A stretch of 64,000 nucleotides of DNA from Paucibacter sp. Y2R2-4 (lineage in GTDB: Bacteria; Pseudomonadota; Gammaproteobacteria; Burkholderiales; Burkholderiaceae_C). Below are positions 1 through 64,000 of the stretch, in pieces (positions within the stretch are counted from its first letter, which is position 1; each line of letters begins with the position of its first letter). The stretch spans positions 310,001-374,000 of the forward strand of contig NZ_JAJIRO010000004.1 in assembly GCF_025717535.1 (NCBI RefSeq). Direction: 5' to 3'. Both the position numbers and the translations under genes were made by a program. The notes under the pieces were generated by a model. The model was given only the letters and a program-made list of their open reading frames with translations. It made no database searches and was not told the origin of the DNA.

Positions 1-2
1 AG

Positions 3-1190
3 CGCGACGACTTCGACGGCATCCGCGAGCAACCCACCAACAGCGGCAGTGGCAGCGGCGGCGATGAAGACGGCGAACGGCAAGACCAATCCAGCGGCGA
101 AATCAGTCTGCAAGAGCATCTGGTGCAGCAAATGGCCGGTATGAGCTTGTCGGACGCCGACCGCATGGCCTTGCATGTCTTGATCGAATCGCTCAACGAC
201 GACGGCTATCTGGAAGACGGCCTGGACGAGATCGCCGCCTCACTCAGCGAAGACGCTGAGGAACGCGAGGATCTGTTGGACCATCTGCGCATTGCGCTGA
301 AATGGCTGCAACACATGACGCCCAGCGGCGTTGGCGCCAAGGACTTGTCCGAGTGCCTGGAGTTGCAATTGCGCGCCCTGCCCCGCAGCCAGGCGCAGAT
401 GATTGCCATCATCATCTGCAAGCGCCATCTGGAACTGCTGGCCCGGCGCGACCACAAAAAGCTGATGGCGCTGACCGGCGCCGATGACACTTTGCTGCGC
501 GAAGCGCAGGCCTTGATCGTCTCGCTGGAGCCCAAGCCGGGGCGGGCCTTTGCACGCAGCACGGCCGCAGCAGTGATTCCCGATGTGATCGTGCGCAAGG
601 TCGGCCGTGAGTTGCGCGTCATCATCAACCCCGAGGTGGCGCCCAAGCTGCGCATCAACGAGATGTACGCCAATGCCCTGCGCCAGACGCGCGGCGGCAT
701 CACCAACAGCGCGCTCGGTGGTCAGCTCCAAGAAGCGCGCTGGTTCATCAAGAACATTCAGCAGCGCTTTGACACCATTTTGCGGGTCTCGCAAGCCATT
801 GTGGAGCGGCAAAAAGCCTTCTTCACCCATGGCGCTTTGGCGATGAAGCCACTGGTGCTGCGCGAGATTGCCGATGAGCTGGGCCTGCATGAGTCGACCA
901 TCTCGCGCGTCACCACCGCCAAGTACATGGACACGCTGTTCGGCACCTTTGAGTTGAAGTACTTCTTCGGCTCGGGCCTGAGCACCGAGGCCGGCGGCGA
1001 AGCCTCCAGCACCGCGGTGCGGGCGCTGATCAAGCAGTTCATCGATGCGGAGAACCCGGCCAAGCCGCTGTCCGACAGCGCCATCGCGGGCATGCTGGAA
1101 GAACAAGGCATTCAGGTCGCGCGCCGCACCGTCGCCAAATACCGCGAAGGCATGAAGATCGGCACCACCACCATGCGCCGGGTCAGCTGA
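3..1190 (+). CDS. rpoN: RNA polymerase sigma-54 factor, 5' end outside window
   Basis: This is the C-terminal part of sigma-54, the factor that directs RNA polymerase to -24/-12 promoters and needs an AAA+ activator. The reading frame is open from base 3, so the N-terminal activator-interacting region and the true start lie before the window. Visible are the core-binding region, a helix-turn-helix around 863-930 (LREIADELGLHESTISRV) and the diagnostic RpoN box ARRTVAKYRE at about 1121-1150, close to the stop. The part before about codon 30 is a Gly/Ser/Asp-rich linker, typical of region II. An AraC regulator starts 11 bases after the stop. PEP-CTERM systems are often sigma-54 dependent in related bacteria, which may matter for the 33-53 kb region, but that link is inference. 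Confidence 0.97.
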   Translation, partial: RDDFDGIREQPTNSGSGSGGDEDGERQDQSSGEISLQEHLVQQMAGMSLSDADRMALHVLIESLNDDGYLEDGLDEIAASLSEDAEEREDLLDHLRIALKWLQHMTPSGVGAKDLSECLELQLRALPRSQAQMIAIIICKRHLELLARRDHKKLMALTGADDTLLREAQALIVSLEPKPGRAFARSTAAAVIPDVIVRKVGRELRVIINPEVAPKLRINEMYANALRQTRGGITNSALGGQLQEARWFIKNIQQRFDTILRVSQAIVERQKAFFTHGALAMKPLVLREIADELGLHESTISRVTTAKYMDTLFGTFELKYFFGSGLSTEAGGEASSTAVRALIKQFIDAENPAKPLSDSAIAGMLEEQGIQVARRTVAKYREGMKIGTTTMRRVS

Positions 1191-1201
1191 GTTGCAGCGT
1201 C

Positions 1202-2029
1202 ATGGAGCGGGTACGAATCCTTCCCGCCACCCTGGCTGGCCTGTACGCCACCCACACCGTCAGCGCACGCAGTTACCCCAAGCATTGGCATGACGGCTAT
1301 GGCATCGGCCTGATCGACGCCGGCGCCCAACGCAGCGCCAGCGGCCGCGGTCAGGTGCATGCCGCCGCAGGCGATCTGATCACGGTCAACCCCGCCGAGG
1401 TGCATGACGGCGAAGCACTCGGCGGTCAGGCTCGGCAATGGCGCATGCTCTATCTGGAGCCTGAGCTGATGCAGCAGCTGGCGCAGGATCTGGGCGTGCC
1501 GGCGCCGCAGCGGCTCGAGCTGAGTCGCCCAGTTTTTTCAGACCCGCAGCTGGCCCAGCGATTTGTGCATGTGTTCGGTGCCTTGGAAGCTGCAGATCTT
1601 GAGGTCGACCGCCTCGCTGCCGAAACTGAGCTGCAAGAGATGCTGGCGGCGCTCTTGGCCTCTTATGCGAATCAAACGCCGCGCGAAGTCAAGACGCTGG
1701 GATTTGCGGCCATGGAGCAGGTGCGCGCGCGTCTGGCCGATCAATCCGACCTCACGCCGAGCCTGGCCGAACTGGCGGACTTGGCCGGCCTGAGCCGGTT
1801 TCAATTGCTGCGCAGCTTCAAGCGGGCCTATGGCCTGCCGCCGCACAGCTATTTACTGCAATGCCGGCTCGCACTGGCTCGCCGCCAAATTGCTCAAGGC
1901 CACGGCTTGGTCGAGGTGGCGCTGAGTTGCGGCTTTGCCGACCAAAGCCATCTGACACGGGCGTTTCAGCGTTTTCTTGGCTTGACGCCGGGCGCCTATC
2001 GCCAGGCTCATGGCGGCAATCGACGCTGA
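1202..2029 (+). CDS. AraC-family transcriptional regulator with cupin-like sensor domain
   Basis: 275 residues. The N-terminal ~150 residues form an AraC-binding (cupin-like) domain with the usual HxxxH-type start (KHWHDGYGIGLIDAG) and the NPAEVHDGE segment. The C-terminal ~100 residues are a two-HTH AraC domain, with SLAELADLAGLSRFQLLRSF and the signature LVEVALSCGFADQSHLTRAF near the end. Family members of this type usually control a neighbouring exporter or catabolic gene. Here the next gene, 93 bases downstream on the same strand, is a DMT-family exporter, so control of that gene is a reasonable inference. The effector cannot be told from sequence. Confidence 0.93.
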   Translation: MERVRILPATLAGLYATHTVSARSYPKHWHDGYGIGLIDAGAQRSASGRGQVHAAAGDLITVNPAEVHDGEALGGQARQWRMLYLEPELMQQLAQDLGVPAPQRLELSRPVFSDPQLAQRFVHVFGALEAADLEVDRLAAETELQEMLAALLASYANQTPREVKTLGFAAMEQVRARLADQSDLTPSLAELADLAGLSRFQLLRSFKRAYGLPPHSYLLQCRLALARRQIAQGHGLVEVALSCGFADQSHLTRAFQRFLGLTPGAYRQAHGGNRR

Positions 2030-2122
2030 ACCCATCAGGCCGGGTGCCTGCAATATTGTTCAAGACCGCGTGCGGCAGGCCCAGCAAACTGAGAGTTCAG
2101 TTTTCAAATACCGCATCGCCCG

Positions 2123-3091
2123 ATGAACGAACAAACCCGCGCCTCAATCTACTGCGCTTTGGCCATGATCTTGGTCGGCAGCACCGTGGTCGCCAGCAAA
2201 CTGATCGCTGCAGGCCTGCCGCCTTTTACCGCCACCGCACTGCGCTTCGCCATCGCCCTGCCGGTCTTCCTGCTGTTGCTGCGCTGGCAGGGCACCCGCC
2301 TGCCCCGGCTGGGCGAGCTGAGCCGGGGCGACTGCGCGCTCCTGCTTTGCCAGGCCGCCGCCGGCAGCGTCGGATACACCGTCTTGATGATTGCGGGCCT
2401 GCGCCTGGCCCTGGCGGCCGATGCGGGCGTGATCGCCGGTACCTTGCCGGCCATTGCGGCGCTTTTTGCCGTGCTGGTGCTGGGCGAGCGGCTCGATCGC
2501 CGGCTCGTCCTGGCCGTCACCTTGGCCTGCCTGGGCCTGATCGTGGTGAATGGGTCCGCAAGTCCAGAACATGCCCCGCAGCTCGCCGCAGCGCCAAGTC
2601 CCGCTTCGGCAGCGGGCCTTGGCCTGGGCAATCTACTGATTCTCGGCGCCATCGTCTGCGAGGCCTTGTTCATCCTCTTAAACAAAAAACTCCAGCAGCC
2701 GCAACCCGCCGTGGTTTTGTCCGCCTTGATGTGTGCAGGCGGCATCGTGATCGCCCTGCCCCTGGCCTGCTTCGAATGGTCATCGATAGACCTGTCGTCT
2801 GCGCATTTGCTGCCGGCACTGCTGGGTGTGGCCTATTACGCGCTGCTGCCCACGGTACTCGGCTTCGTGCTTTGGTATGCCGGCTCAGCCCGACTTTCCA
2901 GCGCGCGCGCGGGCTTGTTCACCGCGCTGCTGCCGGTTTCGGCGCTCTTGTTCGCGGCCTGGGTGCTGGGCGAGGCCATCTCTGGCCGGCAGTTGCTGGG
3001 CATGCTGTGTGTGCTCGCCGCCATGGGCTTGATGGCCCTCGTCCCGCAACAAGCCCGGCCCGACAAAAACACAGCGAGCACCCGGGCTTGA
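2123..3091 (+). CDS. DMT-superfamily (EamA) inner-membrane transporter
   Basis: 322 residues with about ten hydrophobic segments arranged as two EamA repeats (residues ~5-140 and ~165-310), separated by a Pro/Ala-rich loop around residues 150-165. Motifs typical of the family are visible, such as the conserved GExLxxRxxxG stretch (VLGERLDRRLVLAVTLACLG) after the fifth segment and its counterpart VLGEAISGRQLLG in the second half. Members export amino acids, metabolites or drugs. The substrate is not predictable. It follows the AraC regulator on the same strand and is probably controlled by it. Confidence 0.93.
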   Translation: MNEQTRASIYCALAMILVGSTVVASKLIAAGLPPFTATALRFAIALPVFLLLLRWQGTRLPRLGELSRGDCALLLCQAAAGSVGYTVLMIAGLRLALAADAGVIAGTLPAIAALFAVLVLGERLDRRLVLAVTLACLGLIVVNGSASPEHAPQLAAAPSPASAAGLGLGNLLILGAIVCEALFILLNKKLQQPQPAVVLSALMCAGGIVIALPLACFEWSSIDLSSAHLLPALLGVAYYALLPTVLGFVLWYAGSARLSSARAGLFTALLPVSALLFAAWVLGEAISGRQLLGMLCVLAAMGLMALVPQQARPDKNTASTRA

Positions 3092-3140
3092 TCGCTTGGC
3101 GCAGAATCACTGCATCACTTGCCTACGACAGGGACCGGGA

Positions 3141-3656
3141 ATGTTGTCATCCAAACGCGCCTTTCACCGACTGCCAGCCATCGCCGTTCTGATACTGGCA
3201 CTGGCCGGCTGCGCCAGCTTAGACCCTGCCCGCGGCATTTCGCCGGGCATGGCAGCCGCCGAGGTGATGGCTCGTTATGGGCAACCGGTACGCGTTTGGA
3301 ATGATGTCGACGGTGGGCACACCTTGGAATATTCGCAGCAGCCCATGGGTCAGCACTGCTATATGGTCAAGATCGGGTCAGATGAGCGGGTCCTGAGCCT
3401 GCAAGACACCTTGCAACAAGCCGGTCGCGAGCGCATTCAAGCCGGCCTGACACCCGAGCAAGTCAGCCGCATTCTGGGCAAGGAACGCAGCCGTATGTTC
3501 TTTAGGCTCAGCGGTGAGGACGTCTGGGACTGGAGCATTCCCGATGAGCCCGGCGGCAAGCGCCATCGCTTCAATGTGCATTTCAAAGACGGCGTGGTGC
3601 TGCGCACCAGCTACAGCACGATCTTTGACGACGATCGCATGGACCTGTTTCGCTAA
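3141..3656 (+). CDS. BamE/SmpA-like outer-membrane lipoprotein
   Basis: 171 residues. The start at 3141 gives a short basic N-terminus, a hydrophobic segment and a clear lipobox LAGC (AVLILALAGC), so the mature protein should be lipidated on that cysteine. Two tandem SmpA/OmlA-type repeats follow: ISPGMAAAEVMARYGQPVR and later GLTPEQVSRILGKERSR, each with the Gly-Met/Leu-Thr…G-P pattern of the BamE fold. Two copies rather than one make it a relative of BamE, not necessarily the BAM-complex subunit itself. It sits alone between the transporter and an RNA methyltransferase, so context does not refine the role. Confidence 0.8.
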   Translation: MLSSKRAFHRLPAIAVLILALAGCASLDPARGISPGMAAAEVMARYGQPVRVWNDVDGGHTLEYSQQPMGQHCYMVKIGSDERVLSLQDTLQQAGRERIQAGLTPEQVSRILGKERSRMFFRLSGEDVWDWSIPDEPGGKRHRFNVHFKDGVVLRTSYSTIFDDDRMDLFR

Positions 3657-3706
3657 AGGCGCCGAGCCAAGCAAGCGCCCGAGCTGCTTCCTGGGACAAT
3701 AGACCC

Positions 3707-5017
3707 ATGGCCGCCAAAGAAACCCCCAAGAACCTGCACTATCTCTTCGTCTCCTGCCCCTCGGGCGTGGAGCGTTTGCTCGACGAAGAAGTGCGGGCCA
3801 TCCTGCCCAAAACGCATATCGAGGTGCTGCGCGGCGGCATCGCACTGAAGAGCGATCTCGAGGGCGTGATGAAGCTCAACCTCGAGTGCCGGCTGGCGCA
3901 GCGCGTGCTGATCGAGCTGATCTCGGGCGGCTATCGCCATGAGGACGATATCTACGCCCTAGCGCGCCGCATCGACTGGACGCAGTGGATCACCCCTGCC
4001 GAGACAATTCGCGTCGACACCACGGCACGTCACTCGCCGCTGCAAAGCCTCAACTTTGCCAATCTGCGCGTCAAGGATGCGATCTGCGATGTGCTGCGCG
4101 ACGCCACAGGCGAGCGCCCCAGCGTGGACACCCGCTTCCCCGATCTGCCGGTGATGATGCACCTGAGCGAGACCGACGCCACGCTCTATATCGACACCTC
4201 GGGCGAGCCGCTGTTCAAGCGCGGCTGGCGTGAAGACAAGGGCGATGCGCCGCTGAAGGAAACCCTGGCCGCCGCCATGCTGGCCGCCGCCGGCTGGAAG
4301 GGCACGCCCGAGACCGGCGGCGCGCTGCATGACCCCTGCTGCGGCTCCGGCACCATCGCCGTTGAGGCCGCGCAGATCGCTTGCGGCATGGCCGCCGGCA
4401 TGCAACGACGTTTCTCCTTTGAAAAGCAACTGCCTTTTGTGCCGCTGCGCGGCCGCTGGCAAGCCATCAAGCAAGCCGCCAAGGATCGCGAGCATGCGCC
4501 GGCGGTGCCGATCTTTTGCAGCGATGTGTCCTTCCGTATGGTCGACTTTGCGCGCCGCAATGCCGAGCGCGCCGGCGTGGCCCAGTACATCCAGTTCAAC
4601 GGCGGCGACGCCCTGGAGCGCCCAGCGCCCGAACTGCCCGAGGGCATGCCCGGCACCATCATGATGAACCCGCCTTATGGCGAGCGCATCGAGGTGCGCG
4701 GCAAGGCCGGCAATGTGCAGATGAGCCGCGACGCCTATGGCTCTGAAGCCCGCGACGGCGGTGACGACTTCTTCCCCCGCCTGGCCTCGCACTGGAAGCG
4801 CGCCTACACGCTGAACCCAGCCGGCTGGACCGCTTGGCTGCTCTGCCCGGACATGAAGCTGCCCAGCAAGATGCGGCTGAAGGAATCGCGCAAATTCCCG
4901 ATGTGGAACGGCCCGATCGAATGTCGCTTGTTCCGCTTTGATTTGATCAAGGGCTCGGCACGCAAGCCTCGTGGGGGCGAAGATCAGCACCCTGAAGAAG
5001 GCGCGCCTCAAAGCTAA
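3707..5017 (+). CDS. THUMP-domain class I SAM-dependent RNA methyltransferase (RlmL N-terminal/YpsC type)
   Basis: 436 residues. The N-terminal ~165 residues contain a THUMP-type RNA-binding domain (VSCPSGVERLLDEEV is a typical start). The Rossmann methyltransferase domain follows, with the SAM-binding motif DPCCGSGTIAVEAA at about residues 208-221 and the catalytic NPPYGERI at about 322-329, which marks N2-guanine or adenine N-methyltransferases. It resembles the m2G-forming N-terminal half of E. coli RlmL without the RlmK half, so 23S rRNA m2G2445 methylation is the best guess. The related tRNA m2G6 (Trm14/TrmN) activity is an alternative. Confidence 0.88.
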   Translation: MAAKETPKNLHYLFVSCPSGVERLLDEEVRAILPKTHIEVLRGGIALKSDLEGVMKLNLECRLAQRVLIELISGGYRHEDDIYALARRIDWTQWITPAETIRVDTTARHSPLQSLNFANLRVKDAICDVLRDATGERPSVDTRFPDLPVMMHLSETDATLYIDTSGEPLFKRGWREDKGDAPLKETLAAAMLAAAGWKGTPETGGALHDPCCGSGTIAVEAAQIACGMAAGMQRRFSFEKQLPFVPLRGRWQAIKQAAKDREHAPAVPIFCSDVSFRMVDFARRNAERAGVAQYIQFNGGDALERPAPELPEGMPGTIMMNPPYGERIEVRGKAGNVQMSRDAYGSEARDGGDDFFPRLASHWKRAYTLNPAGWTAWLLCPDMKLPSKMRLKESRKFPMWNGPIECRLFRFDLIKGSARKPRGGEDQHPEEGAPQS

Positions 5018-5064
5018 AGGTCTGAGCTAGGCTGTGAGTTCGCCTTGGGAAAACGCGACTCCAC

Positions 5065-6990
5065 ATGCTCAGCGCAACTGCAAGACCTCCGTCATATTTC
5101 TGCGTGACTCCACACCGCTGGCATCACCTGATCGGCACCCTTGCCATCGCTTTGGCGGGCACGGCCCAGGCTGCCAGTTGCTCGATGGAGGGCGGCCCCG
5201 AGCAGCAATTCCTGGGTGCCAGCCTGCTGTTTCGCGGCAAGCTGATCGACCAGCGAGAGCTCAGCGAGGCTGAGCGCAGTAAAGATCCCAAACGTCCCTC
5301 TACGCGCACCTTGCGCGGCCGCTATCTGCTGCTGGAATCCTTCAAGGGGCCGGCAGCTCAGGCCATCATCACCGTGGACTCGCCAGCCGGTGGCGACGCG
5401 GCGGGCGGTTTCAATGACGCCATCGGCACGGAACGCCTGATGGTGGCCTTGGGCCAGTCCGGCAGCGGCTACTGGAGCGATCTTTGTTTATGGAGTCCAG
5501 GTCCGGAGCTGTTGCAGAAGCATCAGGCCGAGCGACGCGATTTCGAGGCCCGCATCAAGACAACACCCGACGATCCTGCGCTACAACAGGCTTATGGCAG
5601 CTTCCTGCTGCGAGCTCAGTCCTTTGAGCAGGCAGCGCAGGTCTTCGACACTCTGTTGCAAGGCTGGCCAGCAGAGATCGACGCCCGGCTTGGCCTGGCG
5701 CAAGCCCGCTTCGGTCTGGGCCACCATGACCAGGCCCTGGGCGGCTTTGAGGCGGTGCTGGCCGAGCAGCGCGAGAACGCCCCGGCCCTGCGCGGACGCA
5801 GCGAAGCGCTGATGCGCATGGGTCGCTACGCTGAGCTGGCCCAGCCCGGCTTGGCGCTCCAGGGCTATCAGGCCGCGCAAGGTGAAGCCGGTAATTTTTC
5901 GGGCAAGGACCTGCGCGGCGCCCAGTTCCAGTCTGCCCGGTTGCACAGTTTCGACTTCAGCGGCGCCGATCTGCGCGACAGCGATTTCCGCGACGCCAAA
6001 CTCGACAACAGCAGCTTCGTCGGTGCAAAACTGGACGGAGCTCGCTTTGCCGCTGCGCCCAGCACCGCCGATGGCGCTGCGCCAGCAGGCACCGTCGCCT
6101 CGCTATCGGGCGTGGACTTCAGCCGCAGCGAGCTGCGTCAGCTCGATCTTTCGCGGCTGCGCCTGAGCCAGGCGCGCTTCGTACAAGCGCGGCTTCAGCA
6201 GGTGAATCTGCGCCAGGCCCAGCTCAGTGGGAGCGATTGGCAAGGCAGCCAGGCGGAAGCGCTGGACTTGTCTGGCGCGCAGCTCGATGGCGCCAATCTT
6301 CGTGGCGCCAGCTTCAGCCACAGTGATCTACGCGGAGTCTCTTTTGCCGGCTACAGCAGCGAGTTCTTCACCATGGCCGATCTGCGCGGCACCGATCTGT
6401 CCAGTGCGCGCCTGGATCTGGTTCGTTGGATGCCGACCCTGATCGACTGCCACACCCGCTTCCCCGCCGACCTTGATCTGCGAACCCTGCCCTTGCTGCC
6501 GCTATGGCAAGGCTGCGAAGGCAACCCGCCGCTGACGGGGCTGAGCCAAGGCCACCCGTATGCGCCCAGGCAGCGCCAAACCTATCCGGCCTACGCCAGT
6601 CGTCCTGGCATTAGCTTCCATCACTTCGCCGGGCAGAACATGCCGATGCAAGACCGCAATCTCGCCGGCTACAACGTCTCTGACAGCGACTTCAGCGGCA
6701 GCGATTTCTCACGCGCCGATCTGAGCGATCTGGCGATTGATCACAGCAACTTCGAAGGCAGCGATTTCCGCCAAGCGAATCTGCAGCGGGCACGCTTCTG
6801 GAAGGTCAGCTTGCGCGGCAGCGACTGGCGTGGCGCCGATCTGCGTGGAGCGATCTTTCTCGACCTGGATCTGCGCAGCACGCAACTCGCCAGCGCGCGC
6901 TTCGAGGGCGCTTGCTACAACGCCGCCACCCGCTGGCCGGCTGGCTTCCAGGCACGCAAGGCCGGCTTGCGGCGCTGTGAGGTGTCCTGA
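5065..6990 (+). CDS. Secreted NTR-like + TPR + pentapeptide-repeat protein
   Basis: 641 residues. A putative signal peptide ends near AQAA at residue 37. Residues ~39-141 form a small domain bracketed by cysteines (C39, C141) with an FRGKL strand and a VDSPAGG strand. It resembles the NTR/TIMP-like domain of the following gene. Residues ~168-260 are two or three TPR units (PALQQAYGSFLLRAQSFEQA). Residues ~278-450 and ~525-620 are two blocks of pentapeptide repeats (A(D/N)LxG/S), forming right-handed quadrilateral helices. The stop is 5 bases before the next start, so the two are translationally coupled. No enzyme signature is seen; a scaffold or binding role in the periplasm or outside is inferred. 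The start is uncertain because no strong ribosome-binding site precedes it. Confidence 0.8.
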   Translation: MLSATARPPSYFCVTPHRWHHLIGTLAIALAGTAQAASCSMEGGPEQQFLGASLLFRGKLIDQRELSEAERSKDPKRPSTRTLRGRYLLLESFKGPAAQAIITVDSPAGGDAAGGFNDAIGTERLMVALGQSGSGYWSDLCLWSPGPELLQKHQAERRDFEARIKTTPDDPALQQAYGSFLLRAQSFEQAAQVFDTLLQGWPAEIDARLGLAQARFGLGHHDQALGGFEAVLAEQRENAPALRGRSEALMRMGRYAELAQPGLALQGYQAAQGEAGNFSGKDLRGAQFQSARLHSFDFSGADLRDSDFRDAKLDNSSFVGAKLDGARFAAAPSTADGAAPAGTVASLSGVDFSRSELRQLDLSRLRLSQARFVQARLQQVNLRQAQLSGSDWQGSQAEALDLSGAQLDGANLRGASFSHSDLRGVSFAGYSSEFFTMADLRGTDLSSARLDLVRWMPTLIDCHTRFPADLDLRTLPLLPLWQGCEGNPPLTGLSQGHPYAPRQRQTYPAYASRPGISFHHFAGQNMPMQDRNLAGYNVSDSDFSGSDFSRADLSDLAIDHSNFEGSDFRQANLQRARFWKVSLRGSDWRGADLRGAIFLDLDLRSTQLASARFEGACYNAATRWPAGFQARKAGLRRCEVS

Positions 6991-6995
6991 AAAGG

Positions 6996-7442
6996 ATGAG
7001 TAAAGCGCTACCCGAGACCTTACGCCGCGCGCTTCTGGCCCTGCTCGCCGGGTTGGGTCCGCTGGCCGTCTGCGCCTGCGAATGCCCGGTATCGCCGCTT
7101 GACCCTCAGGAAGAGCTGGCGGCGGTGGGCCTGATCTTCGAAGGGAGGCCGGTCTACAGCCGCCTGCACTTCGAAGGGATGGGCCAGGTCAAGATAAGGA
7201 CCCGCTGGTCCATAACGCGTGTGCTCTACGGACCAGTCTTGCGCACAATAGAAATTGACTCTCCTACGGGAGGGTCCGCCAGTTGCGGCTTCGAGTTGCG
7301 CTTGGGCGAGCAGCAAGCGTTGGCCGCCCGTGGTTCGCCTCAAAAGGGTTTTGCCACCGATAGCTGCACCCGCAGCCTGGGCAGTCGCGCCCTCAGCGCG
7401 GCCACAGCTACAACATCAAGTCCGCTGCGACACCCACCTTGA
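6996..7442 (+). CDS. Small secreted NTR/TIMP-like domain protein
   Basis: 148 residues. The start at 6996 follows an AAAGG ribosome-binding site and comes 5 bases after the pentapeptide-repeat gene. After a signal-peptide-like hydrophobic stretch the mature part begins with C-x-C-x-C (CACECP). It then shows LIFEGRPV, an ITRVLYGP strand, EIDSPTGGSASCGFELRLGEQ and a final TDSCTR. This Cys pattern and order is that of bacterial netrin/TIMP-like (NTR) domains. The strand order and the DSP(A/T)GG motif match residues ~45-141 of the preceding protein, so the pair probably arose by domain duplication. The last ~20 residues are low complexity. Function unknown. Confidence 0.75.
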   Translation: MSKALPETLRRALLALLAGLGPLAVCACECPVSPLDPQEELAAVGLIFEGRPVYSRLHFEGMGQVKIRTRWSITRVLYGPVLRTIEIDSPTGGSASCGFELRLGEQQALAARGSPQKGFATDSCTRSLGSRALSAATATTSSPLRHPP

Positions 7443-7472
7443 ACGCGCAATCGCCAGCCTCGCGGCAGCTCA

Positions 7473-8225
7473 TCACCCCAACTGCAGCGCCAGCCAGCCC
7501 AGCACCGCCAAGGGTGCTGTGTCGGCACGCAGGATGCGTGGGCCGAGTTGCACGGCGACAAAGCCTTGCGCGCGCGCGGCCTCTTCCTCGGCGGGGCTCA
7601 GGCCACCTTCCGGCCCACTGAGCACCAAAGTGTGAGAAGCCTCGGCCTGAGCTGCGGCCAGGGCTTGCAAGGGTTGAGCCGCCGTCGGGCTGAGCAGCCA
7701 ACGGCGTTGCCCGGCGGGCTGCGGGCCTAAGCCGGCCAGCCATGAGCCCAAGGACTGCACCGCGCCGATCTCGGGGATGCGGGTGCGGCCGCATTGCTCG
7801 GCAGCAGCCACCGCCACGCCGCGCCAATGGGCTTGTTTCTTCTCGGCGCGCTCGCCGCTCAGGCGCAGCACCGAACGTTCGCTCATCAAAGGCTGAATGC
7901 CGCCGGCGCCCAGCTCGGTGGCTTTCTCGACGACGCCGTCCATGCGGTCATTGGCAGGCATCGCCAGCGCCAGGGTGATGTGTTGGCGCAGTTCGCGCTG
8001 CACCAGTTGGCGGGCTTGCAGATGCACCCGCACCTCGCTGCGGCCCATGGCGGCGACTTCGGCCTGCCATTCAAAACCTGAGCCATCGAACAGCGTGATC
8101 GGGCTGCCCGGCTGCAGACGCAGGACCTGCACATGGCGAGTCGCAGCGGGCGGCAGGCTCAGATCAGAAGAAACATCGGCGGCCAGCTGAGCCAGCGGAG
8201 TGTCGACAAAAAAACGCGGCGGCAT
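7473..8225 (-). CDS. rsmE: 16S rRNA (uracil(1498)-N(3))-methyltransferase RsmE
   Basis: 250 residues. The start at 8225 gives the canonical N-terminus MPPRFFVD; a longer upstream frame has no conserved residues. The PUA-like N-terminal domain is followed by the SPOUT (trefoil-knot) methyltransferase domain. Signature stretches are LAMPANDRMDGVVEKATELGAGGIQP (seen in pieces), SERSVLRLSGERAEKKQAHWR, ERW-type AAEQCGRTRIPEI, LVLSGPEGGLSPAEEEAA and the closing LGPRILRADTAPLAVLGWL. It methylates U1498 of 16S rRNA in the assembled 30S subunit. It lies convergent to the NTR-like gene and 50 bases downstream of an unknown gene on the same strand. Confidence 0.95.
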   Translation of the reverse strand: MPPRFFVDTPLAQLAADVSSDLSLPPAATRHVQVLRLQPGSPITLFDGSGFEWQAEVAAMGRSEVRVHLQARQLVQRELRQHITLALAMPANDRMDGVVEKATELGAGGIQPLMSERSVLRLSGERAEKKQAHWRGVAVAAAEQCGRTRIPEIGAVQSLGSWLAGLGPQPAGQRRWLLSPTAAQPLQALAAAQAEASHTLVLSGPEGGLSPAEEEAARAQGFVAVQLGPRILRADTAPLAVLGWLALQLG

Positions 8226-8275
8226 GGCGAACTCAAAGCTTGGGGTGGGGACAGGCCCCCAGTGTGCCAGCAAGT

Positions 8276-8791
8276 TCAGCTGGTTTTGATCGACAAGGCG
8301 CGGCGCACTTGATCGGCCACCACCTCTCCCTGGGCTTGGCTGACCTCGGCAATGAATCGCTGAGTCAGCTGCCGCAGTGCCGCCAGATCGGGGCAGCGTT
8401 CGACCTCCAGCACCATGCGGTAGCCTTTGATCAGACCCAGATACTGCTTGGCATGTCGGGTCAAAAAGCCGTAGAGCTGCTCGTAGTCCAAGGGGGAGAT
8501 ATCGGCGTCGGCATTGCTGGAGGCCGTTGTCGAAGCTGGCCCGATGATCGATGCCTGAACAGCAGTTGCATCGGCTGACGAACTGCCTGACACCGCCGCA
8601 ATCAAGCCCTGCTCCAGCAGGTAAGTGATATCGACGGGCGTGATGCCTTGCACCAGCCCCAACCATTCGCCCGCCGTCTTGCCGCCGTCAATCATCAGCA
8701 GCAAATTGCGGACGCTGCGCGACATCGGCAGCGCCCGCGCCTTGATTTCGGCGCGGCCGGCCTCGGTCCTCACATATGCCCGATCTAGCAT
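8276..8791 (-). CDS. Hypothetical protein with winged-helix-like N-terminal half
   Basis: 171 residues, not assigned to a named family. Residues ~20-65 (SRSVRNLLLMIDGGKTAGEW, then a hydrophobic helix and LLEQGLIAAV) follow the pattern of short degenerate winged-helix modules seen in many betaproteobacterial regulators. Residues ~66-100 are an Ala/Ser/Thr-rich linker. Residues ~103-171 form a helical domain (LYGFLTRHAKQYLGLIKGYR, then LEVERCPDLAALRQLTQRF). No signal peptide or membrane segment is present. It is 50 bases upstream of rsmE on the same strand. A regulatory or protein-interaction role is only a guess. Confidence 0.65.
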   Translation of the reverse strand: MLDRAYVRTEAGRAEIKARALPMSRSVRNLLLMIDGGKTAGEWLGLVQGITPVDITYLLEQGLIAAVSGSSSADATAVQASIIGPASTTASSNADADISPLDYEQLYGFLTRHAKQYLGLIKGYRMVLEVERCPDLAALRQLTQRFIAEVSQAQGEVVADQVRRALSIKTS

Positions 8792-8865
8792 CGGCGCCTC
8801 CTCCTGAACAGCTCAGACTCTAGTCCGATCTGCCCCTCAGAACCGGCTCAAAACGCCCTGCCGGA

Positions 8866-10539
8866 TCAGCTTTTGTCTCTTAGTTCACGGCGCAGGATTT
8901 TGCCGACCGGGGTCTTGGGCAGCTCATCGCGGAACTCAATGATCTTGGGGCGCTTGTAGCCGGTCAGATTGGCTTCGCAATAAGCGCGCACATCGGCCTC
9001 GGTGATGGCCGGGTTCTTGCGAACAATGACCACCTTGACCGCCTCGCCGGCCTTGGCATCGGGGATACCGACCGAGGCGCATTCCAAAATGCCGTCCATC
9101 TGCGTCAACACATCTTCCACCTCGTTGGGGTAGACGTTGAAGCCGCTGACCAAAATCATGTCCTTCTTGCGGTCCACGATGCGGAAGAAGCCGCGCTCGT
9201 CCATGGTGCCGATATCGCCAGTGCGGAAAAAGCCGTCGGCTGTCATGACTTGGGCGGTTTCATCGGGGCGCTGCCAGTAGCCGGCCATCACCTGCGGGCC
9301 ACGAATCGCGATCTCCCCGCGCTCGCCCGGCGCCACCGGCTGGCCGGCATCGTCCAGCAGGCACAGCTCGGTGCTGGGCATGGGCAGGCCGATGGAGCCG
9401 GTGTAGGCCGTGCTGTCGGTCGGGTTGCAGCTGGCCACCGGCGAGGTTTCGCTCAAGCCATAGCCTTCGCAAATCGGGCAACCGGTTTTCTCCAACCACA
9501 GCTTGGCCGTGGCTTGTTGCACCGCCATGCCGCCGCCCACCGCGATCACCAAACCGCTCCAATCGACGGTATTGAAGTCCGCATGGTTGGCCATGGCCAT
9601 GAACAAAGTGTTGACCGCAGGCAGGCTGTGGAAACGGTGCTTGGCCAATTCTTTGAAGGTGCCGGGAATATCGCGCGGGTTCGGAATCAAGACATTGCAG
9701 CCGCCCACATGCATGGACAACATCATGTTCGTGGTGAACCCGAAGATGTGATACAGCGGCAAAGCACAGATGCTGACCAGCTGCTCGCCCGCGGGGATCT
9801 TCTTCAGAGCCGGCCGATACCAGGCCTCGGCCTGCATCACATTGGCGACCAGGTTGCGATGCAGCAGCACCGCGCCCTTGGACACGCCCGTAGTGCCGCC
9901 GGTGTATTGCAGCACCGCGATGTCATTGGGCCCAACGTTAGGCACCTTGTAGCTCAGCTGACGGCCACGCGAGACGGCATCGTTGAAGGCCACGGCGCCC
10001 GGCAGCTCAAAGGCCGGCACCAGTTTCTTGACCTTGCGCACCACGTAATTGACGATCAGGCCCTTGGGGAAGCCCAACATATCGCCCATTGAGGCCAAGA
10101 TGACATGCTTGGTCGGGGTTTGCTGGATCACCTGCTGCAAGGTGGTCGCAAAATTCTCCAGGATGACGATGGCCTTGGCGCCGGCATCCTTGAGCTGATG
10201 CTCCAGTTCGCGCGGGGTGTAGAGCGGATTGACGTTGACCACCACATAACCAGCTCGCAGCACGGCAGACACCGCCACCGGGTACTGCATCACATTGGGC
10301 ATCATCAGCGCGACCCGGTCGCCCTTTTCCAGCCCCAGGCTTTGCAAATAGGCAGCCAAGGCACGCGAAGCCTCGTCCAGCTGCGCGAATGTGATCTGCC
10401 GGCCCATCATCTTGTAGGCCGCTTGGCTCGGGTACTTCTTGAACGCCGAGTCCATCAAATTCACCAGCGATGGGTACTCTTCGGCGTGGATCTCGGCAGG
10501 AACCCCTTCAGGGTAGTTCTTGAGCCAGGTCTTCTGCAT
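8866..10539 (-). CDS. fadD: Long-chain fatty acid--CoA ligase
   Basis: 557 residues. The start at 10539 (MQKTWLKNYPEGVP) is preceded by a GGAGA ribosome-binding site and is the usual start for betaproteobacterial FadD; the longer frame to 10665 is not needed. ANL-superfamily motifs are clear: the P-loop-like YTGGTTGVSKGA, the adenylate motif YGLSETSP, the hinge and FACS signature DGFFRTGDIGTMDERGFFRI, and the C-terminal lysine region TPVGKILRRELR. It activates long-chain fatty acids to acyl-CoA (via acyl-AMP) at the inner membrane for beta-oxidation or lipid synthesis. It stands alone, divergent from the polysaccharide island. Confidence 0.95.
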   Translation of the reverse strand: MQKTWLKNYPEGVPAEIHAEEYPSLVNLMDSAFKKYPSQAAYKMMGRQITFAQLDEASRALAAYLQSLGLEKGDRVALMMPNVMQYPVAVSAVLRAGYVVVNVNPLYTPRELEHQLKDAGAKAIVILENFATTLQQVIQQTPTKHVILASMGDMLGFPKGLIVNYVVRKVKKLVPAFELPGAVAFNDAVSRGRQLSYKVPNVGPNDIAVLQYTGGTTGVSKGAVLLHRNLVANVMQAEAWYRPALKKIPAGEQLVSICALPLYHIFGFTTNMMLSMHVGGCNVLIPNPRDIPGTFKELAKHRFHSLPAVNTLFMAMANHADFNTVDWSGLVIAVGGGMAVQQATAKLWLEKTGCPICEGYGLSETSPVASCNPTDSTAYTGSIGLPMPSTELCLLDDAGQPVAPGERGEIAIRGPQVMAGYWQRPDETAQVMTADGFFRTGDIGTMDERGFFRIVDRKKDMILVSGFNVYPNEVEDVLTQMDGILECASVGIPDAKAGEAVKVVIVRKNPAITEADVRAYCEANLTGYKRPKIIEFRDELPKTPVGKILRRELRDKS

Positions 10540-10704
10540 GGGTCTTGTCTCCGATCGTTTGGACCGGATTCTCGCCGATACGAGAAGCAAGCCCAATTGG
10601 TGGAAACTGCAGCAACTTTGCCTTATACGAGCCACCGCGTAGAAAAACTCAAGTTCAAGTGCCAATCCTTCAGTCGTGGGGGGTGAATCAAGCCAAAAGA
10701 GCTA

Positions 10705-10720
10705 AGGATAAGCTTATCCT
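10705..10720. repeat. 16-bp perfect palindrome in the intergenic region before the glycan island
   Basis: AGGATAAGCTTATCCT is its own reverse complement. It lies in the ~298-base space between divergent fadD (start 10539) and the flippase gene (start 10838), about 118 bases before the latter. It could be a dimeric-regulator operator. The rest of this spacer shows no gene. Confidence 0.4.
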
Positions 10721-10837
10721 GCGCCAAGCCTCTAGACTCACTGATGAATTCAAACGGCCGCCTAGGCATCAACAGGCCAAATGGAACGGAATGACAAAAA
10801 CCAAAGCCCTAAAACGATTCAATGAGATTCAAACGCA

Positions 10838-12076
10838 ATGCCCATAGCAACAGAGAGTAAAGCATGGCTGGCTGCCTTTTGGGATGCATTGCTGTTTGGA
10901 GTAATTTTTGGCCTCACCAACGTCATTTCCTACGGCTTCATCGTCATGACCGGCCGCAGCCTCAAACCTGCTGACTATGGGACGTTCAGTGCGCTCTTAG
11001 GCTTGATTTCACTGGGCGGCGTATTTGCCAACTCGATCCAGGCCGGCGCAACCCAAGCCGTCAAAACAAGCACAAATACGCTGAAACTGAACCAGGTGCT
11101 CGGTTCAACATGGAAGTACGCCGCGCTTGGTGCGGCCACCCTGATAGCAGTGCTGTTCGCCTTCAAACAACAACTGAACGCCAACACTTCGCAAATTTTT
11201 ATCGGCGGACTCTGTCTGTTTGCCATGATCATAAGTTCTGCAGTACTCGGCTACCTCGCCGGCACCGGTAAGGTCCGGGCCCAGGCTGACCTTGCCTGCT
11301 ATGGAGCAATTGCCCGCCTAGCCGCAGGTTGGATCTTACTGACAGCGGGATTTGGTATCAGCGGCGCGCTGGGTGGCTACGTTATAAATTATTTTTTCAT
11401 ATTTTTATTGGCAGTACTATACAAACGAAGCAAAGACCCACACAACCATACCAAAATCGCTTCGCAAACCAAAAATATCAAAATCGAAATGTCAACTTTG
11501 CTCATCTTTATGTTGACACACGCGACTTTCACACTTGACCAATTTGCAATTCAATTCTTCAATCCAAGTGTCAGTGGTGACTATGCCGCCGCCGCAACGA
11601 TTGCAAAACTTACGTTCTTTACTGCCTACCCCGTCATCGCCATCGCTTACCCGCGCATGCTGACTGAAACAAGCCGGTCGGCACGAATAAAAACACTCAC
11701 ACTAACTGCCGTAGTGATTTTAATCAGCGGCACTGGCTTGGTGACTGTGCTGCATGTATTCCCGCACGCCATCACCAAAATATTCTTTGGTTCTCAATTT
11801 GAAACAGCCGCAGATAGTACGTCAATGTTAGCGCTCGGCGTGTTGTTCTTTTCGATGTCGGTACTTGCCATGCATGCCATGATTGCCTGGAGATGCAACC
11901 CAGTGCACATACCTTTAGCGGTGCTGCTAGGTGTTGGTTTTTTGTTGCATGCAAACCGACATCAATCCATCAGCCAATTTTCTGAAAATCAGATGGCTAT
12001 ATATTTCGTTCAAATGCTGATTCTTTGGTTCAGTCTAGGATATTGTCTTTACAAAGATTCAGATCGCCTCAACTAA
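10838..12076 (+). CDS. Polysaccharide flippase-like (Wzx/MATE-fold) membrane protein
   Basis: 412 residues with about twelve hydrophobic segments and a short cytoplasmic N-terminus. The N-terminal segment (FGLTNVISYGFIVMTGRSLKPADYGTFSALLG, in pieces) matches the start of Wzx/RfbX-type oligosaccharide flippases and related capsule exporters, which flip undecaprenyl-linked units across the inner membrane. The protein has no enzymatic motif. It is the first gene of the glycan island and is followed 19 bases later by a glycosyltransferase. Base composition drops here relative to fadD, in line with horizontal transfer of the island. Confidence 0.75.
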   Translation: MPIATESKAWLAAFWDALLFGVIFGLTNVISYGFIVMTGRSLKPADYGTFSALLGLISLGGVFANSIQAGATQAVKTSTNTLKLNQVLGSTWKYAALGAATLIAVLFAFKQQLNANTSQIFIGGLCLFAMIISSAVLGYLAGTGKVRAQADLACYGAIARLAAGWILLTAGFGISGALGGYVINYFFIFLLAVLYKRSKDPHNHTKIASQTKNIKIEMSTLLIFMLTHATFTLDQFAIQFFNPSVSGDYAAAATIAKLTFFTAYPVIAIAYPRMLTETSRSARIKTLTLTAVVILISGTGLVTVLHVFPHAITKIFFGSQFETAADSTSMLALGVLFFSMSVLAMHAMIAWRCNPVHIPLAVLLGVGFLLHANRHQSISQFSENQMAIYFVQMLILWFSLGYCLYKDSDRLN

Positions 12077-12095
12077 GTAAACAAGATCTTCCTCA

Positions 12096-13112
12096 ATGAG
12101 CGCAACACAAATTCAGGCCCGAGATAAATCATCAACGATGTCAAAATCTCCTAGGATCGCGGTAGTAATTCCCTGCTTCAAGGTAAAAGCACACATACTG
12201 GATGTTATCGGCGGCATTGGTCTGGATGTGGATGTCATCTATGCAGTCGATGATTGCTGCCCTCAAGAAACAGCGAACTTCCTCGCAGAAAATTGCCGCG
12301 ATTCTCGCGTTCGAATCATCCGCAACCCTATAAACCTTGGAGTTGGCGGAGCTGTCATGGCGGGCTATAGGGCCGCAATCGAAGAAGGAATCACCGTTGT
12401 CGTCAAGGTCGATGGTGATGGGCAAATGGACCCACAATTGATACCCAGCTTCATCGCTCCAATTTTAACGGGCCAAGCGGACTATACAAAAGGTAACCGA
12501 TTCTTCGATTTAGAGCAAATCAGGTCAATGCCCAAGATGCGTCTTTTTGGCAATGCTGTATTGTCCTTCATGGCAAAGATATCGACCGGCTACTGGGATT
12601 TATTCGACCCTACCAATGGCTATACCGCGATTCATACTGACGTTGCCAAGCTTCTGCCATTCGACCGAATCAGCAACAGGTATTTCTTCGAAACCGACAT
12701 GCTATTTCGGCTCAATACGATCAAAGCTGTCGCTGTCGACGTCCCCATGCATGCAAAATATGCGGACGAGGTCAGCAATTTAAAAATTTCGAAAATCATT
12801 GGGGAATTTCTTTACAAGCACGCCAGGAATTGTTCAAAGAGGATTTTCTATAACTATTATTTACGAGACCTTTCGATTGCATCAATTGAACTCCCACTCG
12901 GGATCAGCATGCTTGCTTTTGGTAGCATATTCGGCACTTACAGTTGGATTAATTCTGCAAGTATTGGTTCGCCGACACCCGCCGGCACCGTCATGCTTGC
13001 TGCCCTACCTATCCTCGTTGGAATTCAATTAATACTTGCGTTCCTTGGATACGATATTGCATCAGTGCCACGTAGAGTTCGGCACCGGACGCCAGTCCAG
13101 AGCATGCAGTAG
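12096..13112 (+). CDS. Family 2 glycosyltransferase, dolichyl-phosphate mannosyltransferase-like, membrane anchored
   Basis: 338 residues. The GT-A domain starts with IAVVIPCFKVK and carries the nucleotide-sugar acidic motif VVKVDGDGQMDP. The acceptor-side segment DPTNGYTAI is typical of the DPM1/GtrB branch. Two hydrophobic helices close the protein (~residues 265-325), as in GtrB-like enzymes that charge undecaprenyl phosphate. An in-frame ATG at 12138 (MSKSPRIAVV) is an equally good start. It transfers a sugar to a lipid carrier, probably within the same surface-glycan pathway as the flippase 19 bases upstream. The sugar is not predictable. Confidence 0.85.
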   Translation: MSATQIQARDKSSTMSKSPRIAVVIPCFKVKAHILDVIGGIGLDVDVIYAVDDCCPQETANFLAENCRDSRVRIIRNPINLGVGGAVMAGYRAAIEEGITVVVKVDGDGQMDPQLIPSFIAPILTGQADYTKGNRFFDLEQIRSMPKMRLFGNAVLSFMAKISTGYWDLFDPTNGYTAIHTDVAKLLPFDRISNRYFFETDMLFRLNTIKAVAVDVPMHAKYADEVSNLKISKIIGEFLYKHARNCSKRIFYNYYLRDLSIASIELPLGISMLAFGSIFGTYSWINSASIGSPTPAGTVMLAALPILVGIQLILAFLGYDIASVPRRVRHRTPVQSMQ

Positions 13113-13124
13113 TCACCAATTTTT

Positions 13125-13141
13125 GCGAATTTATTATTCGC
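13125..13141. terminator. Weak hairpin after the DPM1-like gene
   Basis: GCGAAT-TTATT-ATTCGC forms a perfect 6-bp stem, 12 bases after the stop at 13112. There is no good U-run after it on the plus strand, so it is at most a weak terminator or an mRNA 3' stabiliser. The rest of the 147-base spacer is AT-rich. Confidence 0.3.
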
Positions 13142-13259
13142 CGGGACGGATGCTTTAAGAACGCGCATCATTACATTAATTAAATTAATCATCCAATCTT
13201 GCCGATTTTCCAGAGTAAATTAACATAAATCAACTCACTCGAAATTCAGGCATTTCAAA

Positions 13260-14186
13260 ATGAAAATACTTTTTGCTATTCCATTTTTCAGTAACGTCGA
13301 CTTACTAAAGGAAACAATCGATAGCGTATTGAAACAAACCAATTCTAGTTGGAACTTAGTTATTCTCGATGACTCTATTTCACTAGCAGAAGCCGCAAGT
13401 GTAGAGTCTTTGGTGTACGGACTAAGAGACAATCGAGTCACGCTGCGTAGAAATCATGAAAATCTTGGCATGGCCAAGAACTGGAATCAAGCGTTAGACT
13501 TGGGCTGTGAATTTGATTTAGTTAATATATTACATGCTGACGATAAATTATGCCCAGACTTTGCCGAAAATATGTTAGGAGCCGCCGAGAAATTTCCAGA
13601 TGTTGATGCTTTTTTCGCCCGCACGGAAATAATAGACGCTTCGGGGAAAAATATATTCTCGTTTGCCGATCGGTACAAAGAGAAATTGATTCCACTATCG
13701 AAAAATGGATTGATTTATTTGGAAGGCCTCCCGGCAGTAAATAGCCTGATATCTGGAAACTACATTTTTTGCCCAACTTTGTGCTATCGCCCCGAAAGAA
13801 CGAGTCTGCGCTTCAATTCAGAATTAAAGATGGTTCTTGATTTTGATCTCATTCTTAGAGGATTGCTGTCCGGAAAGAAATATCTAGGTTTGTATACCCA
13901 CCAAACTTACCAGTACAGGAGACACAAAGAGAACGCAACATCGGTCATGACAAAATCCCTCCTTAGATTCAAAGAAGAAGTTCAACTGTACGACTGGTTG
14001 TCCGCAGAATTACGGAATTCAGGGAAATTAAAAATGTCTCATAAGGCCCAAAGGAAAACTATAGTTAAGTTAAATATTTGCTTTCAAATTGCATCTTCAA
14101 TATTCAATATTGAATTTAAGCAAGCCCTCATATATTTTAGATTTTTAGTGGCGCTGCTGGCATCCAATCCAATCAACCGAACTTAG
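13260..14186 (+). CDS. Family 2 glycosyltransferase
   Basis: 308 residues. A GT-A fold begins directly at the N-terminus (KILFAIPFFSNVDLLKETI). The segments VILDDSISLAEAA, RNHENLGMAKNWNQAL and ILHADDKLCPDF follow, the last carrying the metal-binding acidic residues. There is no membrane segment. This gene is the most AT-rich stretch of the window, clearly unlike the GC-rich neighbours, which points to recent foreign origin. It presumably adds a sugar to the island's surface glycan. The AT-rich 147-base spacer before it may hold its own promoter. Confidence 0.85.
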   Translation: MKILFAIPFFSNVDLLKETIDSVLKQTNSSWNLVILDDSISLAEAASVESLVYGLRDNRVTLRRNHENLGMAKNWNQALDLGCEFDLVNILHADDKLCPDFAENMLGAAEKFPDVDAFFARTEIIDASGKNIFSFADRYKEKLIPLSKNGLIYLEGLPAVNSLISGNYIFCPTLCYRPERTSLRFNSELKMVLDFDLILRGLLSGKKYLGLYTHQTYQYRRHKENATSVMTKSLLRFKEEVQLYDWLSAELRNSGKLKMSHKAQRKTIVKLNICFQIASSIFNIEFKQALIYFRFLVALLASNPINRT

Positions 14187-14247
14187 GAATTTCTGCTAAA
14201 TTATTTATCAGCAGTTGGTGGTTTTACTGAGTAAAACTATTTGACAG

Positions 14248-14415
14248 ATGAGTGGCGTGAAATTTTTAGAAATGTGCATTCATATACCAGCTGATCAACA
14301 GGCCCCCGTCACTGATGTGGGGGCCAAAGTTCTGGCCGACAACATCGGCTCGATGATGTGCATCGCGGCTGCCAACCAGGCCGATTTGGGGCTCGTTCAG
14401 ACTCCATGCCGGTAA
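14248..14415 (+). CDS. Possible 55-residue small ORF or gene remnant
   Basis: An ATG at 14248 opens a frame ending at TAA 14413-14415, overlapping the acyltransferase start at 14406 by 10 bases. The product begins MSGVKFLEMC and ends LGLVQTPCR. No family is recognised. Base composition switches from AT-rich to GC-rich inside it, around 14300, so it may be a chimeric junction or the tail of a lost gene rather than a functional peptide. The same interval contains a GC hairpin (GGCCCCC…GGGGGCC, ~14299-14323). Confidence 0.25.
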   Translation: MSGVKFLEMCIHIPADQQAPVTDVGAKVLADNIGSMMCIAAANQADLGLVQTPCR

Positions 14416-15488
14416 GAACACTTGACTCCATCCTGAGCAGGGACCAGAACAACTTCGACTTGGTCCGGATGATCGCTGCCCTGGCAGTGATTTTCGGCCA
14501 CGCCTTTTCGCTACATCCTACGGGTGGGGCTGTCGAGCCCCTCAACAAGGTATTCGGTTTTACCTATTCAGGCGCCGTTGCGGTTGACGTGTTCTTTTTT
14601 CTGAGTGGTCTTCTCATCACGGGGAGCTTCTGCCAGAGCCGGAGCGTCTTTCGCTTCGTGGTGATGCGAGTCGCCAGAATCTGGCCTGGGCTGCTTGCGT
14701 GTCTTTGCATGACCGTCTTTGTACTAGGTCCACTGATCACATCAATGCCCCTGTGGCACTACATCACCTCCTGGCACACCCGCGAGTACATGTTGAGAAA
14801 CGTACTACTCCAAAATATCAGCTACACGCTGCCTGGCGTATTCATTTCAAATCATTACCCCGGTGCGGTCAACGGCTCCTTATGGACCTTGCCCATCGAA
14901 ATCCGTTGTTACGCAATGGTGCTGCTAATGGGCTGTCTTGGCGTCTTCAAAACAAAGCAACGCTGCTTGCTAGTCGTCATGGGGCTAACTCTGTTGTTAT
15001 GGCCGACCGGCTTCGGACCGGCACCTGAGATTTTTAAGTTAAATGCATCAGGCGAAGAAAAGATGCCCCTGCTGTTTGCGCTAGGGATGGTTTGCTATGT
15101 TTGCCGTCACAGCATCCGCATCGACGCACGACTTTCGGGCGCGGCTTTGCTAGTCGCGCTCAGCATGCAGGGGACATGGCTGGGGATTGCTGCCTTTTAT
15201 TGCTTTGTGGTCAACACAGTGCTGGTATTGAGCGCCTGGAAGGCGCTGCGCGTTCGCCTACCTGGCGACTATTCTTACGGCATCTACATCTATGGCTTCG
15301 TCGCGCAGCAGTATTTGGCTCACGCGCTGCCGGAACTGAAAGCGTATCCCAGTTTGCTGATTTCCATTCCAATGACGTGTGCGTTGGCTGCGCTCAGCTG
15401 GCATGCGGTCGAGAAGCCGGGCATGCGTCTAGGGCGCATGCTGGCTGATTGGCGCGAACGTGGCCGAACGGTTGCAGATGCGGCCTAA
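14406..15488 (+). CDS. OafA/AT3-type membrane acyltransferase
   Basis: 360 residues with about ten hydrophobic segments. The start at 14406 gives MPVRTLDSILSRDQNNFD, a normal N-terminus for the family. Acyltransferase-3 motifs are visible: the first helix DLVRMIAALAVIFGHAF with the catalytic-type His, FFFLSGLLITGSF, the basic VARIWPGL segment, and LPIEIRCYAMVLL. Members O-acetylate polysaccharides or lipids, using acetyl donors on the cytoplasmic side. In this island it would decorate the O-antigen or capsule. Composition is GC-richer than the preceding glycosyltransferase. Confidence 0.9.
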   Translation: MPVRTLDSILSRDQNNFDLVRMIAALAVIFGHAFSLHPTGGAVEPLNKVFGFTYSGAVAVDVFFFLSGLLITGSFCQSRSVFRFVVMRVARIWPGLLACLCMTVFVLGPLITSMPLWHYITSWHTREYMLRNVLLQNISYTLPGVFISNHYPGAVNGSLWTLPIEIRCYAMVLLMGCLGVFKTKQRCLLVVMGLTLLLWPTGFGPAPEIFKLNASGEEKMPLLFALGMVCYVCRHSIRIDARLSGAALLVALSMQGTWLGIAAFYCFVVNTVLVLSAWKALRVRLPGDYSYGIYIYGFVAQQYLAHALPELKAYPSLLISIPMTCALAALSWHAVEKPGMRLGRMLADWRERGRTVADAA

Positions 15489-15884
15489 AGAGAAGTGGAA
15501 GTAAGCGCTGCTTGGTCCGGACTTCGGCACACCCAAGAGCATTCTTTCCTATACGGGCGGATTGAGGCAGCGACTGGTGCCACACAAGGTGCTTTTGCAT
15601 TGGCGACAATTTGACCACCACCGCGCAGGCCCTTGAACTGGTCGCCGCTACCAGGGAATCGATTCTTCCCGGGCCGCTCTCAAGCCGCCAACTCCATTCA
15701 GTAAAACCGCAACCCTCGGCTTGCTACAAGGGTTGATGGCTTATGTTGGGAGGATTTCAGAATGTGCGTCAAACACCAAGGACGGATTGAACGAAGTCAC
15801 GTGGTAGTTGTATCCAATCCGACGCTTCATTACGCAATGATTAATTGAGAGAGTTGCAAAAAAGCGCTAAAAGGGTATGGTTCA
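15489..15884 (+). other. 396-base stretch without a convincing gene, coding-like debris
   Basis: Short open stretches read in different frames, for example LGPDFGTPKSILSYTGG near the start and LTTTAQALELVAATRES around 15615-15660. Both are interrupted, by stops or by frame, before forming a gene. This looks like debris of a decayed gene between the acyltransferase and the methyltransferase. No family is recognised. Confidence 0.35.
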
Positions 15885-16538
15885 GTGATGAAGTCAATGC
15901 CCCCGACCACCCAGGACTCTGCCTACACCGACCGATTGGTTCAATTGCCGGCACAAGGGTGGAAGAAGCGGTTCAATGTCCAGGCGCCTTACCGCTGGAA
16001 TTTGCGCCGGCTCGACCCCGGATTTACTCTCGAGATCGGCTGCGGTATCGGGCGCATGCTTTCACACCTTGATGGCAATGGTGTCGGTCTCGATCACAAT
16101 GCGACTTCGGTTGCGTATGCAAGGAAACTTGGGCTCCAGGCTTTCACGCCCGACGAATTCAAAGCATCCCAGTTTGCCAGCCCTCATTGTTTTGATTCTT
16201 TGCTACTGGCCCATGTGGCTGAACACATGACCCGCGCACAGCTCGTCCCTCTGATCACCGAGTATCTTTCATATCTACGCCCAGGCGCGAAAATCATCCT
16301 CATTACTCCGCAGGAGGCAGGATTTGCGAGTGATCCGACACACGTGGAATTCATGGATCTGACGGCGCTCCGGGCGGTAGCCGCTCAACTTGACTGCCCA
16401 GTTGTCCACGCTTTTTCGTTTCCGTTTCCGCGCTGGGTCGGACGATTTTTTACCTACAACGAGTTTGTGCTGATTGCGATCCACTCACCGGCTTCAAGTG
16501 AACAAGGCGAGGCTAGAGAAGGCACTGACACGACTTGA
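15885..16538 (+). CDS. Class I SAM-dependent methyltransferase (Methyltransf_11/23 type)
   Basis: 217 residues; start GTG 15885 or ATG 15888. Motif I is clear (FTLEIGCGIGRMLSHLDGNG), followed by GLDHNATSVAYA (acidic-loop region), the motif-II-like DSLLLAHVAEHM and the motif-III-like LRPGAKIILITPQE. This is the UbiE/COQ5-like small-molecule methyltransferase fold. In glycan islands such enzymes methylate sugars or cap chain ends, which is the favoured but unproven role here. No RNA- or DNA-binding additions are seen. Confidence 0.85.
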   Translation: MMKSMPPTTQDSAYTDRLVQLPAQGWKKRFNVQAPYRWNLRRLDPGFTLEIGCGIGRMLSHLDGNGVGLDHNATSVAYARKLGLQAFTPDEFKASQFASPHCFDSLLLAHVAEHMTRAQLVPLITEYLSYLRPGAKIILITPQEAGFASDPTHVEFMDLTALRAVAAQLDCPVVHAFSFPFPRWVGRFFTYNEFVLIAIHSPASSEQGEAREGTDTT

Positions 16539-16556
16539 ATTGCGGCCATGGCCTTA

Positions 16557-16880
16557 GCAGGCTGTTGGAGTAACCTGCACCCTAATCGTGCATTGATTTC
16601 GAATGAGGCGCAGTTCTCGCAGCCAAGAATAACTGGCCCCATTTAGATGGTTTTGAGCCTGTTTTGCGACCCTAAAGGGATCCATTTCTCTCAGAACGTC
16701 ATCTTTGGACAGATTTTTCCCAAGGTACGCATACACACCAAATTGGATGCCCGATGGTCAGCACGAACAGCTGATCCACTTTATTCAAACCGCGCGCAAC
16801 TTCACCTGACCAAATCCCCAGGCCGTTTTGGCCCAACCAAAGCCTTGTTCGATCAGCAATTGGCATTCACGAACTAACGG
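16557..16880 (-). pseudogene. Decayed 3' end of an IS5-type transposase with terminal repeat
   Basis: Reading the minus strand from about 16880 gives LLIEQGFGWAKTAWGFGQ, then after a one-base shift LRGLNKVDQLFVLT, then after another shift NLVCMRTLGK. This order (IEQxFGWxKT, RGLxxVDQxFVLT, AYNLxRMRTLG) is the C-terminal signature of IS5/IS1182-like DDE transposases. At least two frameshifts make it non-functional. The plus-strand sequence GCAGGCTGTTGGAG at 16557-16570 looks like the terminal inverted repeat of such elements. The rest of the element is missing, so it is a truncated relic at the edge of the glycan island. Confidence 0.65.
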
Positions 16881-17064
16881 GACTAAGCGCGGCCCATTTT
16901 TATCAGTGCAGGAACAACGTGAATTAAACATTTACTCCCTTCCCAGCACTCCTTTAGACCCGATTTTATTTATCTACTGCTAGATGGGCTGAGTATCCAA
17001 TTGCTAGTTTTTACCCCCTTTTTTCAAGTCCCTGATGAACCGTGACACTTCTACCAGAGCTAAC
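16881..17064. other. AT-rich spacer after IS relic, no gene seen
   Basis: This segment between the transposase relic and the stop of the membrane protein at 17065 shows no coding pattern. A C-run followed by a T-run (ACCCCCTTTTTT, about 17010-17021) is present but not in a convincing terminator arrangement. Confidence 0.4.
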
Positions 17065-19236
17065 TCAGTAAATTCGAATCATTGCCGCCTTGCCTGACTT
17101 CACGACGAGTTGATCTGAGGCGAGTAAACCTTCAACGCCAGATACACATGCCTTATCTCTGTCGGATGGCAGATAGATGTATTTGATTCGGTGCTGTTTG
17201 AGCCATTCCACGTCGAAATTTTCACAGACACGTTCCACGTAGTTTCGGTAGCTAAATTCCGGATCGCCTTTGTAGTAATAGAATGCCAAAGGGAAGCTTG
17301 TATTTGCAGGAAGATTCCTCGCTGTGCCGACAGGCAGAAGCCATCTTTCCCGCCAAATATCGCGCACCTGATTCGGCACGAGCACCCGTGACATCGGGCC
17401 TGGCGGTACCAGTTTCGATTTCGCTGCTGCCTCTTGTTCATAGATGGCGTTCAAGCTTGCAAGAACGATGGCGTCATCCCGTGTATCGCAGCTCTTTAGA
17501 CTGCAGTGACTCTGGCGGAAGTCCAGATCAAGCTGGCTCGGGAGCCGGTCTCGAACACTGTGCAAAGGAAAAAGCAAGAGCACCGCGGCGCTCAATCCTG
17601 CGATGGAGCGCAACGATCCATTGCTGAAACATTTAATGCCTAGCGCCAGTGCCGTTAGCAGCACGGACATTAGCCATAAGTAGGCAAGTCTATTGATTGC
17701 TTCTAAAAAGTAGGGCTCGAGCAGGTAAAGATCGCCTTTGTTCCTGAGTGCATAAAACACCGGCAAGAAAAGGATTTGAAGCAAGACACACAGGACCGGG
17801 GCCCCAACAAACCAAGCAAGCCAAGCGCTACGGTCTGCCTTATTTGAAAGAAACACCAGCGACAGAACCAGGGCGGCAATACAGCCGATGGCCAGCACTG
17901 GATGCGCAAAATACTGCAAGAGCAACAAGGGGCGCACAAACTCGCCTCGAACCAGCAGATTTCGAAGGTATTGCGACACCTCGTGAGCAAAAGAAAGTTG
18001 TTGAATGACAACATCAGGCGGAGTTTCAAGGGGGCCTGTGCTTCGCTGAGCGAAAAACCTCGCCGAGTAATAGGGGTCCAGGAATATCAGCACCAAGGGC
18101 ACGACGGCCAACAAGAGCAAGCCCAATACATCCCGTTTGGCGTTTGAATCGCCCGACTTGTAGAAACGCCAAGCCAAGCAGGCATAGAAAAAGATGCCAG
18201 GGGTGATGACAGCGACCGGATTGATCAAGGCTGACCAACCCAAGCCCAATGCGCCAACGTACCATCCCAACTCTGCACGGAAGCGTCCGCGGCCACGCAT
18301 TTGCAATAAGGACAAAGCCACCACCGTTACAAACAGTAGCAGCGTGCTGATACTGCCGGTTTTGGACTGCGAATAGAACTCCTTCAGCAAGCTGAAAGGG
18401 AAGAATCCAAAGAAAACCGCCAGACCAGCAAACACCATGACGGCTTGGTGGCGAAACGGGGCCTTCCTGCAAATCTCGCCGCTCAGTCCAGCCAAGGCCA
18501 AAACGGCCAGTACGGACTGCAAAAGCGGCTGCAAGGTCACGGAATTCCCCGCGCTCGTGCCTGACAGCCAGGACCACAAGGCGCACAGCGCGGCGAAGCC
18601 CGCCGGATACTGAAAGTCCAGGGGTCCCCAATCACCCAAATCTCGCGGTATTGAACCCAACTTCAGCAACTGGTGGGCCCAGAACTGATGCTGATCAGGA
18701 TCCGAAGACAACATGAGATCGCGCGGCAGCTCCCGCTGCACCACGATAAACAGCGCCACCAACACCCAAATCATGCTGGGGATGAGGCCTTTCAACTCCC
18801 GGACTGAGCGAACCAGTCCTTGCTTACCGACTCCAAGCGCGGTGAGCAACAAGGCCAAGCCATAGAGTTCAAAACCAGAGACGGGCCAGGCCGGTATTTG
18901 GTAGCTGCCGGAAATTCCGTTGATGGTGGATCGAAGGTAAAGCCAAGCCACGGCCAGGACTTGGCTGACACCCAACAAAAGCGCCGCGTTCTGTTGAATC
19001 CTTTCCCAGCCTGCGAGTCTTGCGAGGCTCCAGCCCACCAGGGTCAGGATCAAGGCCGAGCCGGAAAGTCGAAAGAACTCCAGAGTGGCGACAGACCGTA
19101 CCTGGCCCTGAACAGCATCCCAAACCACCAGAGTTCCGCCAAGACCAAGAATCAAGCAAAACAGGAAAGCGTGTCTCAGGGTACTGATCGATCTCAATCG
19201 GGAATGGCGATCTATAAATTGATTGTTTTCAGACAT
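17065..19236 (-). CDS. Large polytopic membrane protein, GT-C glycosyltransferase-like
   Basis: 723 residues with about twelve to fourteen hydrophobic segments in the first ~560 residues and a soluble C-terminal domain of about 150 residues. Between early helices lies SSDPDQHQFWAHQLLKLG, an acidic luminal-loop pattern like the Asp motif of GT-C enzymes (PMT/ArnT/oligosaccharyltransferase class). The C-terminal part contains DAIVLASLNAIYEQE and IKYIYLPSDRDKAC, an arrangement seen in periplasmic domains of such proteins. No exact family is recognised. It is transcribed 60 bases after pntB on the same strand, but its role more likely belongs to the island: using a polyprenyl-linked sugar at the periplasmic face. 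Confidence 0.7.
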   Translation of the reverse strand: MSENNQFIDRHSRLRSISTLRHAFLFCLILGLGGTLVVWDAVQGQVRSVATLEFFRLSGSALILTLVGWSLARLAGWERIQQNAALLLGVSQVLAVAWLYLRSTINGISGSYQIPAWPVSGFELYGLALLLTALGVGKQGLVRSVRELKGLIPSMIWVLVALFIVVQRELPRDLMLSSDPDQHQFWAHQLLKLGSIPRDLGDWGPLDFQYPAGFAALCALWSWLSGTSAGNSVTLQPLLQSVLAVLALAGLSGEICRKAPFRHQAVMVFAGLAVFFGFFPFSLLKEFYSQSKTGSISTLLLFVTVVALSLLQMRGRGRFRAELGWYVGALGLGWSALINPVAVITPGIFFYACLAWRFYKSGDSNAKRDVLGLLLLAVVPLVLIFLDPYYSARFFAQRSTGPLETPPDVVIQQLSFAHEVSQYLRNLLVRGEFVRPLLLLQYFAHPVLAIGCIAALVLSLVFLSNKADRSAWLAWFVGAPVLCVLLQILFLPVFYALRNKGDLYLLEPYFLEAINRLAYLWLMSVLLTALALGIKCFSNGSLRSIAGLSAAVLLLFPLHSVRDRLPSQLDLDFRQSHCSLKSCDTRDDAIVLASLNAIYEQEAAAKSKLVPPGPMSRVLVPNQVRDIWRERWLLPVGTARNLPANTSFPLAFYYYKGDPEFSYRNYVERVCENFDVEWLKQHRIKYIYLPSDRDKACVSGVEGLLASDQLVVKSGKAAMIRIY

Positions 19237-19296
19237 GAAAGAAAATCAGGGACTATCAAGGCCAGTGGCTACATAGCCATAGCGGCGTCGGCATTT

Positions 19297-20724
19297 TCAC
19301 TCCACCGCCTTCACCAAATCCTCCACAACCTTCTTCGCATCACCAAACACCATCATGGTCTTGTCCATGTAGAAGAGTTCGTTATTCAGGCCTGCATAAC
19401 CTGAGGCCATGGAGCGCTTGTTGACGATGATGGTTTTGGCTTTGTAGGCTTCAAGAATCGGCATGCCGTAGATGGGGCTGCCTTTGACGTGGGCGGCGGG
19501 GTTCACCACGTCGTTGGCGCCGAGAATGATGGCCACATCGGCTTGCGCGAATTCGGCGTTGATGTCTTCCATCTCGAACACCTGCTCATAAGGCACCTCG
19601 GCCTCGGCCAGCAGCACATTCATATGGCCGGGCATGCGGCCCGCCACCGGGTGGATGGCGTATTTGACGGTCACGCCCTTCTCGGTCAGCTTGTGCGCCA
19701 GCTCTTTCACTGCATGCTGAGCGCGCGCCACGGCCAGGCCGTAACCGGGCACGATGATGACGGTCTCGGCATTGCCCAAGATGAAGGCCGCATCGTCGGC
19801 GCTGCCGCTCTTGACCGAGCGCTGCACTGCCCCGCCAGCCGTAGCCGCCGCCGCATCACCGCCAAAGCCACCCAGAATCACATTGAAGAAGCTGCGATTC
19901 ATGGCCTTGCACATGATGTAGCTGAGGATGGCCCCCGAGCTGCCCACCAAGGAGCCGGCAATGATCAGCATCGAGTTGTTCAGCGAGAAGCCAATGCCGG
20001 CCGCGGCCCAGCCCGAGTAGCTGTTCAGCATGGACACCACCACCGGCATGTCGGCACCGCCGATGGGGATGATTAGCAACACACCGAGCGCAAAACCCAG
20101 GGCCAAGATCAGGCCAAAGTCCATCCAACTCTGAGAATGCCAAAAGCCGAAGCAGAAGAAAACAGCGGCCAAACCCAAGGCCAGATTGAGCTTATGTTGA
20201 CCCGCAAAGGAGACCGGCGCTCCCTGAAAAAGGCGGAACTTGTACTTGCCCGAGAGCTTGCCAAAGGCGATCACCGAACCGCTGAAGGTAACGGCGCCAA
20301 TAAAGGCACCCAGCGCCAGCTCGATCCGGTTGCCACCGGGAATGCTCATGCTGCCCGCTGAAGTAATGCCAAAGGCCGCCGGCTCCAACACCGCAGTCGC
20401 AGCGATGAACACCGCCGCCAGGCCGATCATGCTGTGCATAAAGGCCACCAGCTCGGGCATCTTGGTCATCTCGACTTTTTGCGCCATATAGGCACCCAAG
20501 CCGCCGCCAATCACCAAGCCGGCCAGCACATAAGTCAGGCCAAAAGCACTGCCATTGGCCAACTTGACGATCAGCGCGGCGGTGGTCACGGCGGCAATCG
20601 CCATGCCGGCCATGCCAAAGAGATTGCCTCGGATCGAAGTGGTCGGGTGCGACAAGCCCTTCAAGGCCTGGATGAAAAAGACACTGGCGACCAAGTAAAG
20701 CAGCGTGACGAGATTCATGCTCAT
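19297..20724 (-). CDS. pntB: NAD(P) transhydrogenase subunit beta
   Basis: 475 residues: about nine transmembrane helices (domain II part), then the NADP(H)-binding domain III from about residue 295. Diagnostic stretches are [19 protein letters not shown] (the NADP-binding GYGLAxAQAQ type), [30 protein letters not shown] and [20 protein letters not shown]. It couples hydride transfer from NADH to NADP+ with proton entry, supplying NADPH. Its start overlaps the stop of pntAb by 4 bases, showing one operon pntAa-pntAb-pntB. Confidence 0.97.
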
Positions 20725-21047
20725 GGCTTGGCCTCCGAGGACTTCTTGGCGTTCTTGTTGTCCTTCTTTTTGAACATTTCCAGCATGCGGCGCGTCACCA
20801 AGAAGCCACCGAAGACATTGACCGCAGCCAGTGCCACCGCCAGCGTGCCCATGAACTTGCCCAAATCAGTGACGGTCAAGGCGGCGGCCAACATGGCGCC
20901 GACGATGACGATGGCCGAGATGGCATTGGTGACGGCCATCAAGGGCGTATGCAAGGCAGGAGTTACCGTCCAGACCACGTGGTAGCCCACATAGATGGCC
21001 AGCACGAAAATGATCAGATTGGTGATGGTCGGGTTGACGAGTTCCAT
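20721..21047 (-). CDS. pntAb: NAD(P) transhydrogenase subunit alpha, membrane part
   Basis: 108 residues with three hydrophobic helices ([32 protein letters not shown] and [14 protein letters not shown]) and a basic C-terminus. It corresponds to the membrane half of E. coli PntA, here encoded separately as in Rhodospirillum-type three-subunit enzymes. It starts 4 bases after the stop of pntAa and overlaps pntB, so the three subunits are made together. Confidence 0.95.
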
Positions 21048-21051
21048 GGCT

Positions 21052-22170
21052 TCAGGCCTTTCGAGTCACTTCGCCGGCCTGGGTCACCAGGCAGGCTGCA
21101 ACGATGTCGTCATCCGTGGGCACTTGGAAGCTGCCCTCCTTGCTGATGACCAGTTTCAAAAAGTCGAGGATGTTGCGGGCATACAGCGCCGAAGCGTCGG
21201 CCGCCACCAGGGCCGGCAGATTGGTCTCGCCGACCAAGGTCACGCCATGCTTGACCACTGTGGTGCCGGCTTCTGTCAGCGGGCAGTTGCCGCCATTCGG
21301 CGCGGCCAGGTCCACAATCACCGAGCCCGGCTTCATGCTCTTGACCATGTCTTCGCTGACCAGCACCGGCGCGGCGCGACCCGGGATCAAGGCGGTGGTG
21401 ATCACCACATCGGCCTGCGCCACGCGCTTGGCCACCTCGACCTTTTGACGGTCCAGCCAGCTCTGCGGCATCGGCCGGGCATAACCGCCCACGCCGACGG
21501 CGGCTTCTTTCTCCTCGTCGGTTTCATAGGCCACATCGATGAACTTGGCGCCTAAGGATTCGACCTGTTCCTTGACGGAGGGCCGCACGTCGGAAGCCTC
21601 GATCACCGCGCCGAGACGCTTGGCGGTCGCAATCGCCTGCAAGCCCGCCACGCCCACACCCAGAATCACCACCCGCGCCGCCTTGACCGTGCCGGCCGCC
21701 GTCATCAGCATGGGGAAAAAGCGCTGGTACTTGTCGGCGGCGATCATCACCGCCTTGTAGCCGGCGATATTGGCCTGGCTGGACAACACATCCATGCTTT
21801 GCGCCCTCGAGGTGCGCGGCGCCGCTTCCAGGGCAAAAGCCGTCAGCCCTGCCGCGGCCATGGCTTGCAAACCATCGCGGTCAAAGGGGTTGAGCATGCC
21901 CACCAAGGCTGTGCCGGGCTTGATCAGGGCCAACTCTTCAGCGTTGGGGCTCTTGACCTTGAGCAGCAAGTCGGCCGCAAAGGCCTGGGCACGGTCGACG
22001 ATCTCGGCGCCGGCGGCACTGTAGGCCTCATCGGTCACGCTGGCACCCAAACCGGCGCCGCGCTCGATGCGCAAGACATGACCCTGGGCCTTCAGCTTCT
22101 TGACCGTTTCCGGCGTGGCAGCCACGCGCGTCTCTCCGGCCGCACTTTCGCGCGGAACTCCTATCAGCAT
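21052..22170 (-). CDS. pntAa: NAD(P) transhydrogenase subunit alpha, NAD-binding part
   Basis: 372 residues. The start at 22170 ([20 protein letters not shown]) is preceded by the strong ribosome-binding site AGGAGGG, so the longer upstream frame is rejected. It carries the alanine dehydrogenase/PNT N-terminal domain and the NAD-binding Rossmann fold ([22 protein letters not shown]), followed by [18 protein letters not shown] and the RQ-loop region [13 protein letters not shown]. It binds NAD(H) in the cytoplasm and passes hydride to subunit beta. First gene of the pnt operon. Confidence 0.97.
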
Positions 22171-22320
22171 GGACGTTTCCCTCCTGCGCAGCAATGGCGC
22201 CGAACTGTCTTGCAACAAAGGATCATCGAAAGGCCTTGCGCCCTCGAGTGCTTGCATTGAGCTTACACAATAGAGGGGGTAGATGACACCCGGGCATGCC
22301 TGGGGAACAAGGAGTCGTGA

Positions 22321-22824
22321 ATGTCCAACAACAGCGAACGCTGGAAGCCCGCCGTCACCGTCGCCGCGGTGATTGAAGACCGTGGGCGCTTTCTGTTAGT
22401 GGAGGAAGAAACCCCCGAAGGCCTGCAGCTGAACAACCCAGCCGGCCATTTGGACCCGGGGGAATCACCGCTGCAAGCAGTGGTGCGCGAAGCCTTGGAA
22501 GAGACCGCCCGACACTTCGTGCCCGAGGCTTTGCTGGGCATTTATATGGCTCGTTTCCTACGGCCAGCGCGATTAGAGGATGTCACCTATGTGCGCCTGG
22601 CCTTCACGGGAACGGTGGGCGAAGCCATTGCCGGCCAAGCTTTGGACCGCGGCATTGTGCGCACGGTGTGGATGACGGTCGATGAATTGCGCGCCAGCGC
22701 CCCACGGCATCGCAGCCCGCTGGTCTTGCGCTGTGTGGAAGACCATCTGAGCGGGCGCCGCCTGCCCCTAGAGGCGATTCAGGTCGATGCCTCGCTGTAT
22801 GCGCCGCTGATCAAGTCGAACTAG
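22321..22824 (+). CDS. NUDIX hydrolase, NudJ-like
   Basis: 167 residues, start after an AAGGAG site. The Nudix box reads GHLDPGESPLQAVVREALEE at about residues 41-60, matching Gx5Ex7REUxEE; the last glycine of the consensus is replaced by Ala. Early VAAVIEDRGRFLLVEEETPEG and late RHRSPLVLRCVEDHL are typical of phosphatase NudJ, which hydrolyses thiamine pyrophosphate precursors and other nucleotides. In many betaproteobacteria such a gene sits next to mnmA, as here (two genes away). Its 3' end overlaps the convergent gene by 14 bases. Confidence 0.88.
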   Translation: MSNNSERWKPAVTVAAVIEDRGRFLLVEEETPEGLQLNNPAGHLDPGESPLQAVVREALEETARHFVPEALLGIYMARFLRPARLEDVTYVRLAFTGTVGEAIAGQALDRGIVRTVWMTVDELRASAPRHRSPLVLRCVEDHLSGRRLPLEAIQVDASLYAPLIKSN

Positions 22825-23734
22825 AAGCCGCTTCTGCCGCGGGCTGCAAACCGTCCAAGCGAGCGGCCAAGCCGGCATACATCTCATCAAAAAGCGCAAA
22901 CTTGCGCTTCACCTCGGCGCGCTTTTTCGAGGCCACCTCGGCCAGATCAGGCGCAGGCACCTCGGCGCAGATCAGCTCGTACTGGCGCGAATCGCATTGG
23001 GTGGCGCCCAACTCGGTCCACATGGTGTCGTAGTCAGACGTGATCTTGCGGCGACGCCAGGGGTTGAGCGCGATGCGCTCGCGGTTGCTGATCAAAAGCA
23101 GCTTCTCGCAGCCCATCAAGAGCCCGATCTGACGCACCGCCTGCACCAAGACGGCCGAGGGCCGCGCACCGTAAAAGTCGCGAGTGGCCTTCTTCACCAG
23201 ATCCCGCGCGCCGTCTGTATTGCCGCCCTGCAAGCGGCCGATGGCCACACAAGGACGCCCCTGGCGCTGCAAAAACAAGAACGAGGCGTTGAACACCATC
23301 TCGGTGCCCAGCATCAAGCGCAAACACAGCTCGCCTTCGCGGTGGCCTTCATGCACGGCGGACAGCTCCAGCTGGAACCTCTCTCCCGATTTGCCTTCAA
23401 ACTCACACAGGGTCTGGTTCTGCACGGCCGAGGCGGCCAAGAGATCGGACCAGCCATGCGCGATCAAGAAGCTGTAATGCTCGATCAGCAGGTCCACCCG
23501 GCTGGCACAGCCCAGCTGGGTAGAAAAATAGGGGCGGTAGATCTTGGTCAGCAGCTTGGGATGCACGCTCAAGGCGCCGCCCAGCATTGGGTGTTGATCC
23601 ACAAAGGCCAGCCAGCGGCGGGTGGAATCGGGGTGCAGCAGCGCGCCGGCGTAGATCTTGGCCTTGTCCTTGAAGCCAATGCGCTCGCCCAGCGAGGATA
23701 TTCGCGAGGCTATCTTTAAGGGGCGCTGGGTCAT
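22811..23734 (-). CDS. VirK/YbjX (DUF535) family protein
   Basis: 307 residues. Family-typical stretches are VAIGRLQGGNTDGARDLVKK, ATRDFYGARPSAVLVQAVRQ and ISNRERIALNPWRRRKI, plus YDTMWTELGA. No signal peptide is apparent. VirK and YbjX homologues in enterobacteria affect envelope properties and resistance to antimicrobial peptides, but the molecular function is unknown. Convergent with the NUDIX gene and overlapping its end by 14 bases. Confidence 0.85.
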   Translation of the reverse strand: MTQRPLKIASRISSLGERIGFKDKAKIYAGALLHPDSTRRWLAFVDQHPMLGGALSVHPKLLTKIYRPYFSTQLGCASRVDLLIEHYSFLIAHGWSDLLAASAVQNQTLCEFEGKSGERFQLELSAVHEGHREGELCLRLMLGTEMVFNASFLFLQRQGRPCVAIGRLQGGNTDGARDLVKKATRDFYGARPSAVLVQAVRQIGLLMGCEKLLLISNRERIALNPWRRRKITSDYDTMWTELGATQCDSRQYELICAEVPAPDLAEVASKKRAEVKRKFALFDEMYAGLAARLDGLQPAAEAASSST

Positions 23735-23867
23735 GGGGCTGGGGCTCGGTGGCTGGGCGCATCAAGCGCGCCTGAAGAATGAGGGCTGATTGTAGGAGCA
23801 GGGGTCACTCCGCAAGCGTGGAGCCGGCGCGAAGCAAAGGTGAAGCCCATGCGGGACAATTCAGGCC

Positions 23868-25010
23868 ATGAATCACAAGCAACGCATCGTCGTCGGCCTC
23901 TCCGGCGGCGTGGACTCCGCCGTCACCGCCTACCTCTTGAAAAAGCAGGGCCATGAGGTGGTCGGCATTTTCATGAAGAACTGGGAAGACGACGACAGCG
24001 ATGACGAGAACGGCAAGTACTGCTCGTCCAATATCGACTTCGTTGATGCGGCCGCCGTGGCCGATGTGATCGGCATCGAAATCGAACATGTCAACTTCGC
24101 TGCCGATTACAAAGACCGAGTCTTCGCCGCTTTTCTGAGCGAATACCAGGCCGGGCGCACGCCCAACCCCGACATCCTGTGCAATGCCGAGATCAAGTTC
24201 AAAGCTTTTCTCGACCATGCCATGCGACTCGGCGCCGAAAAGATTGCCACCGGCCACTATGCGCGCGTCAGAGAGTTCGAGGGGCAAACGCAACTGCTCA
24301 AGGGCGTGGACAACAGCAAGGACCAAAGCTACTTCTTGCACCGCCTGAACCAGGCCCAACTCGCCAAGACCTTGTTCCCGGTGGGCGAGCTGCACAAGAC
24401 CGAAGTGCGCCGCATCGCCGAGGAGATCGGCCTGCCCAACGCAAAGAAAAAAGACTCCACTGGCATTTGCTTCATTGGCGAGCGACCCTTCCGCGAGTTC
24501 TTGAACCGCTATCTGGCCCACAAGCCCGGGCCTATCAAAGACGAACGCGGCCGCAAGCTGGGCGAGCATCTGGGCCTGTCCTTCTACACCTTGGGCCAGC
24601 GTCAGGGCCTGGGTATTGGCGGGGTCAAAGAGAAAGGCGCGGCGCGCGGCGGCGGCGATCACTCGCCCTGGTTTGTGGCGCGCAAAGACATGGCGAACAA
24701 CACGCTCTATGTGGTGCAAGGCCATGAGCACCCTTGGCTGCTGAGCCCAAGCCTGATCGCCGACGACATCTCTTGGACCGGCGCGCCACCCAAATTTGGC
24801 GGCTTCGGCGCCAAGAGCCGCTATCGCCAAGCCGATGCGGCCTGCGCCTTCTCGCCCGACACCCCGGCGCCCGCCCAGTTCCGGCTCGATTTTGCCCAGG
24901 CGCAATGGGCCGTCACGCCGGGCCAGAGCGCGGTGCTCTATGACGGCGAGGTCTGTTTAGGCGGGGGCGTCATTGCTCAGGCAATACCCCTAGACGCGGG
25001 CTCAACATGA
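23868..25010 (+). CDS. mnmA: tRNA-specific 2-thiouridylase MnmA
   Basis: 380 residues. The PP-loop [15 protein letters not shown] is at residues ~9-23. The catalytic cysteines are in NPDILCN (about residue 104) and [13 protein letters not shown] (about residue 204). The C-terminal beta-barrel domains follow. It forms 2-thiouridine at U34 of tRNA-Lys, Glu and Gln using ATP and persulfide sulfur delivered by a Tus relay. Length and motifs are standard. It stands alone, 74 bases before the histidine kinase gene. Confidence 0.97.
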
Positions 25011-25084
25011 CCAAGGGCACGGGTCAGCAGCCTCGGGCTGTGGCACCCTTGCCGACCTTTTCAGCTTAGTCGCCCCGCTCTCTC

Positions 25085-26350
25085 TTGAACACGCTCGATC
25101 GCCAGCTTGACCGCGTCGCCCAACCCGGCGTGGTGCTGCGCATCGCGGTCTTGGCCGTCTGCTTGCTGGAGCTGACGGCCACGGCGGCCAGCTTGCTGGG
25201 CTATCGCAGCGATGCCTATGACGGCGCAGTCGCGGCGCTCTATCTGCGCTTGGGCGGGGCCAGCAATGACCCGGTCTTGCTGCTCGGCTGCTTTGCCCTG
25301 GTACTTTTGTTTGCCTGGTCTTACTGGCGGCTGGCCGTCATCGGCAGCGCCGATCAGCCGCCGCGCCATGCTTTGACGCGCCTCATCTTGATTGACGTGC
25401 TGGCGATCTGCGTGACGCCGGGTCTGCCTTTTTTGGTCACCGCGCTGGCTGCTGTGGTCTTGCCCTCGCGCGCAGCCTTCCTCTTCGGGCTGGCGCAGAT
25501 CGGCGTCAGCCTGCTCTTGAACGCCCTGCTGCCGCTGGCCGAGCCGGTGGCCGCCAGCGGCCCTTCGGCAATTCCGGCCTGGCTGGACGGCCTGGGCCTG
25601 GTGATGGCCATGGTGGCCCTGCATGGCATGGCTTTTGGTTTGGGCCGCATGGCCGCTGCCGAAGCCGAAAAGCGCCGCTGGTTGCAGGTAATGCTGGCCG
25701 AGCGCATGAGTGCCGAGCAATTGCAGGCCGAGCAGCTACGCTACAGCGAACGCACCTTGATGGCGCGTGAGCTGCACGATGTGGTGGGCCACCATCTGAC
25801 GGCCCTCAATCTACAGCTGCAACTGGGCAGCGCCCTTTTGCACCGAGGCAAGACCGAGGGCGCCGGCCAGGCGGTGGAGAAGGCGCGCGAGTGTGCGGCC
25901 CAGCTGCTGGCCGATGTACGCGAAGCGGTGTCGCAGCAACGCGGCTCCCAGCGCATTGACCTCAGCGCCGCACTGCAGGCTCTGGCCGAAGGCATTGCGC
26001 TGATCCGCATTGAGCTCGACATCGCACCCGCGGCGCGCGACCTCAGCCCGCGTGTCGCTCATGCGCTTTTGCGCTGCGTGCAAGAGGCGGTGACCAATAG
26101 CGTGCGGCATGCCCAAGCGGCCCGGGTGCGCATCACGCTGTGTGTCGATGATGCGCAAGCAGGCGAGGACGCGCTCAGCCAGCAAATCCGCGTGAGCATC
26201 GACGATGATGGCAAAGGCGCGCCCCGCCTGAACCCGGGCAATGGCTTGCAAGGCATGGCCGAACGGATGGCCGAGTTGGGCGGCAGCATGCAAGTGCTGC
26301 GCAACCAGCCCGGCTTCAAAATTGAACTGTGCTGCCCAAGGACTGTATGA
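25085..26350 (+). CDS. Sensor histidine kinase, HisKA_3/NarX-DesK type
   Basis: 421 residues. About five hydrophobic helices occupy residues ~15-190, followed by a coiled linker and the HisKA_3 phosphoacceptor (LMARELHDVVGHHLTALNLQ, H231). The HATPase_c domain has an N-box VQEAVTNSVRHAQAA and the G-box region DDDGKGAPRLNPGNGLQGM. The annotated start is TTG at 25085, with no clear ribosome-binding site, so the N-terminus is uncertain. The stop overlaps the response-regulator start (ATGA), so the pair works as one system. The sensor lacks a periplasmic domain, suggesting sensing in or near the membrane. Confidence 0.92.
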   Translation: MNTLDRQLDRVAQPGVVLRIAVLAVCLLELTATAASLLGYRSDAYDGAVAALYLRLGGASNDPVLLLGCFALVLLFAWSYWRLAVIGSADQPPRHALTRLILIDVLAICVTPGLPFLVTALAAVVLPSRAAFLFGLAQIGVSLLLNALLPLAEPVAASGPSAIPAWLDGLGLVMAMVALHGMAFGLGRMAAAEAEKRRWLQVMLAERMSAEQLQAEQLRYSERTLMARELHDVVGHHLTALNLQLQLGSALLHRGKTEGAGQAVEKARECAAQLLADVREAVSQQRGSQRIDLSAALQALAEGIALIRIELDIAPAARDLSPRVAHALLRCVQEAVTNSVRHAQAARVRITLCVDDAQAGEDALSQQIRVSIDDDGKGAPRLNPGNGLQGMAERMAELGGSMQVLRNQPGFKIELCCPRTV

Positions 26351-27012
26351 AAACCACTGAAATCAAACTGCTGCTGGTGGAAGACCAGCAACTGGTGCGC
26401 GAAGCCTTGAAGGGCTTGCTGGCCCTCAGCGACGAGATCCGCATCGTCGGCGAGGCCTGCGACGGCGCCGAAGCCTTGGAGCAAATCACCGCCCTGGGTC
26501 TGGAGCAAATGCCCGATGTGATCCTCTCGGACATGCGCATGCCAAGGCTCGACGGCCTGGGCCTGATCCGCGCCCTGGCGGCGCGCGCATTGAATGTGCC
26601 GGTGGTGCTGCTGACCACGTTTGACGACTCCAGCGCTTTTGACGAAGCGGTGCGCTCCGGTGCGCGCGGCTTCTTGCTCAAGGCCATCAGCCCCGACACC
26701 TTGCTGCAAGCGCTGCGCGAAGTGGCCGATGGCGGCACGGCGCTGCGCCCCTCACTGACCACCCGCATGGAGCGCCCGGTCAAGGAAGGCGAGCGCGCCT
26801 TTGTGGCGACCGAGCAGCCCGATCCGCTCTCACCCAAAGAGCTGCAGGTCTTGCGCCTGGTGGCCAGCGGCCGCAGCAATACCGAGATTGCCGCGCTGCT
26901 GGGCAATAGCGAAGGCGTGATCAAGAACCACTGCTCGGCCATCTTCTCCAAGATGGGCGTGCGAGACCGCACCCAGGCGGTGCTGCGGGCGATTGACCTT
27001 GGCTGGATCTAA
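26347..27012 (+). CDS. NarL/FixJ-family response regulator
   Basis: 221 residues. The start ATG at 26347 overlaps the kinase stop (ATGA). The receiver domain has acidic residues E12/D13 and phosphoacceptor D62 (DVILSDMRMPRLDG), the Thr of LLTTFDD and the conserved Lys of FLLKAISP. The C-terminal LuxR-type HTH reads LSPKELQVLRLVASGRSNTE followed by IAALLGNSEGVIKNHCSAIF. It is the DNA-binding partner of the kinase. Targets are unknown. The only adjacent gene that could be regulated is the convergent CAP-domain gene or the downstream efflux operon. Confidence 0.95.
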   Translation: MKTTEIKLLLVEDQQLVREALKGLLALSDEIRIVGEACDGAEALEQITALGLEQMPDVILSDMRMPRLDGLGLIRALAARALNVPVVLLTTFDDSSAFDEAVRSGARGFLLKAISPDTLLQALREVADGGTALRPSLTTRMERPVKEGERAFVATEQPDPLSPKELQVLRLVASGRSNTEIAALLGNSEGVIKNHCSAIFSKMGVRDRTQAVLRAIDLGWI

Positions 27013-27031
27013 GACCTAATTGCCGGCGCCC

Positions 27032-27586
27032 TCAGCGCGCCGGCACCCATGGCTCTTGCGCCACCCGGCCGAGATTCATCACCCAGTAGCGCTGAAAACG
27101 CCCCGGCCCGGCCACACAGGCCATGCCCACCTCGCTGTACTCCGCCTGCATCAGGTTGTCGCAGTGCTTGGCGCTGGTGGCCCAGGTCTGCAGCACTTCA
27201 TCCAAGCTCTCTTGGCCGGCCGCCAAGTTTTCACCGGCGCGCTGAGCTAAATAGCCATTCAAACGCATGCGCTCGCGCAGGCCCGCCCCCTGGGCGCCCA
27301 TATGGCTGAGCTGCTCCCCCTGAGACAAGTCAGCCGCATGGCTGCGCGCCGAAGCCGCCAAGCGCGCATCCCAGCGCAAGGGCGGCCCGGCCGGCAGCAG
27401 CCCCGCACCGCAGGAACGCGACTGCGCACGCAAGCGGTTCAAGGTCTCCAAGACCCGCTCCGGCACGACCAAGGCCGAGCAATCTTGCGCAGCAGCGGGC
27501 TGAGCCCCAGCAGGCCAGGCCAAAGCCGCCAGCAGCGACACGAGCAAGGCAGGCAGGAGCGAAAAGAAAGCGCGTGGGGAGGTCAT
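27032..27586 (-). CDS. Secreted CAP (SCP/PR-1) domain protein
   Basis: 184 residues. The start at 27586 (MTSPRAFFSLLPALL) gives a clean signal peptide ending near GAQPAAAQ; a longer frame to 27640 is less likely. The CAP domain shows LNRLRAQSRSCG, RWDARLAASARSHAADLSQG, LSHMGAQG, AGENLAAGQESLDEVLQTWA and the last segment HCDNLMQAEYSEVGMACVAG. Typical His/Glu residues of the CAP cavity are kept. Bacterial CAP proteins are extracytoplasmic and mostly of unknown activity. Confidence 0.88.
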   Translation of the reverse strand: MTSPRAFFSLLPALLVSLLAALAWPAGAQPAAAQDCSALVVPERVLETLNRLRAQSRSCGAGLLPAGPPLRWDARLAASARSHAADLSQGEQLSHMGAQGAGLRERMRLNGYLAQRAGENLAAGQESLDEVLQTWATSAKHCDNLMQAEYSEVGMACVAGPGRFQRYWVMNLGRVAQEPWVPAR

Positions 27587-27719
27587 CGACAAGAGGCCAG
27601 GGAATGCGGCTGGCATCCTACCTGCAGCGCCCATCGCCATGCATTCAGCGGGGTGCGATGAGCCCGAGCAAAACTGTGCACAATGCGCCTAAGCTCGATT
27701 TCAAGGCAACGCTGACACC

Positions 27720-28985
27720 ATGGCAGATGCAAATCCCTCCTCGCTGGGCCAACTCAAGATCGACCGTCAAGCGCCGGCCAGCAAGCGCCGACGCAAGACC
27801 TGGCCCCTGGTCTTGGGAGGGCTGGTGGCGCTGGCCGTGATCGCCCTGCTCGCCATGCCAGCCAAACCCGAGGTGCAGGCCAGCACCGTGCTGCAAACCT
27901 ACCCTTCGCAGCAATACTTGCAGCTCACTGCCTCCGGCTATGTGGTGGCGCAACGCCGCGCTGCCGTCGCCTCCAAAGGCAGTGGCCGACTGGTGGAGTT
28001 GAATGTGCGCGAGGGCAGCCTGCTCAAGAAGGGCGACCTGATTGCCAAGCTCGACGCCAGCGATGTGCAAGCCGCCATCGGCACCGCCCTGGCCGGTGTG
28101 CGCCAAGCCGAAGCCGGCCAGCGCCAAGCGCAAGCCCAGGCCAGCCAGGCCAGCGTGGAGTTCGCCAATGCCGAGGCCGAGATGCAGCGCAGCAAGAGCC
28201 TGCAAGCCCAGGGCTTTGTCTCGGCCCAGGCCTTGGACGCCAACCAGCGCCGGCTCGACAGCGCCCGCGCCGCGCAAGCCGCCGCCCAGGCCAGCATCGC
28301 ACAAGCTCAGGCCTCGCTGGCCCAGGCCCAGGCCCTGCTGAACGTCCAGAACGTGAACCGCGACTACACCGAGATCCGCGCCCCCTTTGACGGCGTGGTG
28401 CTGAACAAAAACGCCAATGTGGGCGACATGATCACGCCCTTCTCCAGCGCCACCGGCTCGCAGGGCGCGGTGGTCACCATGGCGGATCTCAGCACGCTGG
28501 AAGTTGAGGCCGATGTGTCCGAGGGCAGCTTGGCCAAGGCCACCAAGGGCCAGCCGGTGGAGATCACGCTGGACGCCCTGCCCGATGCACGCTTCACCGG
28601 CCAAGTGGTCGGCATCGTGCCCACGGTGGACCGCGCCAAGGCCACCGTCATGACCAAGGTGCGCTTTGACAAGCTGGACCCGCGCATCCTGCCGGAGATG
28701 AGCGCCAAGGTCAGCTTCCTCTCGCAAGCCGCCAGCGCCGCCGATCAAAAACCGGTCTTGGCCGTCAACCCCAAGGCCTTGCTGGAAAAGGACGGCAAGC
28801 AGTGGCTCTACCGCATTCAGCGCGAGGGCGAGAAAGAAATGCTGGAGGCGATTGAGGTCAAGCCTGGCCGCAAGCTGGGCGATGTGGTGGAAGTGAGTGG
28901 CGCCCTCAAGTCGGGCGAGCGCATCGTTTTGTCGCCCTCGGCCAAGCTGAAGTCGGGTCAACAAGTCACGCTGGCGACCAAGTAA
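27720..28985 (+). CDS. Efflux periplasmic adaptor protein (MacA/HlyD family)
   Basis: 421 residues. A cytoplasmic N-terminus rich in Lys/Arg is followed by one transmembrane helix (WPLVLGGLVALAVIALLA). Next come a lipoyl/barrel-sandwich half (GRLVELNVREGSLLKKGDLI) and a long Ala/Gln-rich coiled-coil hairpin (~residues 125-215). The second lipoyl half is RAPFDGVVLNKNANVGDMI, and a beta-barrel and membrane-proximal domain complete the protein. It bridges an ABC transporter to an outer-membrane channel. First gene of a four-gene operon; the ATPase starts 4 bases after its stop. No TolC-like gene is nearby. Confidence 0.93.
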   Translation: MADANPSSLGQLKIDRQAPASKRRRKTWPLVLGGLVALAVIALLAMPAKPEVQASTVLQTYPSQQYLQLTASGYVVAQRRAAVASKGSGRLVELNVREGSLLKKGDLIAKLDASDVQAAIGTALAGVRQAEAGQRQAQAQASQASVEFANAEAEMQRSKSLQAQGFVSAQALDANQRRLDSARAAQAAAQASIAQAQASLAQAQALLNVQNVNRDYTEIRAPFDGVVLNKNANVGDMITPFSSATGSQGAVVTMADLSTLEVEADVSEGSLAKATKGQPVEITLDALPDARFTGQVVGIVPTVDRAKATVMTKVRFDKLDPRILPEMSAKVSFLSQAASAADQKPVLAVNPKALLEKDGKQWLYRIQREGEKEMLEAIEVKPGRKLGDVVEVSGALKSGERIVLSPSAKLKSGQQVTLATK

Positions 28986-28989
28986 GTCC

Positions 28990-29691
28990 ATGAGCGACGT
29001 TCTGATCAAGATCCGCAATCTGTCCAAGGCCTACCAGCGCGGCGGCCAAGACATTCCCGTGTTGCTGGACATTCAGCTCGATGTGCCGGCCGGTGACTTT
29101 GTCGCGCTGATGGGCCCCAGCGGCTCGGGCAAAAGCACCTTGCTGAACCTGATCGCCGGCATTGACCAGCCCAGCAGCGGCCGCATCGAAATCGGCGGCG
29201 TTGACATCGCCACCTTGAGCGAAAGCCAGTTGGCCGACTGGCGCGCCAGCAATGTCGGCTTCATCTTCCAGTTCTACAACCTGATGCCGGTCTTGACGGC
29301 GCTGGAGAACGTGGAGCTGCCGCTCTTGCTGACCGGCTTGTCGGCGCGCCAGCGGCGTGCCCACGCCGAGGCTGCGCTGGAGATGGTCAAGCTCACCGAT
29401 CGAATGGATCATTACCCGAACGAACTCTCCGGCGGCCAGCAGCAGCGCGTGGCGATCGCGCGCGCGCTGGTCAGCGACCCCACGCTGATCGTGGCCGACG
29501 AACCCACCGGCGACCTGGACCGCAGCACCGGCGGCGAAGTGCTGGACCTGCTCGATGAGCTGAACCGCAATCTGGGCAAAACCATCGTCATGGTCACCCA
29601 CGACCCCAAGGCCGCCGCCCGCGCCCGCCGCATGGTGCATCTGGAAAAGGGCGTGCTGGTCAGCGAAGAAGAACTGGCCCGCCAAGGCTGA
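28990..29691 (+). CDS. ABC transporter ATP-binding protein (MacB/LolD type)
   Basis: 233 residues: Walker [14 protein letters not shown]-loop [10 protein letters not shown], signature [15 protein letters not shown], Walker [13 protein letters not shown] and H-loop VMVTHDP. The FYNLMP stretch after the Q-loop is characteristic of the MacB/LolD branch, which acts by mechanotransmission rather than alternating access. It pairs with the two permeases downstream and the adaptor upstream. Confidence 0.96.
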
Positions 29692-29713
29692 AGCCCTCAC
29701 GAGCGCCGCACCG

Positions 29714-30871
29714 ATGTTCCTCTTCAAGCTGCTGCTGAAAAACGCCTTTCGCCACAAGCTGCGCACCTTGCTGACGCTGGTGGGCTTGGTGGTGGCCATC
29801 TGCGCTTTTGGCCTGCTGCGCACCATCATCGATGCCTGGTACGCCGGCGTGGAAGGCTCCAGCAGCACCCGCTTGGTGACACGCAGCGCCATCTCGCTGA
29901 CCTTCCCCTTGCCCATGAACTATGGCCAGCGGCTCAAGGGCGTGGAAGGCGTGACCGGCATCAGCTGGTCCAACTGGTTTGGCGGCGTCTACATCACCGA
30001 GCGCAATTTCTTCCCGCAGTTTGCCGTCGACCCGGTCAGTTATCTGGCGCTCTACCCCGAGTACCGTTTGAAGGACGAAGAACGCCTGGCCTTTTTGCGC
30101 GACCGCCAAGGCGCTATCGTTGGCCGCAAGCTGGCCGACAAGTTCGGCTGGAAGGTGGGCGACCAAATCCCGATCCGCGGCACCATCTACCCCGGCACCT
30201 GGACCTTCACCCTGCGCGGCATCTGGGACGGCGCCGAGGCCAAGACCGACGAGAGCCAGCTGCTGTTTCACTGGAGCTTTTTGAACGAGTCGATTCGCAA
30301 GCGCGCGCCCGGTCGGGCTGACTTTGTCGGCGTCTACATCCTCGGCATCAATGAGCCGCAAAACGCCGCGCTGATCTCGCAGCGGGTGGACGAGAGCTTC
30401 AAGAATTCGCTGGCCGAAACCCTGACCGAAACCGAGTCCGCCTTTCAGCTCAGCTTCGTCTCGATGAGCGAAGCCATCCTGATCGCGATTGAGGCGGTCA
30501 GCTACATCATCGTCATCATCATCATGGCGGTGATGGCCAACACCATGACGATGACGGCGCGCGAGCGCCTGGCCGAGTACGCCACCCTCAAGGCCTTGGG
30601 CTTTGCGCCCGGCTTTGTAGTCAAGCTGCTCTTTGGCGAGAGCCTGCTGATTGCGCTCTTGGGCGGCCTGGCCGGCCTGCTGCTGACGCTGCCCTTGGCG
30701 GGCGGCTTTGGCAAGGCGGTGGGCACGCTCTTCCCGGGCTTTCATGTCTCAGGCACGACGATGGCGCTGCAACTGCTGGCGGCCTTGGTGGTGGGGGTGG
30801 TGGCTGCCGCCTGGCCGGCTTGGAAGATGAGTCGCATCGACATCGTTCAAGGACTTAGACATGTGGCGTGA
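29714..30871 (+). CDS. ABC transporter permease, FtsX/MacB-like (first copy)
   Basis: 385 residues. One helix near the N-terminus (TLLTLVGLVVAICAFGLL) is followed by a periplasmic MacB_PCD-like domain (~residues 45-245). Three C-terminal helices form the FtsX domain, with TARERLAEYATLKALGFAPG as the coupling segment. It ends KMSRIDIVQGLRHVA. The last 19 codons are repeated, with almost only synonymous changes, at 30966-31022 just before the second permease. It forms the membrane part of the efflux system with the next gene. Confidence 0.93.
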   Translation: MFLFKLLLKNAFRHKLRTLLTLVGLVVAICAFGLLRTIIDAWYAGVEGSSSTRLVTRSAISLTFPLPMNYGQRLKGVEGVTGISWSNWFGGVYITERNFFPQFAVDPVSYLALYPEYRLKDEERLAFLRDRQGAIVGRKLADKFGWKVGDQIPIRGTIYPGTWTFTLRGIWDGAEAKTDESQLLFHWSFLNESIRKRAPGRADFVGVYILGINEPQNAALISQRVDESFKNSLAETLTETESAFQLSFVSMSEAILIAIEAVSYIIVIIIMAVMANTMTMTARERLAEYATLKALGFAPGFVVKLLFGESLLIALLGGLAGLLLTLPLAGGFGKAVGTLFPGFHVSGTTMALQLLAALVVGVVAAAWPAWKMSRIDIVQGLRHVA

Positions 30872-31022
30872 ATTTCAGGGGCAGAGCGCCGGGCTGCTCC
30901 CAAGCCTGGCCCATCCCCTCGGGGGATCGACCGGCGTACGCGCCGGGCGAGGGGCTCACAAGCCTCCGGCTTGGAAGATGAGCCGCATCGACATTGTTCA
31001 GGGCTTGAGGCAAGTGGCATGA
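30815..31022 (+). repeat. Direct repeat of permease 3' end flanking a 94-base GC-rich insert
   Basis: Copy 1 (30815-30871) is the real end of the first permease gene. Copy 2 (30966-31022) encodes the same tail (PAWKMSRIDIVQGLRQVA then TGA) with silent third-base differences and one His-to-Gln change. The TGA of copy 2 overlaps the ATG of the second permease (ATGA), which looks like the original gene junction. Between them, 30872-30965 contains inverted segments such as CCCCTCGGGG and resembles dispersed intergenic repeats common in Burkholderiales genomes. Confidence 0.85.
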
Positions 31023-32188
31023 AGGCGATTCCGCTCTCCTACATCGCCCGCAACCTTTGGGTGCGCCGCGTCACCACCTTGCTGACCGCTGGCGGCATGG
31101 CCTTGGTGGTCTATGTGTTTGCCACCGTCTTGATGATGAGCGAGGGCATACGCGCCACCCTGGTCGCCACCGGCCAGCCCGACAATGTGATCGCGCTGCG
31201 CAAGGGTGCGGGTGCCGAGATCAATAGCGGCATCGACCGCGGCCAGGCCGCCATTTTGGAAGGCATGGCCGGCATCGCCACCGACAGCCAGGGCCAGCCC
31301 CTGGTCAGCAAAGAACCGGTGGTGCTGAACAATCTGCCCAAACGCGGCAGCGGCAAGCCCAGCAATGTGACGGTGCGCGGCACCAGCGAGCGCGGCCTGC
31401 AACTGCGGCCGCAGGTGCAGCTGGTAGAAGGCCGTATGTTCCGCCCCGGCACCTCCGAGATCATCACCGGCCGCGCCATTGCCAAGGGCTTTGTCGGCGC
31501 CGGCTTGGGCGAGACCCTGCGATTTGCTGGGCGCGACTGGACGGTGGTGGGCGTGTTTGACGCCGGCCGTACCGGCTTTGACTCCGAGATCTGGGGCGAT
31601 GCCGAACAGATGCTGCAAGCCTTTCGCCGCAATGCCTTTTCCAGTGTGGTCTTCCGTCTGGCCGATGCTAGCCAAATGGAGGCCATCAAGGCCAAGCTGG
31701 CGGACGACCCGCGCATCACCGTCGAGCTGAAGCGTGAAACCGTTTTCTACGCCGAGCAAAGCGAGGCGCTGGCCAAGTTCATCAGCATCCTGGGCACCTC
31801 GCTGTCGGTGATCTTTTCGATTGGCGCCATCGTCGGCGCCATGATCACCATGTTCGCCGCCGTAGCCTCGCGCATCGGCGAGATTGGCACACTGCGCGCC
31901 CTGGGCTTTCAGCGCAGCGCGGTGCTCTTGGCCTTCATGGCCGAGTCGCTCTTGCTCTCTTTGGTGGGCGGCATGATCGGTCTGGCCTTTGCGTCGCTGA
32001 TGCAAACGGTGAACATCAGCACCACCAATTTCCAGACCTTTTCGGAACTGGCCTTTCAGTTCAAGCTGACGCCCACCATCGTCTGGCAAACGCTGTTTTT
32101 CTCGCTGTTCATGGGCTTTGTCGGCGGCTTCATCCCGGCTTGGCGAGCTGCGCGTTTAAAGATTGTGGATTGCTTGCGGGCGGCTTAA
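31019..32188 (+). CDS. ABC transporter permease, FtsX/MacB-like (second copy)
   Basis: 389 residues; start at 31019 (MKAIPLSYIARNLWVRRVTT). It has the same layout as the preceding permease: N-terminal helix TLLTAGGMALVVYVFATVLM, a periplasmic domain of about 200 residues, then three helices with ASRIGEIGTLRALGFQRSAV as coupling segment. It diverges enough from the first permease to be a distinct subunit, so the transporter is probably heterodimeric. The start codon overlaps the stop of the duplicated tail described separately. Confidence 0.93.
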   Translation: MKAIPLSYIARNLWVRRVTTLLTAGGMALVVYVFATVLMMSEGIRATLVATGQPDNVIALRKGAGAEINSGIDRGQAAILEGMAGIATDSQGQPLVSKEPVVLNNLPKRGSGKPSNVTVRGTSERGLQLRPQVQLVEGRMFRPGTSEIITGRAIAKGFVGAGLGETLRFAGRDWTVVGVFDAGRTGFDSEIWGDAEQMLQAFRRNAFSSVVFRLADASQMEAIKAKLADDPRITVELKRETVFYAEQSEALAKFISILGTSLSVIFSIGAIVGAMITMFAAVASRIGEIGTLRALGFQRSAVLLAFMAESLLLSLVGGMIGLAFASLMQTVNISTTNFQTFSELAFQFKLTPTIVWQTLFFSLFMGFVGGFIPAWRAARLKIVDCLRAA

Positions 32189-32256
32189 GCGTCCGTCGAC
32201 CTCGGGTGAGGTAGATGGGGCTTGCCATCACGGCGTCGCTGCGCCAGCATGAGGCT

Positions 32257-32763
32257 ATGAACACCGCCTTGATGACCTCCCGCCTGCATCGCCTGCTCTG
32301 CTGGAGCAGCCTGTCGCTTCTTCTGGCCTCATCCGCCTGCGCCGAGGACCCCATGAAAAGCAAAGCCGCCGCAAGCCCAAGCAACCCAACAAGCGCAGCC
32401 CCCAAAGCCGAGCCCGCCAGCGCCCAGCTTTGGCGCGAGATCAAGGCTGAAATTGGCGACGCGGAATGCGACGGCCCGCAGCAATGCCACACCATCGGCG
32501 TTGGCGCCAAGGCCTGCGGCGGCCCGGAGGGATATCTCGCCTGGTCCAGCAAAAACACCGACGGCAAAAAGCTGAAGAGCCTGGTTGAGCGCCACAGCGC
32601 TGCTCGCGACGAAGAAAACCGCCGCAGCGGCATGGCCTCCAACTGCGCCATCCCACAAGACCCCGGCGCCGTCTGCGTGGCCGAGCCCAGCGGCCGCAAG
32701 GTCTGCAAGCTGGGCAGCTTGCCCACATTTGGGGGTCAAGTCTTGCCCAAGTCGGCGCAGTAG
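32257..32763 (+). CDS. Secreted hypothetical protein with Cys-rich domain
   Basis: 168 residues; start at 32257 (MNTALMTSRLHRLLCWSSLS). A signal peptide ends near ASSACAED; the cysteine there is not in a classical lipobox, so lipidation is doubtful. After an Ala/Pro/Ser linker the mature domain contains DAECDGPQQCHTIGVGAKAC, GGPEGYLAWSS and a C-terminal part with NCAIPQDPGAVC and KVCKLG. The GAKACGGPExYLAWS pattern recurs in betaproteobacterial proteins of unknown function. It follows the efflux operon by 68 bases and may be cotranscribed. Confidence 0.7.
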   Translation: MNTALMTSRLHRLLCWSSLSLLLASSACAEDPMKSKAAASPSNPTSAAPKAEPASAQLWREIKAEIGDAECDGPQQCHTIGVGAKACGGPEGYLAWSSKNTDGKKLKSLVERHSAARDEENRRSGMASNCAIPQDPGAVCVAEPSGRKVCKLGSLPTFGGQVLPKSAQ

Positions 32764-32846
32764 AACTGCTGCAGTTGGGGCGGATGTTGGCACCGAGCGG
32801 ACTGTGAGTTTTGCTTGGTGGGCACTGCAGCCCAGGCAGCCACCGG

Positions 32847-33386
32847 ACTCATGGCTCGGGGGTCCTCGCTTCGCTCCGACTTCCCTGCGCTGCTCGCATC
32901 TTGGGGCCGGCGCAGAACTCACTCCATTCGCTGCGCTCATTTCGTTCAAACATGCTGCGCCAAGCTAGCCATTGAAGCGCGCTGCGCGCGCGCCGGCCAC
33001 GGGACGTGTCCGGCCCTCGCCAGGCACAAACAGTCCTCAGGACTGTTTGAGTCCGGGCTCAGCCCCAAGCTGCTGCGCTGCTCGGCCCCTCACAAATCGC
33101 CCGGCAGCTGCCTAGGCTGCAGTGCGCTTGCATCGCCTACGTTGGGTGTTCTCAACGGTGGCGAAAACCTAACCCGCAGGTGGCCCGGCCCGACGACGGG
33201 CGATTTGTGCGCGGCCGAGGGCGCAGCGGAGCGGGTCAGGCGCGCGCAGCGCGCTTCAACTTCTGACTTGGCGGCACCTGTTTGAGTGCAGTGAGCGAAG
33301 CGAACGTAGCGAGTTTGCCGCCGCTGACCCGCGTAGTGAGCAGCGAGGGAAGTCGGCTCGACAGAGCCGACCCGGGCACCATGAGC
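32847..33386. repeat. Large imperfect inverted repeat in a gene-free region
   Basis: The ~720 bases between 32763 and the terminator at 33483 hold no convincing gene. The left arm (about 32847-33105) matches the reverse complement of the right arm (about 33190-33386). Perfect blocks include 32972-32990 with 33241-33259 (19 bp) and 33091-33103 with 33197-33209 (13 bp), plus long near-matches at 32876-32897/33336-33356 and around 32912-32965/33265-33320. The left arm has an extra ~75 bases containing a palindrome (CAAACAGTCCT-C-AGGACTGTTTG, 33027-33049). Confidence 0.8.
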
Positions 33387-33482
33387 ACGGCGGCGGGCCG
33401 GGTCACCGAAGCGAACTCAAGCAAGCTCGATCGTCTGCTCATTGCCAGCAACCGTCACCTGCGCAACTGACAAAGACACCCC

Positions 33483-33518
33483 CTAAAGAAAAAGGCCGGT
33501 CGCTTGCGCGCCGGCCTT
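33483..33518 (-). terminator. Intrinsic terminator of the first S8 protease gene
   Basis: Read on the minus strand, AAGGCCGG and CCGGCCTT pair across an 11-base loop and are followed directly by TTTCTTTAGGG. It lies about 40 bases after the protease stop at 33559, as expected for a Rho-independent terminator ending the PEP-CTERM/protease unit. Confidence 0.8.
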
Positions 33519-33558
33519 GGCAATCATGAGGAGCGGAGCGCTCCTCGATGGCTCAGTC

Positions 33559-36500
33559 TCAGTTGGCGGTGCCAGACACCTTGGCCGAGCTGCTTGGAGG
33601 CACTTCGGTCACAGGCAGGCCGCCGTTGGCTTCGACGCGAACCACGGTGGTTGCTTGCACCACACCGGCTGCATCCTTGAACTGGACGGCGCCCAGGGTG
33701 CGCTGACCCAGGGTCAGACCAGACCAGCTGATACCGATGGTGGTGTTGTTACCCGCCACCACCTTGCCAGGCACGGCAACGGTGAACTTCGCAGCCAAAT
33801 CAGCAGGTGTCACCACCCAGCTCGACAGCTTGTGCGTCATGCTGGCGGCGCCACCGTAAGCGACCACGCAGACCTTGTAGTTGCCGGCCGCAGGGCTGGC
33901 GACTTGCACGGCTTCATTGGAGCCACCATTGCCCGAGTAGACCCAGCTGCCATCCGGAGCCAGCAAGCCCATGTCGTTGTCATCGCCGGCGGTGCCCACA
34001 TCGGCATCACGCAGAGCGAAGCGAGCGGCCACGGTGCCGGCGGGAATCGCCACGTTGTAGACCTTCATGTTCGGCAGATCGGTGCCGGTCACGCAAGCGG
34101 CCTTCAAGGGAGCTGAGTCCAGCTTGCCCGGGGTCAAGCTGACGACTTCACCCAAGGTCACGTCCTTCAGTCCACCCTTGACCGCCGTCATGGCGCCGGA
34201 GTAGCCGGTCTTCACGGCAATCAGGCGGGTGCCCGACTGGGTGTTGCCGGTCAACTCAGCAGGTGCCGAGATGGCCTTGCCAATGCGGGCCTGCACCGGG
34301 CTCCTGACCACATGGCTGCCATCCGTCCAGGTCAGCGAACCAAACTTCCATTCGCCTTCGGTGGTACCAGCCACGCCGGTCAGCTTGACGGTGAAGCTCT
34401 TGGTTTCGCCAGCGGCCAGAGTCAAGGATGCAGGTGTGACGACGGCGGTGAAGCCAGGCACAGTCGCAGCGCTGGTGTAAGTGGCCGTTGCGCCGCCCAC
34501 ATTGGTCACGCTACGGTTCACGGTGACGCTGCCCTGCACGCTGCCGACGGTGATCGAAGGCAGGTTCAGGTTGTAGGTCTCATCCAGCGTGCCGTAGGTG
34601 GTGCAATCGCTGGCAGGAATCACCGCAGGCTTGTTCACCTTGCACTGGTACTTGATGTAGTCAGCCTTGCCAGCGTCATACACCAGGCCTGGGTTGGTGG
34701 CCTTGTTCGGGTCCACATGACCTGCACCTTGCGCCCATGGCAGCAAACCGTTCTGAGCGCCGATCAGGCCGTCGTCCAGGGTGGTGTAAGCCGTGGTCAT
34801 CAGGGCAGACTTGATCGCTGCAGGCGACCAAGTCGGGTGAGCTTGCTTCAAGAGCAAGCCCAGACCGGCCACATGCGGGCTGGACATCGAAGTGCCTTGG
34901 TAGGACGCGTAAGCATCACCTGGCACGAAGCTGCCGTCCGCCACGCCCGTGTGTTGAGCAGGCGTCAGTTCCGGCGAAACGCTGGCGATGATGTCCACGC
35001 CCGGCGCAGTCAGGTCAGGCTTCAGGATGTTGCTGTCGCCTTGGTTCGGGCCACGCGAAGAGAAGCCGGCCATGATGGGCGCGGGCTTCTTACCAACGTA
35101 GAAAGCGCTCAGAGCCGAAGTCGCTGCATCGCCTTGGGCCACGGCATAAGCCTTGATGGTGTCGCCATCAGCCTTGCTGACGTGCACAGTCGGCACCGAG
35201 TGGGCCTCAGCCACCAAGCCTGCGCCGTTGTCGGCCAAGATCATGCCGATACCGCCGGCATTCAGCACGGCCAAGCTCTTGTCCACACGGGCATTGGTGC
35301 CGCGGGTGCAGACGACGATCTTGCCGGTGACCTTGGCGGGGTCCAGCAGCACTTGGCCAGCGCCAGGAGCTGCGCTGTAGCAAAGGTTGGCGTTGCCGCC
35401 GCCCAGACCTGCATCCTCAGCGCGGATCAGCGCACTGGAGGCCAAGGGAGCGGTGTTGGTCGAAGCGCCGAAGTACTTGGCGGCATTGCCCAGCACCACA
35501 TCGGCTTGGAAGTTACGGTCGTGGGTCGAAGCGGCCACGGTCGTCAGCCATGGGCTGATGTGGGCCACTTGATTGGCCGGGCCGCTGTTGCCCGCAGATG
35601 CGGCCACAAACACGCCGGCCAAAGAAGCACGATAGAAAGCCTGCTCGACGGGGTCGTTGACCGAAGTCTGCGAGCCGCTGATCGAATAGTTCAGGACATG
35701 CACGCCGTCCTTCACTGCGTCGTCGATCGCCTTGACCGAGTCCGAGTTGAAGCAGCTGTTTTTGGAGCCGGTGCCGTCGGTGGCCGTGGCATCGTCATAA
35801 GTCCAGCAGACCTTGTAGGCGGCCACGCGAGCACGCGGAGCCACGCCGGAAGCCTTGCCCAAGACCAAGCCATTGACCACGGCGGTCACGCCGGAGTTAC
35901 CAGCGGCAGTCGACGCTGTGTGGTCACCGTGGCCGCCGTGGCCGGCGGTCTTGCCATCGCTGCCGACGTTGGAGTCGCGGGTGGAGTAGAACTCGGTCCA
36001 GTTCTTGGGCAGACCGGTGGCGATGAAGCCCGCGTTGTAGAACTTGGCGCCGATCAGCTTGTTGTTGCAATGCTTGGCGGGGTCGAAGCCTTCACCGGCT
36101 TGGCAGCTGCCCAGGAAGCCAGGGATGGGGTTGTAAGCCAGGGTGCCGGCAGGATCAAAAGTCGGGTTGCCGTTGGCGTCAACGCGGTCCGCGAAAGCCG
36201 GATTCTCAGGCCAAATACCGCCGTCAATGATGCCGACGATCATGTTCTCGCCCTTGATGGCCGAGCCCGAGATGGTCTGCGACCACAGGCCGCCAGGCGC
36301 GGTCAGACCAAGGAAGTCAGGGGTGCTGACGGTCTGGTACTCACGTGCCACATCTTCAAAAACATCGGCCACTTCGGCGCTGGTACGCAGCGTCGCGACT
36401 TCAGCATCGGTCAGACGCGCGGCAAAGCCGTTGAACACCACCTGGTAGTTGGCCAGCACCGGCGCATTGCCGACCAGCTGGGCCACGCTGCGCTGCTTCT

Positions 36501-36729
36501 GATCCAGATAGCCAACATAGGCCACCACCTCAGGAGCATTGGCATTGAAGCGTGCGCCTTGGGCGGCACGGGTCGGTGCCATTTTGGCTGTGCCGCCCAC
36601 ATAGGTGGCAGCAGGCTCGTCCTTCAGTTGAACGATATAGGTCTTGCGTGCATCAGCCAGGGCGTTGGTGGCCAGGCCGGTCAGCAGCACCAGGGTGGCC
36701 AGGGCTGCGGGCTTGAGTTTCATCATCAT
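33559..36729 (-). CDS. Secreted subtilisin-like S8 serine protease (copy 1)
   Basis: 1056 residues. Signal peptide (~1-26), Inhibitor I9-type propeptide (~30-130, KTYIVQLKDEPAATYVGG and VVFNGFAARLTDAEVATL), then the S8 domain. The triad is D169 (IIDGGIWPENP), H267 (GHGDHTASTAAG) and S614 (GTSMSSPHVAGL); the oxyanion Asn is N381 (AGNSGP). A PA domain is inserted at ~430-550, with the NAGGIGMILADNGAG stretch. Two beta-sandwich domains follow: an Fn3-like one (VTVNRSVTNVGGATATYTS) and a C-terminal one of the PPC type. This is the plant-subtilase-like architecture, with no C-terminal anchor. RBS AAGGA lies upstream, 31 bases after the PEP-CTERM gene. It should be exported and self-processed. Confidence 0.95.
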   Translation of the reverse strand: MMMKLKPAALATLVLLTGLATNALADARKTYIVQLKDEPAATYVGGTAKMAPTRAAQGARFNANAPEVVAYVGYLDQKQRSVAQLVGNAPVLANYQVVFNGFAARLTDAEVATLRTSAEVADVFEDVAREYQTVSTPDFLGLTAPGGLWSQTISGSAIKGENMIVGIIDGGIWPENPAFADRVDANGNPTFDPAGTLAYNPIPGFLGSCQAGEGFDPAKHCNNKLIGAKFYNAGFIATGLPKNWTEFYSTRDSNVGSDGKTAGHGGHGDHTASTAAGNSGVTAVVNGLVLGKASGVAPRARVAAYKVCWTYDDATATDGTGSKNSCFNSDSVKAIDDAVKDGVHVLNYSISGSQTSVNDPVEQAFYRASLAGVFVAASAGNSGPANQVAHISPWLTTVAASTHDRNFQADVVLGNAAKYFGASTNTAPLASSALIRAEDAGLGGGNANLCYSAAPGAGQVLLDPAKVTGKIVVCTRGTNARVDKSLAVLNAGGIGMILADNGAGLVAEAHSVPTVHVSKADGDTIKAYAVAQGDAATSALSAFYVGKKPAPIMAGFSSRGPNQGDSNILKPDLTAPGVDIIASVSPELTPAQHTGVADGSFVPGDAYASYQGTSMSSPHVAGLGLLLKQAHPTWSPAAIKSALMTTAYTTLDDGLIGAQNGLLPWAQGAGHVDPNKATNPGLVYDAGKADYIKYQCKVNKPAVIPASDCTTYGTLDETYNLNLPSITVGSVQGSVTVNRSVTNVGGATATYTSAATVPGFTAVVTPASLTLAAGETKSFTVKLTGVAGTTEGEWKFGSLTWTDGSHVVRSPVQARIGKAISAPAELTGNTQSGTRLIAVKTGYSGAMTAVKGGLKDVTLGEVVSLTPGKLDSAPLKAACVTGTDLPNMKVYNVAIPAGTVAARFALRDADVGTAGDDNDMGLLAPDGSWVYSGNGGSNEAVQVASPAAGNYKVCVVAYGGAASMTHKLSSWVVTPADLAAKFTVAVPGKVVAGNNTTIGISWSGLTLGQRTLGAVQFKDAAGVVQATTVVRVEANGGLPVTEVPPSSSAKVSGTAN

Positions 36730-36760
36730 TTTGATTGGTCCTTGCTCAGAGAGGGGGAGA

Positions 36761-37495
36761 TCAAACAGCGCGGCGACGACCAGCGATAGCGCCCACGGCC
36801 AGCAGACCGGCAGCCATCAGGCCATAGGTCGAAGGCTCAGGCACGGCGGTCGTGACGTTGATGTTGTCAACAGCAATATTGGCCAAGTTGCCAGAGCGAT
36901 TGCAATTGCCAGCGGCGTCACAGGCATAACCCAGGACACGAACGGCCGTGAAATCAAGGCTTGCGAAGGTGCCCGTGAAGTCGGTCGTTGCGAAGTTGAA
37001 CTGGCCGTTAGTTGGACCGGACAAAGGTACTTGCACCGCCGAGCCAAGCGCGTTGAGGTTTGCGTCAAAACCTTGCAGCACCAAAATGCCGCTGACGGCG
37101 GGGAAGCTGGTCTGGCCGGTGCCGATGAAGCTGGCCTGCAGGCTGCTCATCTTGAAGGTGCTGTTGTTGTTCAGGCCAAACACGAAGTAACCGTCGTCCA
37201 ATGCGGCGTAGTACTTACTCGTGTTGTTCACCGGGCAAGCGATCGGCGCCTGGCAGATGGTGGGATCACTGCCGTCAACAATGGCACCCGCGAAGGTGCC
37301 GGGCACGGCCGTTGTACCGGAGGCTGCCCATGAAAGGGCAGTCACCCAGAAGTCGCCTTGGGCGATTTTGTCGCCATGCCCAACAATGGTCGAATCCACC
37401 GGCGCCTCAAAGTCCAAAACCGCTGCCTGGGCGGAGCCCATGGCCATCACTGCCAATGCAAGTGCTGCTGCCTTGCTGATCATCTTTTGTTTCAT
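36761..37495 (-). CDS. PEP-CTERM surface protein (QFxxD-like, copy 1)
   Basis: 244 residues; start at 37495 (MKQKMISKAAALAL) after the leader motif GAGGGC. The signal peptide ends at SAQAA. The body is beta-rich (VLDFEAPVD, then GSDPTICQAPIACPVNNTSK and YYAALDDGYFVFGL). The C-terminus has the exosortase signal VPEPSTYGLM, a hydrophobic helix and GRRRAV. The VDNINV strand just before the signal corresponds to the xxD part of the QFxxD motif. Exosortase would cleave and attach it to a surface polymer. It is cotranscribed with the S8 protease 31 bases downstream. The related copy is at 41261-41950. Confidence 0.92.
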   Translation of the reverse strand: MKQKMISKAAALALAVMAMGSAQAAVLDFEAPVDSTIVGHGDKIAQGDFWVTALSWAASGTTAVPGTFAGAIVDGSDPTICQAPIACPVNNTSKYYAALDDGYFVFGLNNNSTFKMSSLQASFIGTGQTSFPAVSGILVLQGFDANLNALGSAVQVPLSGPTNGQFNFATTDFTGTFASLDFTAVRVLGYACDAAGNCNRSGNLANIAVDNINVTTAVPEPSTYGLMAAGLLAVGAIAGRRRAV

Positions 37496-37535
37496 GTCTT
37501 GCCCTCGTTCCCAATAGTTGGGGTGTTGCACACCA
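37496..37535 (-). promoter_or_regulatory. 5' leader with hairpin, shared with the other PEP-CTERM unit
   Basis: On the minus strand the leader runs GTGCAACACCCC, then the hairpin CCCAA-CTA-TTGGG, then the ribosome-binding GAGGGC and GAC-ATG. The same sequence, with a compensatory stem change, precedes the second PEP-CTERM gene (41951-41989). The hairpin sits immediately before the ribosome-binding site, a position suited to translational or protein-mediated control. A second shared box lies upstream at about 37565-37590. Confidence 0.65.
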
Positions 37536-37564
37536 CAGATGAAGTTGACCTGGCTGTCCTCGGT

Positions 37565-37590
37565 GATACCAAGGTGCCGGTGCAACCCAG
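37565..37590 (-). promoter_or_regulatory. Conserved upstream box of PEP-CTERM unit 1
   Basis: The minus-strand sequence CTGGGTTGCACCGGCACCTT followed by GGTATC aligns with the block at 42018-42042 before the other unit (CTAGGTTGCGCGCGGACTTG then TGATC). Both lie about 68-95 bases upstream of the respective ATG. It may be the promoter or an activator site; no convincing sigma-54 -24/-12 match was found in it. Confidence 0.4.
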
Positions 37591-37850
37591 CTCTCTCGCC
37601 ACGACTGCATGCTTGGCAGTGCTTTGGCTTGAGCGACCGATTCTCAACAGGCAAGCCAAGGGGGGCATCCCAACTTGCCCGCCCCCCAGAGCGGGGGGGA
37701 AAGGGTTTTCACCAAACGTTCACAAAGCACCCGGCCGCGAGCTTCGGTTATAGGAGCGAGCCCATTTCGCGCTATTTTTCTCCTGGCACCGCAGAAAATT
37801 CGGGTTAGTCCCAATGAGGCTGTCAAGTGAAAAAGCCACAGATTGGAAAG

Positions 37851-37884
37851 AAAAAGGAGATGAATCTTTCGATTCATCTCCTTT
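37851..37884 (-). terminator. Intrinsic terminator of the second S8 protease gene
   Basis: Read on the minus strand, AAAGGAGATGAATC and GATTCATCTCCTTT form a perfect 14-bp stem closed by a GAAA tetraloop, followed by TTCTTTCC. It is about 88 bases after the protease stop at 37972. A textbook Rho-independent terminator that separates the two duplicated units. Confidence 0.9.
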
Positions 37885-37971
37885 GGTAGCGGTTTCAAAA
37901 GTCCGCTTGAAAAAGCAGCTAGCTCCGAGAGAGCCAGCCACCCATTTTTCTCAGTTTTTCATCGCGCCCAA

Positions 37972-40900
37972 TCAGTCCAGTTGTGGGCGAGCCACGCGTG
38001 AAACTTGCTGGGTCGGTAGCGGGTCATTGGTATTGATCTCGACCAGGGTGGTGCCCAGCATCGTGCCATTGCCCACATAGCTGATGGCCCCCAGGTGGCG
38101 CTTGCCACGGCTCAAGCCCGACCAGCTCAGACCGATCGAAGCGCTACCGCCGGTGCTGACCTTGCCCGGAGCCAAAACCTTCAAGTTGCCCACACCCACA
38201 CCGCCGTTGACCACCCAGGACGAAAGCGTGTAAGTCGCCGTGCCGCCCTCGGGGTCATAGCCCACCACGCAGACCTTGTAGTCGCCCGCCGCTGGGCTGC
38301 TCAGCTGCACCAGCTCGGTGGAGCCACCCGTGCCACTGCTGCCCACTTGCGTGCCATCGGCCTTGAAGACCAAGAGGTCCAGGTCGGAGTTGGCGCCGCC
38401 GGTCGTCTCCTCGTTGTAAAGAGCAAACCGCGCCACCATGGCCCCAGGCGCCACGCTGACCGTGTGCACATTGATACCCTGGCCACCGCCGGCTTTGCAG
38501 GTGGCTGCGGTATTGGTGGTGTCGGGTTGCTTGCCGATGCTGCGGGTGTCACGCGCGGCCTCGTTCAAGCCGCCTTTGGCGGCACTCAGCGAACCGCTGT
38601 ACCCAGTACCCAAGGTAAAGACCTTGCTGCCGCTGGTGGTCTCGCTACTGACCGAGTTGGGAGCCGACAGCAGCGCAGCGCGCGCCGTCAGCGGGCTGCG
38701 CACCACGCGGCTGCCGTCAGACCAGGTCAAGGCACCGTAGGCCCAGGTATCGATCGCCGCGCTGCTTCGGGTCAGCTTGACGGTGAAGCTGGCCTTGGCA
38801 CCGGGCGCCAGAGTCAGGCTGCTGGGCGACACCAGCACATCAAAGCCCGGCACGGCGGCAACGGCGTTGTAAGTGGCCGTGGCATTACCGACGTTCGTCA
38901 CGGTACGCGTCAGCGTGGTGGAACCCAACACCGCCGCTGCAGTCAGCGAGGCCAGGTTCAGGTTGTAAGCCGGGATTGTGCCGGCCGCCACGCAAGTCGG
39001 GCCGTCGTAAACACCGGCATTGATGCCGCACAGGAAGCGCTTGTAATCGAGTTCGCCCGCGTCATAGACCAAGCCCGGGTTGCTCGCATCGTTGGGCGTG
39101 ACATGGCCAGCACCCTGAGCCCAGGGCAGCTTGCCGGTGTCTTTGGCCGAGGTATCCCAGGGCAAAGCGCCATTGCGGCCATCGCTGAAGGTGTCTTTGC
39201 CGGTGGTCATCAAGGCTGACTTGATCATGGCCGGCGTCCAACTCGGATGCTGCTGCTTGAGCAAGGCGGCCAAGCCCGCCACATGCGGGCTGGACATGGA
39301 GGTGCCGGTGTAGAACGCAAAGTTGGTGGCCGTGGTGGCGCCGCCCGCAGCGATCGCATCGCGCGCCGCCTGGTCCAGATTAGGTGACACGGTGGCCAAC
39401 ACATCGGTGCCCGGGCCGGTGACATCGGGCTTCAGGATATTGGCGTTGGCCACATTGGGGCCGCGCGAGGACGAACCATTCATCACCGGCGCCGGCGTCG
39501 CGCCCACCGTGGCCGCCCATGTGGAGATCGCCGAAGTGCCGGCCGCCCCCGCCGCATAAGTCCGTACCGCAGGCGCATCACTGGCGTACAAGTGGACCGT
39601 GGGCACCGAGTGCGCCTCTGAGACCACACCGGCACCGTTGTCCAACAAGAGCATGCCGACGCCGCCGGCGGCCGCCACCACCGCACTCTTTTCAACCCGT
39701 GCATTGGTGCCGCGCGTGCAAGCGACGACCTTGCCGGTGACCTTGGCGGGGTCCAGGCTGTTCGGGAAGCACAGATTCGCGTCTGACACGCTCGCCGCTG
39801 CCGCCTTGGCCTCGGTCGAGAGGATCAATGTTGTTTGCGGCAGCGCAGTGGTGTTCAGCGAGGCGCCCACATATTTGGCGCCATTGCCCAAGGTGGCGGT
39901 CGCGCCGTTCAAGCGGTTGTGGGTGGAGTTGCCCACCGTTGCATGCCAGGGCCCCAGATTGGCCGCCGGGCCGGTGGCCGGACCCGCATTGCCCGCCGAA
40001 GCCGCCACAAACACCCCCGCGTTCGACGCGCCCAAGAAGGCCAGCTCCGAGGGGTCGGTAAAGGTGCCGCCGCCGGCCGTGGGGCCGATGGAGTAATTCA
40101 GTACGTCGACACCATCCCGGACCGCTTGTTCCACGGCCGCCACGGTATTGCTGTCCGAGCAGCCGCTTTTCAGCGTGATGCCATCGGTCCAGCAGACCTT
40201 GTAGGCCGCCACACGGGCGCGCGGCGCAATGCCCGAGACCTTGCCGAAAGCGCTGCCGCCGGAGGTCGCCGGCACGCCGCCATTGCCACCCGCGGTGGAG
40301 GCGGTGTGCGAGCCGTGACCGCCACCGCCGCCTTGCACCGCGTCACGGGCGGAGTTGAACTCAAGCGGCGCCAGTGTTTGCAGCGGGTCTTTGAAGGCCT
40401 TCAGACCAATCAGCTTGTTATTGCAATTGGCCGCCGTCAGCCCCTCGCCCAGATCGCAACCGCCCTTCCACTTGGCGGGGGGTGGACCATAGACCTGGGT
40501 GCTGTTGACCAAGCTGTGCGTGGGCTCGCCGGTGCTGTTGTCGACGCGATCGGCAAAGCTGGGGCTTTCGGGCCAGATGCCGCTGTCCAACATGCCGATG
40601 ATCATGTCCTCACCCGCATGCTGCGGGCCACCCAGCTGCTCCCAGAGGCCGCCGGGCACCTTGTCCAGGCCCAAGAAAGTGGGGGTGTAATTGGTGTCCA
40701 ACTGCTTGATGGCGTCGGCCGAGATATTCGCCACGGCCGGGTTGCGCTTCAGGGCGCGCACCTCAGCGTCGGTCAGGCGCGCAGCAAAGCCATTGAAGAC
40801 CACGTTGTAACGGTGCGTGGGCCGAGCGTTGCTCAGGGTGGCCAACACCGCGTCTTGCTGCTGATCGAGATAGCTGATGTACGACTGCACATGGGCCGCC

Positions 40901-41100
40901 GACAGATCAAGGCGGCCTGTGCTGGATTTGGTGGCCGTGCGGCCACCGGCGCCGCCGGTGTAGTTGGCCGCCGGGGCGTCCACCAATTGAACAATATAGG
41001 AGCGACGAGTTTCTTGCGCCTGGGCTTGGCCTGCGGCGGACAAACCAGCCAGCAGAGTCAGTACGGCCAGGGCGGCGGGACGACGTGTTTTCATCATCAT
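37972..41100 (-). CDS. Secreted subtilisin-like S8 serine protease (copy 2)
   Basis: 1042 residues, collinear with copy 1 (33559-36729). The N-terminus MMMKTRRPAAL parallels MMMKLKPAAL. Signal peptide to ~30, I9-type propeptide (SYIVQLVDAPAANYTGG), and S8 domain with D172 (LDSGIWPESP), H262 (GHGSHTASTAGG), oxyanion N371 (SAGNAGP) and S601 (GTSMSSPHVAGL). The PA insert contains VGMLLLDNGAGVVSEAHSVP. The Fn3-like domain has TLTRTVTNVGNATATYN, and a PPC-like C-terminal domain has AAGDYKVCVVGYDPEGG. No anchor is present. Both copies keep all catalytic residues, so both should be active. It lies 160 bases after its PEP-CTERM partner, with a hairpin in between. Confidence 0.95.
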   Translation of the reverse strand: MMMKTRRPAALAVLTLLAGLSAAGQAQAQETRRSYIVQLVDAPAANYTGGAGGRTATKSSTGRLDLSAAHVQSYISYLDQQQDAVLATLSNARPTHRYNVVFNGFAARLTDAEVRALKRNPAVANISADAIKQLDTNYTPTFLGLDKVPGGLWEQLGGPQHAGEDMIIGMLDSGIWPESPSFADRVDNSTGEPTHSLVNSTQVYGPPPAKWKGGCDLGEGLTAANCNNKLIGLKAFKDPLQTLAPLEFNSARDAVQGGGGGHGSHTASTAGGNGGVPATSGGSAFGKVSGIAPRARVAAYKVCWTDGITLKSGCSDSNTVAAVEQAVRDGVDVLNYSIGPTAGGGTFTDPSELAFLGASNAGVFVAASAGNAGPATGPAANLGPWHATVGNSTHNRLNGATATLGNGAKYVGASLNTTALPQTTLILSTEAKAAAASVSDANLCFPNSLDPAKVTGKVVACTRGTNARVEKSAVVAAAGGVGMLLLDNGAGVVSEAHSVPTVHLYASDAPAVRTYAAGAAGTSAISTWAATVGATPAPVMNGSSSRGPNVANANILKPDVTGPGTDVLATVSPNLDQAARDAIAAGGATTATNFAFYTGTSMSSPHVAGLAALLKQQHPSWTPAMIKSALMTTGKDTFSDGRNGALPWDTSAKDTGKLPWAQGAGHVTPNDASNPGLVYDAGELDYKRFLCGINAGVYDGPTCVAAGTIPAYNLNLASLTAAAVLGSTTLTRTVTNVGNATATYNAVAAVPGFDVLVSPSSLTLAPGAKASFTVKLTRSSAAIDTWAYGALTWSDGSRVVRSPLTARAALLSAPNSVSSETTSGSKVFTLGTGYSGSLSAAKGGLNEAARDTRSIGKQPDTTNTAATCKAGGGQGINVHTVSVAPGAMVARFALYNEETTGGANSDLDLLVFKADGTQVGSSGTGGSTELVQLSSPAAGDYKVCVVGYDPEGGTATYTLSSWVVNGGVGVGNLKVLAPGKVSTGGSASIGLSWSGLSRGKRHLGAISYVGNGTMLGTTLVEINTNDPLPTQQVSRVARPQLD

Positions 41101-41142
41101 GGTGAGATCTCTTCTTCCGTTAAAAGCGGACAGCGAAACTCA

Positions 41143-41168
41143 ATCACCCGTTTGTCCGGACGGGTGAT
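41143..41168 (-). promoter_or_regulatory. Intercistronic hairpin between PEP-CTERM copy 2 and protease copy 2
   Basis: ATCACCCGT and ACGGGTGAT form a perfect 9-bp stem with an 8-base loop. It lies in the 160-base gap between the two genes of this unit. On the minus strand it is followed by TGAGTTTCGC, so it is at best a partial terminator. It could instead set the ratio of the two products. The other unit has only 31 bases here and no hairpin. Confidence 0.45.
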
Positions 41169-41260
41169 GATGGGCGCATGACAGGTTCAGCGCTAAGGCT
41201 GCCGGGCCCGCGCCCGGACACTCTGCAAAAGAGCGAGAGCGTCCTGACGGGGAGCGGTGC

Positions 41261-41950
41261 TCAGCGCAAGCGGCGGCGCGACAGCTGGCCGAAGACGGCC
41301 AGGCCCAAGCCCATCAGCAGCCAGCTGCTCGGCTCGGGCACGGCGGTGGTGATGGCGATGTTGTCGAGGGCGAACTGCGCCTGGTTGAGTGCCAAACTGG
41401 TACACACCTCGTCGGCATCGAACAAGCAGGCGTTGAAGCGCACCGAGCTGAACTCGATCTGGCCGAACTGGCCGCCGATATTCCAGCGCGAGAAGTTGTA
41501 GTCGCCATTGGCATCCGTCGGGCTGAAGCGTTTGGCAATGGTGCTGACGCGGCCACTGGCATCGGTGCCGGTGATCTGCAGCATGCCCACGCTCAGATCA
41601 CCATTCAAGCCACCGGACGGCACAACAAAGCCAAAGTCCAGGCCGTTCAGGCGAAAGCCGCCGGCGGCGCTGAGGGTCAGCGAGCCATCGTTCAGGCCCA
41701 AGTAGTAGTGGCTGTTATTGCCCTTGGGGCAGAGCAAGGTGTCGCAGGAGCCCGGGTCGCTGCCGTCGATCAAGGCACCGGCCAAGCCATCGCCCTGCAC
41801 GCTGAAATTGGCCGCGCCATCGGAGAAGCTTTCGCCATCTCCGTAGATCGTGGGGCTGAGCCCCTCAAAGGTGAGCGTGGTGGCGGCCGACGCAGCCGAA
41901 GCGGCTGCCGTCATCGCGCAAACCAGCGCCAAACGATGCAATGTCTTCAT
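41261..41950 (-). CDS. PEP-CTERM surface protein (QFxxD type, copy 2)
   Basis: 229 residues. Signal peptide (MKTLHRLALVCAMTAAASA), then a beta-rich body with TTLTFEGLSPTIYGDGES, LIDGSDPGSCDTLLCPKGNN and SHYYLGLNDGSL. These align with GSDP…CP…NN…YY..L.DG in copy 1. The QFALDNIAITTAVPEPSSW stretch carries the QFxxD motif that names a PEP-CTERM subfamily. The sorting signal VPEPSSWLLMGLGLAVFG-LSRRRLR is complete. It is the first gene of the second protease unit and immediately follows the secretion operon in the same direction. Confidence 0.92.
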   Translation of the reverse strand: MKTLHRLALVCAMTAAASAASAATTLTFEGLSPTIYGDGESFSDGAANFSVQGDGLAGALIDGSDPGSCDTLLCPKGNNSHYYLGLNDGSLTLSAAGGFRLNGLDFGFVVPSGGLNGDLSVGMLQITGTDASGRVSTIAKRFSPTDANGDYNFSRWNIGGQFGQIEFSSVRFNACLFDADEVCTSLALNQAQFALDNIAITTAVPEPSSWLLMGLGLAVFGQLSRRRLR

Positions 41951-41989
41951 GTCTCGCCCTCTGTCCCGATGTCGGGGTGTTGCACATCA
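41951..41989 (-). promoter_or_regulatory. 5' leader with hairpin before PEP-CTERM copy 2
   Basis: Minus-strand GTGCAACACCCC is followed by the hairpin CCCGA-CA-TCGGG, a GAGGGC site and GAC-ATG. Compared with 37496-37535 the stem's A-T pair is replaced by G-C on both sides while flanks are almost identical, so the base-paired structure is conserved. The matching upstream box is at 42018-42042. Confidence 0.65.
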
Positions 41990-42017
41990 TTGAAGGGGCC
42001 ACACGTCGGGTCTCGCC

Positions 42018-42042
42018 GATCACAAGTCCGCGCGCAACCTAG
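42018..42042 (-). promoter_or_regulatory. Conserved upstream box of PEP-CTERM unit 2
   Basis: Minus-strand CTAGGTTGCGCGCGGACTTG then TGATC aligns with the box at 37565-37590 before unit 1, at nearly the same distance from the start codon. The ~257-base gap 41951-42207 holds this, the leader and no gene. Confidence 0.4.
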
Positions 42043-42207
42043 TCGTTCATGCCGAAAGACCAAGCGCCCGCAAGTTGCCGACGCACACCAAGGCATGTGC
42101 GTCGATTTTGATGATGCAGGACTTGATGACCATAGTGGCTTGCCCGCCCTACAGACTAGGGCTCGGGTTTCCACCGAGCGGGTTGGGCCGGAGCGATCGA
42201 GTCGCGC

Positions 42208-42774
42208 TCAGAACAAAGGACTGGAGGCCGCCGACTTGGGCAGTTCCGGCTCCGCGCCGGTCTTGCTGGCCGGAGCGCCGGCCGCGCCTGGCGCAAAAAT
42301 CCAGTCGCGCGCCAGTTGCACGGGCGTGCCGTCGGCCTGGGTCTGGCGCAAGAGCGCTTGCTCGGAGCGGCTGTGCACTGCATTGAAGCTTTTCGGATTG
42401 ACGGGGTCAGGCACCAGCACCCAATCGGGCTTGCCGGTAAAGGGGTCGGCATAAAGGCGCCGCAGGTGGTACAGGGTCTTGGGCCCGCGCGAGTCGGCCA
42501 GCAGATCGTTCAAGGTCTGCGGGCTTTGGCCTTGACCGGGCGCCTGGCTACCCGAGGCTTTTTGATAGCTGGCAATGGCCCGCGCAATCTCGCTGCCGCG
42601 GAACTCCAGCTCACGCTCTTTCTCGCGCTGAGCGGCGGTGCTCCAACTTTGGCCCAAGGCGGCCAAGGCCGCGGCCGTGATGGCAACAAAAAACAGCAGG
42701 CCCAGATAGGTGAAGCCGCGCTGCCGCCGGCAGCGCTCTGGCTTGGGCGCAGGCGTGGGCTCAGGCAAGACCAT
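42208..42774 (-). CDS. Type II secretion-like pseudopilin (third of the distal set)
   Basis: 188 residues; ATG at 42774 overlaps the previous stop (TGATG); a GTG three bases earlier is possible. A basic leader is followed by the prepilin-like RGFTYLGLLFFVAITAAAL, in which the usual Glu at +5 is replaced (FTYLGLL), so it may be processed poorly or act as a minor pseudopilin. The central QREKERELEFRGSEIARAIA and DPFTGKPDWVLVPDP segments resemble GspG-like "secretion system X" pseudopilins. Last gene of the operon. Confidence 0.8.
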   Translation of the reverse strand: MVLPEPTPAPKPERCRRQRGFTYLGLLFFVAITAAALAALGQSWSTAAQREKERELEFRGSEIARAIASYQKASGSQAPGQGQSPQTLNDLLADSRGPKTLYHLRRLYADPFTGKPDWVLVPDPVNPKSFNAVHSRSEQALLRQTQADGTPVQLARDWIFAPGAAGAPASKTGAEPELPKSAASSPLF

Positions 42775-43172
42775 CACCAGTCGGCAAACAGCCGCCCATC
42801 ACTGGCGCGACCCGCGGCGCCGCTGCGCACGTCATAAACCTGGCCGGTGGCCATGGCATCGGGCGGCGGCGCCAGCAGGACCCAGGCCTCGCGGCTGCCG
42901 GTCAGCGGGTCTTCCGGAATTTCACGGATATAGCGCGCCGTCACCAGCTCTTCCAGCGAGTCGGGATAACGCCCCTTGTCGGCGGCATATTGGTCCAGCG
43001 CATCGCGCATCACATTCAGCGAGGTGCGCAGCGAAGTTTCGCGCGACTTTTGCAGGCTGTTGAAATAGCGCGGCGCGGCAATCGAGGCCAGCAGCGCCAC
43101 GATGGCCATCACCACAATCAGCTCGATCAGGGTGAAGCCGTTTGACTTGCATCTCTTCTTGTTCGCGCTCAT
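42774..43172 (-). CDS. Type II secretion-like pseudopilin (second of the distal set)
   Basis: 132 residues from ATG 43172, which shares its A with the preceding stop (TGATG). Class III prepilin signal NGFTLIELIVVMAIVALLAS with Glu at +5, so a type IV prepilin peptidase should cleave after the Gly. The globular part contains LRTSLNVMRDALDQYAADKG, RYPDSLEELVTARYI and EDPLTGSREAW, the GspG pattern. It probably assembles with the neighbouring pseudopilins into the pilus-like piston. Confidence 0.9.
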   Translation of the reverse strand: MSANKKRCKSNGFTLIELIVVMAIVALLASIAAPRYFNSLQKSRETSLRTSLNVMRDALDQYAADKGRYPDSLEELVTARYIREIPEDPLTGSREAWVLLAPPPDAMATGQVYDVRSGAAGRASDGRLFADW

Positions 43173-43642
43173 CACCAATCTCTGTAGCGGCTACCGTCCA
43201 GCGCGCGTCGCTCGGAACGCGAGTAGACATCAAACACATCCTTGCCGGCGCGCGGCTCGTCCGGCGGGCTGTCGGCCGCACGCAAGCCCCAGCTGGCCGC
43301 CGGCTCCAAGGCCGGGTCGGCAAAGGGGTCACGCGGCAGGCGGCGCAAAAAGTAAATCTTCTTTTCTTCTGAAGAGCGCGCATCGGCCACGCCCGCGACC
43401 AGGGCCTGCAAACTGGGCGGATAGCCGCTGTCATCGGCATTGCTCTTGACCTGGCCAGCCTCGGTGGCTTTTTTGTAAGCATCGATGGCGCCGCGCAGGG
43501 TCCGCAAGCCGGCGCGCAACTCATGCTCGCGGCTGCGCTGCACGGACATTTCCAGCAAGGGCCGCGCCGAGCCCGCCAGCATTGCCAGAATGGCCAGCAC
43601 CACCAACATCTCGATCAAAGTAAAGCCGCGCTGCTGCACCAT
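43172..43642 (-). CDS. Type II secretion-like pseudopilin (first of the distal set)
   Basis: 156 residues; start 43642 (MVQQRGFTLIEMLVVLA). The prepilin peptidase site is G^FTLIE, very close to the N-terminus. The body has LRTLRGAIDAYKKATEAGQV, GYPPSLQALVAGV and LRRLPRDPFADP, then DVYSRSERRALDGSRYRDW. These are GspG-like features with the DPW-type loop replaced by DPF. It begins 31 bases after the secretin stop. Confidence 0.9.
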   Translation of the reverse strand: MVQQRGFTLIEMLVVLAILAMLAGSARPLLEMSVQRSREHELRAGLRTLRGAIDAYKKATEAGQVKSNADDSGYPPSLQALVAGVADARSSEEKKIYFLRRLPRDPFADPALEPAASWGLRAADSPPDEPRAGKDVFDVYSRSERRALDGSRYRDW

Positions 43643-43673
43643 GGCTGCACTCAATCCTCGCTGCAGCGCAGGC

Positions 43674-45905
43674 TTAACGCGCCGCGTCCACGCTGACCAG
43701 GCCGGTGCCGTCCAGGCGCACCGAGACCGGTTCACCATTCAGACCCGTGGCCGACAGCGCCCCCAGGCCCACATTCAGCACCTGACCATTGGCCGAGGGC
43801 AGCGCCCGCAGCACCACCACCTTCTCGCCGCGCGGCAGCAGCTCAATCGCCACACGTCCATTGCCTGAGGCGCCGCCTTGCGCCGGTGCCAGCTTGCTGG
43901 CGTCGTATTCCACTTCACCCTTGATGCTGAAGCCGCTGTCATTCTTCATCGTCACCGAGACCGTACCGCCGGGCGCCACTTGCGGGCTGACCTCAAAGCG
44001 CAGCACCGCTTCTTGCGGCGCCGCCATGCTGGCCGCCTCGGCCGGTGCGCTGGGCGTGGGCGTTAGCGCACGCAGGCCCGAGGACGCTGCTTGCGAAGGG
44101 CCCACACCCGCCTTGGCATTTGGCTTCAGCAAGCTGCTGAAGGCGCCGGGCGAGGCATCGGTGCCGCCGGCCAAACGGGTCAGGCCCGCGTCCGGCAAGG
44201 CCAGATTGCGCACGATACGCGGCGTGATCAACAGCACCACCTCGGTCTTCTTGCGGTCTTCGGTACGCACGCCGAACAAGCTGCCCAGCACCGGGATCTC
44301 CGACAAGCCCGGGATGCCCGAGGCCGAGCGGCGGTCTTCATCGCTGATCAAGCCGGCCAGCACTTGCGTTTCGCCATCGTTCAGGCGCAGCGTGGTGCCG
44401 GTTTGGCGGGTGCCGATCTCGTAGGCGGTGGTGCCGCCAGGCCCTTGCACCTGGCGGATCAGATTGCTGACCTCCAGGCCGACCTTGATGATGACGTCGT
44501 TGTCGAGTTGGATGGTGGGCTCCACATCGAGCTTCAGGCCCACATCCAGATAGCTGACCGAGGCCGCCACCGAAGTGCTGCCGGTGAAGTTGGTGGTGGT
44601 GGTGAAGACCGGCACCTTCTGGCCGATGTGCACCTTGGCCTTGTCGCGGTTGCGCACCCGGATCTTCGGATTGGCCAGGATATTGCCATTGCCGGAGTTG
44701 CCGCGAATCGTGGCCACCACAGCCGGATTCGCCACCATGGCGCGGAAGTTATTGTGCTGGCCCAGTTCCACCTGGCCGGTCGCCAGACCGCCATTGAAGC
44801 CGGGCAGGCCGTAGCTGATTTGATCGGGGAACTTCAGGCCCAAATCATTGACGCGGTCGCTGGAGAGTTCCATCACCTCCACTTCCAGCATCACCTCGGG
44901 CTCAGGCAGATCCACCGAGGCGATCAGCTTCTCCACCAGCCGCACCACCTCGGGCGTGTCGCGCACCACCATCAGGTTCAGCCGCTCGTCGATGTGGATG
45001 TCGCGCACCTTGGTGATGGTGCGCACCATGGCCTGCACCTGCTTGACGTCGGCATTGGTCAGATAGAGCGTGCGGGTGATCAGTTCCTGGTGTTCACGCT
45101 GCTTGGCTGCGGTGTTAGGGAAGATCAGCACCGAGCTGTCGTTCAGCAGCTTGCGGTCCAGCCCTTGAGTGGACAGCAACACACGCATCGCTTCGTCGAG
45201 CGAAACATTGCGCAAGAAGATGCTGACCTTGGCGTCGGAACGCACGTCTTTGTCGAACACAAAGTTGATGTTCGAGCTGCGCGCCAAGGCCTCAAAGACC
45301 TGGCGCATCGGGGCTTCACGGAACTCCAGCGTCACCGGCTTTTGAAAGGACGGCCCCATCTCACTGCTGGCCGACTCCAGCGGCCGCGCCTGGGCCGACT
45401 GACTCATCAAAAGACGCGCGCCCACATGGTTGGGCGACTCGGCCAGGATCTCGCGGGCCAAGGCGTCGGCGCGATCCAAGCGGCCTTCACGCAGGGCTTG
45501 GCGGGCTGAGATCAGCTTGGCCTCTTGCAAGCGGCCGCGCGACAGCTCAGCCTCGTACCAAGCCAGGCGCGGATGCTTGGGGTCCACCTCGCGCAAGCGC
45601 TGCACGGCTTCATTCGCCTCGTCCCAACGAGCGGCCAGACGCATGCCCTCGATCTGCGCCAGCAAGCGGGTCGTCATTTGATTGGCGATACGCAGCTGCG
45701 CGGCGCGCAAGGCCTGGTCATGAGGGTCGAGCTTGCGCGCCTGCTCGAGCGTCTCATAGGCCTGCGGCAACTGGTTGGAGCGCACCATCTCATCGGCCTG
45801 GCGCAGCGCCGGGTTGGCGCAAGCGGCCAGCAAGAGCGCCGCCAACAAGGTCAGCGCCGGGCCAGCCGGCCGGGCGAGCAAGGAGTGAAGAGGGTTCAGC
45901 TTCAT
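43674..45905 (-). CDS. gspD: TPR-containing outer-membrane secretin (GspD-like)
   Basis: 743 residues. Lipoprotein signal with lipobox LAAC (residues ~24-29). Residues ~30-170 are TPR-like helices (QAYETLEQARKLDPHDQALR). The STN/N0 domain (FREAPMRQVFEALARSSNIN) and secretin N domains follow (LNLMVVRDTPEVVRLVEKLI). The secretin core ends with IPGLSEIPVLGSLFG and EVVLLITPRIVRN. A further ~110-residue beta-rich domain (VLRFEVSPQVAPGGTVSVTM to the end) resembles cohesin-like modules and is absent from classical GspD. It forms the outer-membrane channel. Its start overlaps the gspC-like stop. Confidence 0.92.
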   Translation of the reverse strand: MKLNPLHSLLARPAGPALTLLAALLLAACANPALRQADEMVRSNQLPQAYETLEQARKLDPHDQALRAAQLRIANQMTTRLLAQIEGMRLAARWDEANEAVQRLREVDPKHPRLAWYEAELSRGRLQEAKLISARQALREGRLDRADALAREILAESPNHVGARLLMSQSAQARPLESASSEMGPSFQKPVTLEFREAPMRQVFEALARSSNINFVFDKDVRSDAKVSIFLRNVSLDEAMRVLLSTQGLDRKLLNDSSVLIFPNTAAKQREHQELITRTLYLTNADVKQVQAMVRTITKVRDIHIDERLNLMVVRDTPEVVRLVEKLIASVDLPEPEVMLEVEVMELSSDRVNDLGLKFPDQISYGLPGFNGGLATGQVELGQHNNFRAMVANPAVVATIRGNSGNGNILANPKIRVRNRDKAKVHIGQKVPVFTTTTNFTGSTSVAASVSYLDVGLKLDVEPTIQLDNDVIIKVGLEVSNLIRQVQGPGGTTAYEIGTRQTGTTLRLNDGETQVLAGLISDEDRRSASGIPGLSEIPVLGSLFGVRTEDRKKTEVVLLITPRIVRNLALPDAGLTRLAGGTDASPGAFSSLLKPNAKAGVGPSQAASSGLRALTPTPSAPAEAASMAAPQEAVLRFEVSPQVAPGGTVSVTMKNDSGFSIKGEVEYDASKLAPAQGGASGNGRVAIELLPRGEKVVVLRALPSANGQVLNVGLGALSATGLNGEPVSVRLDGTGLVSVDAAR

Positions 45906-46483
45906 GAGGAGGAAGGTCGGAAAACGAGTGTTTGGGGCAGCTTGGCGGGCAACCAGGTCAGGTTGATGCCACGCTCATGAACTTGGTCGACACGCCATTG
46001 GCCATCCACCACATCACCGGCCTTGACGGCCAGGCTGCGATTTGGCCCGGCCAGCAAGGCCTGCGCCTGATCGCCTTCCACCAGACGACCGAGCAGTTGA
46101 TACGGGAAGGCCGGTGCCATCGGCGGCGCCGGAGGTGCAGGAGGCGCAGCCGCCACCTTGGGCGGCGGCGGTGGGGGCGGCGGCGACCAGGCGGCGAACT
46201 GGGACTCAGCTGCGGCTTGCCAGGCGCCGCGCTCGGGCGGCGACCAGCTGCTGGGCATGACGACCTCGGCGCTGGCCGGTGCAGCATTCTTTTGCGAAGC
46301 CCCGGCGGATGGCGATGTGCGTGCACCTGAAGCCGGCACCGGCTCACGACGATTGCTGGCCACGGGCCGCGCCAAGTTTTCGCTTTCCGCCTCTTCATGG
46401 CTGGCCACCCAGGCGCTGGCGGCCAGCGTCAGCAGCAAGGCAGCGCCCAAGGCATAACGGCGTTTTTGTGCGGTGAAGCTCAT
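45902..46483 (-). CDS. GspC-like bitopic protein with polyproline linker
   Basis: 193 residues. A short basic N-terminus and one transmembrane helix (YALGAALLLTLAASAWVA) are followed by a long disordered Pro/Ala/Ser linker including eight consecutive prolines (SPPPPPPPPK). A C-terminal domain follows, YQLLGRLVEGDQAQALLAGP and AVKAGDVVDGQWRVDQV, which is the beta-strand pattern of the GspC/PilP homology region. I recall the name "secretion system X translation initiation factor" for such proteins, which is a misnomer. It would link inner-membrane platform and secretin. Both ends overlap neighbouring genes by 4 bases. Confidence 0.8.
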   Translation of the reverse strand: MSFTAQKRRYALGAALLLTLAASAWVASHEEAESENLARPVASNRREPVPASGARTSPSAGASQKNAAPASAEVVMPSSWSPPERGAWQAAAESQFAAWSPPPPPPPPKVAAAPPAPPAPPMAPAFPYQLLGRLVEGDQAQALLAGPNRSLAVKAGDVVDGQWRVDQVHERGINLTWLPAKLPQTLVFRPSSS

Positions 46484-47061
46484 GGCCGGGCTCCTGCTGC
46501 TGCCGGCGCAACCGCTTCGCTGCGGCCATGCAAAGACCAGCTCATCTCGGCTTCCATCTCGGCGGCATTGGGCGTGGCGCGGCGCAGTTTCAAGGCATCC
46601 AGGCTCAGCGCCGAGTCATGTCGCAAAGCCGCCTCGATAAAGCTGCGCAGCTGCGCATAGCCGCCGCTGACCGGCATGCTGACGCGCAGGCGCTCCAAGC
46701 CGCTGCTCGCGTCCACGCTCAAACGATGTTCGGTGCGGCTGCTCACCAGACCCTGGCGCAGCGCGATTTCCAGCAAGTCGGCGAGGCGCTGCTGGCGCAA
46801 AGCCGAACTCGGCAAGGCCGCTTGCCACTGCGCCGCAGTCACCGGCGCCTGCTCGGCCTGAACTCCGGCGGCTTTCTGCGCCCGAATGCGGCTGCTGAGT
46901 TGATCGGCTTCGGCCTGCAAGGCGGCACTGCGCTGGTCCCAATGCTGGCTGAGCAGGGTCAGGCCTGCGGCCAAAACCAGACCGGCCAAGCCCATCAAGC
47001 CAGGCAGGCCCAAGGCTTGAGTGCCCGCTTTCAAACGGTCGATTGCTTTCATTTGGCTCAT
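46480..47061 (-). CDS. GspM/PilO-like inner-membrane platform protein
   Basis: 193 residues; ATG at 47061 overlaps the previous stop. One N-terminal transmembrane helix (GLMGLAGLVLAAGLTLLS) is followed by a coiled segment (AALQAEADQLSSRIRAQ) and a ferredoxin-like domain with LEIALRQGLVSSRTEHRLSV and LRSFIEAALRHDSALSLDAL. This is the GspM/PilO layout: GspM pairs with GspL to form the assembly platform. Confidence 0.8.
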   Translation of the reverse strand: MSQMKAIDRLKAGTQALGLPGLMGLAGLVLAAGLTLLSQHWDQRSAALQAEADQLSSRIRAQKAAGVQAEQAPVTAAQWQAALPSSALRQQRLADLLEIALRQGLVSSRTEHRLSVDASSGLERLRVSMPVSGGYAQLRSFIEAALRHDSALSLDALKLRRATPNAAEMEAEMSWSLHGRSEAVAPAAAGARP

Positions 47062-48545
47062 GGTTTGGGCGCCTCGCTCGCGGCTTTGGGCGGCAAGTCG
47101 ACCTGCAAAGCGGCCGGCCGCAGCTTGGCGTTCAACTCGAAGCGCTGTCCCTGCAGGCCTTGCTCGCCGGTCTGAAAGCGACTCAGCATCACACCCTGCC
47201 AACCCGGCGCGGCGGACAAGCGGTCCACCATTTGCAAGGCCAGCAATTTGTCGGAGGCCAGGCCTTCCAGGCGCAACTCCTGCCGGCCGGCGTTGTAGTC
47301 CAGGGCCAGCCAGCTCAATCCTTCGACACCGGCATTTCCAGGCGCGGCACTTGTGGCACTCGCCCCAGCCTGCTCCACATTGCTCAAAACCGCCTGCCAA
47401 GGCTGCAAGAGCAAGGCTTGCACCTCGGCAGCGCTGCGCAAGGCTTCCGCATCATTGGCCTTGGTGCTGCTGCGAGCGACAGGCGCGGCCATCTTGGGCG
47501 CCGGCGCGCCTCTCAACTGCGCCGCCTCGGCACTGAGTGCTTGTTGGCGTTCTTGGGCTTGCTTCAAGTCTTGCTGGCTGTGCGAGGCGAACCAAAACCC
47601 CGCCAGCAGCGCCAGCCCGCCCAGACCTGCAAGCGGCCAAGCCAGGGGCGAGCGCGGCAAGCGAGAGCCCAAAAAGTCAGGTCGCGGCAAGCTAGTCTTG
47701 ACGGCGCTTGCGCCCTCTTCAAAACAGCCCGCCTCGGGCGCCTTGGCTCCCAAGCGACCCAAGACCCGCAGGCCTGGCCAGTGAGGCGCAGGTGCGTCGG
47801 CATCAAGTCCATAGCCACAGACCAAGACGGTGCTCGGCAGCGCCGTGCCCGTGGATGCGCTCAATGCCGCGCTCAGCTCGGCCAGCGTCTCACCCAAGGC
47901 CGCATGCGTAGTCGCGGCCAAGCGCAGCTGGCGCAGGCTTTGCAACTGACCGTTTTGCAGCTGCAGCCAGGTCAAGACCTGACCCTCCACCCAGGCCAGC
48001 GCCGCCGCAGGCGCGCGCAGCCACTCCGGCTGTTCCGCGGCTACACGGCGCAAGACCGGCGCCCAGGCCGGCTGCACTCGAGTCAAATGCACTTGATGCG
48101 AGGCAGCCAGTTCTTGCAGCTGCGCCGCGGCCGCGCCGTGCAGAGCCACCGCCCCGCACTGTTCGGCACTGCCCTCGCCCGCCGCAACGCGCCAGGTCGC
48201 CAGCGGCCAGCTCTTGGCCGGCGCGCCAAAGTAATGGCCAAACAACTGCCGCGCATAGGCTTGCAGCTGCGCTTCATCGCCCAAAGGCAGGCCAGGCTCA
48301 CAGACCAACTCATGCAAGAGCTTGGCCGACACCGTGATGTCGGCCGCCTGGCCGGCATGCAGGCGGCACCAGTCGGCAAAAGCCTGTGCCTGGGCCTGGG
48401 CCTTGTCACCCGAGGCCTGCACCCCTTCGGCGCTCAAAAACAAGGGCTGAGGGCGCGCCAAGCGGGCGCTCAGGCTGCGCTGCCAGCGCGCCAGCAGCGA
48501 GACGGATTCGGTGGATGGATTCAAGGGACGGGGACGACTACTCAT
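47058..48545 (-). CDS. GspL/PilM-PilN-like platform protein
   Basis: 495 residues; ATG at 48545 overlaps the gspE stop by 8 bases. The cytoplasmic part of about 290 residues is a degenerate actin-like (GspL/PilM) domain (TWRVAAGEG-, ALAWVEGQVLTWLQLQNGQL). One transmembrane helix lies at ~299-320 (LAWPLAGLGGLALLAGFWFA). A coiled coil and a periplasmic PilN/GspL-like domain follow (LDYNAGRQELRLEGLASDKL). It should bind the GspE ATPase on the cytoplasmic side and GspM through the periplasmic part. Confidence 0.82.
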   Translation of the reverse strand: MSSRPRPLNPSTESVSLLARWQRSLSARLARPQPLFLSAEGVQASGDKAQAQAQAFADWCRLHAGQAADITVSAKLLHELVCEPGLPLGDEAQLQAYARQLFGHYFGAPAKSWPLATWRVAAGEGSAEQCGAVALHGAAAAQLQELAASHQVHLTRVQPAWAPVLRRVAAEQPEWLRAPAAALAWVEGQVLTWLQLQNGQLQSLRQLRLAATTHAALGETLAELSAALSASTGTALPSTVLVCGYGLDADAPAPHWPGLRVLGRLGAKAPEAGCFEEGASAVKTSLPRPDFLGSRLPRSPLAWPLAGLGGLALLAGFWFASHSQQDLKQAQERQQALSAEAAQLRGAPAPKMAAPVARSSTKANDAEALRSAAEVQALLLQPWQAVLSNVEQAGASATSAAPGNAGVEGLSWLALDYNAGRQELRLEGLASDKLLALQMVDRLSAAPGWQGVMLSRFQTGEQGLQGQRFELNAKLRPAALQVDLPPKAASEAPKP

Positions 48546-50073
48546 CGAGGGTGACACGTTCCAGCTCCTCGAATGTGGTTTCACCGCGGCACACAGCCTG
48601 CAAGGCCATGGCGCGCAGCGGTTTCATGCCGCGCGCACGCGCGGCGTCTTTGATCTGCGACATCGGGGCGCGCGCGGCGATCAGGTCGCGCAGGCCATCA
48701 TCGAGCTTGAGCAGCTCGGCCACCGCGCGCCGGCCCTTGTAGCCGGTGCCACGGCAATGGCCGCAGCCCTCGCCCTTCAAAAACTGATGCTCGCCGGACT
48801 GCAGTCCATAACGCGCCAGCGTAGCGGCATCGGGCTCAAAGGGCCGCGCGCAGTGTTTGCAAGTCAGGCGCACCAGGCGCTGCGCCAACACAGCATTCAG
48901 CGCCGAGACCACGTTGTACAGATCCAGCCCCATGTGCATGAAGCGGCCGATCACATCGAAGGCGTTGTTGGCGTGCACGGTGGAGAAGACCAAGTGGCCG
49001 GTCAGCGCCGCCTGCACCGCGATCTGCGCGGTTTCGGAGTCACGGATTTCGCCGACCATCACCCGGTCCGGGTCATGACGCAGGATGGAACGCAAGCCGC
49101 GCGAAAAGGTCAGGCCCTTTTTCTCATTCACCGGGATCTGCACCACGCCGGCCAGCTGGTACTCGACCGGGTCTTCGATGGTGATGATCTTGTCGTCGCC
49201 GGTGTGGATTTCGGCCAGGGTCGCGTAGAGCGTGGTGGTCTTGCCGCTGCCGGTCGGGCCGGTGACCAAGAGCATGCCGTGCGGCTGACGCGCTTGGTGG
49301 CGGATGGCGGCGCGCTCCTCGGTATCAAAGCCAAGGGAATCGAGCGTCAGCGTGCCGCCGGTCTGCTCGATGCGGGCGCGGTCCAAAACCCGCACCACCG
49401 CGTCTTCGCCGAAGACGCTGGGCATGATGGAGAGGCGGAAGTCCACCTCGCGGCCCTGCACCTTGAGCTTGAAGCGGCCGTCTTGCGGCAGGCGGCGCTC
49501 GCCGATGTCCAACTCCGACATCACTTTCAGGCGCGACACCAATTGCTCGGCGGTGGCCGCGCCATCAACGCTGCGCACCATGGCCATCACACCGTCAACG
49601 CGGAAACGGATCACCGCACCGCGCGCATTGCATTCGATGTGCACATCGCTGGCGCCGTCTTGCAAGGCGTCATACAGCGTGGCGTTGAGCAGGCGCACCA
49701 CCGGGCTGGCCTGCTCGGACATCACCAGCGCGCTGAGCTCCTCGGCCTCGCCGCCCAGCTGCCCTTCGATGACCGACTCTTCCACATCCGACAAGGCGCG
49801 GAAGTCGGCCTCACCGGCGCCCAGCCAATGGGTGACGGCCGCCGGCTCACAGCGCAACCAGCGCACCGGCGCTTGCAACCGCGCCTCCACGCTTTGCAGC
49901 AGCAGCGCGTCTTGCTCGCGCTCGCCCAAGAGCATCTTGCGACCACCCGCGCCCACGGCCAAGACCGCGCGCCAGCGCTGCGCCTGGGCCTGCGGCCAAT
50001 GCTCAAAGTCGAGCTGCCAGGGGCCGTGCTCGGCCGGCAGATAGTCTGCCAAGGAATGTGTGGCTAACGCCAT
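48538..50073 (-). CDS. gspE: Type II secretion ATPase GspE
   Basis: About 511 residues from ATG 50073 (a GTG at 50079 overlapping the gspF stop is also possible). The N-terminal ~100 residues are divergent. The ATPase core has Walker A GPTGSGKTT (~274-282), the Asp box IITIEDPVEYQL, Walker B RVMVGEIRDSET and the His box GHLVFSTVHANNA. The C-terminal zinc module is a four-cysteine pair: CKHC (~407-410) and CGHC (~439-442), numbered from the GTG. It hydrolyses ATP to drive pseudopilus assembly. The motifs are intact. Confidence 0.96.
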   Translation of the reverse strand: MALATHSLADYLPAEHGPWQLDFEHWPQAQAQRWRAVLAVGAGGRKMLLGEREQDALLLQSVEARLQAPVRWLRCEPAAVTHWLGAGEADFRALSDVEESVIEGQLGGEAEELSALVMSEQASPVVRLLNATLYDALQDGASDVHIECNARGAVIRFRVDGVMAMVRSVDGAATAEQLVSRLKVMSELDIGERRLPQDGRFKLKVQGREVDFRLSIMPSVFGEDAVVRVLDRARIEQTGGTLTLDSLGFDTEERAAIRHQARQPHGMLLVTGPTGSGKTTTLYATLAEIHTGDDKIITIEDPVEYQLAGVVQIPVNEKKGLTFSRGLRSILRHDPDRVMVGEIRDSETAQIAVQAALTGHLVFSTVHANNAFDVIGRFMHMGLDLYNVVSALNAVLAQRLVRLTCKHCARPFEPDAATLARYGLQSGEHQFLKGEGCGHCRGTGYKGRRAVAELLKLDDGLRDLIAARAPMSQIKDAARARGMKPLRAMALQAVCRGETTFEELERVTLDE

Positions 50074-50075
50074 GT

Positions 50076-51314
50076 TCACTGGACTTGCTCCACCAATTGA
50101 AAGATCGGCAAGTACATCAAGACGATGATGCCGCCGATCAAAATACCCATGAGCAACATCAGCGCCGGATTGATGGCGCGGGTCAGTAGCTCGGTCAGGC
50201 GCTGCGCTTCTTCATCATGAAAGGCCGCAGCGCGCTCGAGCATGGCGGCCACTTCGCCGCTGCGCTCGCCTACACGCACCATGCGGCGCGCCACCGGCGT
50301 GGCCAGGTCTTGCGCTTCCAGCGCTTCAGACAAGCGCTCGCCCCGCTCAATTTGCGCGGCCGCTGCCGCCACCGCCGGCCGCCAAGGCGCGGCAATCACA
50401 TCCTGAACAATGCGCAGCGAAGCCAGCACCGGCACGCCCGAGGCCAGCAACATGGCCAGGCTGCGATAGAGCCGCGCCAAAGCCAGCACGCGCAGGCGCG
50501 GGCCCAAGCCCGGCAGCGTCCACAGCGAGGCCTGCACCCGTTCGCGCAAGGCCGGGTGACGCCACAAGGCCAGCACAGCCACAGCCAGCCCCGCAATTCC
50601 GCCCAAGACCCACAAGGGATGCGCGCCAGCAGTCTGGCCGAACTGGATCAAGACCCGCGAGGCCCAGGGCAGATCATTGCCCAGCCCATCCAAAATGCCG
50701 GCAAAGCGCGGCAGCACATAAAGCAGCAAGAACAGAATCACCGCCGAGCCCACGCCCAGCAGCATCACCGGGTAGACGCAGGCCGCGATCAGCTTGGCGC
50801 GCAAGCTCTCCACCCAGGCGAGGTAGCGGCTGTGTTGCGCCAAGGAGGCGCTGAGCTGGCCGGTGCGCTCATTCGCGGCCACGATGGCGCAGACCAGTTC
50901 ATCAAAGGCCTGCGGCTGCTGGCGCATGGCGGCCGACAAGGGCTGCCCCTGCTCCACCGCCTGGATCACACCGTCCAAGGCCTGGCGCACCGCCCCATTG
51001 CCTTCTTTCTCACGCAAAGTGTTCAGGGCTTCAAGCAGGGCGATGCCGGCATCCAAGAGCACGGCCAGCTCCTGGCTGAAGAGCTGCAGGGGGAAACGTT
51101 TGCTGCTCGCGCGTGAAATCCCCAAACGGCGCAGCCCAGCGGCGCCGGCCGATCCTGTCGTCGCGGCAGCGCCCGTTGCCCCCAGCTCGGTCACTTCCAA
51201 GACATGCTGGGGCAGCACGCCCAGAGCAGCCGCCACCGCCTGCGCGTCTGGCGCGTCGACACGCTGCGTGCGCACCCCGTCCGGGTGGTAAACGCGGGTC
51301 AGAAAGCTGGGCAT
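50076..51314 (-). CDS. gspF: Type II secretion inner-membrane protein GspF
   Basis: 412 residues; start 51314 (MPSFLTRVYHPDGVRTQRVD). Two T2SSF domains: the first contains LQLFSQELAVLLDAGIALLE, the second ALARLYRSLAMLLASGVPVL. There are three transmembrane helices, the last at the C-terminus (GILIGGIIVLMYLPIF), ending with FQLVEQVQ. It is the polytopic core of the assembly platform. A 12-base tandem repeat lies just upstream of, and partly at, its start. Confidence 0.95.
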   Translation of the reverse strand: MPSFLTRVYHPDGVRTQRVDAPDAQAVAAALGVLPQHVLEVTELGATGAAATTGSAGAAGLRRLGISRASSKRFPLQLFSQELAVLLDAGIALLEALNTLREKEGNGAVRQALDGVIQAVEQGQPLSAAMRQQPQAFDELVCAIVAANERTGQLSASLAQHSRYLAWVESLRAKLIAACVYPVMLLGVGSAVILFLLLYVLPRFAGILDGLGNDLPWASRVLIQFGQTAGAHPLWVLGGIAGLAVAVLALWRHPALRERVQASLWTLPGLGPRLRVLALARLYRSLAMLLASGVPVLASLRIVQDVIAAPWRPAVAAAAAQIERGERLSEALEAQDLATPVARRMVRVGERSGEVAAMLERAAAFHDEEAQRLTELLTRAINPALMLLMGILIGGIIVLMYLPIFQLVEQVQ

Positions 51315-51320
51315 GGCGAT

Positions 51321-51368
51321 TGAGCAGGCGCTTGAGCAGGCGTTTGGACAGGCGTTTGAGCAGGTGAA
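51321..51368. repeat. Four tandem 12-bp repeats between gspG and gspF
   Basis: TGAGCAGGCGCT, TGAGCAGGCGTT, TGGACAGGCGTT and TGAGCAGGTGAA follow one another directly before the gspF start (51314 on the minus strand). A more degenerate fifth unit follows. They fill part of the 129-base gspG-gspF gap, the widest in the operon. Confidence 0.7.
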
Positions 51369-51443
51369 TGTGCTGACGCTTGAGCGGCCTGTTGCCACTG
51401 CATGGGGCGAGTCGCGATCATGCGAAAGTTTGCTTCAGCGGAC

Positions 51444-51893
51444 TCACCAGCTGACCAGGTCGGCATCTTCACCCTCGCCGCCCGGCCGGCCATCGCGGCC
51501 ATAGGAGAACAGGTCGTACTCGCCATGTTCGCCAGGCGAACGGTATTGATAATCGTTGTGCCAAGGGTCCTTGGGCAAGGCCTTGCTCAGATAGGGGCCT
51601 GCCCAGCGCGGCTCATCGGCCGGCTTGGTGACCAAGACCGCCAAGCCTTGTTCGGTGCTCGGGTAGCGACCCACATCCAAGCGGTATTGATCAAGCGACT
51701 TTTGCAAGCCGTCGATCTGTGCCCGCGCCGCCTTGACCTCGGACTTGCCGATCTGGCCAAAGAACTTAGGGCCCACATAGCCGGCCAGCAGGCCGATGAT
51801 GACCATCACCACCAGCAGTTCCAGCAGCGTGAAGCCACCCGATTTTGTTGATCTATTCAAAGCACGCATATACATACAACCCGGCTCATTCAT
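51444..51893 (-). CDS. gspG: Major pseudopilin GspG
   Basis: 149 residues from 51893; in-frame ATGs at 51875 and 51869 (MRALNRSTKSGG) give a more usual leader length. Prepilin site GG^FTLLELLVVMVIIGLLAG with Glu at +5. The globular part has the classical GspG features: KAARAQIDGLQKSLDQYRLD, VGRYPSTEQGLAVL, KALPKDPWHNDYQYRSPGEH and the calcium-site end DLFSYGRDGRPGGEGEDAD. It is the bulk subunit of the pseudopilus and the first gene of the operon. Confidence 0.96.
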   Translation of the reverse strand: MNEPGCMYMRALNRSTKSGGFTLLELLVVMVIIGLLAGYVGPKFFGQIGKSEVKAARAQIDGLQKSLDQYRLDVGRYPSTEQGLAVLVTKPADEPRWAGPYLSKALPKDPWHNDYQYRSPGEHGEYDLFSYGRDGRPGGEGEDADLVSW

Positions 51894-52340
51894 TGACCGC
51901 GAGCTGACAGCGGCTACGCTGGCGTCGCCACTTTTTCAGCCCCTCTTCCTCTGAAACTCCTGAAAGTTCAGGATTCCCCCACCCTATCCTCTGGTCGCGG
52001 TCCGAATGGACTATTGCAGCAAGCCACCGCCTCGGCAATTGGGACTTGACCCCCCCTTGTTCAGAGGATTGAGAAAAGGGGGGTCCAGGGGACCGCCACT
52101 GTAACGGCGCCAAGTGACAGTTCGTTGCCACCCGCCATTCGGCTCATAGGCTTTGCCGCCTTTTTCACCGGGCAAGTCCGGATGGATGGGCCTTAGAGCC
52201 TAGAACGGCCGGACAGAGCCCCATCACCGGGTCATATGCCTTCGTTAATCTGAGCGCAGATCGGCGACCTTGCCACACATGCACAGACCGTGCTTGGGCA
52301 AGCGGTGGCCGAAGCCTCGTCCACCCCTAGGAGTCTTTCG
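51894..52340. promoter_or_regulatory. 447-base divergent control region between gspG and a PEP-CTERM gene
   Basis: No gene is seen. A strong inverted repeat, GACCCCCC(C)TT…AAGGGGGGTC at about 52048-52085 with a ~17-base loop, lies mid-region, followed by GGTCC-AGG-GGACC. Promoters for the leftward secretion operon and the rightward PEP-CTERM gene are expected here, but no consensus was identified with confidence. Confidence 0.45.
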
Positions 52341-52958
52341 ATGATTGCAGTACCCAAGTCCGCCCTGATCTGCACCAGCTGGCTGTTGGCCGCCGCGTCC
52401 GCTCACGCTAGCCAGCAAACCGTGGCGATTGCGCCCAACGGCACATTGCAGGCCTCCAGCCTGAGCGACACCATCACCAACACCTTGACCCTCATGCCAG
52501 GTGTGACCGGTTTCAACTTCTCGGGCGCCACCGGCTCCTACTCCTCGGTCAAGAGCGACAACAACTTCTTCTACGCCGCCTATCTGATCCAAACCTCGGC
52601 CGCCGTGGCCCAAAGCATCACCACCACGCTGAACAATGTCAGCGGCGTAACCGGCTTGTCTGAACGCATCTACGCCTACAACGGCGCTTTTCTGGGCGAC
52701 GCCAAGGCCGGCCCCGGCATCATTCAGGCTTGGAGCACCGACATCGACGTATACAACTCGAGCATTTCCATCGTCGCCCCCGTCAGCCTGTCGGCCGGCA
52801 GCTATGTGGTGGAGATTCGCGGCAAGAGCATCGGCAACTTCGGCGGCTCCATCAGCATGACCAGCGCCGTTCCAGAGCCCAGCCAAACCGCCATGTTCTT
52901 GGCCGGCATTGGCGCGATCGGCTTGCTCTTGCTGAGCCGCTCGCGCAAACGAGACTGA
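52341..52958 (+). CDS. PEP-CTERM surface protein, FxDxF-like
   Basis: 205 residues; start 52341 (MIAVPKSALICTSWLLAAAS) eight bases after AGGAG. Signal peptide to about SAHAS. The body is beta-rich, with SYVVEIRGKSIGNFGGSISM just before the sorting signal, the pattern of the FxDxF family of PEP-CTERM proteins. The sorting signal is VPEPSQTAMFLAGIGAIG-LSRSRKR. It is divergent from gspG and lacks the leader shared by the other two PEP-CTERM genes. Confidence 0.9.
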   Translation: MIAVPKSALICTSWLLAAASAHASQQTVAIAPNGTLQASSLSDTITNTLTLMPGVTGFNFSGATGSYSSVKSDNNFFYAAYLIQTSAAVAQSITTTLNNVSGVTGLSERIYAYNGAFLGDAKAGPGIIQAWSTDIDVYNSSISIVAPVSLSAGSYVVEIRGKSIGNFGGSISMTSAVPEPSQTAMFLAGIGAIGLLLLSRSRKRD

Positions 52959-52992
52959 ATAAGAACCGCGACTGAAGAGCAAGCGCGCCGGC

Positions 52993-54078
52993 TCAGTCCA
53001 GCAAATGCCGCTGCATGAAGGCGGTGATTTTGCGGTCCACTTCGTCCAGCTGGGCCCGGTCAAAGCCCGGCGGGTCGTTCAACATCTCGCCCAGCAGCCC
53101 GCTCAGGCCGGGCGGCAGCGGCGAGAGCATCGCTCCATGGCCGCCGTCGCTCAGGTCGGCCAGCCACTCGCAGCGGTCCGCGCAGGCGCGCAGCACCGCG
53201 TCGCTATGCCATTGAGGGCTCAGCCAGCGATCCCGCCGGGCCGTCACCAGCGCCAGCGGGATGCGCGGCTTGGCCAAACTGCTCATCTCGAAGTCCGCCG
53301 CGGCCGGCACGCTGGCCACGGCGGCGGCGATGCGCGGGTCGGCGTAACTCAAAGGGCGCGCGTCATCGAACTTGAAGGCGAGGATCTGCCGCGCCAACCA
53401 GAGTTTGAGCCCGTCCAGAACACCCAGGTCGCCCCCGACGCCCCGAGTCAAGGAGGTCGTCAAGCCAACGCAGGCCTGAAAGTCTTCCGCTAAATGGACC
53501 TGGCAATGGCGAAGAAAGCCTGCCGCTGACCAGTGCCCGCCGGCCAGACTCAAAACCGTGTGGCCGCCCGCCGAGCCCCCATAGGCGCCCACCTTGTCCA
53601 GGCGCAGCCCCGGCCCGAAACGGCTGTCGGCAGCGACGGCATCAATGGCCCGCGACATTTCGGCCGGCCGCAGCGCCCAGCTGTCCGGCCCTGGGCGACT
53701 CGGGTCTTTGTAGTTGTCGGCCCAATGCTCCGGCATGGCCACCACAAAGCCGGCCTCCACCAAGCGACGAGCCAGGTCCGCATGCACCCAGGGCGAGCCG
53801 CCCGAGCCATGCGAGATCAGCACCAAGCGGCCATTGCCGACCTTGGGTGCGGCATCACGCGCCAGCCGCAACTCCATTCGACCGAAGCGCTGCGGCTGGT
53901 CCGGCGCCTCGGTCGGGTAGTAGACCGATACCGGCCCCGCCGCCGCTCCAGCGCCTGGCATCGCAATTTCACTGAAGCCCAATCCGGCCCAGGCCGGGGC
54001 CGTCATGCAAGCCAGGCCGGCTACGCCAATCAGGCGCCGCAACCCGGCTGCGGCAACACTCTGCGTCTTTATCTTCAT
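52993..54078 (-). CDS. Secreted alpha/beta hydrolase, dienelactone hydrolase/PAF-AH-like
   Basis: 361 residues; ATG at 54078 sits nine bases after GGAG, favouring it over 54087. Signal peptide ends near APAWAG. Hydrolase elements: LVLISHGSGGSPW (oxyanion region), the nucleophile elbow GAYGGSAGGHT (GxSxG), an Asp region around RRDRWLSPQWHSDAV and a late His in DGGHGAM. The family includes PAF-acetylhydrolase-like esterases and dienelactone hydrolases; the substrate is unknown. Next upstream gene on the same strand is a membrane AraC regulator. Confidence 0.87.
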   Translation of the reverse strand: MKIKTQSVAAAGLRRLIGVAGLACMTAPAWAGLGFSEIAMPGAGAAAGPVSVYYPTEAPDQPQRFGRMELRLARDAAPKVGNGRLVLISHGSGGSPWVHADLARRLVEAGFVVAMPEHWADNYKDPSRPGPDSWALRPAEMSRAIDAVAADSRFGPGLRLDKVGAYGGSAGGHTVLSLAGGHWSAAGFLRHCQVHLAEDFQACVGLTTSLTRGVGGDLGVLDGLKLWLARQILAFKFDDARPLSYADPRIAAAVASVPAAADFEMSSLAKPRIPLALVTARRDRWLSPQWHSDAVLRACADRCEWLADLSDGGHGAMLSPLPPGLSGLLGEMLNDPPGFDRAQLDEVDRKITAFMQRHLLD

Positions 54079-54225
54079 TCCGTGCATCTCCCGCGTTTGC
54101 GTTCAAGGCCCCACAAGCAGGGCGAGGTCGCCACCATGCCGGGAGGCCGCAGCAAGGTCTGGCCGAAACCTGCAAATGAAGAAAACGGACAGGCCGATTT
54201 CAGCAATCGGCCAGATCAAGCCGTA

Positions 54226-55386
54226 TCAAGTCGCTGCAGCGGCTTGGTTTCGCTCGCGGAACTCACTGGGCGTCATGCCGGTTTCGGCCTTGAAGGCGCG
54301 ATTGAAGGGGCCGATCGATTGAAAGCCGGCCTCCAAGGCGAGGGTCAGAATCGGCGTGGAACGCTGCGTCGGATTGGCCAAGGCGCGCCGGACTTCGGCC
54401 AGTCGATAGCCATTGATATAGCTGTTGAAGTTGCGCTGCCCCAAGCGCTGGTGGATCAGGCGGCGCAGCCGGTACTCGGGCACCTGCAGGCGCTGGGCCA
54501 AAGCGGCCAGGCTGGGGTCTTCGCTGCGATAGAAGCGTTCTTGCTCCATGGCTTGGCGCAAGGCATCCAGCAGCGTTTGCTCGGCCGCATCAGGCGCTTC
54601 GGACGCCTCGGACGCAGTAGCGGCTGGTGCAGGCAGGGCGGCAGCCCCCTCGCCTGGCGGCGCTGGCGCGCAGTCGGCGCCGGTTCCGAGCAACTCGCTG
54701 CCGACCACACGCAGCAAGCTCCAGCTCAAACTGCCCACCAAGACCAATAGAGCGGCCACATCCAGCAAGGCCAGCGGCTCGGACAAGCGGCCGTGAAGCC
54801 GCTGCCCCGGCTGCTGCGCTTGCAGCCGCAAGGCCACCATCATGGCCATATAGACCGCGCCGCCCAACACGATCTTGGCGCGCAAGCGCCGCCGCGCATC
54901 GACCAGATCGACCCGCCAATGGCGCATTGCGGTCAGCCCCACCAGCAGGCCAAAGCCCAGCGGCAAGAGCCTTTGCAACAGCAAGGTGGCCGTTGCCACC
55001 GGCCACACGCCGGCTTGAGGCGCCAGCCAGGCGCAATTGAGCCCGCTCAGACCGGCCGCGCCAAACCAAAGCAACAAATGCAGCGGCCGCAGCCGAAACT
55101 CGTCCTCAAACAGGGCTCGCGCAAACAACCAAAACAAAACCGAATTGGCCACCGATACGGCCACCCAGGGCGCCTGCCAAGCGACGGGAACCTCAGCCTC
55201 AAACAGCGGCGTCGAACTGATCACCTGCACGCTCAGACCCACGGCCAGACACGCCCCCAAGCGCGGCAACAGCGCCAACACGCCAGACGGCTTGCGACCA
55301 TCGCGCAACAAAGCCAGCCCCAGCAGCCAGAGCAAGGCCAGCATGCCGCCGCGCAGGGCTGCATCCAACAGGGGCAGAACAGTCAT
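54226..55386 (-). CDS. AraC-family regulator with N-terminal seven-helix membrane domain
   Basis: 386 residues from ATG 55386 (a GTG at 55395 is also open). About seven hydrophobic helices occupy residues ~1-235 (LLDAALRGGMLALLWLLGLA to LLVLVGSLSWSLLRV). An Ala/Pro/Glu linker follows, then an AraC HTH pair with LAALAQRLQVPEYRLRRLIH and ILTLALEAGFQSIGPFNRAF. It is a one-component membrane-bound regulator sensing at the membrane. The hydrolase gene lies 147 bases downstream on the same strand and is a plausible target. Confidence 0.9.
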   Translation of the reverse strand: MTVLPLLDAALRGGMLALLWLLGLALLRDGRKPSGVLALLPRLGACLAVGLSVQVISSTPLFEAEVPVAWQAPWVAVSVANSVLFWLFARALFEDEFRLRPLHLLLWFGAAGLSGLNCAWLAPQAGVWPVATATLLLQRLLPLGFGLLVGLTAMRHWRVDLVDARRRLRAKIVLGGAVYMAMMVALRLQAQQPGQRLHGRLSEPLALLDVAALLVLVGSLSWSLLRVVGSELLGTGADCAPAPPGEGAAALPAPAATASEASEAPDAAEQTLLDALRQAMEQERFYRSEDPSLAALAQRLQVPEYRLRRLIHQRLGQRNFNSYINGYRLAEVRRALANPTQRSTPILTLALEAGFQSIGPFNRAFKAETGMTPSEFRERNQAAAAT

Positions 55387-55623
55387 TGACGGCACGCGTG
55401 CGCCTCCAGCGGCAAATGAAAAAACGAGCAGAAACCAGCAAGGCTGCGCAGCGTAGCAGCTGTGCAGCTCATCTTGCCCTGACCGTTGATCTCTCAGGCT
55501 GGTGCTTCACGCCCTCAGCTGCCCATTCGTCGCAAGGCGCTGGGCGCAAGGGCGGCTGGTCTTCACAGTTCACCCATCGCCAAGTCAATCAGCACCCACA
55601 CAGCAAGGCAAAAGGAGCCGACC

Positions 55624-55947
55624 ATGTACACCTCTGAGACCAACGCCACTTCCAACGCTTGCACTCAAGACGAGTTGCTGGCGCAAGCCAAGAAGCGTGT
55701 AGACGCCAAGCTAGGCTTTCTGACCCATTTGATGGTGTTTTGCTGCGTCAATGCCGGCTTTTACTTGATCGGCATCGTGAGCGGGCGGGACTGGCATTTC
55801 GGCCACGCCCCGTTCCCAATCTGGGGCTGGGGCCTGGGCCTATTCATCCACGGTCTGGCCACCTGGGCCTCTTTGCAAGGCATGGACCTGCGCAGCCGCA
55901 TGATGGCGCAAGAGATCGATCAGTTGCGCCGTCGCCCGCAGGCCTGA
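55624..55947 (+). CDS. 2TM-domain protein
   Basis: 107 residues; ATG 55624 after AAAAGGAGCCGACC. Residues ~25-85 carry two hydrophobic helices (FLTHLMVFCCVNAGFYLIG and WGWGLGLFIHGLATW) with the ARKRVxxKxGFxxHLxVF-type start of 2TM domains (QAKKRVDAKLGFLTHLMVF). The domain often precedes or accompanies LytTR regulators. No partner is adjacent here. A hairpin GCAGGCC-TGAG-GGCCTGC covers the stop codon (55938-55955). Confidence 0.8.
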   Translation: MYTSETNATSNACTQDELLAQAKKRVDAKLGFLTHLMVFCCVNAGFYLIGIVSGRDWHFGHAPFPIWGWGLGLFIHGLATWASLQGMDLRSRMMAQEIDQLRRRPQA

Positions 55948-55988
55948 GGGCCTGCAGGTCTCAGGGGACACGGGCCCAAGAACAGGCT

Positions 55989-57689
55989 TCAGTCGGTGAA
56001 CACCACCGGCTTGCGCTGCGCCACCCAGCCCTCCAGCTGCGGACCATAGACCTCATCGACGCGGTTGCGCTTGACCTTGAAGGTCGGGGTGATGAAGCCG
56101 TTGTCCACCGTCCAAGGCGTTTTGATGACGGCCAGGCAGTCGAGCTGCTCATGCGGGTCAAGGCGGGCATTGATCTCCGCCAAATGTGCACTCAGCTGCT
56201 CACTCAGTTCGGCACGCTGCTCAGCCGTTTTCAGATGATCCGCAGCTTGGGGGGACAGCATCACCACCCCCACCGGCTGGCCCATATTGGCACCCGTCAC
56301 CACGCAGGCTTCCACCGCCGGGTGCTGCCCCAGACGATCTTCAATCGGCGCGGGCGCCACATACTTGCCCTTGCTGGTCTTGAACAAGTCTTTGACGCGG
56401 CCGGTGATGTGCAAGAGCCCGTTGCCATCGATGCGCCCCTTGTCGCCGGTGCGCAGCCAGCCATCCTCGGTGATGACCTCACGGGTCAGCTCGGGCTGCT
56501 TGTAATAACCCATCATCAAGGCCGGGCTGCGCATCAGCAGCTCGCCATTGGCGGGGTCAAGTCTTGCCTCGACGCCCTCATAGGCCGGACCGACGCTGCC
56601 GATCTGATCTTGGCCCGGCACGGTGATGTGCGACACAGCCAAGTTCTCGGTCATGCCGTAACCTTCATTGATGTCCAGCCCCAGCTTGCGATACCAGTGC
56701 AACAAGGCCACCGGCATGGGCGCCGCGCCGCCAGCGGCCACCCGGCATTGATCCAGGCCCAGCGCTTTTTGGATCTTGCGACGCACCAAGCCACCGATCA
56801 GCGGCACTGACAGCAAGAAGTCGAGCTTCTTCTGCGGCATCTTGGCCTGCACGCCCTGCTGGAACTTGACCCACAGACGCGGCACCGAGAAAAAGATGGT
56901 CGGGCGGGCGCGCTGAAGATCGGCCGCGAAGGTATCCAGGCTGTCGGCGAAATAGACCGAGAAGCCGGTGCGCAGCCAGCCATGCTCCACCAGCACCCGC
57001 TCCACCACATGGGCCAGCGGCAGGTAGGACAGCATGCGGTCCTCCTGGCTCATGGAGATGCGCTTGAGCGCGGCACTGAAGGCCCAAGCGAAAGCGCCAA
57101 AGGAGTGCATCACCCCCTTGGGCGCGCCGGTGGTGCCCGAGGTGTAGATCAAGGTCGCCAGCTCATCGGCCTGGCGCAGTGGCTCGCCCACCAAGGGTTC
57201 GATGCCGGCGCAGACTTCATCCCAGCCGGGATAGGCTTTTTTGGCATCGTCGGGCGACACCGGGTAGCTGATGCAAGGCAGCCCGGCAGGCACGCCCGGC
57301 TTCATGCCAGCCCAACCGTCGAGCTTGCCGATGAAGCAGGCACGGGCCTCGCTGTGCTCCAAGATCTGCCGAATCGTGTCCGGGGCAAGCGTGGGATACA
57401 GCGGCACCGAGACATAACCCGCCATCCAGATGGCCAGATCGCTCATCAACCACCAGGCGCAGTTCTTCGACAGGATCGCCACCTTGGCGCCGGGCTCCCA
57501 GCCCTGCCTTTGACCCTGGGCCTGCAGATGCGCGGCCATGCGCCGCACCTGATCGCCCACCTGCGCCCAGGTGAAGGTTTGCAACACGCCCTGGCCGACC
57601 GGCTGGGTCAAGGCCACGCGAGAGGCCAACGTGCGCTCCCAGTGATAAAAGCGCTGTAGAGCCAGACTGTCGGCGGGAATGGTAGGCAT
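55989..57689 (-). CDS. AMP-dependent synthetase/ligase, long-chain acyl-CoA synthetase-like
   Basis: 566 residues, RBS AGGAGA nine bases before ATG 57689. ANL motifs: TLIYTSGTTGAPKGVMHSF, the adenylate motif NEGYGMTENLAVSHI, DGWLRTGDKGRIDGNGLLHI and the hinge VKDLFKTSKGKYVAPAPIED. This hinge form is typical of eukaryotic-type and bacterial long-chain acyl-CoA synthetases (FadD15-like) rather than the FadD encoded at 8866-10539. The C-terminal domain ends with a basic stretch (LTPTFKVKRNRVDEVYGP is typical). It stands alone. Confidence 0.93.
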   Translation of the reverse strand: MPTIPADSLALQRFYHWERTLASRVALTQPVGQGVLQTFTWAQVGDQVRRMAAHLQAQGQRQGWEPGAKVAILSKNCAWWLMSDLAIWMAGYVSVPLYPTLAPDTIRQILEHSEARACFIGKLDGWAGMKPGVPAGLPCISYPVSPDDAKKAYPGWDEVCAGIEPLVGEPLRQADELATLIYTSGTTGAPKGVMHSFGAFAWAFSAALKRISMSQEDRMLSYLPLAHVVERVLVEHGWLRTGFSVYFADSLDTFAADLQRARPTIFFSVPRLWVKFQQGVQAKMPQKKLDFLLSVPLIGGLVRRKIQKALGLDQCRVAAGGAAPMPVALLHWYRKLGLDINEGYGMTENLAVSHITVPGQDQIGSVGPAYEGVEARLDPANGELLMRSPALMMGYYKQPELTREVITEDGWLRTGDKGRIDGNGLLHITGRVKDLFKTSKGKYVAPAPIEDRLGQHPAVEACVVTGANMGQPVGVVMLSPQAADHLKTAEQRAELSEQLSAHLAEINARLDPHEQLDCLAVIKTPWTVDNGFITPTFKVKRNRVDEVYGPQLEGWVAQRKPVVFTD

Positions 57690-57856
57690 GGCGGATGTCT
57701 CCTGTTTTATCTTTTGAATGCGCGGTCGAGGCTAGCCAAGACCGCCAGAACAGCCTAGCGGGTTTCTGCGGTGAGGATGCTGATCAGAGTCATTCCTCTA
57801 GCAATAATGCCCGCGCTCTTCAAGCCACGCTCTGCTTTAATCATTCATTCATTTTT
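57690..57856. other. 167-base spacer before trpS 3' end, nothing recognised
   Basis: Between the acyl-CoA synthetase start and the trpS stop. No gene or clear terminator was seen. Confidence 0.4.
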
Positions 57857-59176
57857 TCAGGCGGCCTCGGCCGCTTGCAAAGCCGCCAGAGCGGCGGCCA
57901 CATCGCTCGCCGCAACGCCCTCAGCCAGAGTCACCGGGGCTTCGGCCAAGCCTGCGGCGCCCTCGCGTTTCAAGCGCGCCACCCATTGACCGGCATCGCG
58001 CCCGCCCGCAAAACCCTGGCTTTGCAAGAGCAAATGGCCATCGGCGGCATTGAGCTTGAAGTAGAACTGTCCATCGGCCTCGCGGTATTGCTTGAAGACC
58101 GGCAGCGCCGCCTTGGCCGCTTTAGTTGGAGCATTCACCTCAAGGCGGGCAGCAAAACTGCGCAGGCCCACGGCTTGACGCAGTTCCGCCAGCAAGGGGG
58201 CCGCGACGGCGCGTGCCTTGGCCGCGCCTTCCAAAAGCGTCGCCTCGATGCGCTCGGGGTGGGCCATCAAAGCCTCATAGCGGCTGCGCAGCGGCGCGAT
58301 TTCGGCCTCGATCAGATCGAAGAGCTGCTGTTTGGCTTCGCCCCAGGCCAGGCCGGCGCGCAAATCAGCGCGGAATTGCTGGCGCTGCGCCGCCGTGGCG
58401 AAGGCGTCGTAAATCGTGACCAGGGCTTGGCCTTCAGGCTCCTTGGGCTCGCCGGGCAGCTTGGAGTCGGTGACGATGCGGGCAATCGCTTCCTTCAAGC
58501 CCTTGGCGCCACCTTCAAACAAGGGAATGCTGTTGTCATAGCTCTTGCTCATCTTGCGGCCGTCCAGGCCCGGCAGCAGGGCCACGTCTTCTTCGACATT
58601 GGCTTCGGGCAAGACAAAGAACTCTTTGCCTTGGCCAAACAAATGGTTGAAGCGCTGCGCCACATCGCGCGCCATCTCGATGTGTTGCACCTGGTCCTTG
58701 CCGACGGGGACGCGGTGGGCGTTGAACATCAAGATATCGGCCGCCATCAAGATGGGGTAGCTGTACAAGCCCATGGTGATGCCGGCGTCCAGATCCTCGC
58801 CCGCTGCCGCGTTGGCATCGGTCGCGCCCTTGTAGGCATGGGCGCGGTTCATCTGGCCTTTGGAAGTGACGCAGGTCAAAAGCCAGGTCAGTTCGGGAAT
58901 CTCGGGGATGTCGCTCTGGCGGTAAAAAGTGACACGCGAAGTGTCCAGGCCGGCGGCCAGCCAGGTCGCCGCAATCTCCAGGCGCGAGCGGTTGATGCGC
59001 TCCGGGTCATCACATTTGATCAGGGCGTGATAGTCGGCCATGAAGAAAAAACTCTCCACACCGGCTTCACGGCTGGCTGCAATCGCTGGGCGGATGGCGC
59101 CGACGTAATTGCCCAGATGAAGGGTGCCGGTGGTGGTGATGCCGGTCAAGACGCGTTGATTCGGGCGTTGGGTCAT
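57857..59176 (-). CDS. trpS: Tryptophan--tRNA ligase with C-terminal DUF1508-like extension
   Basis: 439 residues; start 59176 ([20 protein letters not shown]). Class I signatures: the HIGH-like TLHLGNYVG (~18-26) and GRKMSKS (~206-212). The catalytic part ends near residue 340, the length of E. coli TrpS. Residues ~341-439 are an extension with a linker and [29 protein letters not shown], matching the YegP/DUF1508 pattern of small beta-alpha domains. It charges tRNA-Trp. The extension's role is unknown. Divergent from the GGDEF-EAL gene. Confidence 0.95.
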
Positions 59177-59325
59177 GATGAAAAGTGAGCTGGCTGAGGC
59201 ACAGGACGCTGGCGCCGGGCTTTTCCGGTCCGCCAAGGTCGTAAAAGCCTATTGTCACAGCAAGGCGGCGCTACTATCTGGCTATCACCATCGCCGCAAC
59301 TTCTCTTGGGCGCGGCAGGCAGGCC

Positions 59326-61662
59326 ATGACTTCATTGATGTTGATCAGTGCGGGGCTGAACGCCATGCTGGGCGCAGCATTGCTTTTGCTTTGGCAGCAA
59401 GACCGGCGCTATCTTTATGTGCGCGACTGGGGCTGGAGCTGGATCCTGCTGTCGCTGGGCCTGACCTTGGGCCTGGCCCTGGTGCCCGAGCTGAAGTCCG
59501 GTTGGCGCTACGACCTGCAGGCCTTGCTGGCCTCGACCTGCCTGATGGGTTCGCTGTCCTTGCAGGTCAGCGGCGCACGCAATTACCGCGGCTTGGGCTG
59601 GCGGCGCCCGCTCTGGATCACGGTGTTCATCGGCATGATGGTCTGCATCGTCTGGATGGCGAGTCTGGATCACCGCTACGCCGTGCGCATCGCCGCCGTC
59701 TTTCTGGTGTTGGGCTGCTGGAGCTGCGCCTGGTGGATGGGTCGCGCCGGCCATAGCGGCGAGCGCTTCGTGGCGGCCTGTTTTTTCGCCGCCGGTCTGG
59801 TGCATGGCAGCAGCCCGATGCTGGACCCGGCCGGGCGCTCGCCGATCACCCACACCCTGGGCTTATTCGTGCAGACCACGCTCTCGCTCGGTTTGATTCT
59901 GCTGTCCGCCGCTCGCGCCCATGCGGAGACACGGCGGCAGAACGAGCGCTTCACCAAGCTGGCCGAACACTCGCTGCAAGGCCTGGGAGTGCTGCAAAAC
60001 CATCGGGTGGTTTACACCAACCCAGCCGCCCGCGCCATCTTCGGCTTCGACCCTGGCACCAGCCAGCCCGATGATCTGGTGGAGGCCTTGGTGCCCCCCG
60101 AGTTGCGCAATGCGGCTCGGGAGCGCCACCAAAGAGTGATCGCCGACCCCAATGCCCGCATCGAGTGGGAGGCCACCCGGTTGACGAAAAGCGGCGAGCC
60201 CATCTACATCCGCGGCCTGTCCAGCCACTTGGAATGGGACGGCGCGCCGGCGGAGCTGATGGTGATGATTGACGACAGTTCGCGCCAGCGTGCCGTGGAT
60301 GCACTGCGCCGCCAGGCCCTGCATGATGAACTGACCGACCTGCCAAACCGTAACTTCGCCGTTGAGCGGCTGCGCGAGCTGACCTATTTGGGCGCACCGA
60401 CCTTCGCCTTGATCTCCGCCGACCTCGATCGCTTCCAATTGGTCAATGAGAGCCTGGGGCACGCGGTCGGCGATGCGCTCTTGCATGCGGTAGCGCGCCG
60501 GCTCTGCCATCGCCTCCCCCCGCAAGCCACCTTGAGCCGCCTGGGCGAAGACCAGTTCCTGGTGCTGCTGGAAGGCGAGCCAACACCCGAGACGGTGCAG
60601 CAAGTGGCCGAGCAAATGCTGGCCATGTTGAACACCCCGTTTGCGCTGGAGGGCGCCGAGCTGTTTGTGAATATGTCGGCCGGGGCGGCCTTATTCCCGC
60701 AAGACGGACGCGATGGCGCCAGCCTCTTGCGCGCCGCCGACTCCGCCATGCACAAGGCCAAAGGCAAGGCCGGTGCGTCCTTTATGTTCTTTGACCCCAG
60801 CATGAATGGCGCCGCGCGTGCCCGATTGGAGGCCGAGCAGTCCCTGGGGCGGGCCATCGTCGAGCGCGAGTTCTTGCTCGAGTACCAACCCAAGTTCAGC
60901 GCCGGCAGCCGCCAGCTCTGCGGCTTTGAAGCCTTGGTGCGCTGGGAGCGGCCCGGCGGCCGCATCAGCCCGGTGGAATTCGTGCCCGCCGCCGAACGCA
61001 CCGGTCAGATCAAGGCATTAGGCGAGCTGATTCTCGACATCGCTTGCCAGCAGCTGCGCGAATGGCTGGACCGCTGGGGTCAGGTCTTGCCAGTGGCCGT
61101 CAATGTCTCACCGCTGCAATTCGACGACGCTGGCTTCGCCGCCCGGCTGCTGAGCAAGCTGCGCGACTACGAGCTGCCCGAACAGGGGCTGGAGGTCGAG
61201 ATCACCGAAACCGCTGCCATCGGCCATCTGGACCGCGTCCTGCCGCAACTGCAGGTATTGCGCCAAGCCGGCGTGTTCTGCACCTTGGACGACTTTGGCA
61301 CCGGCCAGTCCTCGCTGACGATGTTGCGGCAGCTGCCGATCAACACCATGAAGTTGGACCGCAGCATGATCGACCCGCTGCCCGAAGCACAGGCCAGCGC
61401 CGTGGTCAAAGCGACCTGCGCGCTGGGCCATTCTTTGCAACTGGAGATCGTGGCCGAAGGGGTGGAAACCGAACTGCAAGCGCGCGCCGCCGAGGACTTG
61501 GGCTGCACCCAGCTGCAGGGTTATCACCTCGGCCGACCGATGGCCGCGGCTGCGGCGGGCGCGCTGCTGGGGCAAGCACTGAGTCAATCGAAGCATCGGC
61601 GCACAAGCCTCACGCCTCAGCTGCGGCTTGACTCAATGCCCAGCCAGCCGCCCTCGGTGTAG
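59326..61662 (+). CDS. Membrane PAS-GGDEF-EAL protein, likely c-di-GMP phosphodiesterase
   Basis: 778 residues. Seven-helix N-terminal region (~1-200), PAS domain (~205-320, FTKLAEHSLQGLGVLQNHRV), GGDEF domain (~330-495) and EAL domain (~505-765). The GGDEF site reads GEDQF (407-411), so cyclase activity is unlikely. The EAL domain keeps the metal and catalytic residues: EAL at 535-537 (FEALVRWERPG), NVSPLQF, EITE, DDFGTGQSSL, KLDRSMID and AEGVET. It should hydrolyse c-di-GMP, with the degenerate GGDEF perhaps a GTP sensor. Its end overlaps the convergent aldo/keto reductase by 46 bases. Confidence 0.93.
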   Translation: MTSLMLISAGLNAMLGAALLLLWQQDRRYLYVRDWGWSWILLSLGLTLGLALVPELKSGWRYDLQALLASTCLMGSLSLQVSGARNYRGLGWRRPLWITVFIGMMVCIVWMASLDHRYAVRIAAVFLVLGCWSCAWWMGRAGHSGERFVAACFFAAGLVHGSSPMLDPAGRSPITHTLGLFVQTTLSLGLILLSAARAHAETRRQNERFTKLAEHSLQGLGVLQNHRVVYTNPAARAIFGFDPGTSQPDDLVEALVPPELRNAARERHQRVIADPNARIEWEATRLTKSGEPIYIRGLSSHLEWDGAPAELMVMIDDSSRQRAVDALRRQALHDELTDLPNRNFAVERLRELTYLGAPTFALISADLDRFQLVNESLGHAVGDALLHAVARRLCHRLPPQATLSRLGEDQFLVLLEGEPTPETVQQVAEQMLAMLNTPFALEGAELFVNMSAGAALFPQDGRDGASLLRAADSAMHKAKGKAGASFMFFDPSMNGAARARLEAEQSLGRAIVEREFLLEYQPKFSAGSRQLCGFEALVRWERPGGRISPVEFVPAAERTGQIKALGELILDIACQQLREWLDRWGQVLPVAVNVSPLQFDDAGFAARLLSKLRDYELPEQGLEVEITETAAIGHLDRVLPQLQVLRQAGVFCTLDDFGTGQSSLTMLRQLPINTMKLDRSMIDPLPEAQASAVVKATCALGHSLQLEIVAEGVETELQARAAEDLGCTQLQGYHLGRPMAAAAAGALLGQALSQSKHRRTSLTPQLRLDSMPSQPPSV

Positions 61663-62645
61663 CGCGAACCCTGCACGCTGCCTGGGGCAAACAAGTCATC
61701 CAAGGTTTGCAACTGTGCGGCGCTGAGGCGCAGCGTGGCGGCCTGCGCATTGCTGCGCAGATGGGTCTGGCGTCGCGTGCCAGGAATCACCAGCACATGC
61801 GGCTGCTTGTTCAAGATCCAGGCCAGCGCCAGCTGCGAGGCTTGCAGGCCCCATGTCGCCGCCAGCGACGCCAATTGCGCGGCGAGGGCCCGGTTGTGCT
61901 CACCCGCCTCGCCATTGAAACGCGGCAAATTGCGCCTGAAGTCATCCGGGCTGAGCGCATGCGTGGCCGGCAAGGCCGCGCTCAGCAAGGCCCGCCCCAT
62001 CGGGCTGTAAGCCACAAAGGCAAGGCCCAAAGCCGCCGTAGCCGGCAGCATCTGCGCTTCGGCGCCGCGCTCCCAGAGCGAATACTCGCTTTGCAAGGCC
62101 GCCACCGGATGCACCGCATGGGCTCGCTGCAAAGTCTCCAAGCTGACCTCGGACAAGCCGATGGCGCCAATCTTGCCTTCGGCCTTCAGGCCCGCCAAGG
62201 TCTGCATCACCACTTCAATCGGCACCGTCGGATCACGTCGATGCACGTAGTACAGGCCGATTTGCTCCAGCCCCAAGCGCTTCAACGAGGCCTCACAAGC
62301 ACTGCGGATATAAGCCGGCGAATTGTCGATATCGCGCTCATAGCGACCGGGCTGGCGTTTGATGCCGAACTTGCTGGCCACCACCAACTCGGCTCGCTGG
62401 GCCGGTGAGAGCTGGGCCAAGAAGCGCCCCAGCAATTGCTCGTTATGGCCCAGGCCATAGGTATCCGCGGTGTCGAAATGACGCTGGCCCAAATCAAAAG
62501 CGGCCTGCAAAGTGGCGAGTGACTCGGCATCATCGACCTCGCCGTAAAACTCGCTCATGCCCATCAAGCCCAGGCCTAGGGCAGAGACGGCCTTGCCGGC
62601 CAGAGGACGATGGGGGCTCATTGAAGTGCTTTGATCCATATTCAT
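61617..62645 (-). CDS. Aldo/keto reductase
   Basis: 342 residues; start 62645 (MNMDQSTSMSPHRPLAGKAV) six bases after AGGAG; the longer upstream frame is rejected. The TIM-barrel AKR pattern is visible: LGLGLMGMSEFYGEVDDAES, HFDTADTYGLGHNEQLLGRF (catalytic Asp and Tyr), KFGIKRQPG (Lys), YYVHRRDPTVPIEVVMQTLA (His), IGLSEVSLETLQRA and PGTRRQTHLRSN (cofactor binding). It most resembles the AKR13/YghZ-like group. It uses NADPH to reduce aldehydes or ketones. The PhzF gene starts upstream with a 26-base gap. Confidence 0.94.
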   Translation of the reverse strand: MNMDQSTSMSPHRPLAGKAVSALGLGLMGMSEFYGEVDDAESLATLQAAFDLGQRHFDTADTYGLGHNEQLLGRFLAQLSPAQRAELVVASKFGIKRQPGRYERDIDNSPAYIRSACEASLKRLGLEQIGLYYVHRRDPTVPIEVVMQTLAGLKAEGKIGAIGLSEVSLETLQRAHAVHPVAALQSEYSLWERGAEAQMLPATAALGLAFVAYSPMGRALLSAALPATHALSPDDFRRNLPRFNGEAGEHNRALAAQLASLAATWGLQASQLALAWILNKQPHVLVIPGTRRQTHLRSNAQAATLRLSAAQLQTLDDLFAPGSVQGSRYTEGGWLGIESSRS

Positions 62646-62671
62646 TGCTCCTGGTTTTGCGTGCTTGAGCT

Positions 62672-63508
62672 TCAGGCCGCCATCACTCGCGCATGGCCGG
62701 AGACACGAATCGAACTGCCCGCCGCAGGCGAAATCTCGGCACGCAACAAGGAGCGCATGCCCATGTCTTCGCCTTGCACGATGTCGATCGCGCCGCCATG
62801 CGGCCACGCCAGATCGCGCAGATAGCCGGCAAAGGCGGCGGTGGCGGCACCGGTGGCCGGGTCTTCCAGCACACCGCCGCCGGCAAAGGCATTGCGCGTG
62901 TGAAAACGTTGCGGGGTTTCGGCATAGGCCAGCAAGATGGTGGTCAGACCCGCCGCGCGCATCAGGGCTCGGCCGGCATCCAGCTCGTAGTGCATGGCGG
63001 CCAACTGGGCTCGCGACTTGAGCGCCAACACCAAATGATCGGCACCGCCATGCGCCAAGCCCGGTGGCAAGCGCTCGTCCAGATCGGTTTCGCTGAGTCC
63101 AAACAAAGCCAAAGCAGCGGCCAACAAGCCCGGCTCGGCCGGCGCACTGCGGGTCGGGGGCGATTGCAGGGCGGCGCTGATCAAGTCGCCCTCGCGGCGG
63201 CCCTCCACGCTGATCTGCGCCGCATTCAAGACCAAGGGGAAGACGCCATTGCCTTGCTGCAGCGCCAGCGCGGCGCCGAGAGCGATGGTGGCATGGCCGC
63301 AAAACGGCACTTCGTTCTCAGGCGAAAAATAACGCACCCGCCAGGCGGCACCCTGCGGCATGGCGAAGACCGTTTCGGAGAAGCCCAAGTCGGCGGCGAT
63401 GCGCTGCATCTCGGCCGCGCTCGGGTGCTGCTCGGCAATCCAGACACCGGCCGGGTTGCCGCCGATATTGCCGTCGGAAAAGGCCGCTATTTTCAAAACA
63501 GAGTTCAT
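62672..63508 (-). CDS. PhzF-family isomerase
   Basis: 278 residues; start 63508 (MNSVLKIAAFSDGNIGGNPA). Features of the family: the N-terminal FSDGNIGGNPAGVWI, the catalytic Glu in GFSETVFAMP, YFSPENEVPFCGHATIALGA and the C-terminal repeat-half VLEDPATGAATAAFAGYL. PhzF-like proteins are diaminopimelate-epimerase-fold isomerases; most have unassigned substrates. Divergent from the LysR regulator, 112 bases apart, and cotranscribed with the aldo/keto reductase. Confidence 0.93.
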   Translation of the reverse strand: MNSVLKIAAFSDGNIGGNPAGVWIAEQHPSAAEMQRIAADLGFSETVFAMPQGAAWRVRYFSPENEVPFCGHATIALGAALALQQGNGVFPLVLNAAQISVEGRREGDLISAALQSPPTRSAPAEPGLLAAALALFGLSETDLDERLPPGLAHGGADHLVLALKSRAQLAAMHYELDAGRALMRAAGLTTILLAYAETPQRFHTRNAFAGGGVLEDPATGAATAAFAGYLRDLAWPHGGAIDIVQGEDMGMRSLLRAEISPAAGSSIRVSGHARVMAA

Positions 63509-63620
63509 CGCTTCAGATCCAGCTGCAATTGAGAGTGCATGCATCTTGCAGCACGACGCCCACCCCCACCAGCCTCGCAGCGGCACACGGGCTGTGCAGT
63601 CCTGCTTAACAATGCAGGCA

Positions 63621-64000
63621 TGGCCGAACCCGACTTTCAACTCTTGCGCATCTTCTTTGCCGTGGCCGAGGCGCGCAGTTATCGGCGTGCCGCGCTCACG
63701 TTGGGCCTGAGCCCCTCGGCCGTCAGCCAGGCCATGCGCCGGCTGGAGGCCCAGCTCGGCATCGCCCTGTTGAACCGCAGCACCCGCAGCGTGGCGCTGA
63801 CCGCCGCCGGCCAGCGCCTGTTGGACGAGGCCGGGCCCGCCTTGCAAAGCCTCAGCCAGACCTTTGCCGGCCTGGGCGAGCTCAGGGCCGAGGTCAGCGG
63901 CGCCTTGCGCCTGTCGGTACCGCGCAGCGCCGCGCGGCTCTGTTTGATGCCACTGCTGGCCCGCTTCAACAAACAGCATCCGCAGGTGCAAGTGGAGCTG
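63621..64000 (+). CDS. LysR-family transcriptional regulator, 3' end outside window
   Basis: At least 126 codons from ATG 63621 (MAEPDFQLLRIFFAVAEARS). The LysR winged HTH is complete: YRRAALTLGLSPSAVSQAMR, RLEAQLGIALLNRSTRSVAL, TAAGQRLLDEAGPAL. The effector domain begins around GALRLSVPRSAARL and is cut by the window. It is divergent from the PhzF/aldo-keto reductase genes, the usual arrangement for control of a neighbouring operon. Confidence 0.95.

Follow-up and report, generated by a model that had tools for sequence, protein, structure and literature searches.

Organization of the locus

The window, i.e. the whole stretch of 64,000 nt of Paucibacter sp. Y2R2-4 (contig NZ_JAJIRO010000004.1) in whose coordinates all positions are given, contains on its minus strand the genes pepA, protA, pepB and protB, in this order from 41950 to 33559 (Table 1). 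The first-pass annotation had described them as two adjacent units, each with a PEP-CTERM protein followed by an S8 protease, whose proteins align over their full length but have diverged, and both points were confirmed: the products of pepA and pepB are identical in 76 of 222 alignment columns (34%, E 1e-26), those of protA and protB in 529 of 1073 (49%). The system is larger than described there, since it includes a ten-gene type II secretion-like operon, which ends directly upstream of pepA, and a convergent six-cysteine gene downstream.

Table 1. Positions of the genes and control elements in the window
Feature	Position	Strand	Basis or remark
GspG major pseudopilin	51444..51893	-	TIGR01710 179.9 bits, cut-off 88.85
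GspF-like inner-membrane protein	50076..51308	-	PF00482, below equivalog cut-off; start codon provisional
GspE-like ATPase	48538..50079	-	TIGR02533 498 bits, below 630.25 cut-off
GspL/PilN-like protein	47058..48584	-	weak PilN match below gathering score, and position; start codon provisional
GspM/PilO-like protein	46480..47085	-	position only, no family match; start codon provisional
GspC-like protein	45902..46483	-	weak NF041515 match, 19.3 bits
Secretin with N-terminal TPR-like region	43674..45905	-	PF00263 146.5 bits; TPR_14 24.2 (cut-off 23.5); below equivalog cut-off
Pseudopilin 1	43172..43738	-	N_methyl motif
Pseudopilin 2	42774..43178	-	profile search
Pseudopilin-like 3, last gene before pepA	42208..42777	-	no family match; homologues in the same place in related T2SS clusters
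Shared leader box before pepA	41971..41986	-	no mismatch
pepA, NF038120 PEP-CTERM protein, unit A, 229 aa	41261..41950	-	NF038120 210.3 bits (cut-off 80); PF07589
protA, S8 protease, unit A, 1042 aa, without C-terminal anchor	37972..41100	-	profiles and catalytic residues
Intrinsic terminator after protA (unit A)	37853..37884	-	-20.9 kcal/mol, z -6.6; also in consensus scan
Shared leader box before pepB	37517..37532	-	no mismatch
pepB, NF038120 PEP-CTERM protein, unit B, 244 aa	36761..37495	-	NF038120 215.5 bits
protB, S8 protease, unit B, 1056 aa, without C-terminal anchor	33559..36729	-	profiles and catalytic residues
Intrinsic terminator after protB (unit B)	33492..33518	-	-20.9 kcal/mol, z -4.0; absent from consensus scan
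Six-cysteine lipoprotein-like protein, candidate inhibitor	32257..32763	+	convergent with protB

The upstream box and leader said to be common to both units were recovered. The 16-base box TGTGCAACACCCCNAC has exact copies at these two places only in the 5.13 Mb genome, and when the 50 bases leading up to pepA are aligned with those leading up to pepB, 37 of 51 columns agree, compared with 438 of 774 for the coding DNA. A stricter 35-base leader pattern matched pepB only, because of a one-base gap in the pepA leader. The box is present in the near relative L094, and exact G[TC]GCAACACC was not found in the upstream DNA of the 41 other loci examined. The box as the mark of a wider regulon was rejected: there is no third exact copy, and of the 17 further places found with two mismatches (3 with the reversed control pattern) none lies within 1.5 kb of a PEP-CTERM frame. 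A structured RNA was likewise rejected, the 50-base leaders folding no better than shuffled sequences (z 0.84 and -1.33), and the claim is therefore limited to the shared leader sequence. No strict sigma-54 site was found before pepA or pepB; the loosest pattern, GG-N10-GC, occurs once before each. Each unit was also said to be closed by a strong terminator of its own, and the two terminators indeed fold with the same energy, the consensus scan, which gave 11 terminator-like sites against 8.8 expected, listing that of unit A only.

PEP-CTERM proteins and proteases

By score both PEP-CTERM proteins belong to the NCBIfam family NF038120 (PEP_CTERM_QFxxD), as do 66 of the 66 aligned relatives at E <= 1e-10; the name of the model mentions neither a role nor an S8 partner. 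The bodies of the two proteins, whose relatedness the first-pass annotation had left to be checked, are thus related by sequence. The C-terminal PEP motif, hydrophobic helix and basic end were matched by PF07589 (28.8 and 28.7 bits, cut-off 20.7), the motif with its hydrophobic tail is present in 79 of 83 pep proteins, and the genome has exosortase genes in the form of two TIGR02602 matches over cut-off. In a single-chain model the pep body is predicted to be a jelly roll (mean pLDDT 90), for which Foldseek gave moderate matches to sugar- or ligand-binding beta-sandwiches (best TM 0.53); such a predicted fold only leans towards docking. Plasmid relatives were found neither for pepA nor for the six-cysteine protein.

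The proteases contain I9, S8 (PF00082), PA and fn3_6 domains, with a PPC match below the gathering score. The catalytic D172, H265 and S601 and the oxyanion N371, the residues checked, are kept in every one of the 80 aligned rows, protA and protB included, and the catalytic site is intact in both. The solved structures best matching protB were 7eox ('Protease') and cucumisin (3vta). The earlier statement that the proteases have no sorting signal held well: the tails of protA and protB contain no anchor, and none of 78 homologues has a hydrophobic C-terminal tail (hydropathy > 1.6), so the surface tag is on the partner only. S8 pieces shorter than 700 aa were excluded (L089, L100, L116 and four of L127), and the protease tree leaves out the distant S8 protein of L055. 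The letters PEP occur in one protease tail, within a Pro-Glu run.

Conservation of the pairing

The pairing is widespread in bacteria related to Massilia and Janthinobacterium. The 79 loci were found by alignment of the PEP-CTERM protein alone, and in 78 of them S8-homologous DNA lies directly downstream on the same strand. A single family, sampled with 195 genomes, yielded 56 NF038120 genes over cut-off, of which 52 are followed by the protease after 31-153 bp; of 54 such proteases, 52 are immediately preceded by NF038120. Two exceptions look like joint decay. The protease is absent beside two intact over-cut-off NF038120 genes, and likewise from locus L122 and from weaker relatives. An order-wide sample of 200 genomes had NF038120 and the protease in the same 4 genomes, and a class-wide draw of 369 had NF038120 over cut-off in 1, the window's own. 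The count of conserved adjacency that the first-pass annotation had proposed has thus given a strong pairing, which is not confined to this genome.

The distances among pep proteins and among proteases are closely correlated (Mantel r 0.88 for 66 pairs, 0.84 for 41 non-redundant ones; the strict pairing rule left 19 of 85 pep rows unpaired). The partial r given gspE is 0.82 and the plain pep-gspE r 0.32 (28 units: the 27 of 77 pairs with a usable gspE, L115 being left out, plus unit B). Pep and protease therefore co-diversify, and the secretion ATPase next to them follows either one less closely. Co-diversification alone is no proof of binding, because co-inherited adjacent genes correlate anyway. 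The functional link claimed earlier stands in so far as pep and protease form one functional unit, which is well supported; within it pep may be docking partner, substrate or inhibitor.

Origin of the two units

The claim of a tandem duplication had to be narrowed, as a recent local event was rejected (AU p 1.7e-74) and the term holds only in the sense of adjacent paralogues. ProtB is 93% identical to its counterpart in L094, against 49% to protA, and unit A is missing from the nearest relative. Units A and B are members of two old clades. Oxalobacteraceae account for 55 of the 79 loci, L111 being left out of the family tally.

The neighbouring genes

Type II secretion-like (T2SS) operons such as that of the window lie upstream in 30 of the 79 loci; in 49 none is present within the sequence examined, and the linkage is therefore no ground for generalizing the export route. 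Loci L117 and L118 were rejected as T2SS-linked, the ATPase of L118 being PilB (806.5 bits, cut-off 675.65) and that of L117 looking alike. No prepilin peptidase was found among the ten operon genes. Other kinds of PEP-CTERM gene follow this T2SS type in 13 of 45 clusters from PEP-CTERM-positive genomes.

The six-cysteine gene is convergent downstream of the protease in 44 of the 68 loci with enough sequence, a count resting on three query sequences, and in 0 of 91 control loci. It was not seen in 33 of the 79 loci, some of which are ended by contig ends, and the window has a single copy for its two units. The small proteins are mostly lipoprotein-like and share six conserved cysteines, the third being absent from those of L117 and L118. 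Alignment A3 omits 6 of the 46 six-cysteine loci (L057, L061, L086, L111, L117 and L118), L117 and L118 for the missing cysteine and L111 for a wrong reading frame. The model of the window's protein has a mean pLDDT of 82, and 95 of its 168 residues reach at least 90; the fold search gave no match at E <= 0.001, the PDB sequences no match, and the curated families, protease inhibitor families included, none over cut-off. Secreted proteases with a neighbouring inhibitor are exemplified by AprA/AprI and PopC/PopD, and the six-cysteine protein may follow the same logic as a candidate protease inhibitor.

Comparison with known systems

Searches of the open-licence literature found neither a description of the pep-protease pair nor a text naming NF038120, and the available passages of PMC9850573, PMC1569441, PMC11980579, PMC3237569, PMC8929069 and PMC10599522 do not describe the pair. 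According to such passages of PMC3237569, the GlyGly-CTERM/rhombosortase system, which tags secreted proteins including serine proteases in T2SS species, is similar in its C-terminal tripartite sorting tag, its secreted proteins and its T2SS. There, however, the enzyme carries its own tag and no particular T2SS subclass is reported as found, whereas here a second protein, the partner, bears a tag of the exosortase type and the genes often adjoin a particular T2SS cluster. In the MYXO-CTERM/myxosortase system the tagged protein reaches the surface through the T2SS, but sorting enzyme and tag are different and the passages available mention no dedicated protease partner (PMC11980579). PepA of floc formers is a PEP-CTERM protein with an exosortase and a suggested role in extracellular polymer; it is RpoN-dependent, no protease partner is mentioned in the parts consulted (PMC9850573, PMC1569441), and one of them gives type II secretion as the way into the periplasm, with no test given there (PMC9850573). 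In contrast to this RpoN dependence, no strict sigma-54 consensus was found upstream of pepA or pepB.

Proposed mechanism and alternatives

It is tempting to speculate that the pair is a functional unit in which an extracellular S8 protease has its surface sorting tag supplied by the partner, a reading that we favour while placing it somewhat short of an even chance. We infer that pep and protease would both enter the periplasm by Sec, and that the folded protease would cross the outer membrane via a type II secretion-like machine, such as the one whose genes adjoin the pair in the window. The exosortase would process pep, which would end up either at the cell surface or within the exopolysaccharide, and its jelly-roll body may there hold the protease at the surface or matrix. 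The convergent six-cysteine protein might restrain protease molecules that have yet to leave the envelope.

Pep and protease could also be co-regulated cargo without contact, pep being a matrix protein and the protease remodelling or maturing the matrix, their adjacency resulting from simultaneous production. The sugar-binding-like predicted fold of pep fits a matrix role that involves no protease contact, and the other PEP-CTERM genes following this T2SS type also speak for this view; plain co-regulation, however, usually gives weaker linkage than the near-obligate one-to-one order, the shared decay and the pair-specific co-diversification seen here, and this explanation is a real possibility but a doubtful one. 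Subtilases with PA and fn3-like domains are often broad in specificity, which argues against pep being a substrate that the protease releases or matures, and makes this proposal unlikely. One-to-one pairing and co-diversification would nevertheless also fit an enzyme with a dedicated substrate, and the subtilisin-like protease that matures a single outer-surface protein, OmcZ of Geobacter, and is cited in the references of PMC10599522, is a precedent.

The position of pep as the gene encoded first, with the protease nearly always present, would suit a protein that inhibits the protease or helps it to fold; since its best fold matches are sugar- or ligand-binding sandwiches, the protease has an I9 propeptide of its own and the six-cysteine protein is the better-looking inhibitor candidate, such a function seems distinctly unlikely. 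Since a single family contributes the majority of the loci (55 of 79), the adjacency might reflect common ancestry only. This is very improbable, because the order is kept across several families and in Rheinheimera and within differing surroundings (co-directional T2SS, divergent T2SS, pilB/pilC or none), while same-genome copies of different clades keep their pairing (L061/L076, L064/L109); separate occurrence, which descent alone predicts to be frequent, is rare in both directions.

Significance

Neither the passage of PEP-CTERM proteins through the outer membrane nor what most of them do is, to our knowledge, established. A pep protein that is constantly paired with an enzyme, often beside one type of secretion operon, makes both the crossing and the function testable, Massilia aurea and Chitinimonas taiwanensis being examples of species whose type strains have a T2SS-linked unit, and the six-cysteine gene provides a concrete inhibitor candidate without known family or fold match. 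These elements may belong to a three-part surface protease system, in which a subtilase is secreted, an exosortase-sorted carrier dedicated to it docks it on the matrix and a small disulfide-rich lipoprotein with no known relatives inhibits it in the envelope, delivery being by a T2SS class that serves PEP-CTERM bacteria; we advance this as a whole with considerable doubt. If true, it would connect sorting by exosortase with type II secretion, a partner supplying the surface tag in trans.

Features of the pair region, in positions of the whole stretch
Feature	Position	Strand	Remarks
pepA	41950-41261	minus	NF038120 PEP-CTERM, 210.3 bits (cut-off 80)
protA	41100-37972	minus	subtilase of unit A
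pepB	37495-36761	minus	NF038120 PEP-CTERM, 215.5 bits (cut-off 80)
protB	36729-33559	minus	subtilase of unit B
six-cysteine protein gene	32257-32763		small; convergent with protB; only such place in the window
T2SS-like operon	51893-42208	minus	ten genes; directly upstream of and co-directional with pepA

Composition and control elements of the two units

The gene order on the minus strand is pepA, protA, pepB, protB, each unit consisting of a PEP-CTERM protein (pep) and an S8 protease (prot). Identity is 34% between pepA and pepB and 49% between protA and protB. The proteases are alike in their domains (I9 propeptide, S8, PA and fn3_6, with a sub-threshold PPC match), and the PDB sequences best matching them are 7eox and cucumisin. 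Genome-wide, the only two NF038120 matches over the cut-off are pepA and pepB, and the only two such proteases at E <= 1e-5 are protA and protB. Active enzymes would be expected, since the catalytic D, H, N and S are conserved in 80 of 80 rows. In agreement with the first-pass annotation, which described the proteases as devoid of a sorting signal, a hydrophobic tail was found on 0/78 proteases, and the strict tag pattern on 79/83 pep proteins, the remaining four having altered motifs and a similar tail. In two Rheinheimera loci (L083, L084) the partner's tail is hydrophobic-basic and the PEP motif is absent, which perhaps reflects another sorting system.

Folding confirmed that each unit has its own terminator, a stable hairpin followed by T being present behind both; the consensus terminator scan returned only the first, that of unit A. 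The proposed common box and leader were also recovered: the 16-base box without mismatches occurs in 5.13 Mb only before pepA and pepB, and the leaders (last 50 bases 5' of each gene) match in 37/51 columns (coding DNA, 438/774). With two mismatches the box was found at 17 further places in the genome versus 3 for the reversed control, no PEP-CTERM frame lying within 1.5 kb of the 17. The box is also present in L094, a near relative of the window, 5' of its pepB orthologue. A passage of PMC1569441 describes a sigma-54 site for other PEP-CTERM genes, and a strict site was not found before the units.

Conservation of the pair

The adjacency suggested for this gene pair was borne out across genomes. 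When genome contigs were searched with six aligned PEP-CTERM proteins as the query, 79 loci were obtained. In 78 of these, S8-homologous DNA lies immediately downstream of pep on the same strand, the single exception being L122; one protease (L127) is fragmented into pieces, and three (L089, L100, L116) run off contig ends. NF038120 matched at E <= 1e-10 in all 66 aligned pep rows (62 from the 79 loci, two of genome G056 and two of the window). Within the family of G056 (195 genomes), 56 NF038120 genes over the cut-off occur in 43 genomes, 52 of them with the protease 31-153 bp downstream; conversely, of 54 proteases, distributed over 40 genomes, 52 directly follow such a gene, one of the 52 containing a stop codon. 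The pep exceptions are G604, where the contig ends and the protease start is present; G605, with an internal stop and, in 17 kb, no relative of this protease, only a short distant-S8 match; and G748 and one G649 copy, with intact pep and no protease. The protease exceptions are an additional tandem copy in G056 and, next to the T2SS in G683, an orphan gene that carries a stop codon. Three weaker NF038120 matches under the cut-off in this family have no protease. Of 200 genomes sampled from the order, four have NF038120 over the cut-off, and this protease occurs in the same four; among 369 genomes of the class such a match was found only in the window's own genome, and a weaker one in G289, with no such protease.

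Two loci have a particular arrangement. L091 contains two divergent pairs, with the six-cysteine gene beside only one, and in L055 an S8 protease of another, shorter kind (832 aa; match at 7022-8647) lies between the T2SS pseudopilins and the pair.

Age of the units and joint diversification

The description of the units as tandemly duplicated holds in so far as two related units are adjacent; a recent duplication is ruled out. An 80-row tree places protA in a clade of 33 rows and protB, together with L094, in a separate one, and constraining protA, protB and L094 together was 412 log-likelihood units worse (AU p 1.7e-74; 30 rows, quick search, no mixture model). Units A and B are old paralogues. 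The DNA of L094, about 85% identical, aligns with the window as far as 42301 and resumes from 37758, unit A being absent, which reflects either a gain in the window's lineage or a loss in that of L094. A real local duplication is seen in L044 (9990-16585), where one PEP-CTERM gene is followed by two tandem S8 proteases, each of which has the other as its closest relative in the tree.

Pep distances are correlated with protease distances (r 0.88 for 66 pairs, 0.84 for 41 non-redundant), a value reached by 0/2000 permutations, and in 64/64 other pairs pep and protease lean towards the same one of units A and B. For the 28 units with a T2SS ATPase available, r was 0.84 for pep-protease, 0.32 for pep-gspE and 0.40 for protease-gspE, the partial pep-protease r given gspE being 0.82. 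Since linked genes share their history, the correlation shows that pep and protease form a unit of inheritance and does not imply contact.

Secretion operon

The operon encodes GspG, GspF-like and GspE-like proteins, three L/M/C-like proteins, a secretin and three pseudopilin-like proteins, most genes overlapping. At least two such components were found upstream in 33/79 loci. L117 and L118 were excluded, the upstream gene being pilB, as was L056, with only a weak ATPase match upstream and T2SS parts downstream; 30/79 loci remained (24 divergent, 6 co-directional). In L117 and L118 the pair lies directly downstream of the type IV pilus pilB (with a pilC/GspF-like match).

This T2SS type is common by itself, its secretin occurring in 78/200 genomes of the order, and is associated with PEP-CTERM matches. 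With any NF038120 profile match, often the tail alone, taken as PEP, 46 genomes have both, 25 PEP only, 32 T2SS only and 97 neither (Fisher p 6.4e-8, uncorrected for kinship). The secretin loci compared numbered 91, without the window and three pair loci. For clusters of PEP-positive genomes that have sufficient sequence, the 4 kb downstream contain a PEP-CTERM frame on the same strand in 13/45 clusters and on the opposite strand in 0/45; upstream, on either strand, in 3/23. The 0/31 in PEP-negative genomes is expected from their definition. A second cluster of this T2SS type (L192, G000 C2 221000-240500) is present in the genome of the window, and another PEP-CTERM gene follows it at a distance of about 1.7 kb. 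At the operon's other end, another PEP-CTERM-like gene, divergent from gspG, was read by eye at 52290-52958 (plus strand).

Six-cysteine gene and partner structure

Of 68 loci having at least 1.5 kb of sequence, 44 contain the six-cysteine gene downstream of the protease, and over all loci it lies within 3 kb in 46/79, every match on the opposite strand; none was found elsewhere in the pair loci, in 91 T2SS control loci, or beside the Janthinobacterium clade, Rheinheimera and some Duganella/Rugamonas loci. All six cysteines are conserved in 42/42 aligned rows and in 43/46 loci, the third being missing in L117 and L118 and the frame read in L111 not being the right one; a lipobox-region cysteine is present in 37/42 rows. 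No Pfam, NCBIfam or PHROG family exceeded its cut-off and no PDB sequence matched; the predicted model has a confident core, with no PDB or BFVD structure at E <= 0.001. Its distances follow those of the protease more loosely than pep does (r 0.57, 46 rows). Position and make-up suggest a candidate protease inhibitor.

The pepA model (mean pLDDT 90.1) has a mostly beta body between signal helix and C-terminal helix. Its top PDB match is the cobalamin-binding BtuJ1 (E 4.3e-6, TM 0.53), followed by BtuJ2/DUF4465 and sugar-binding modules of families 22, 16 and 32 (TM 0.25-0.39 by query length); these matches lean weakly towards a binding or tethering role for the predicted body. Docking, export via the T2SS and inhibition are putative parts of the most likely reading.
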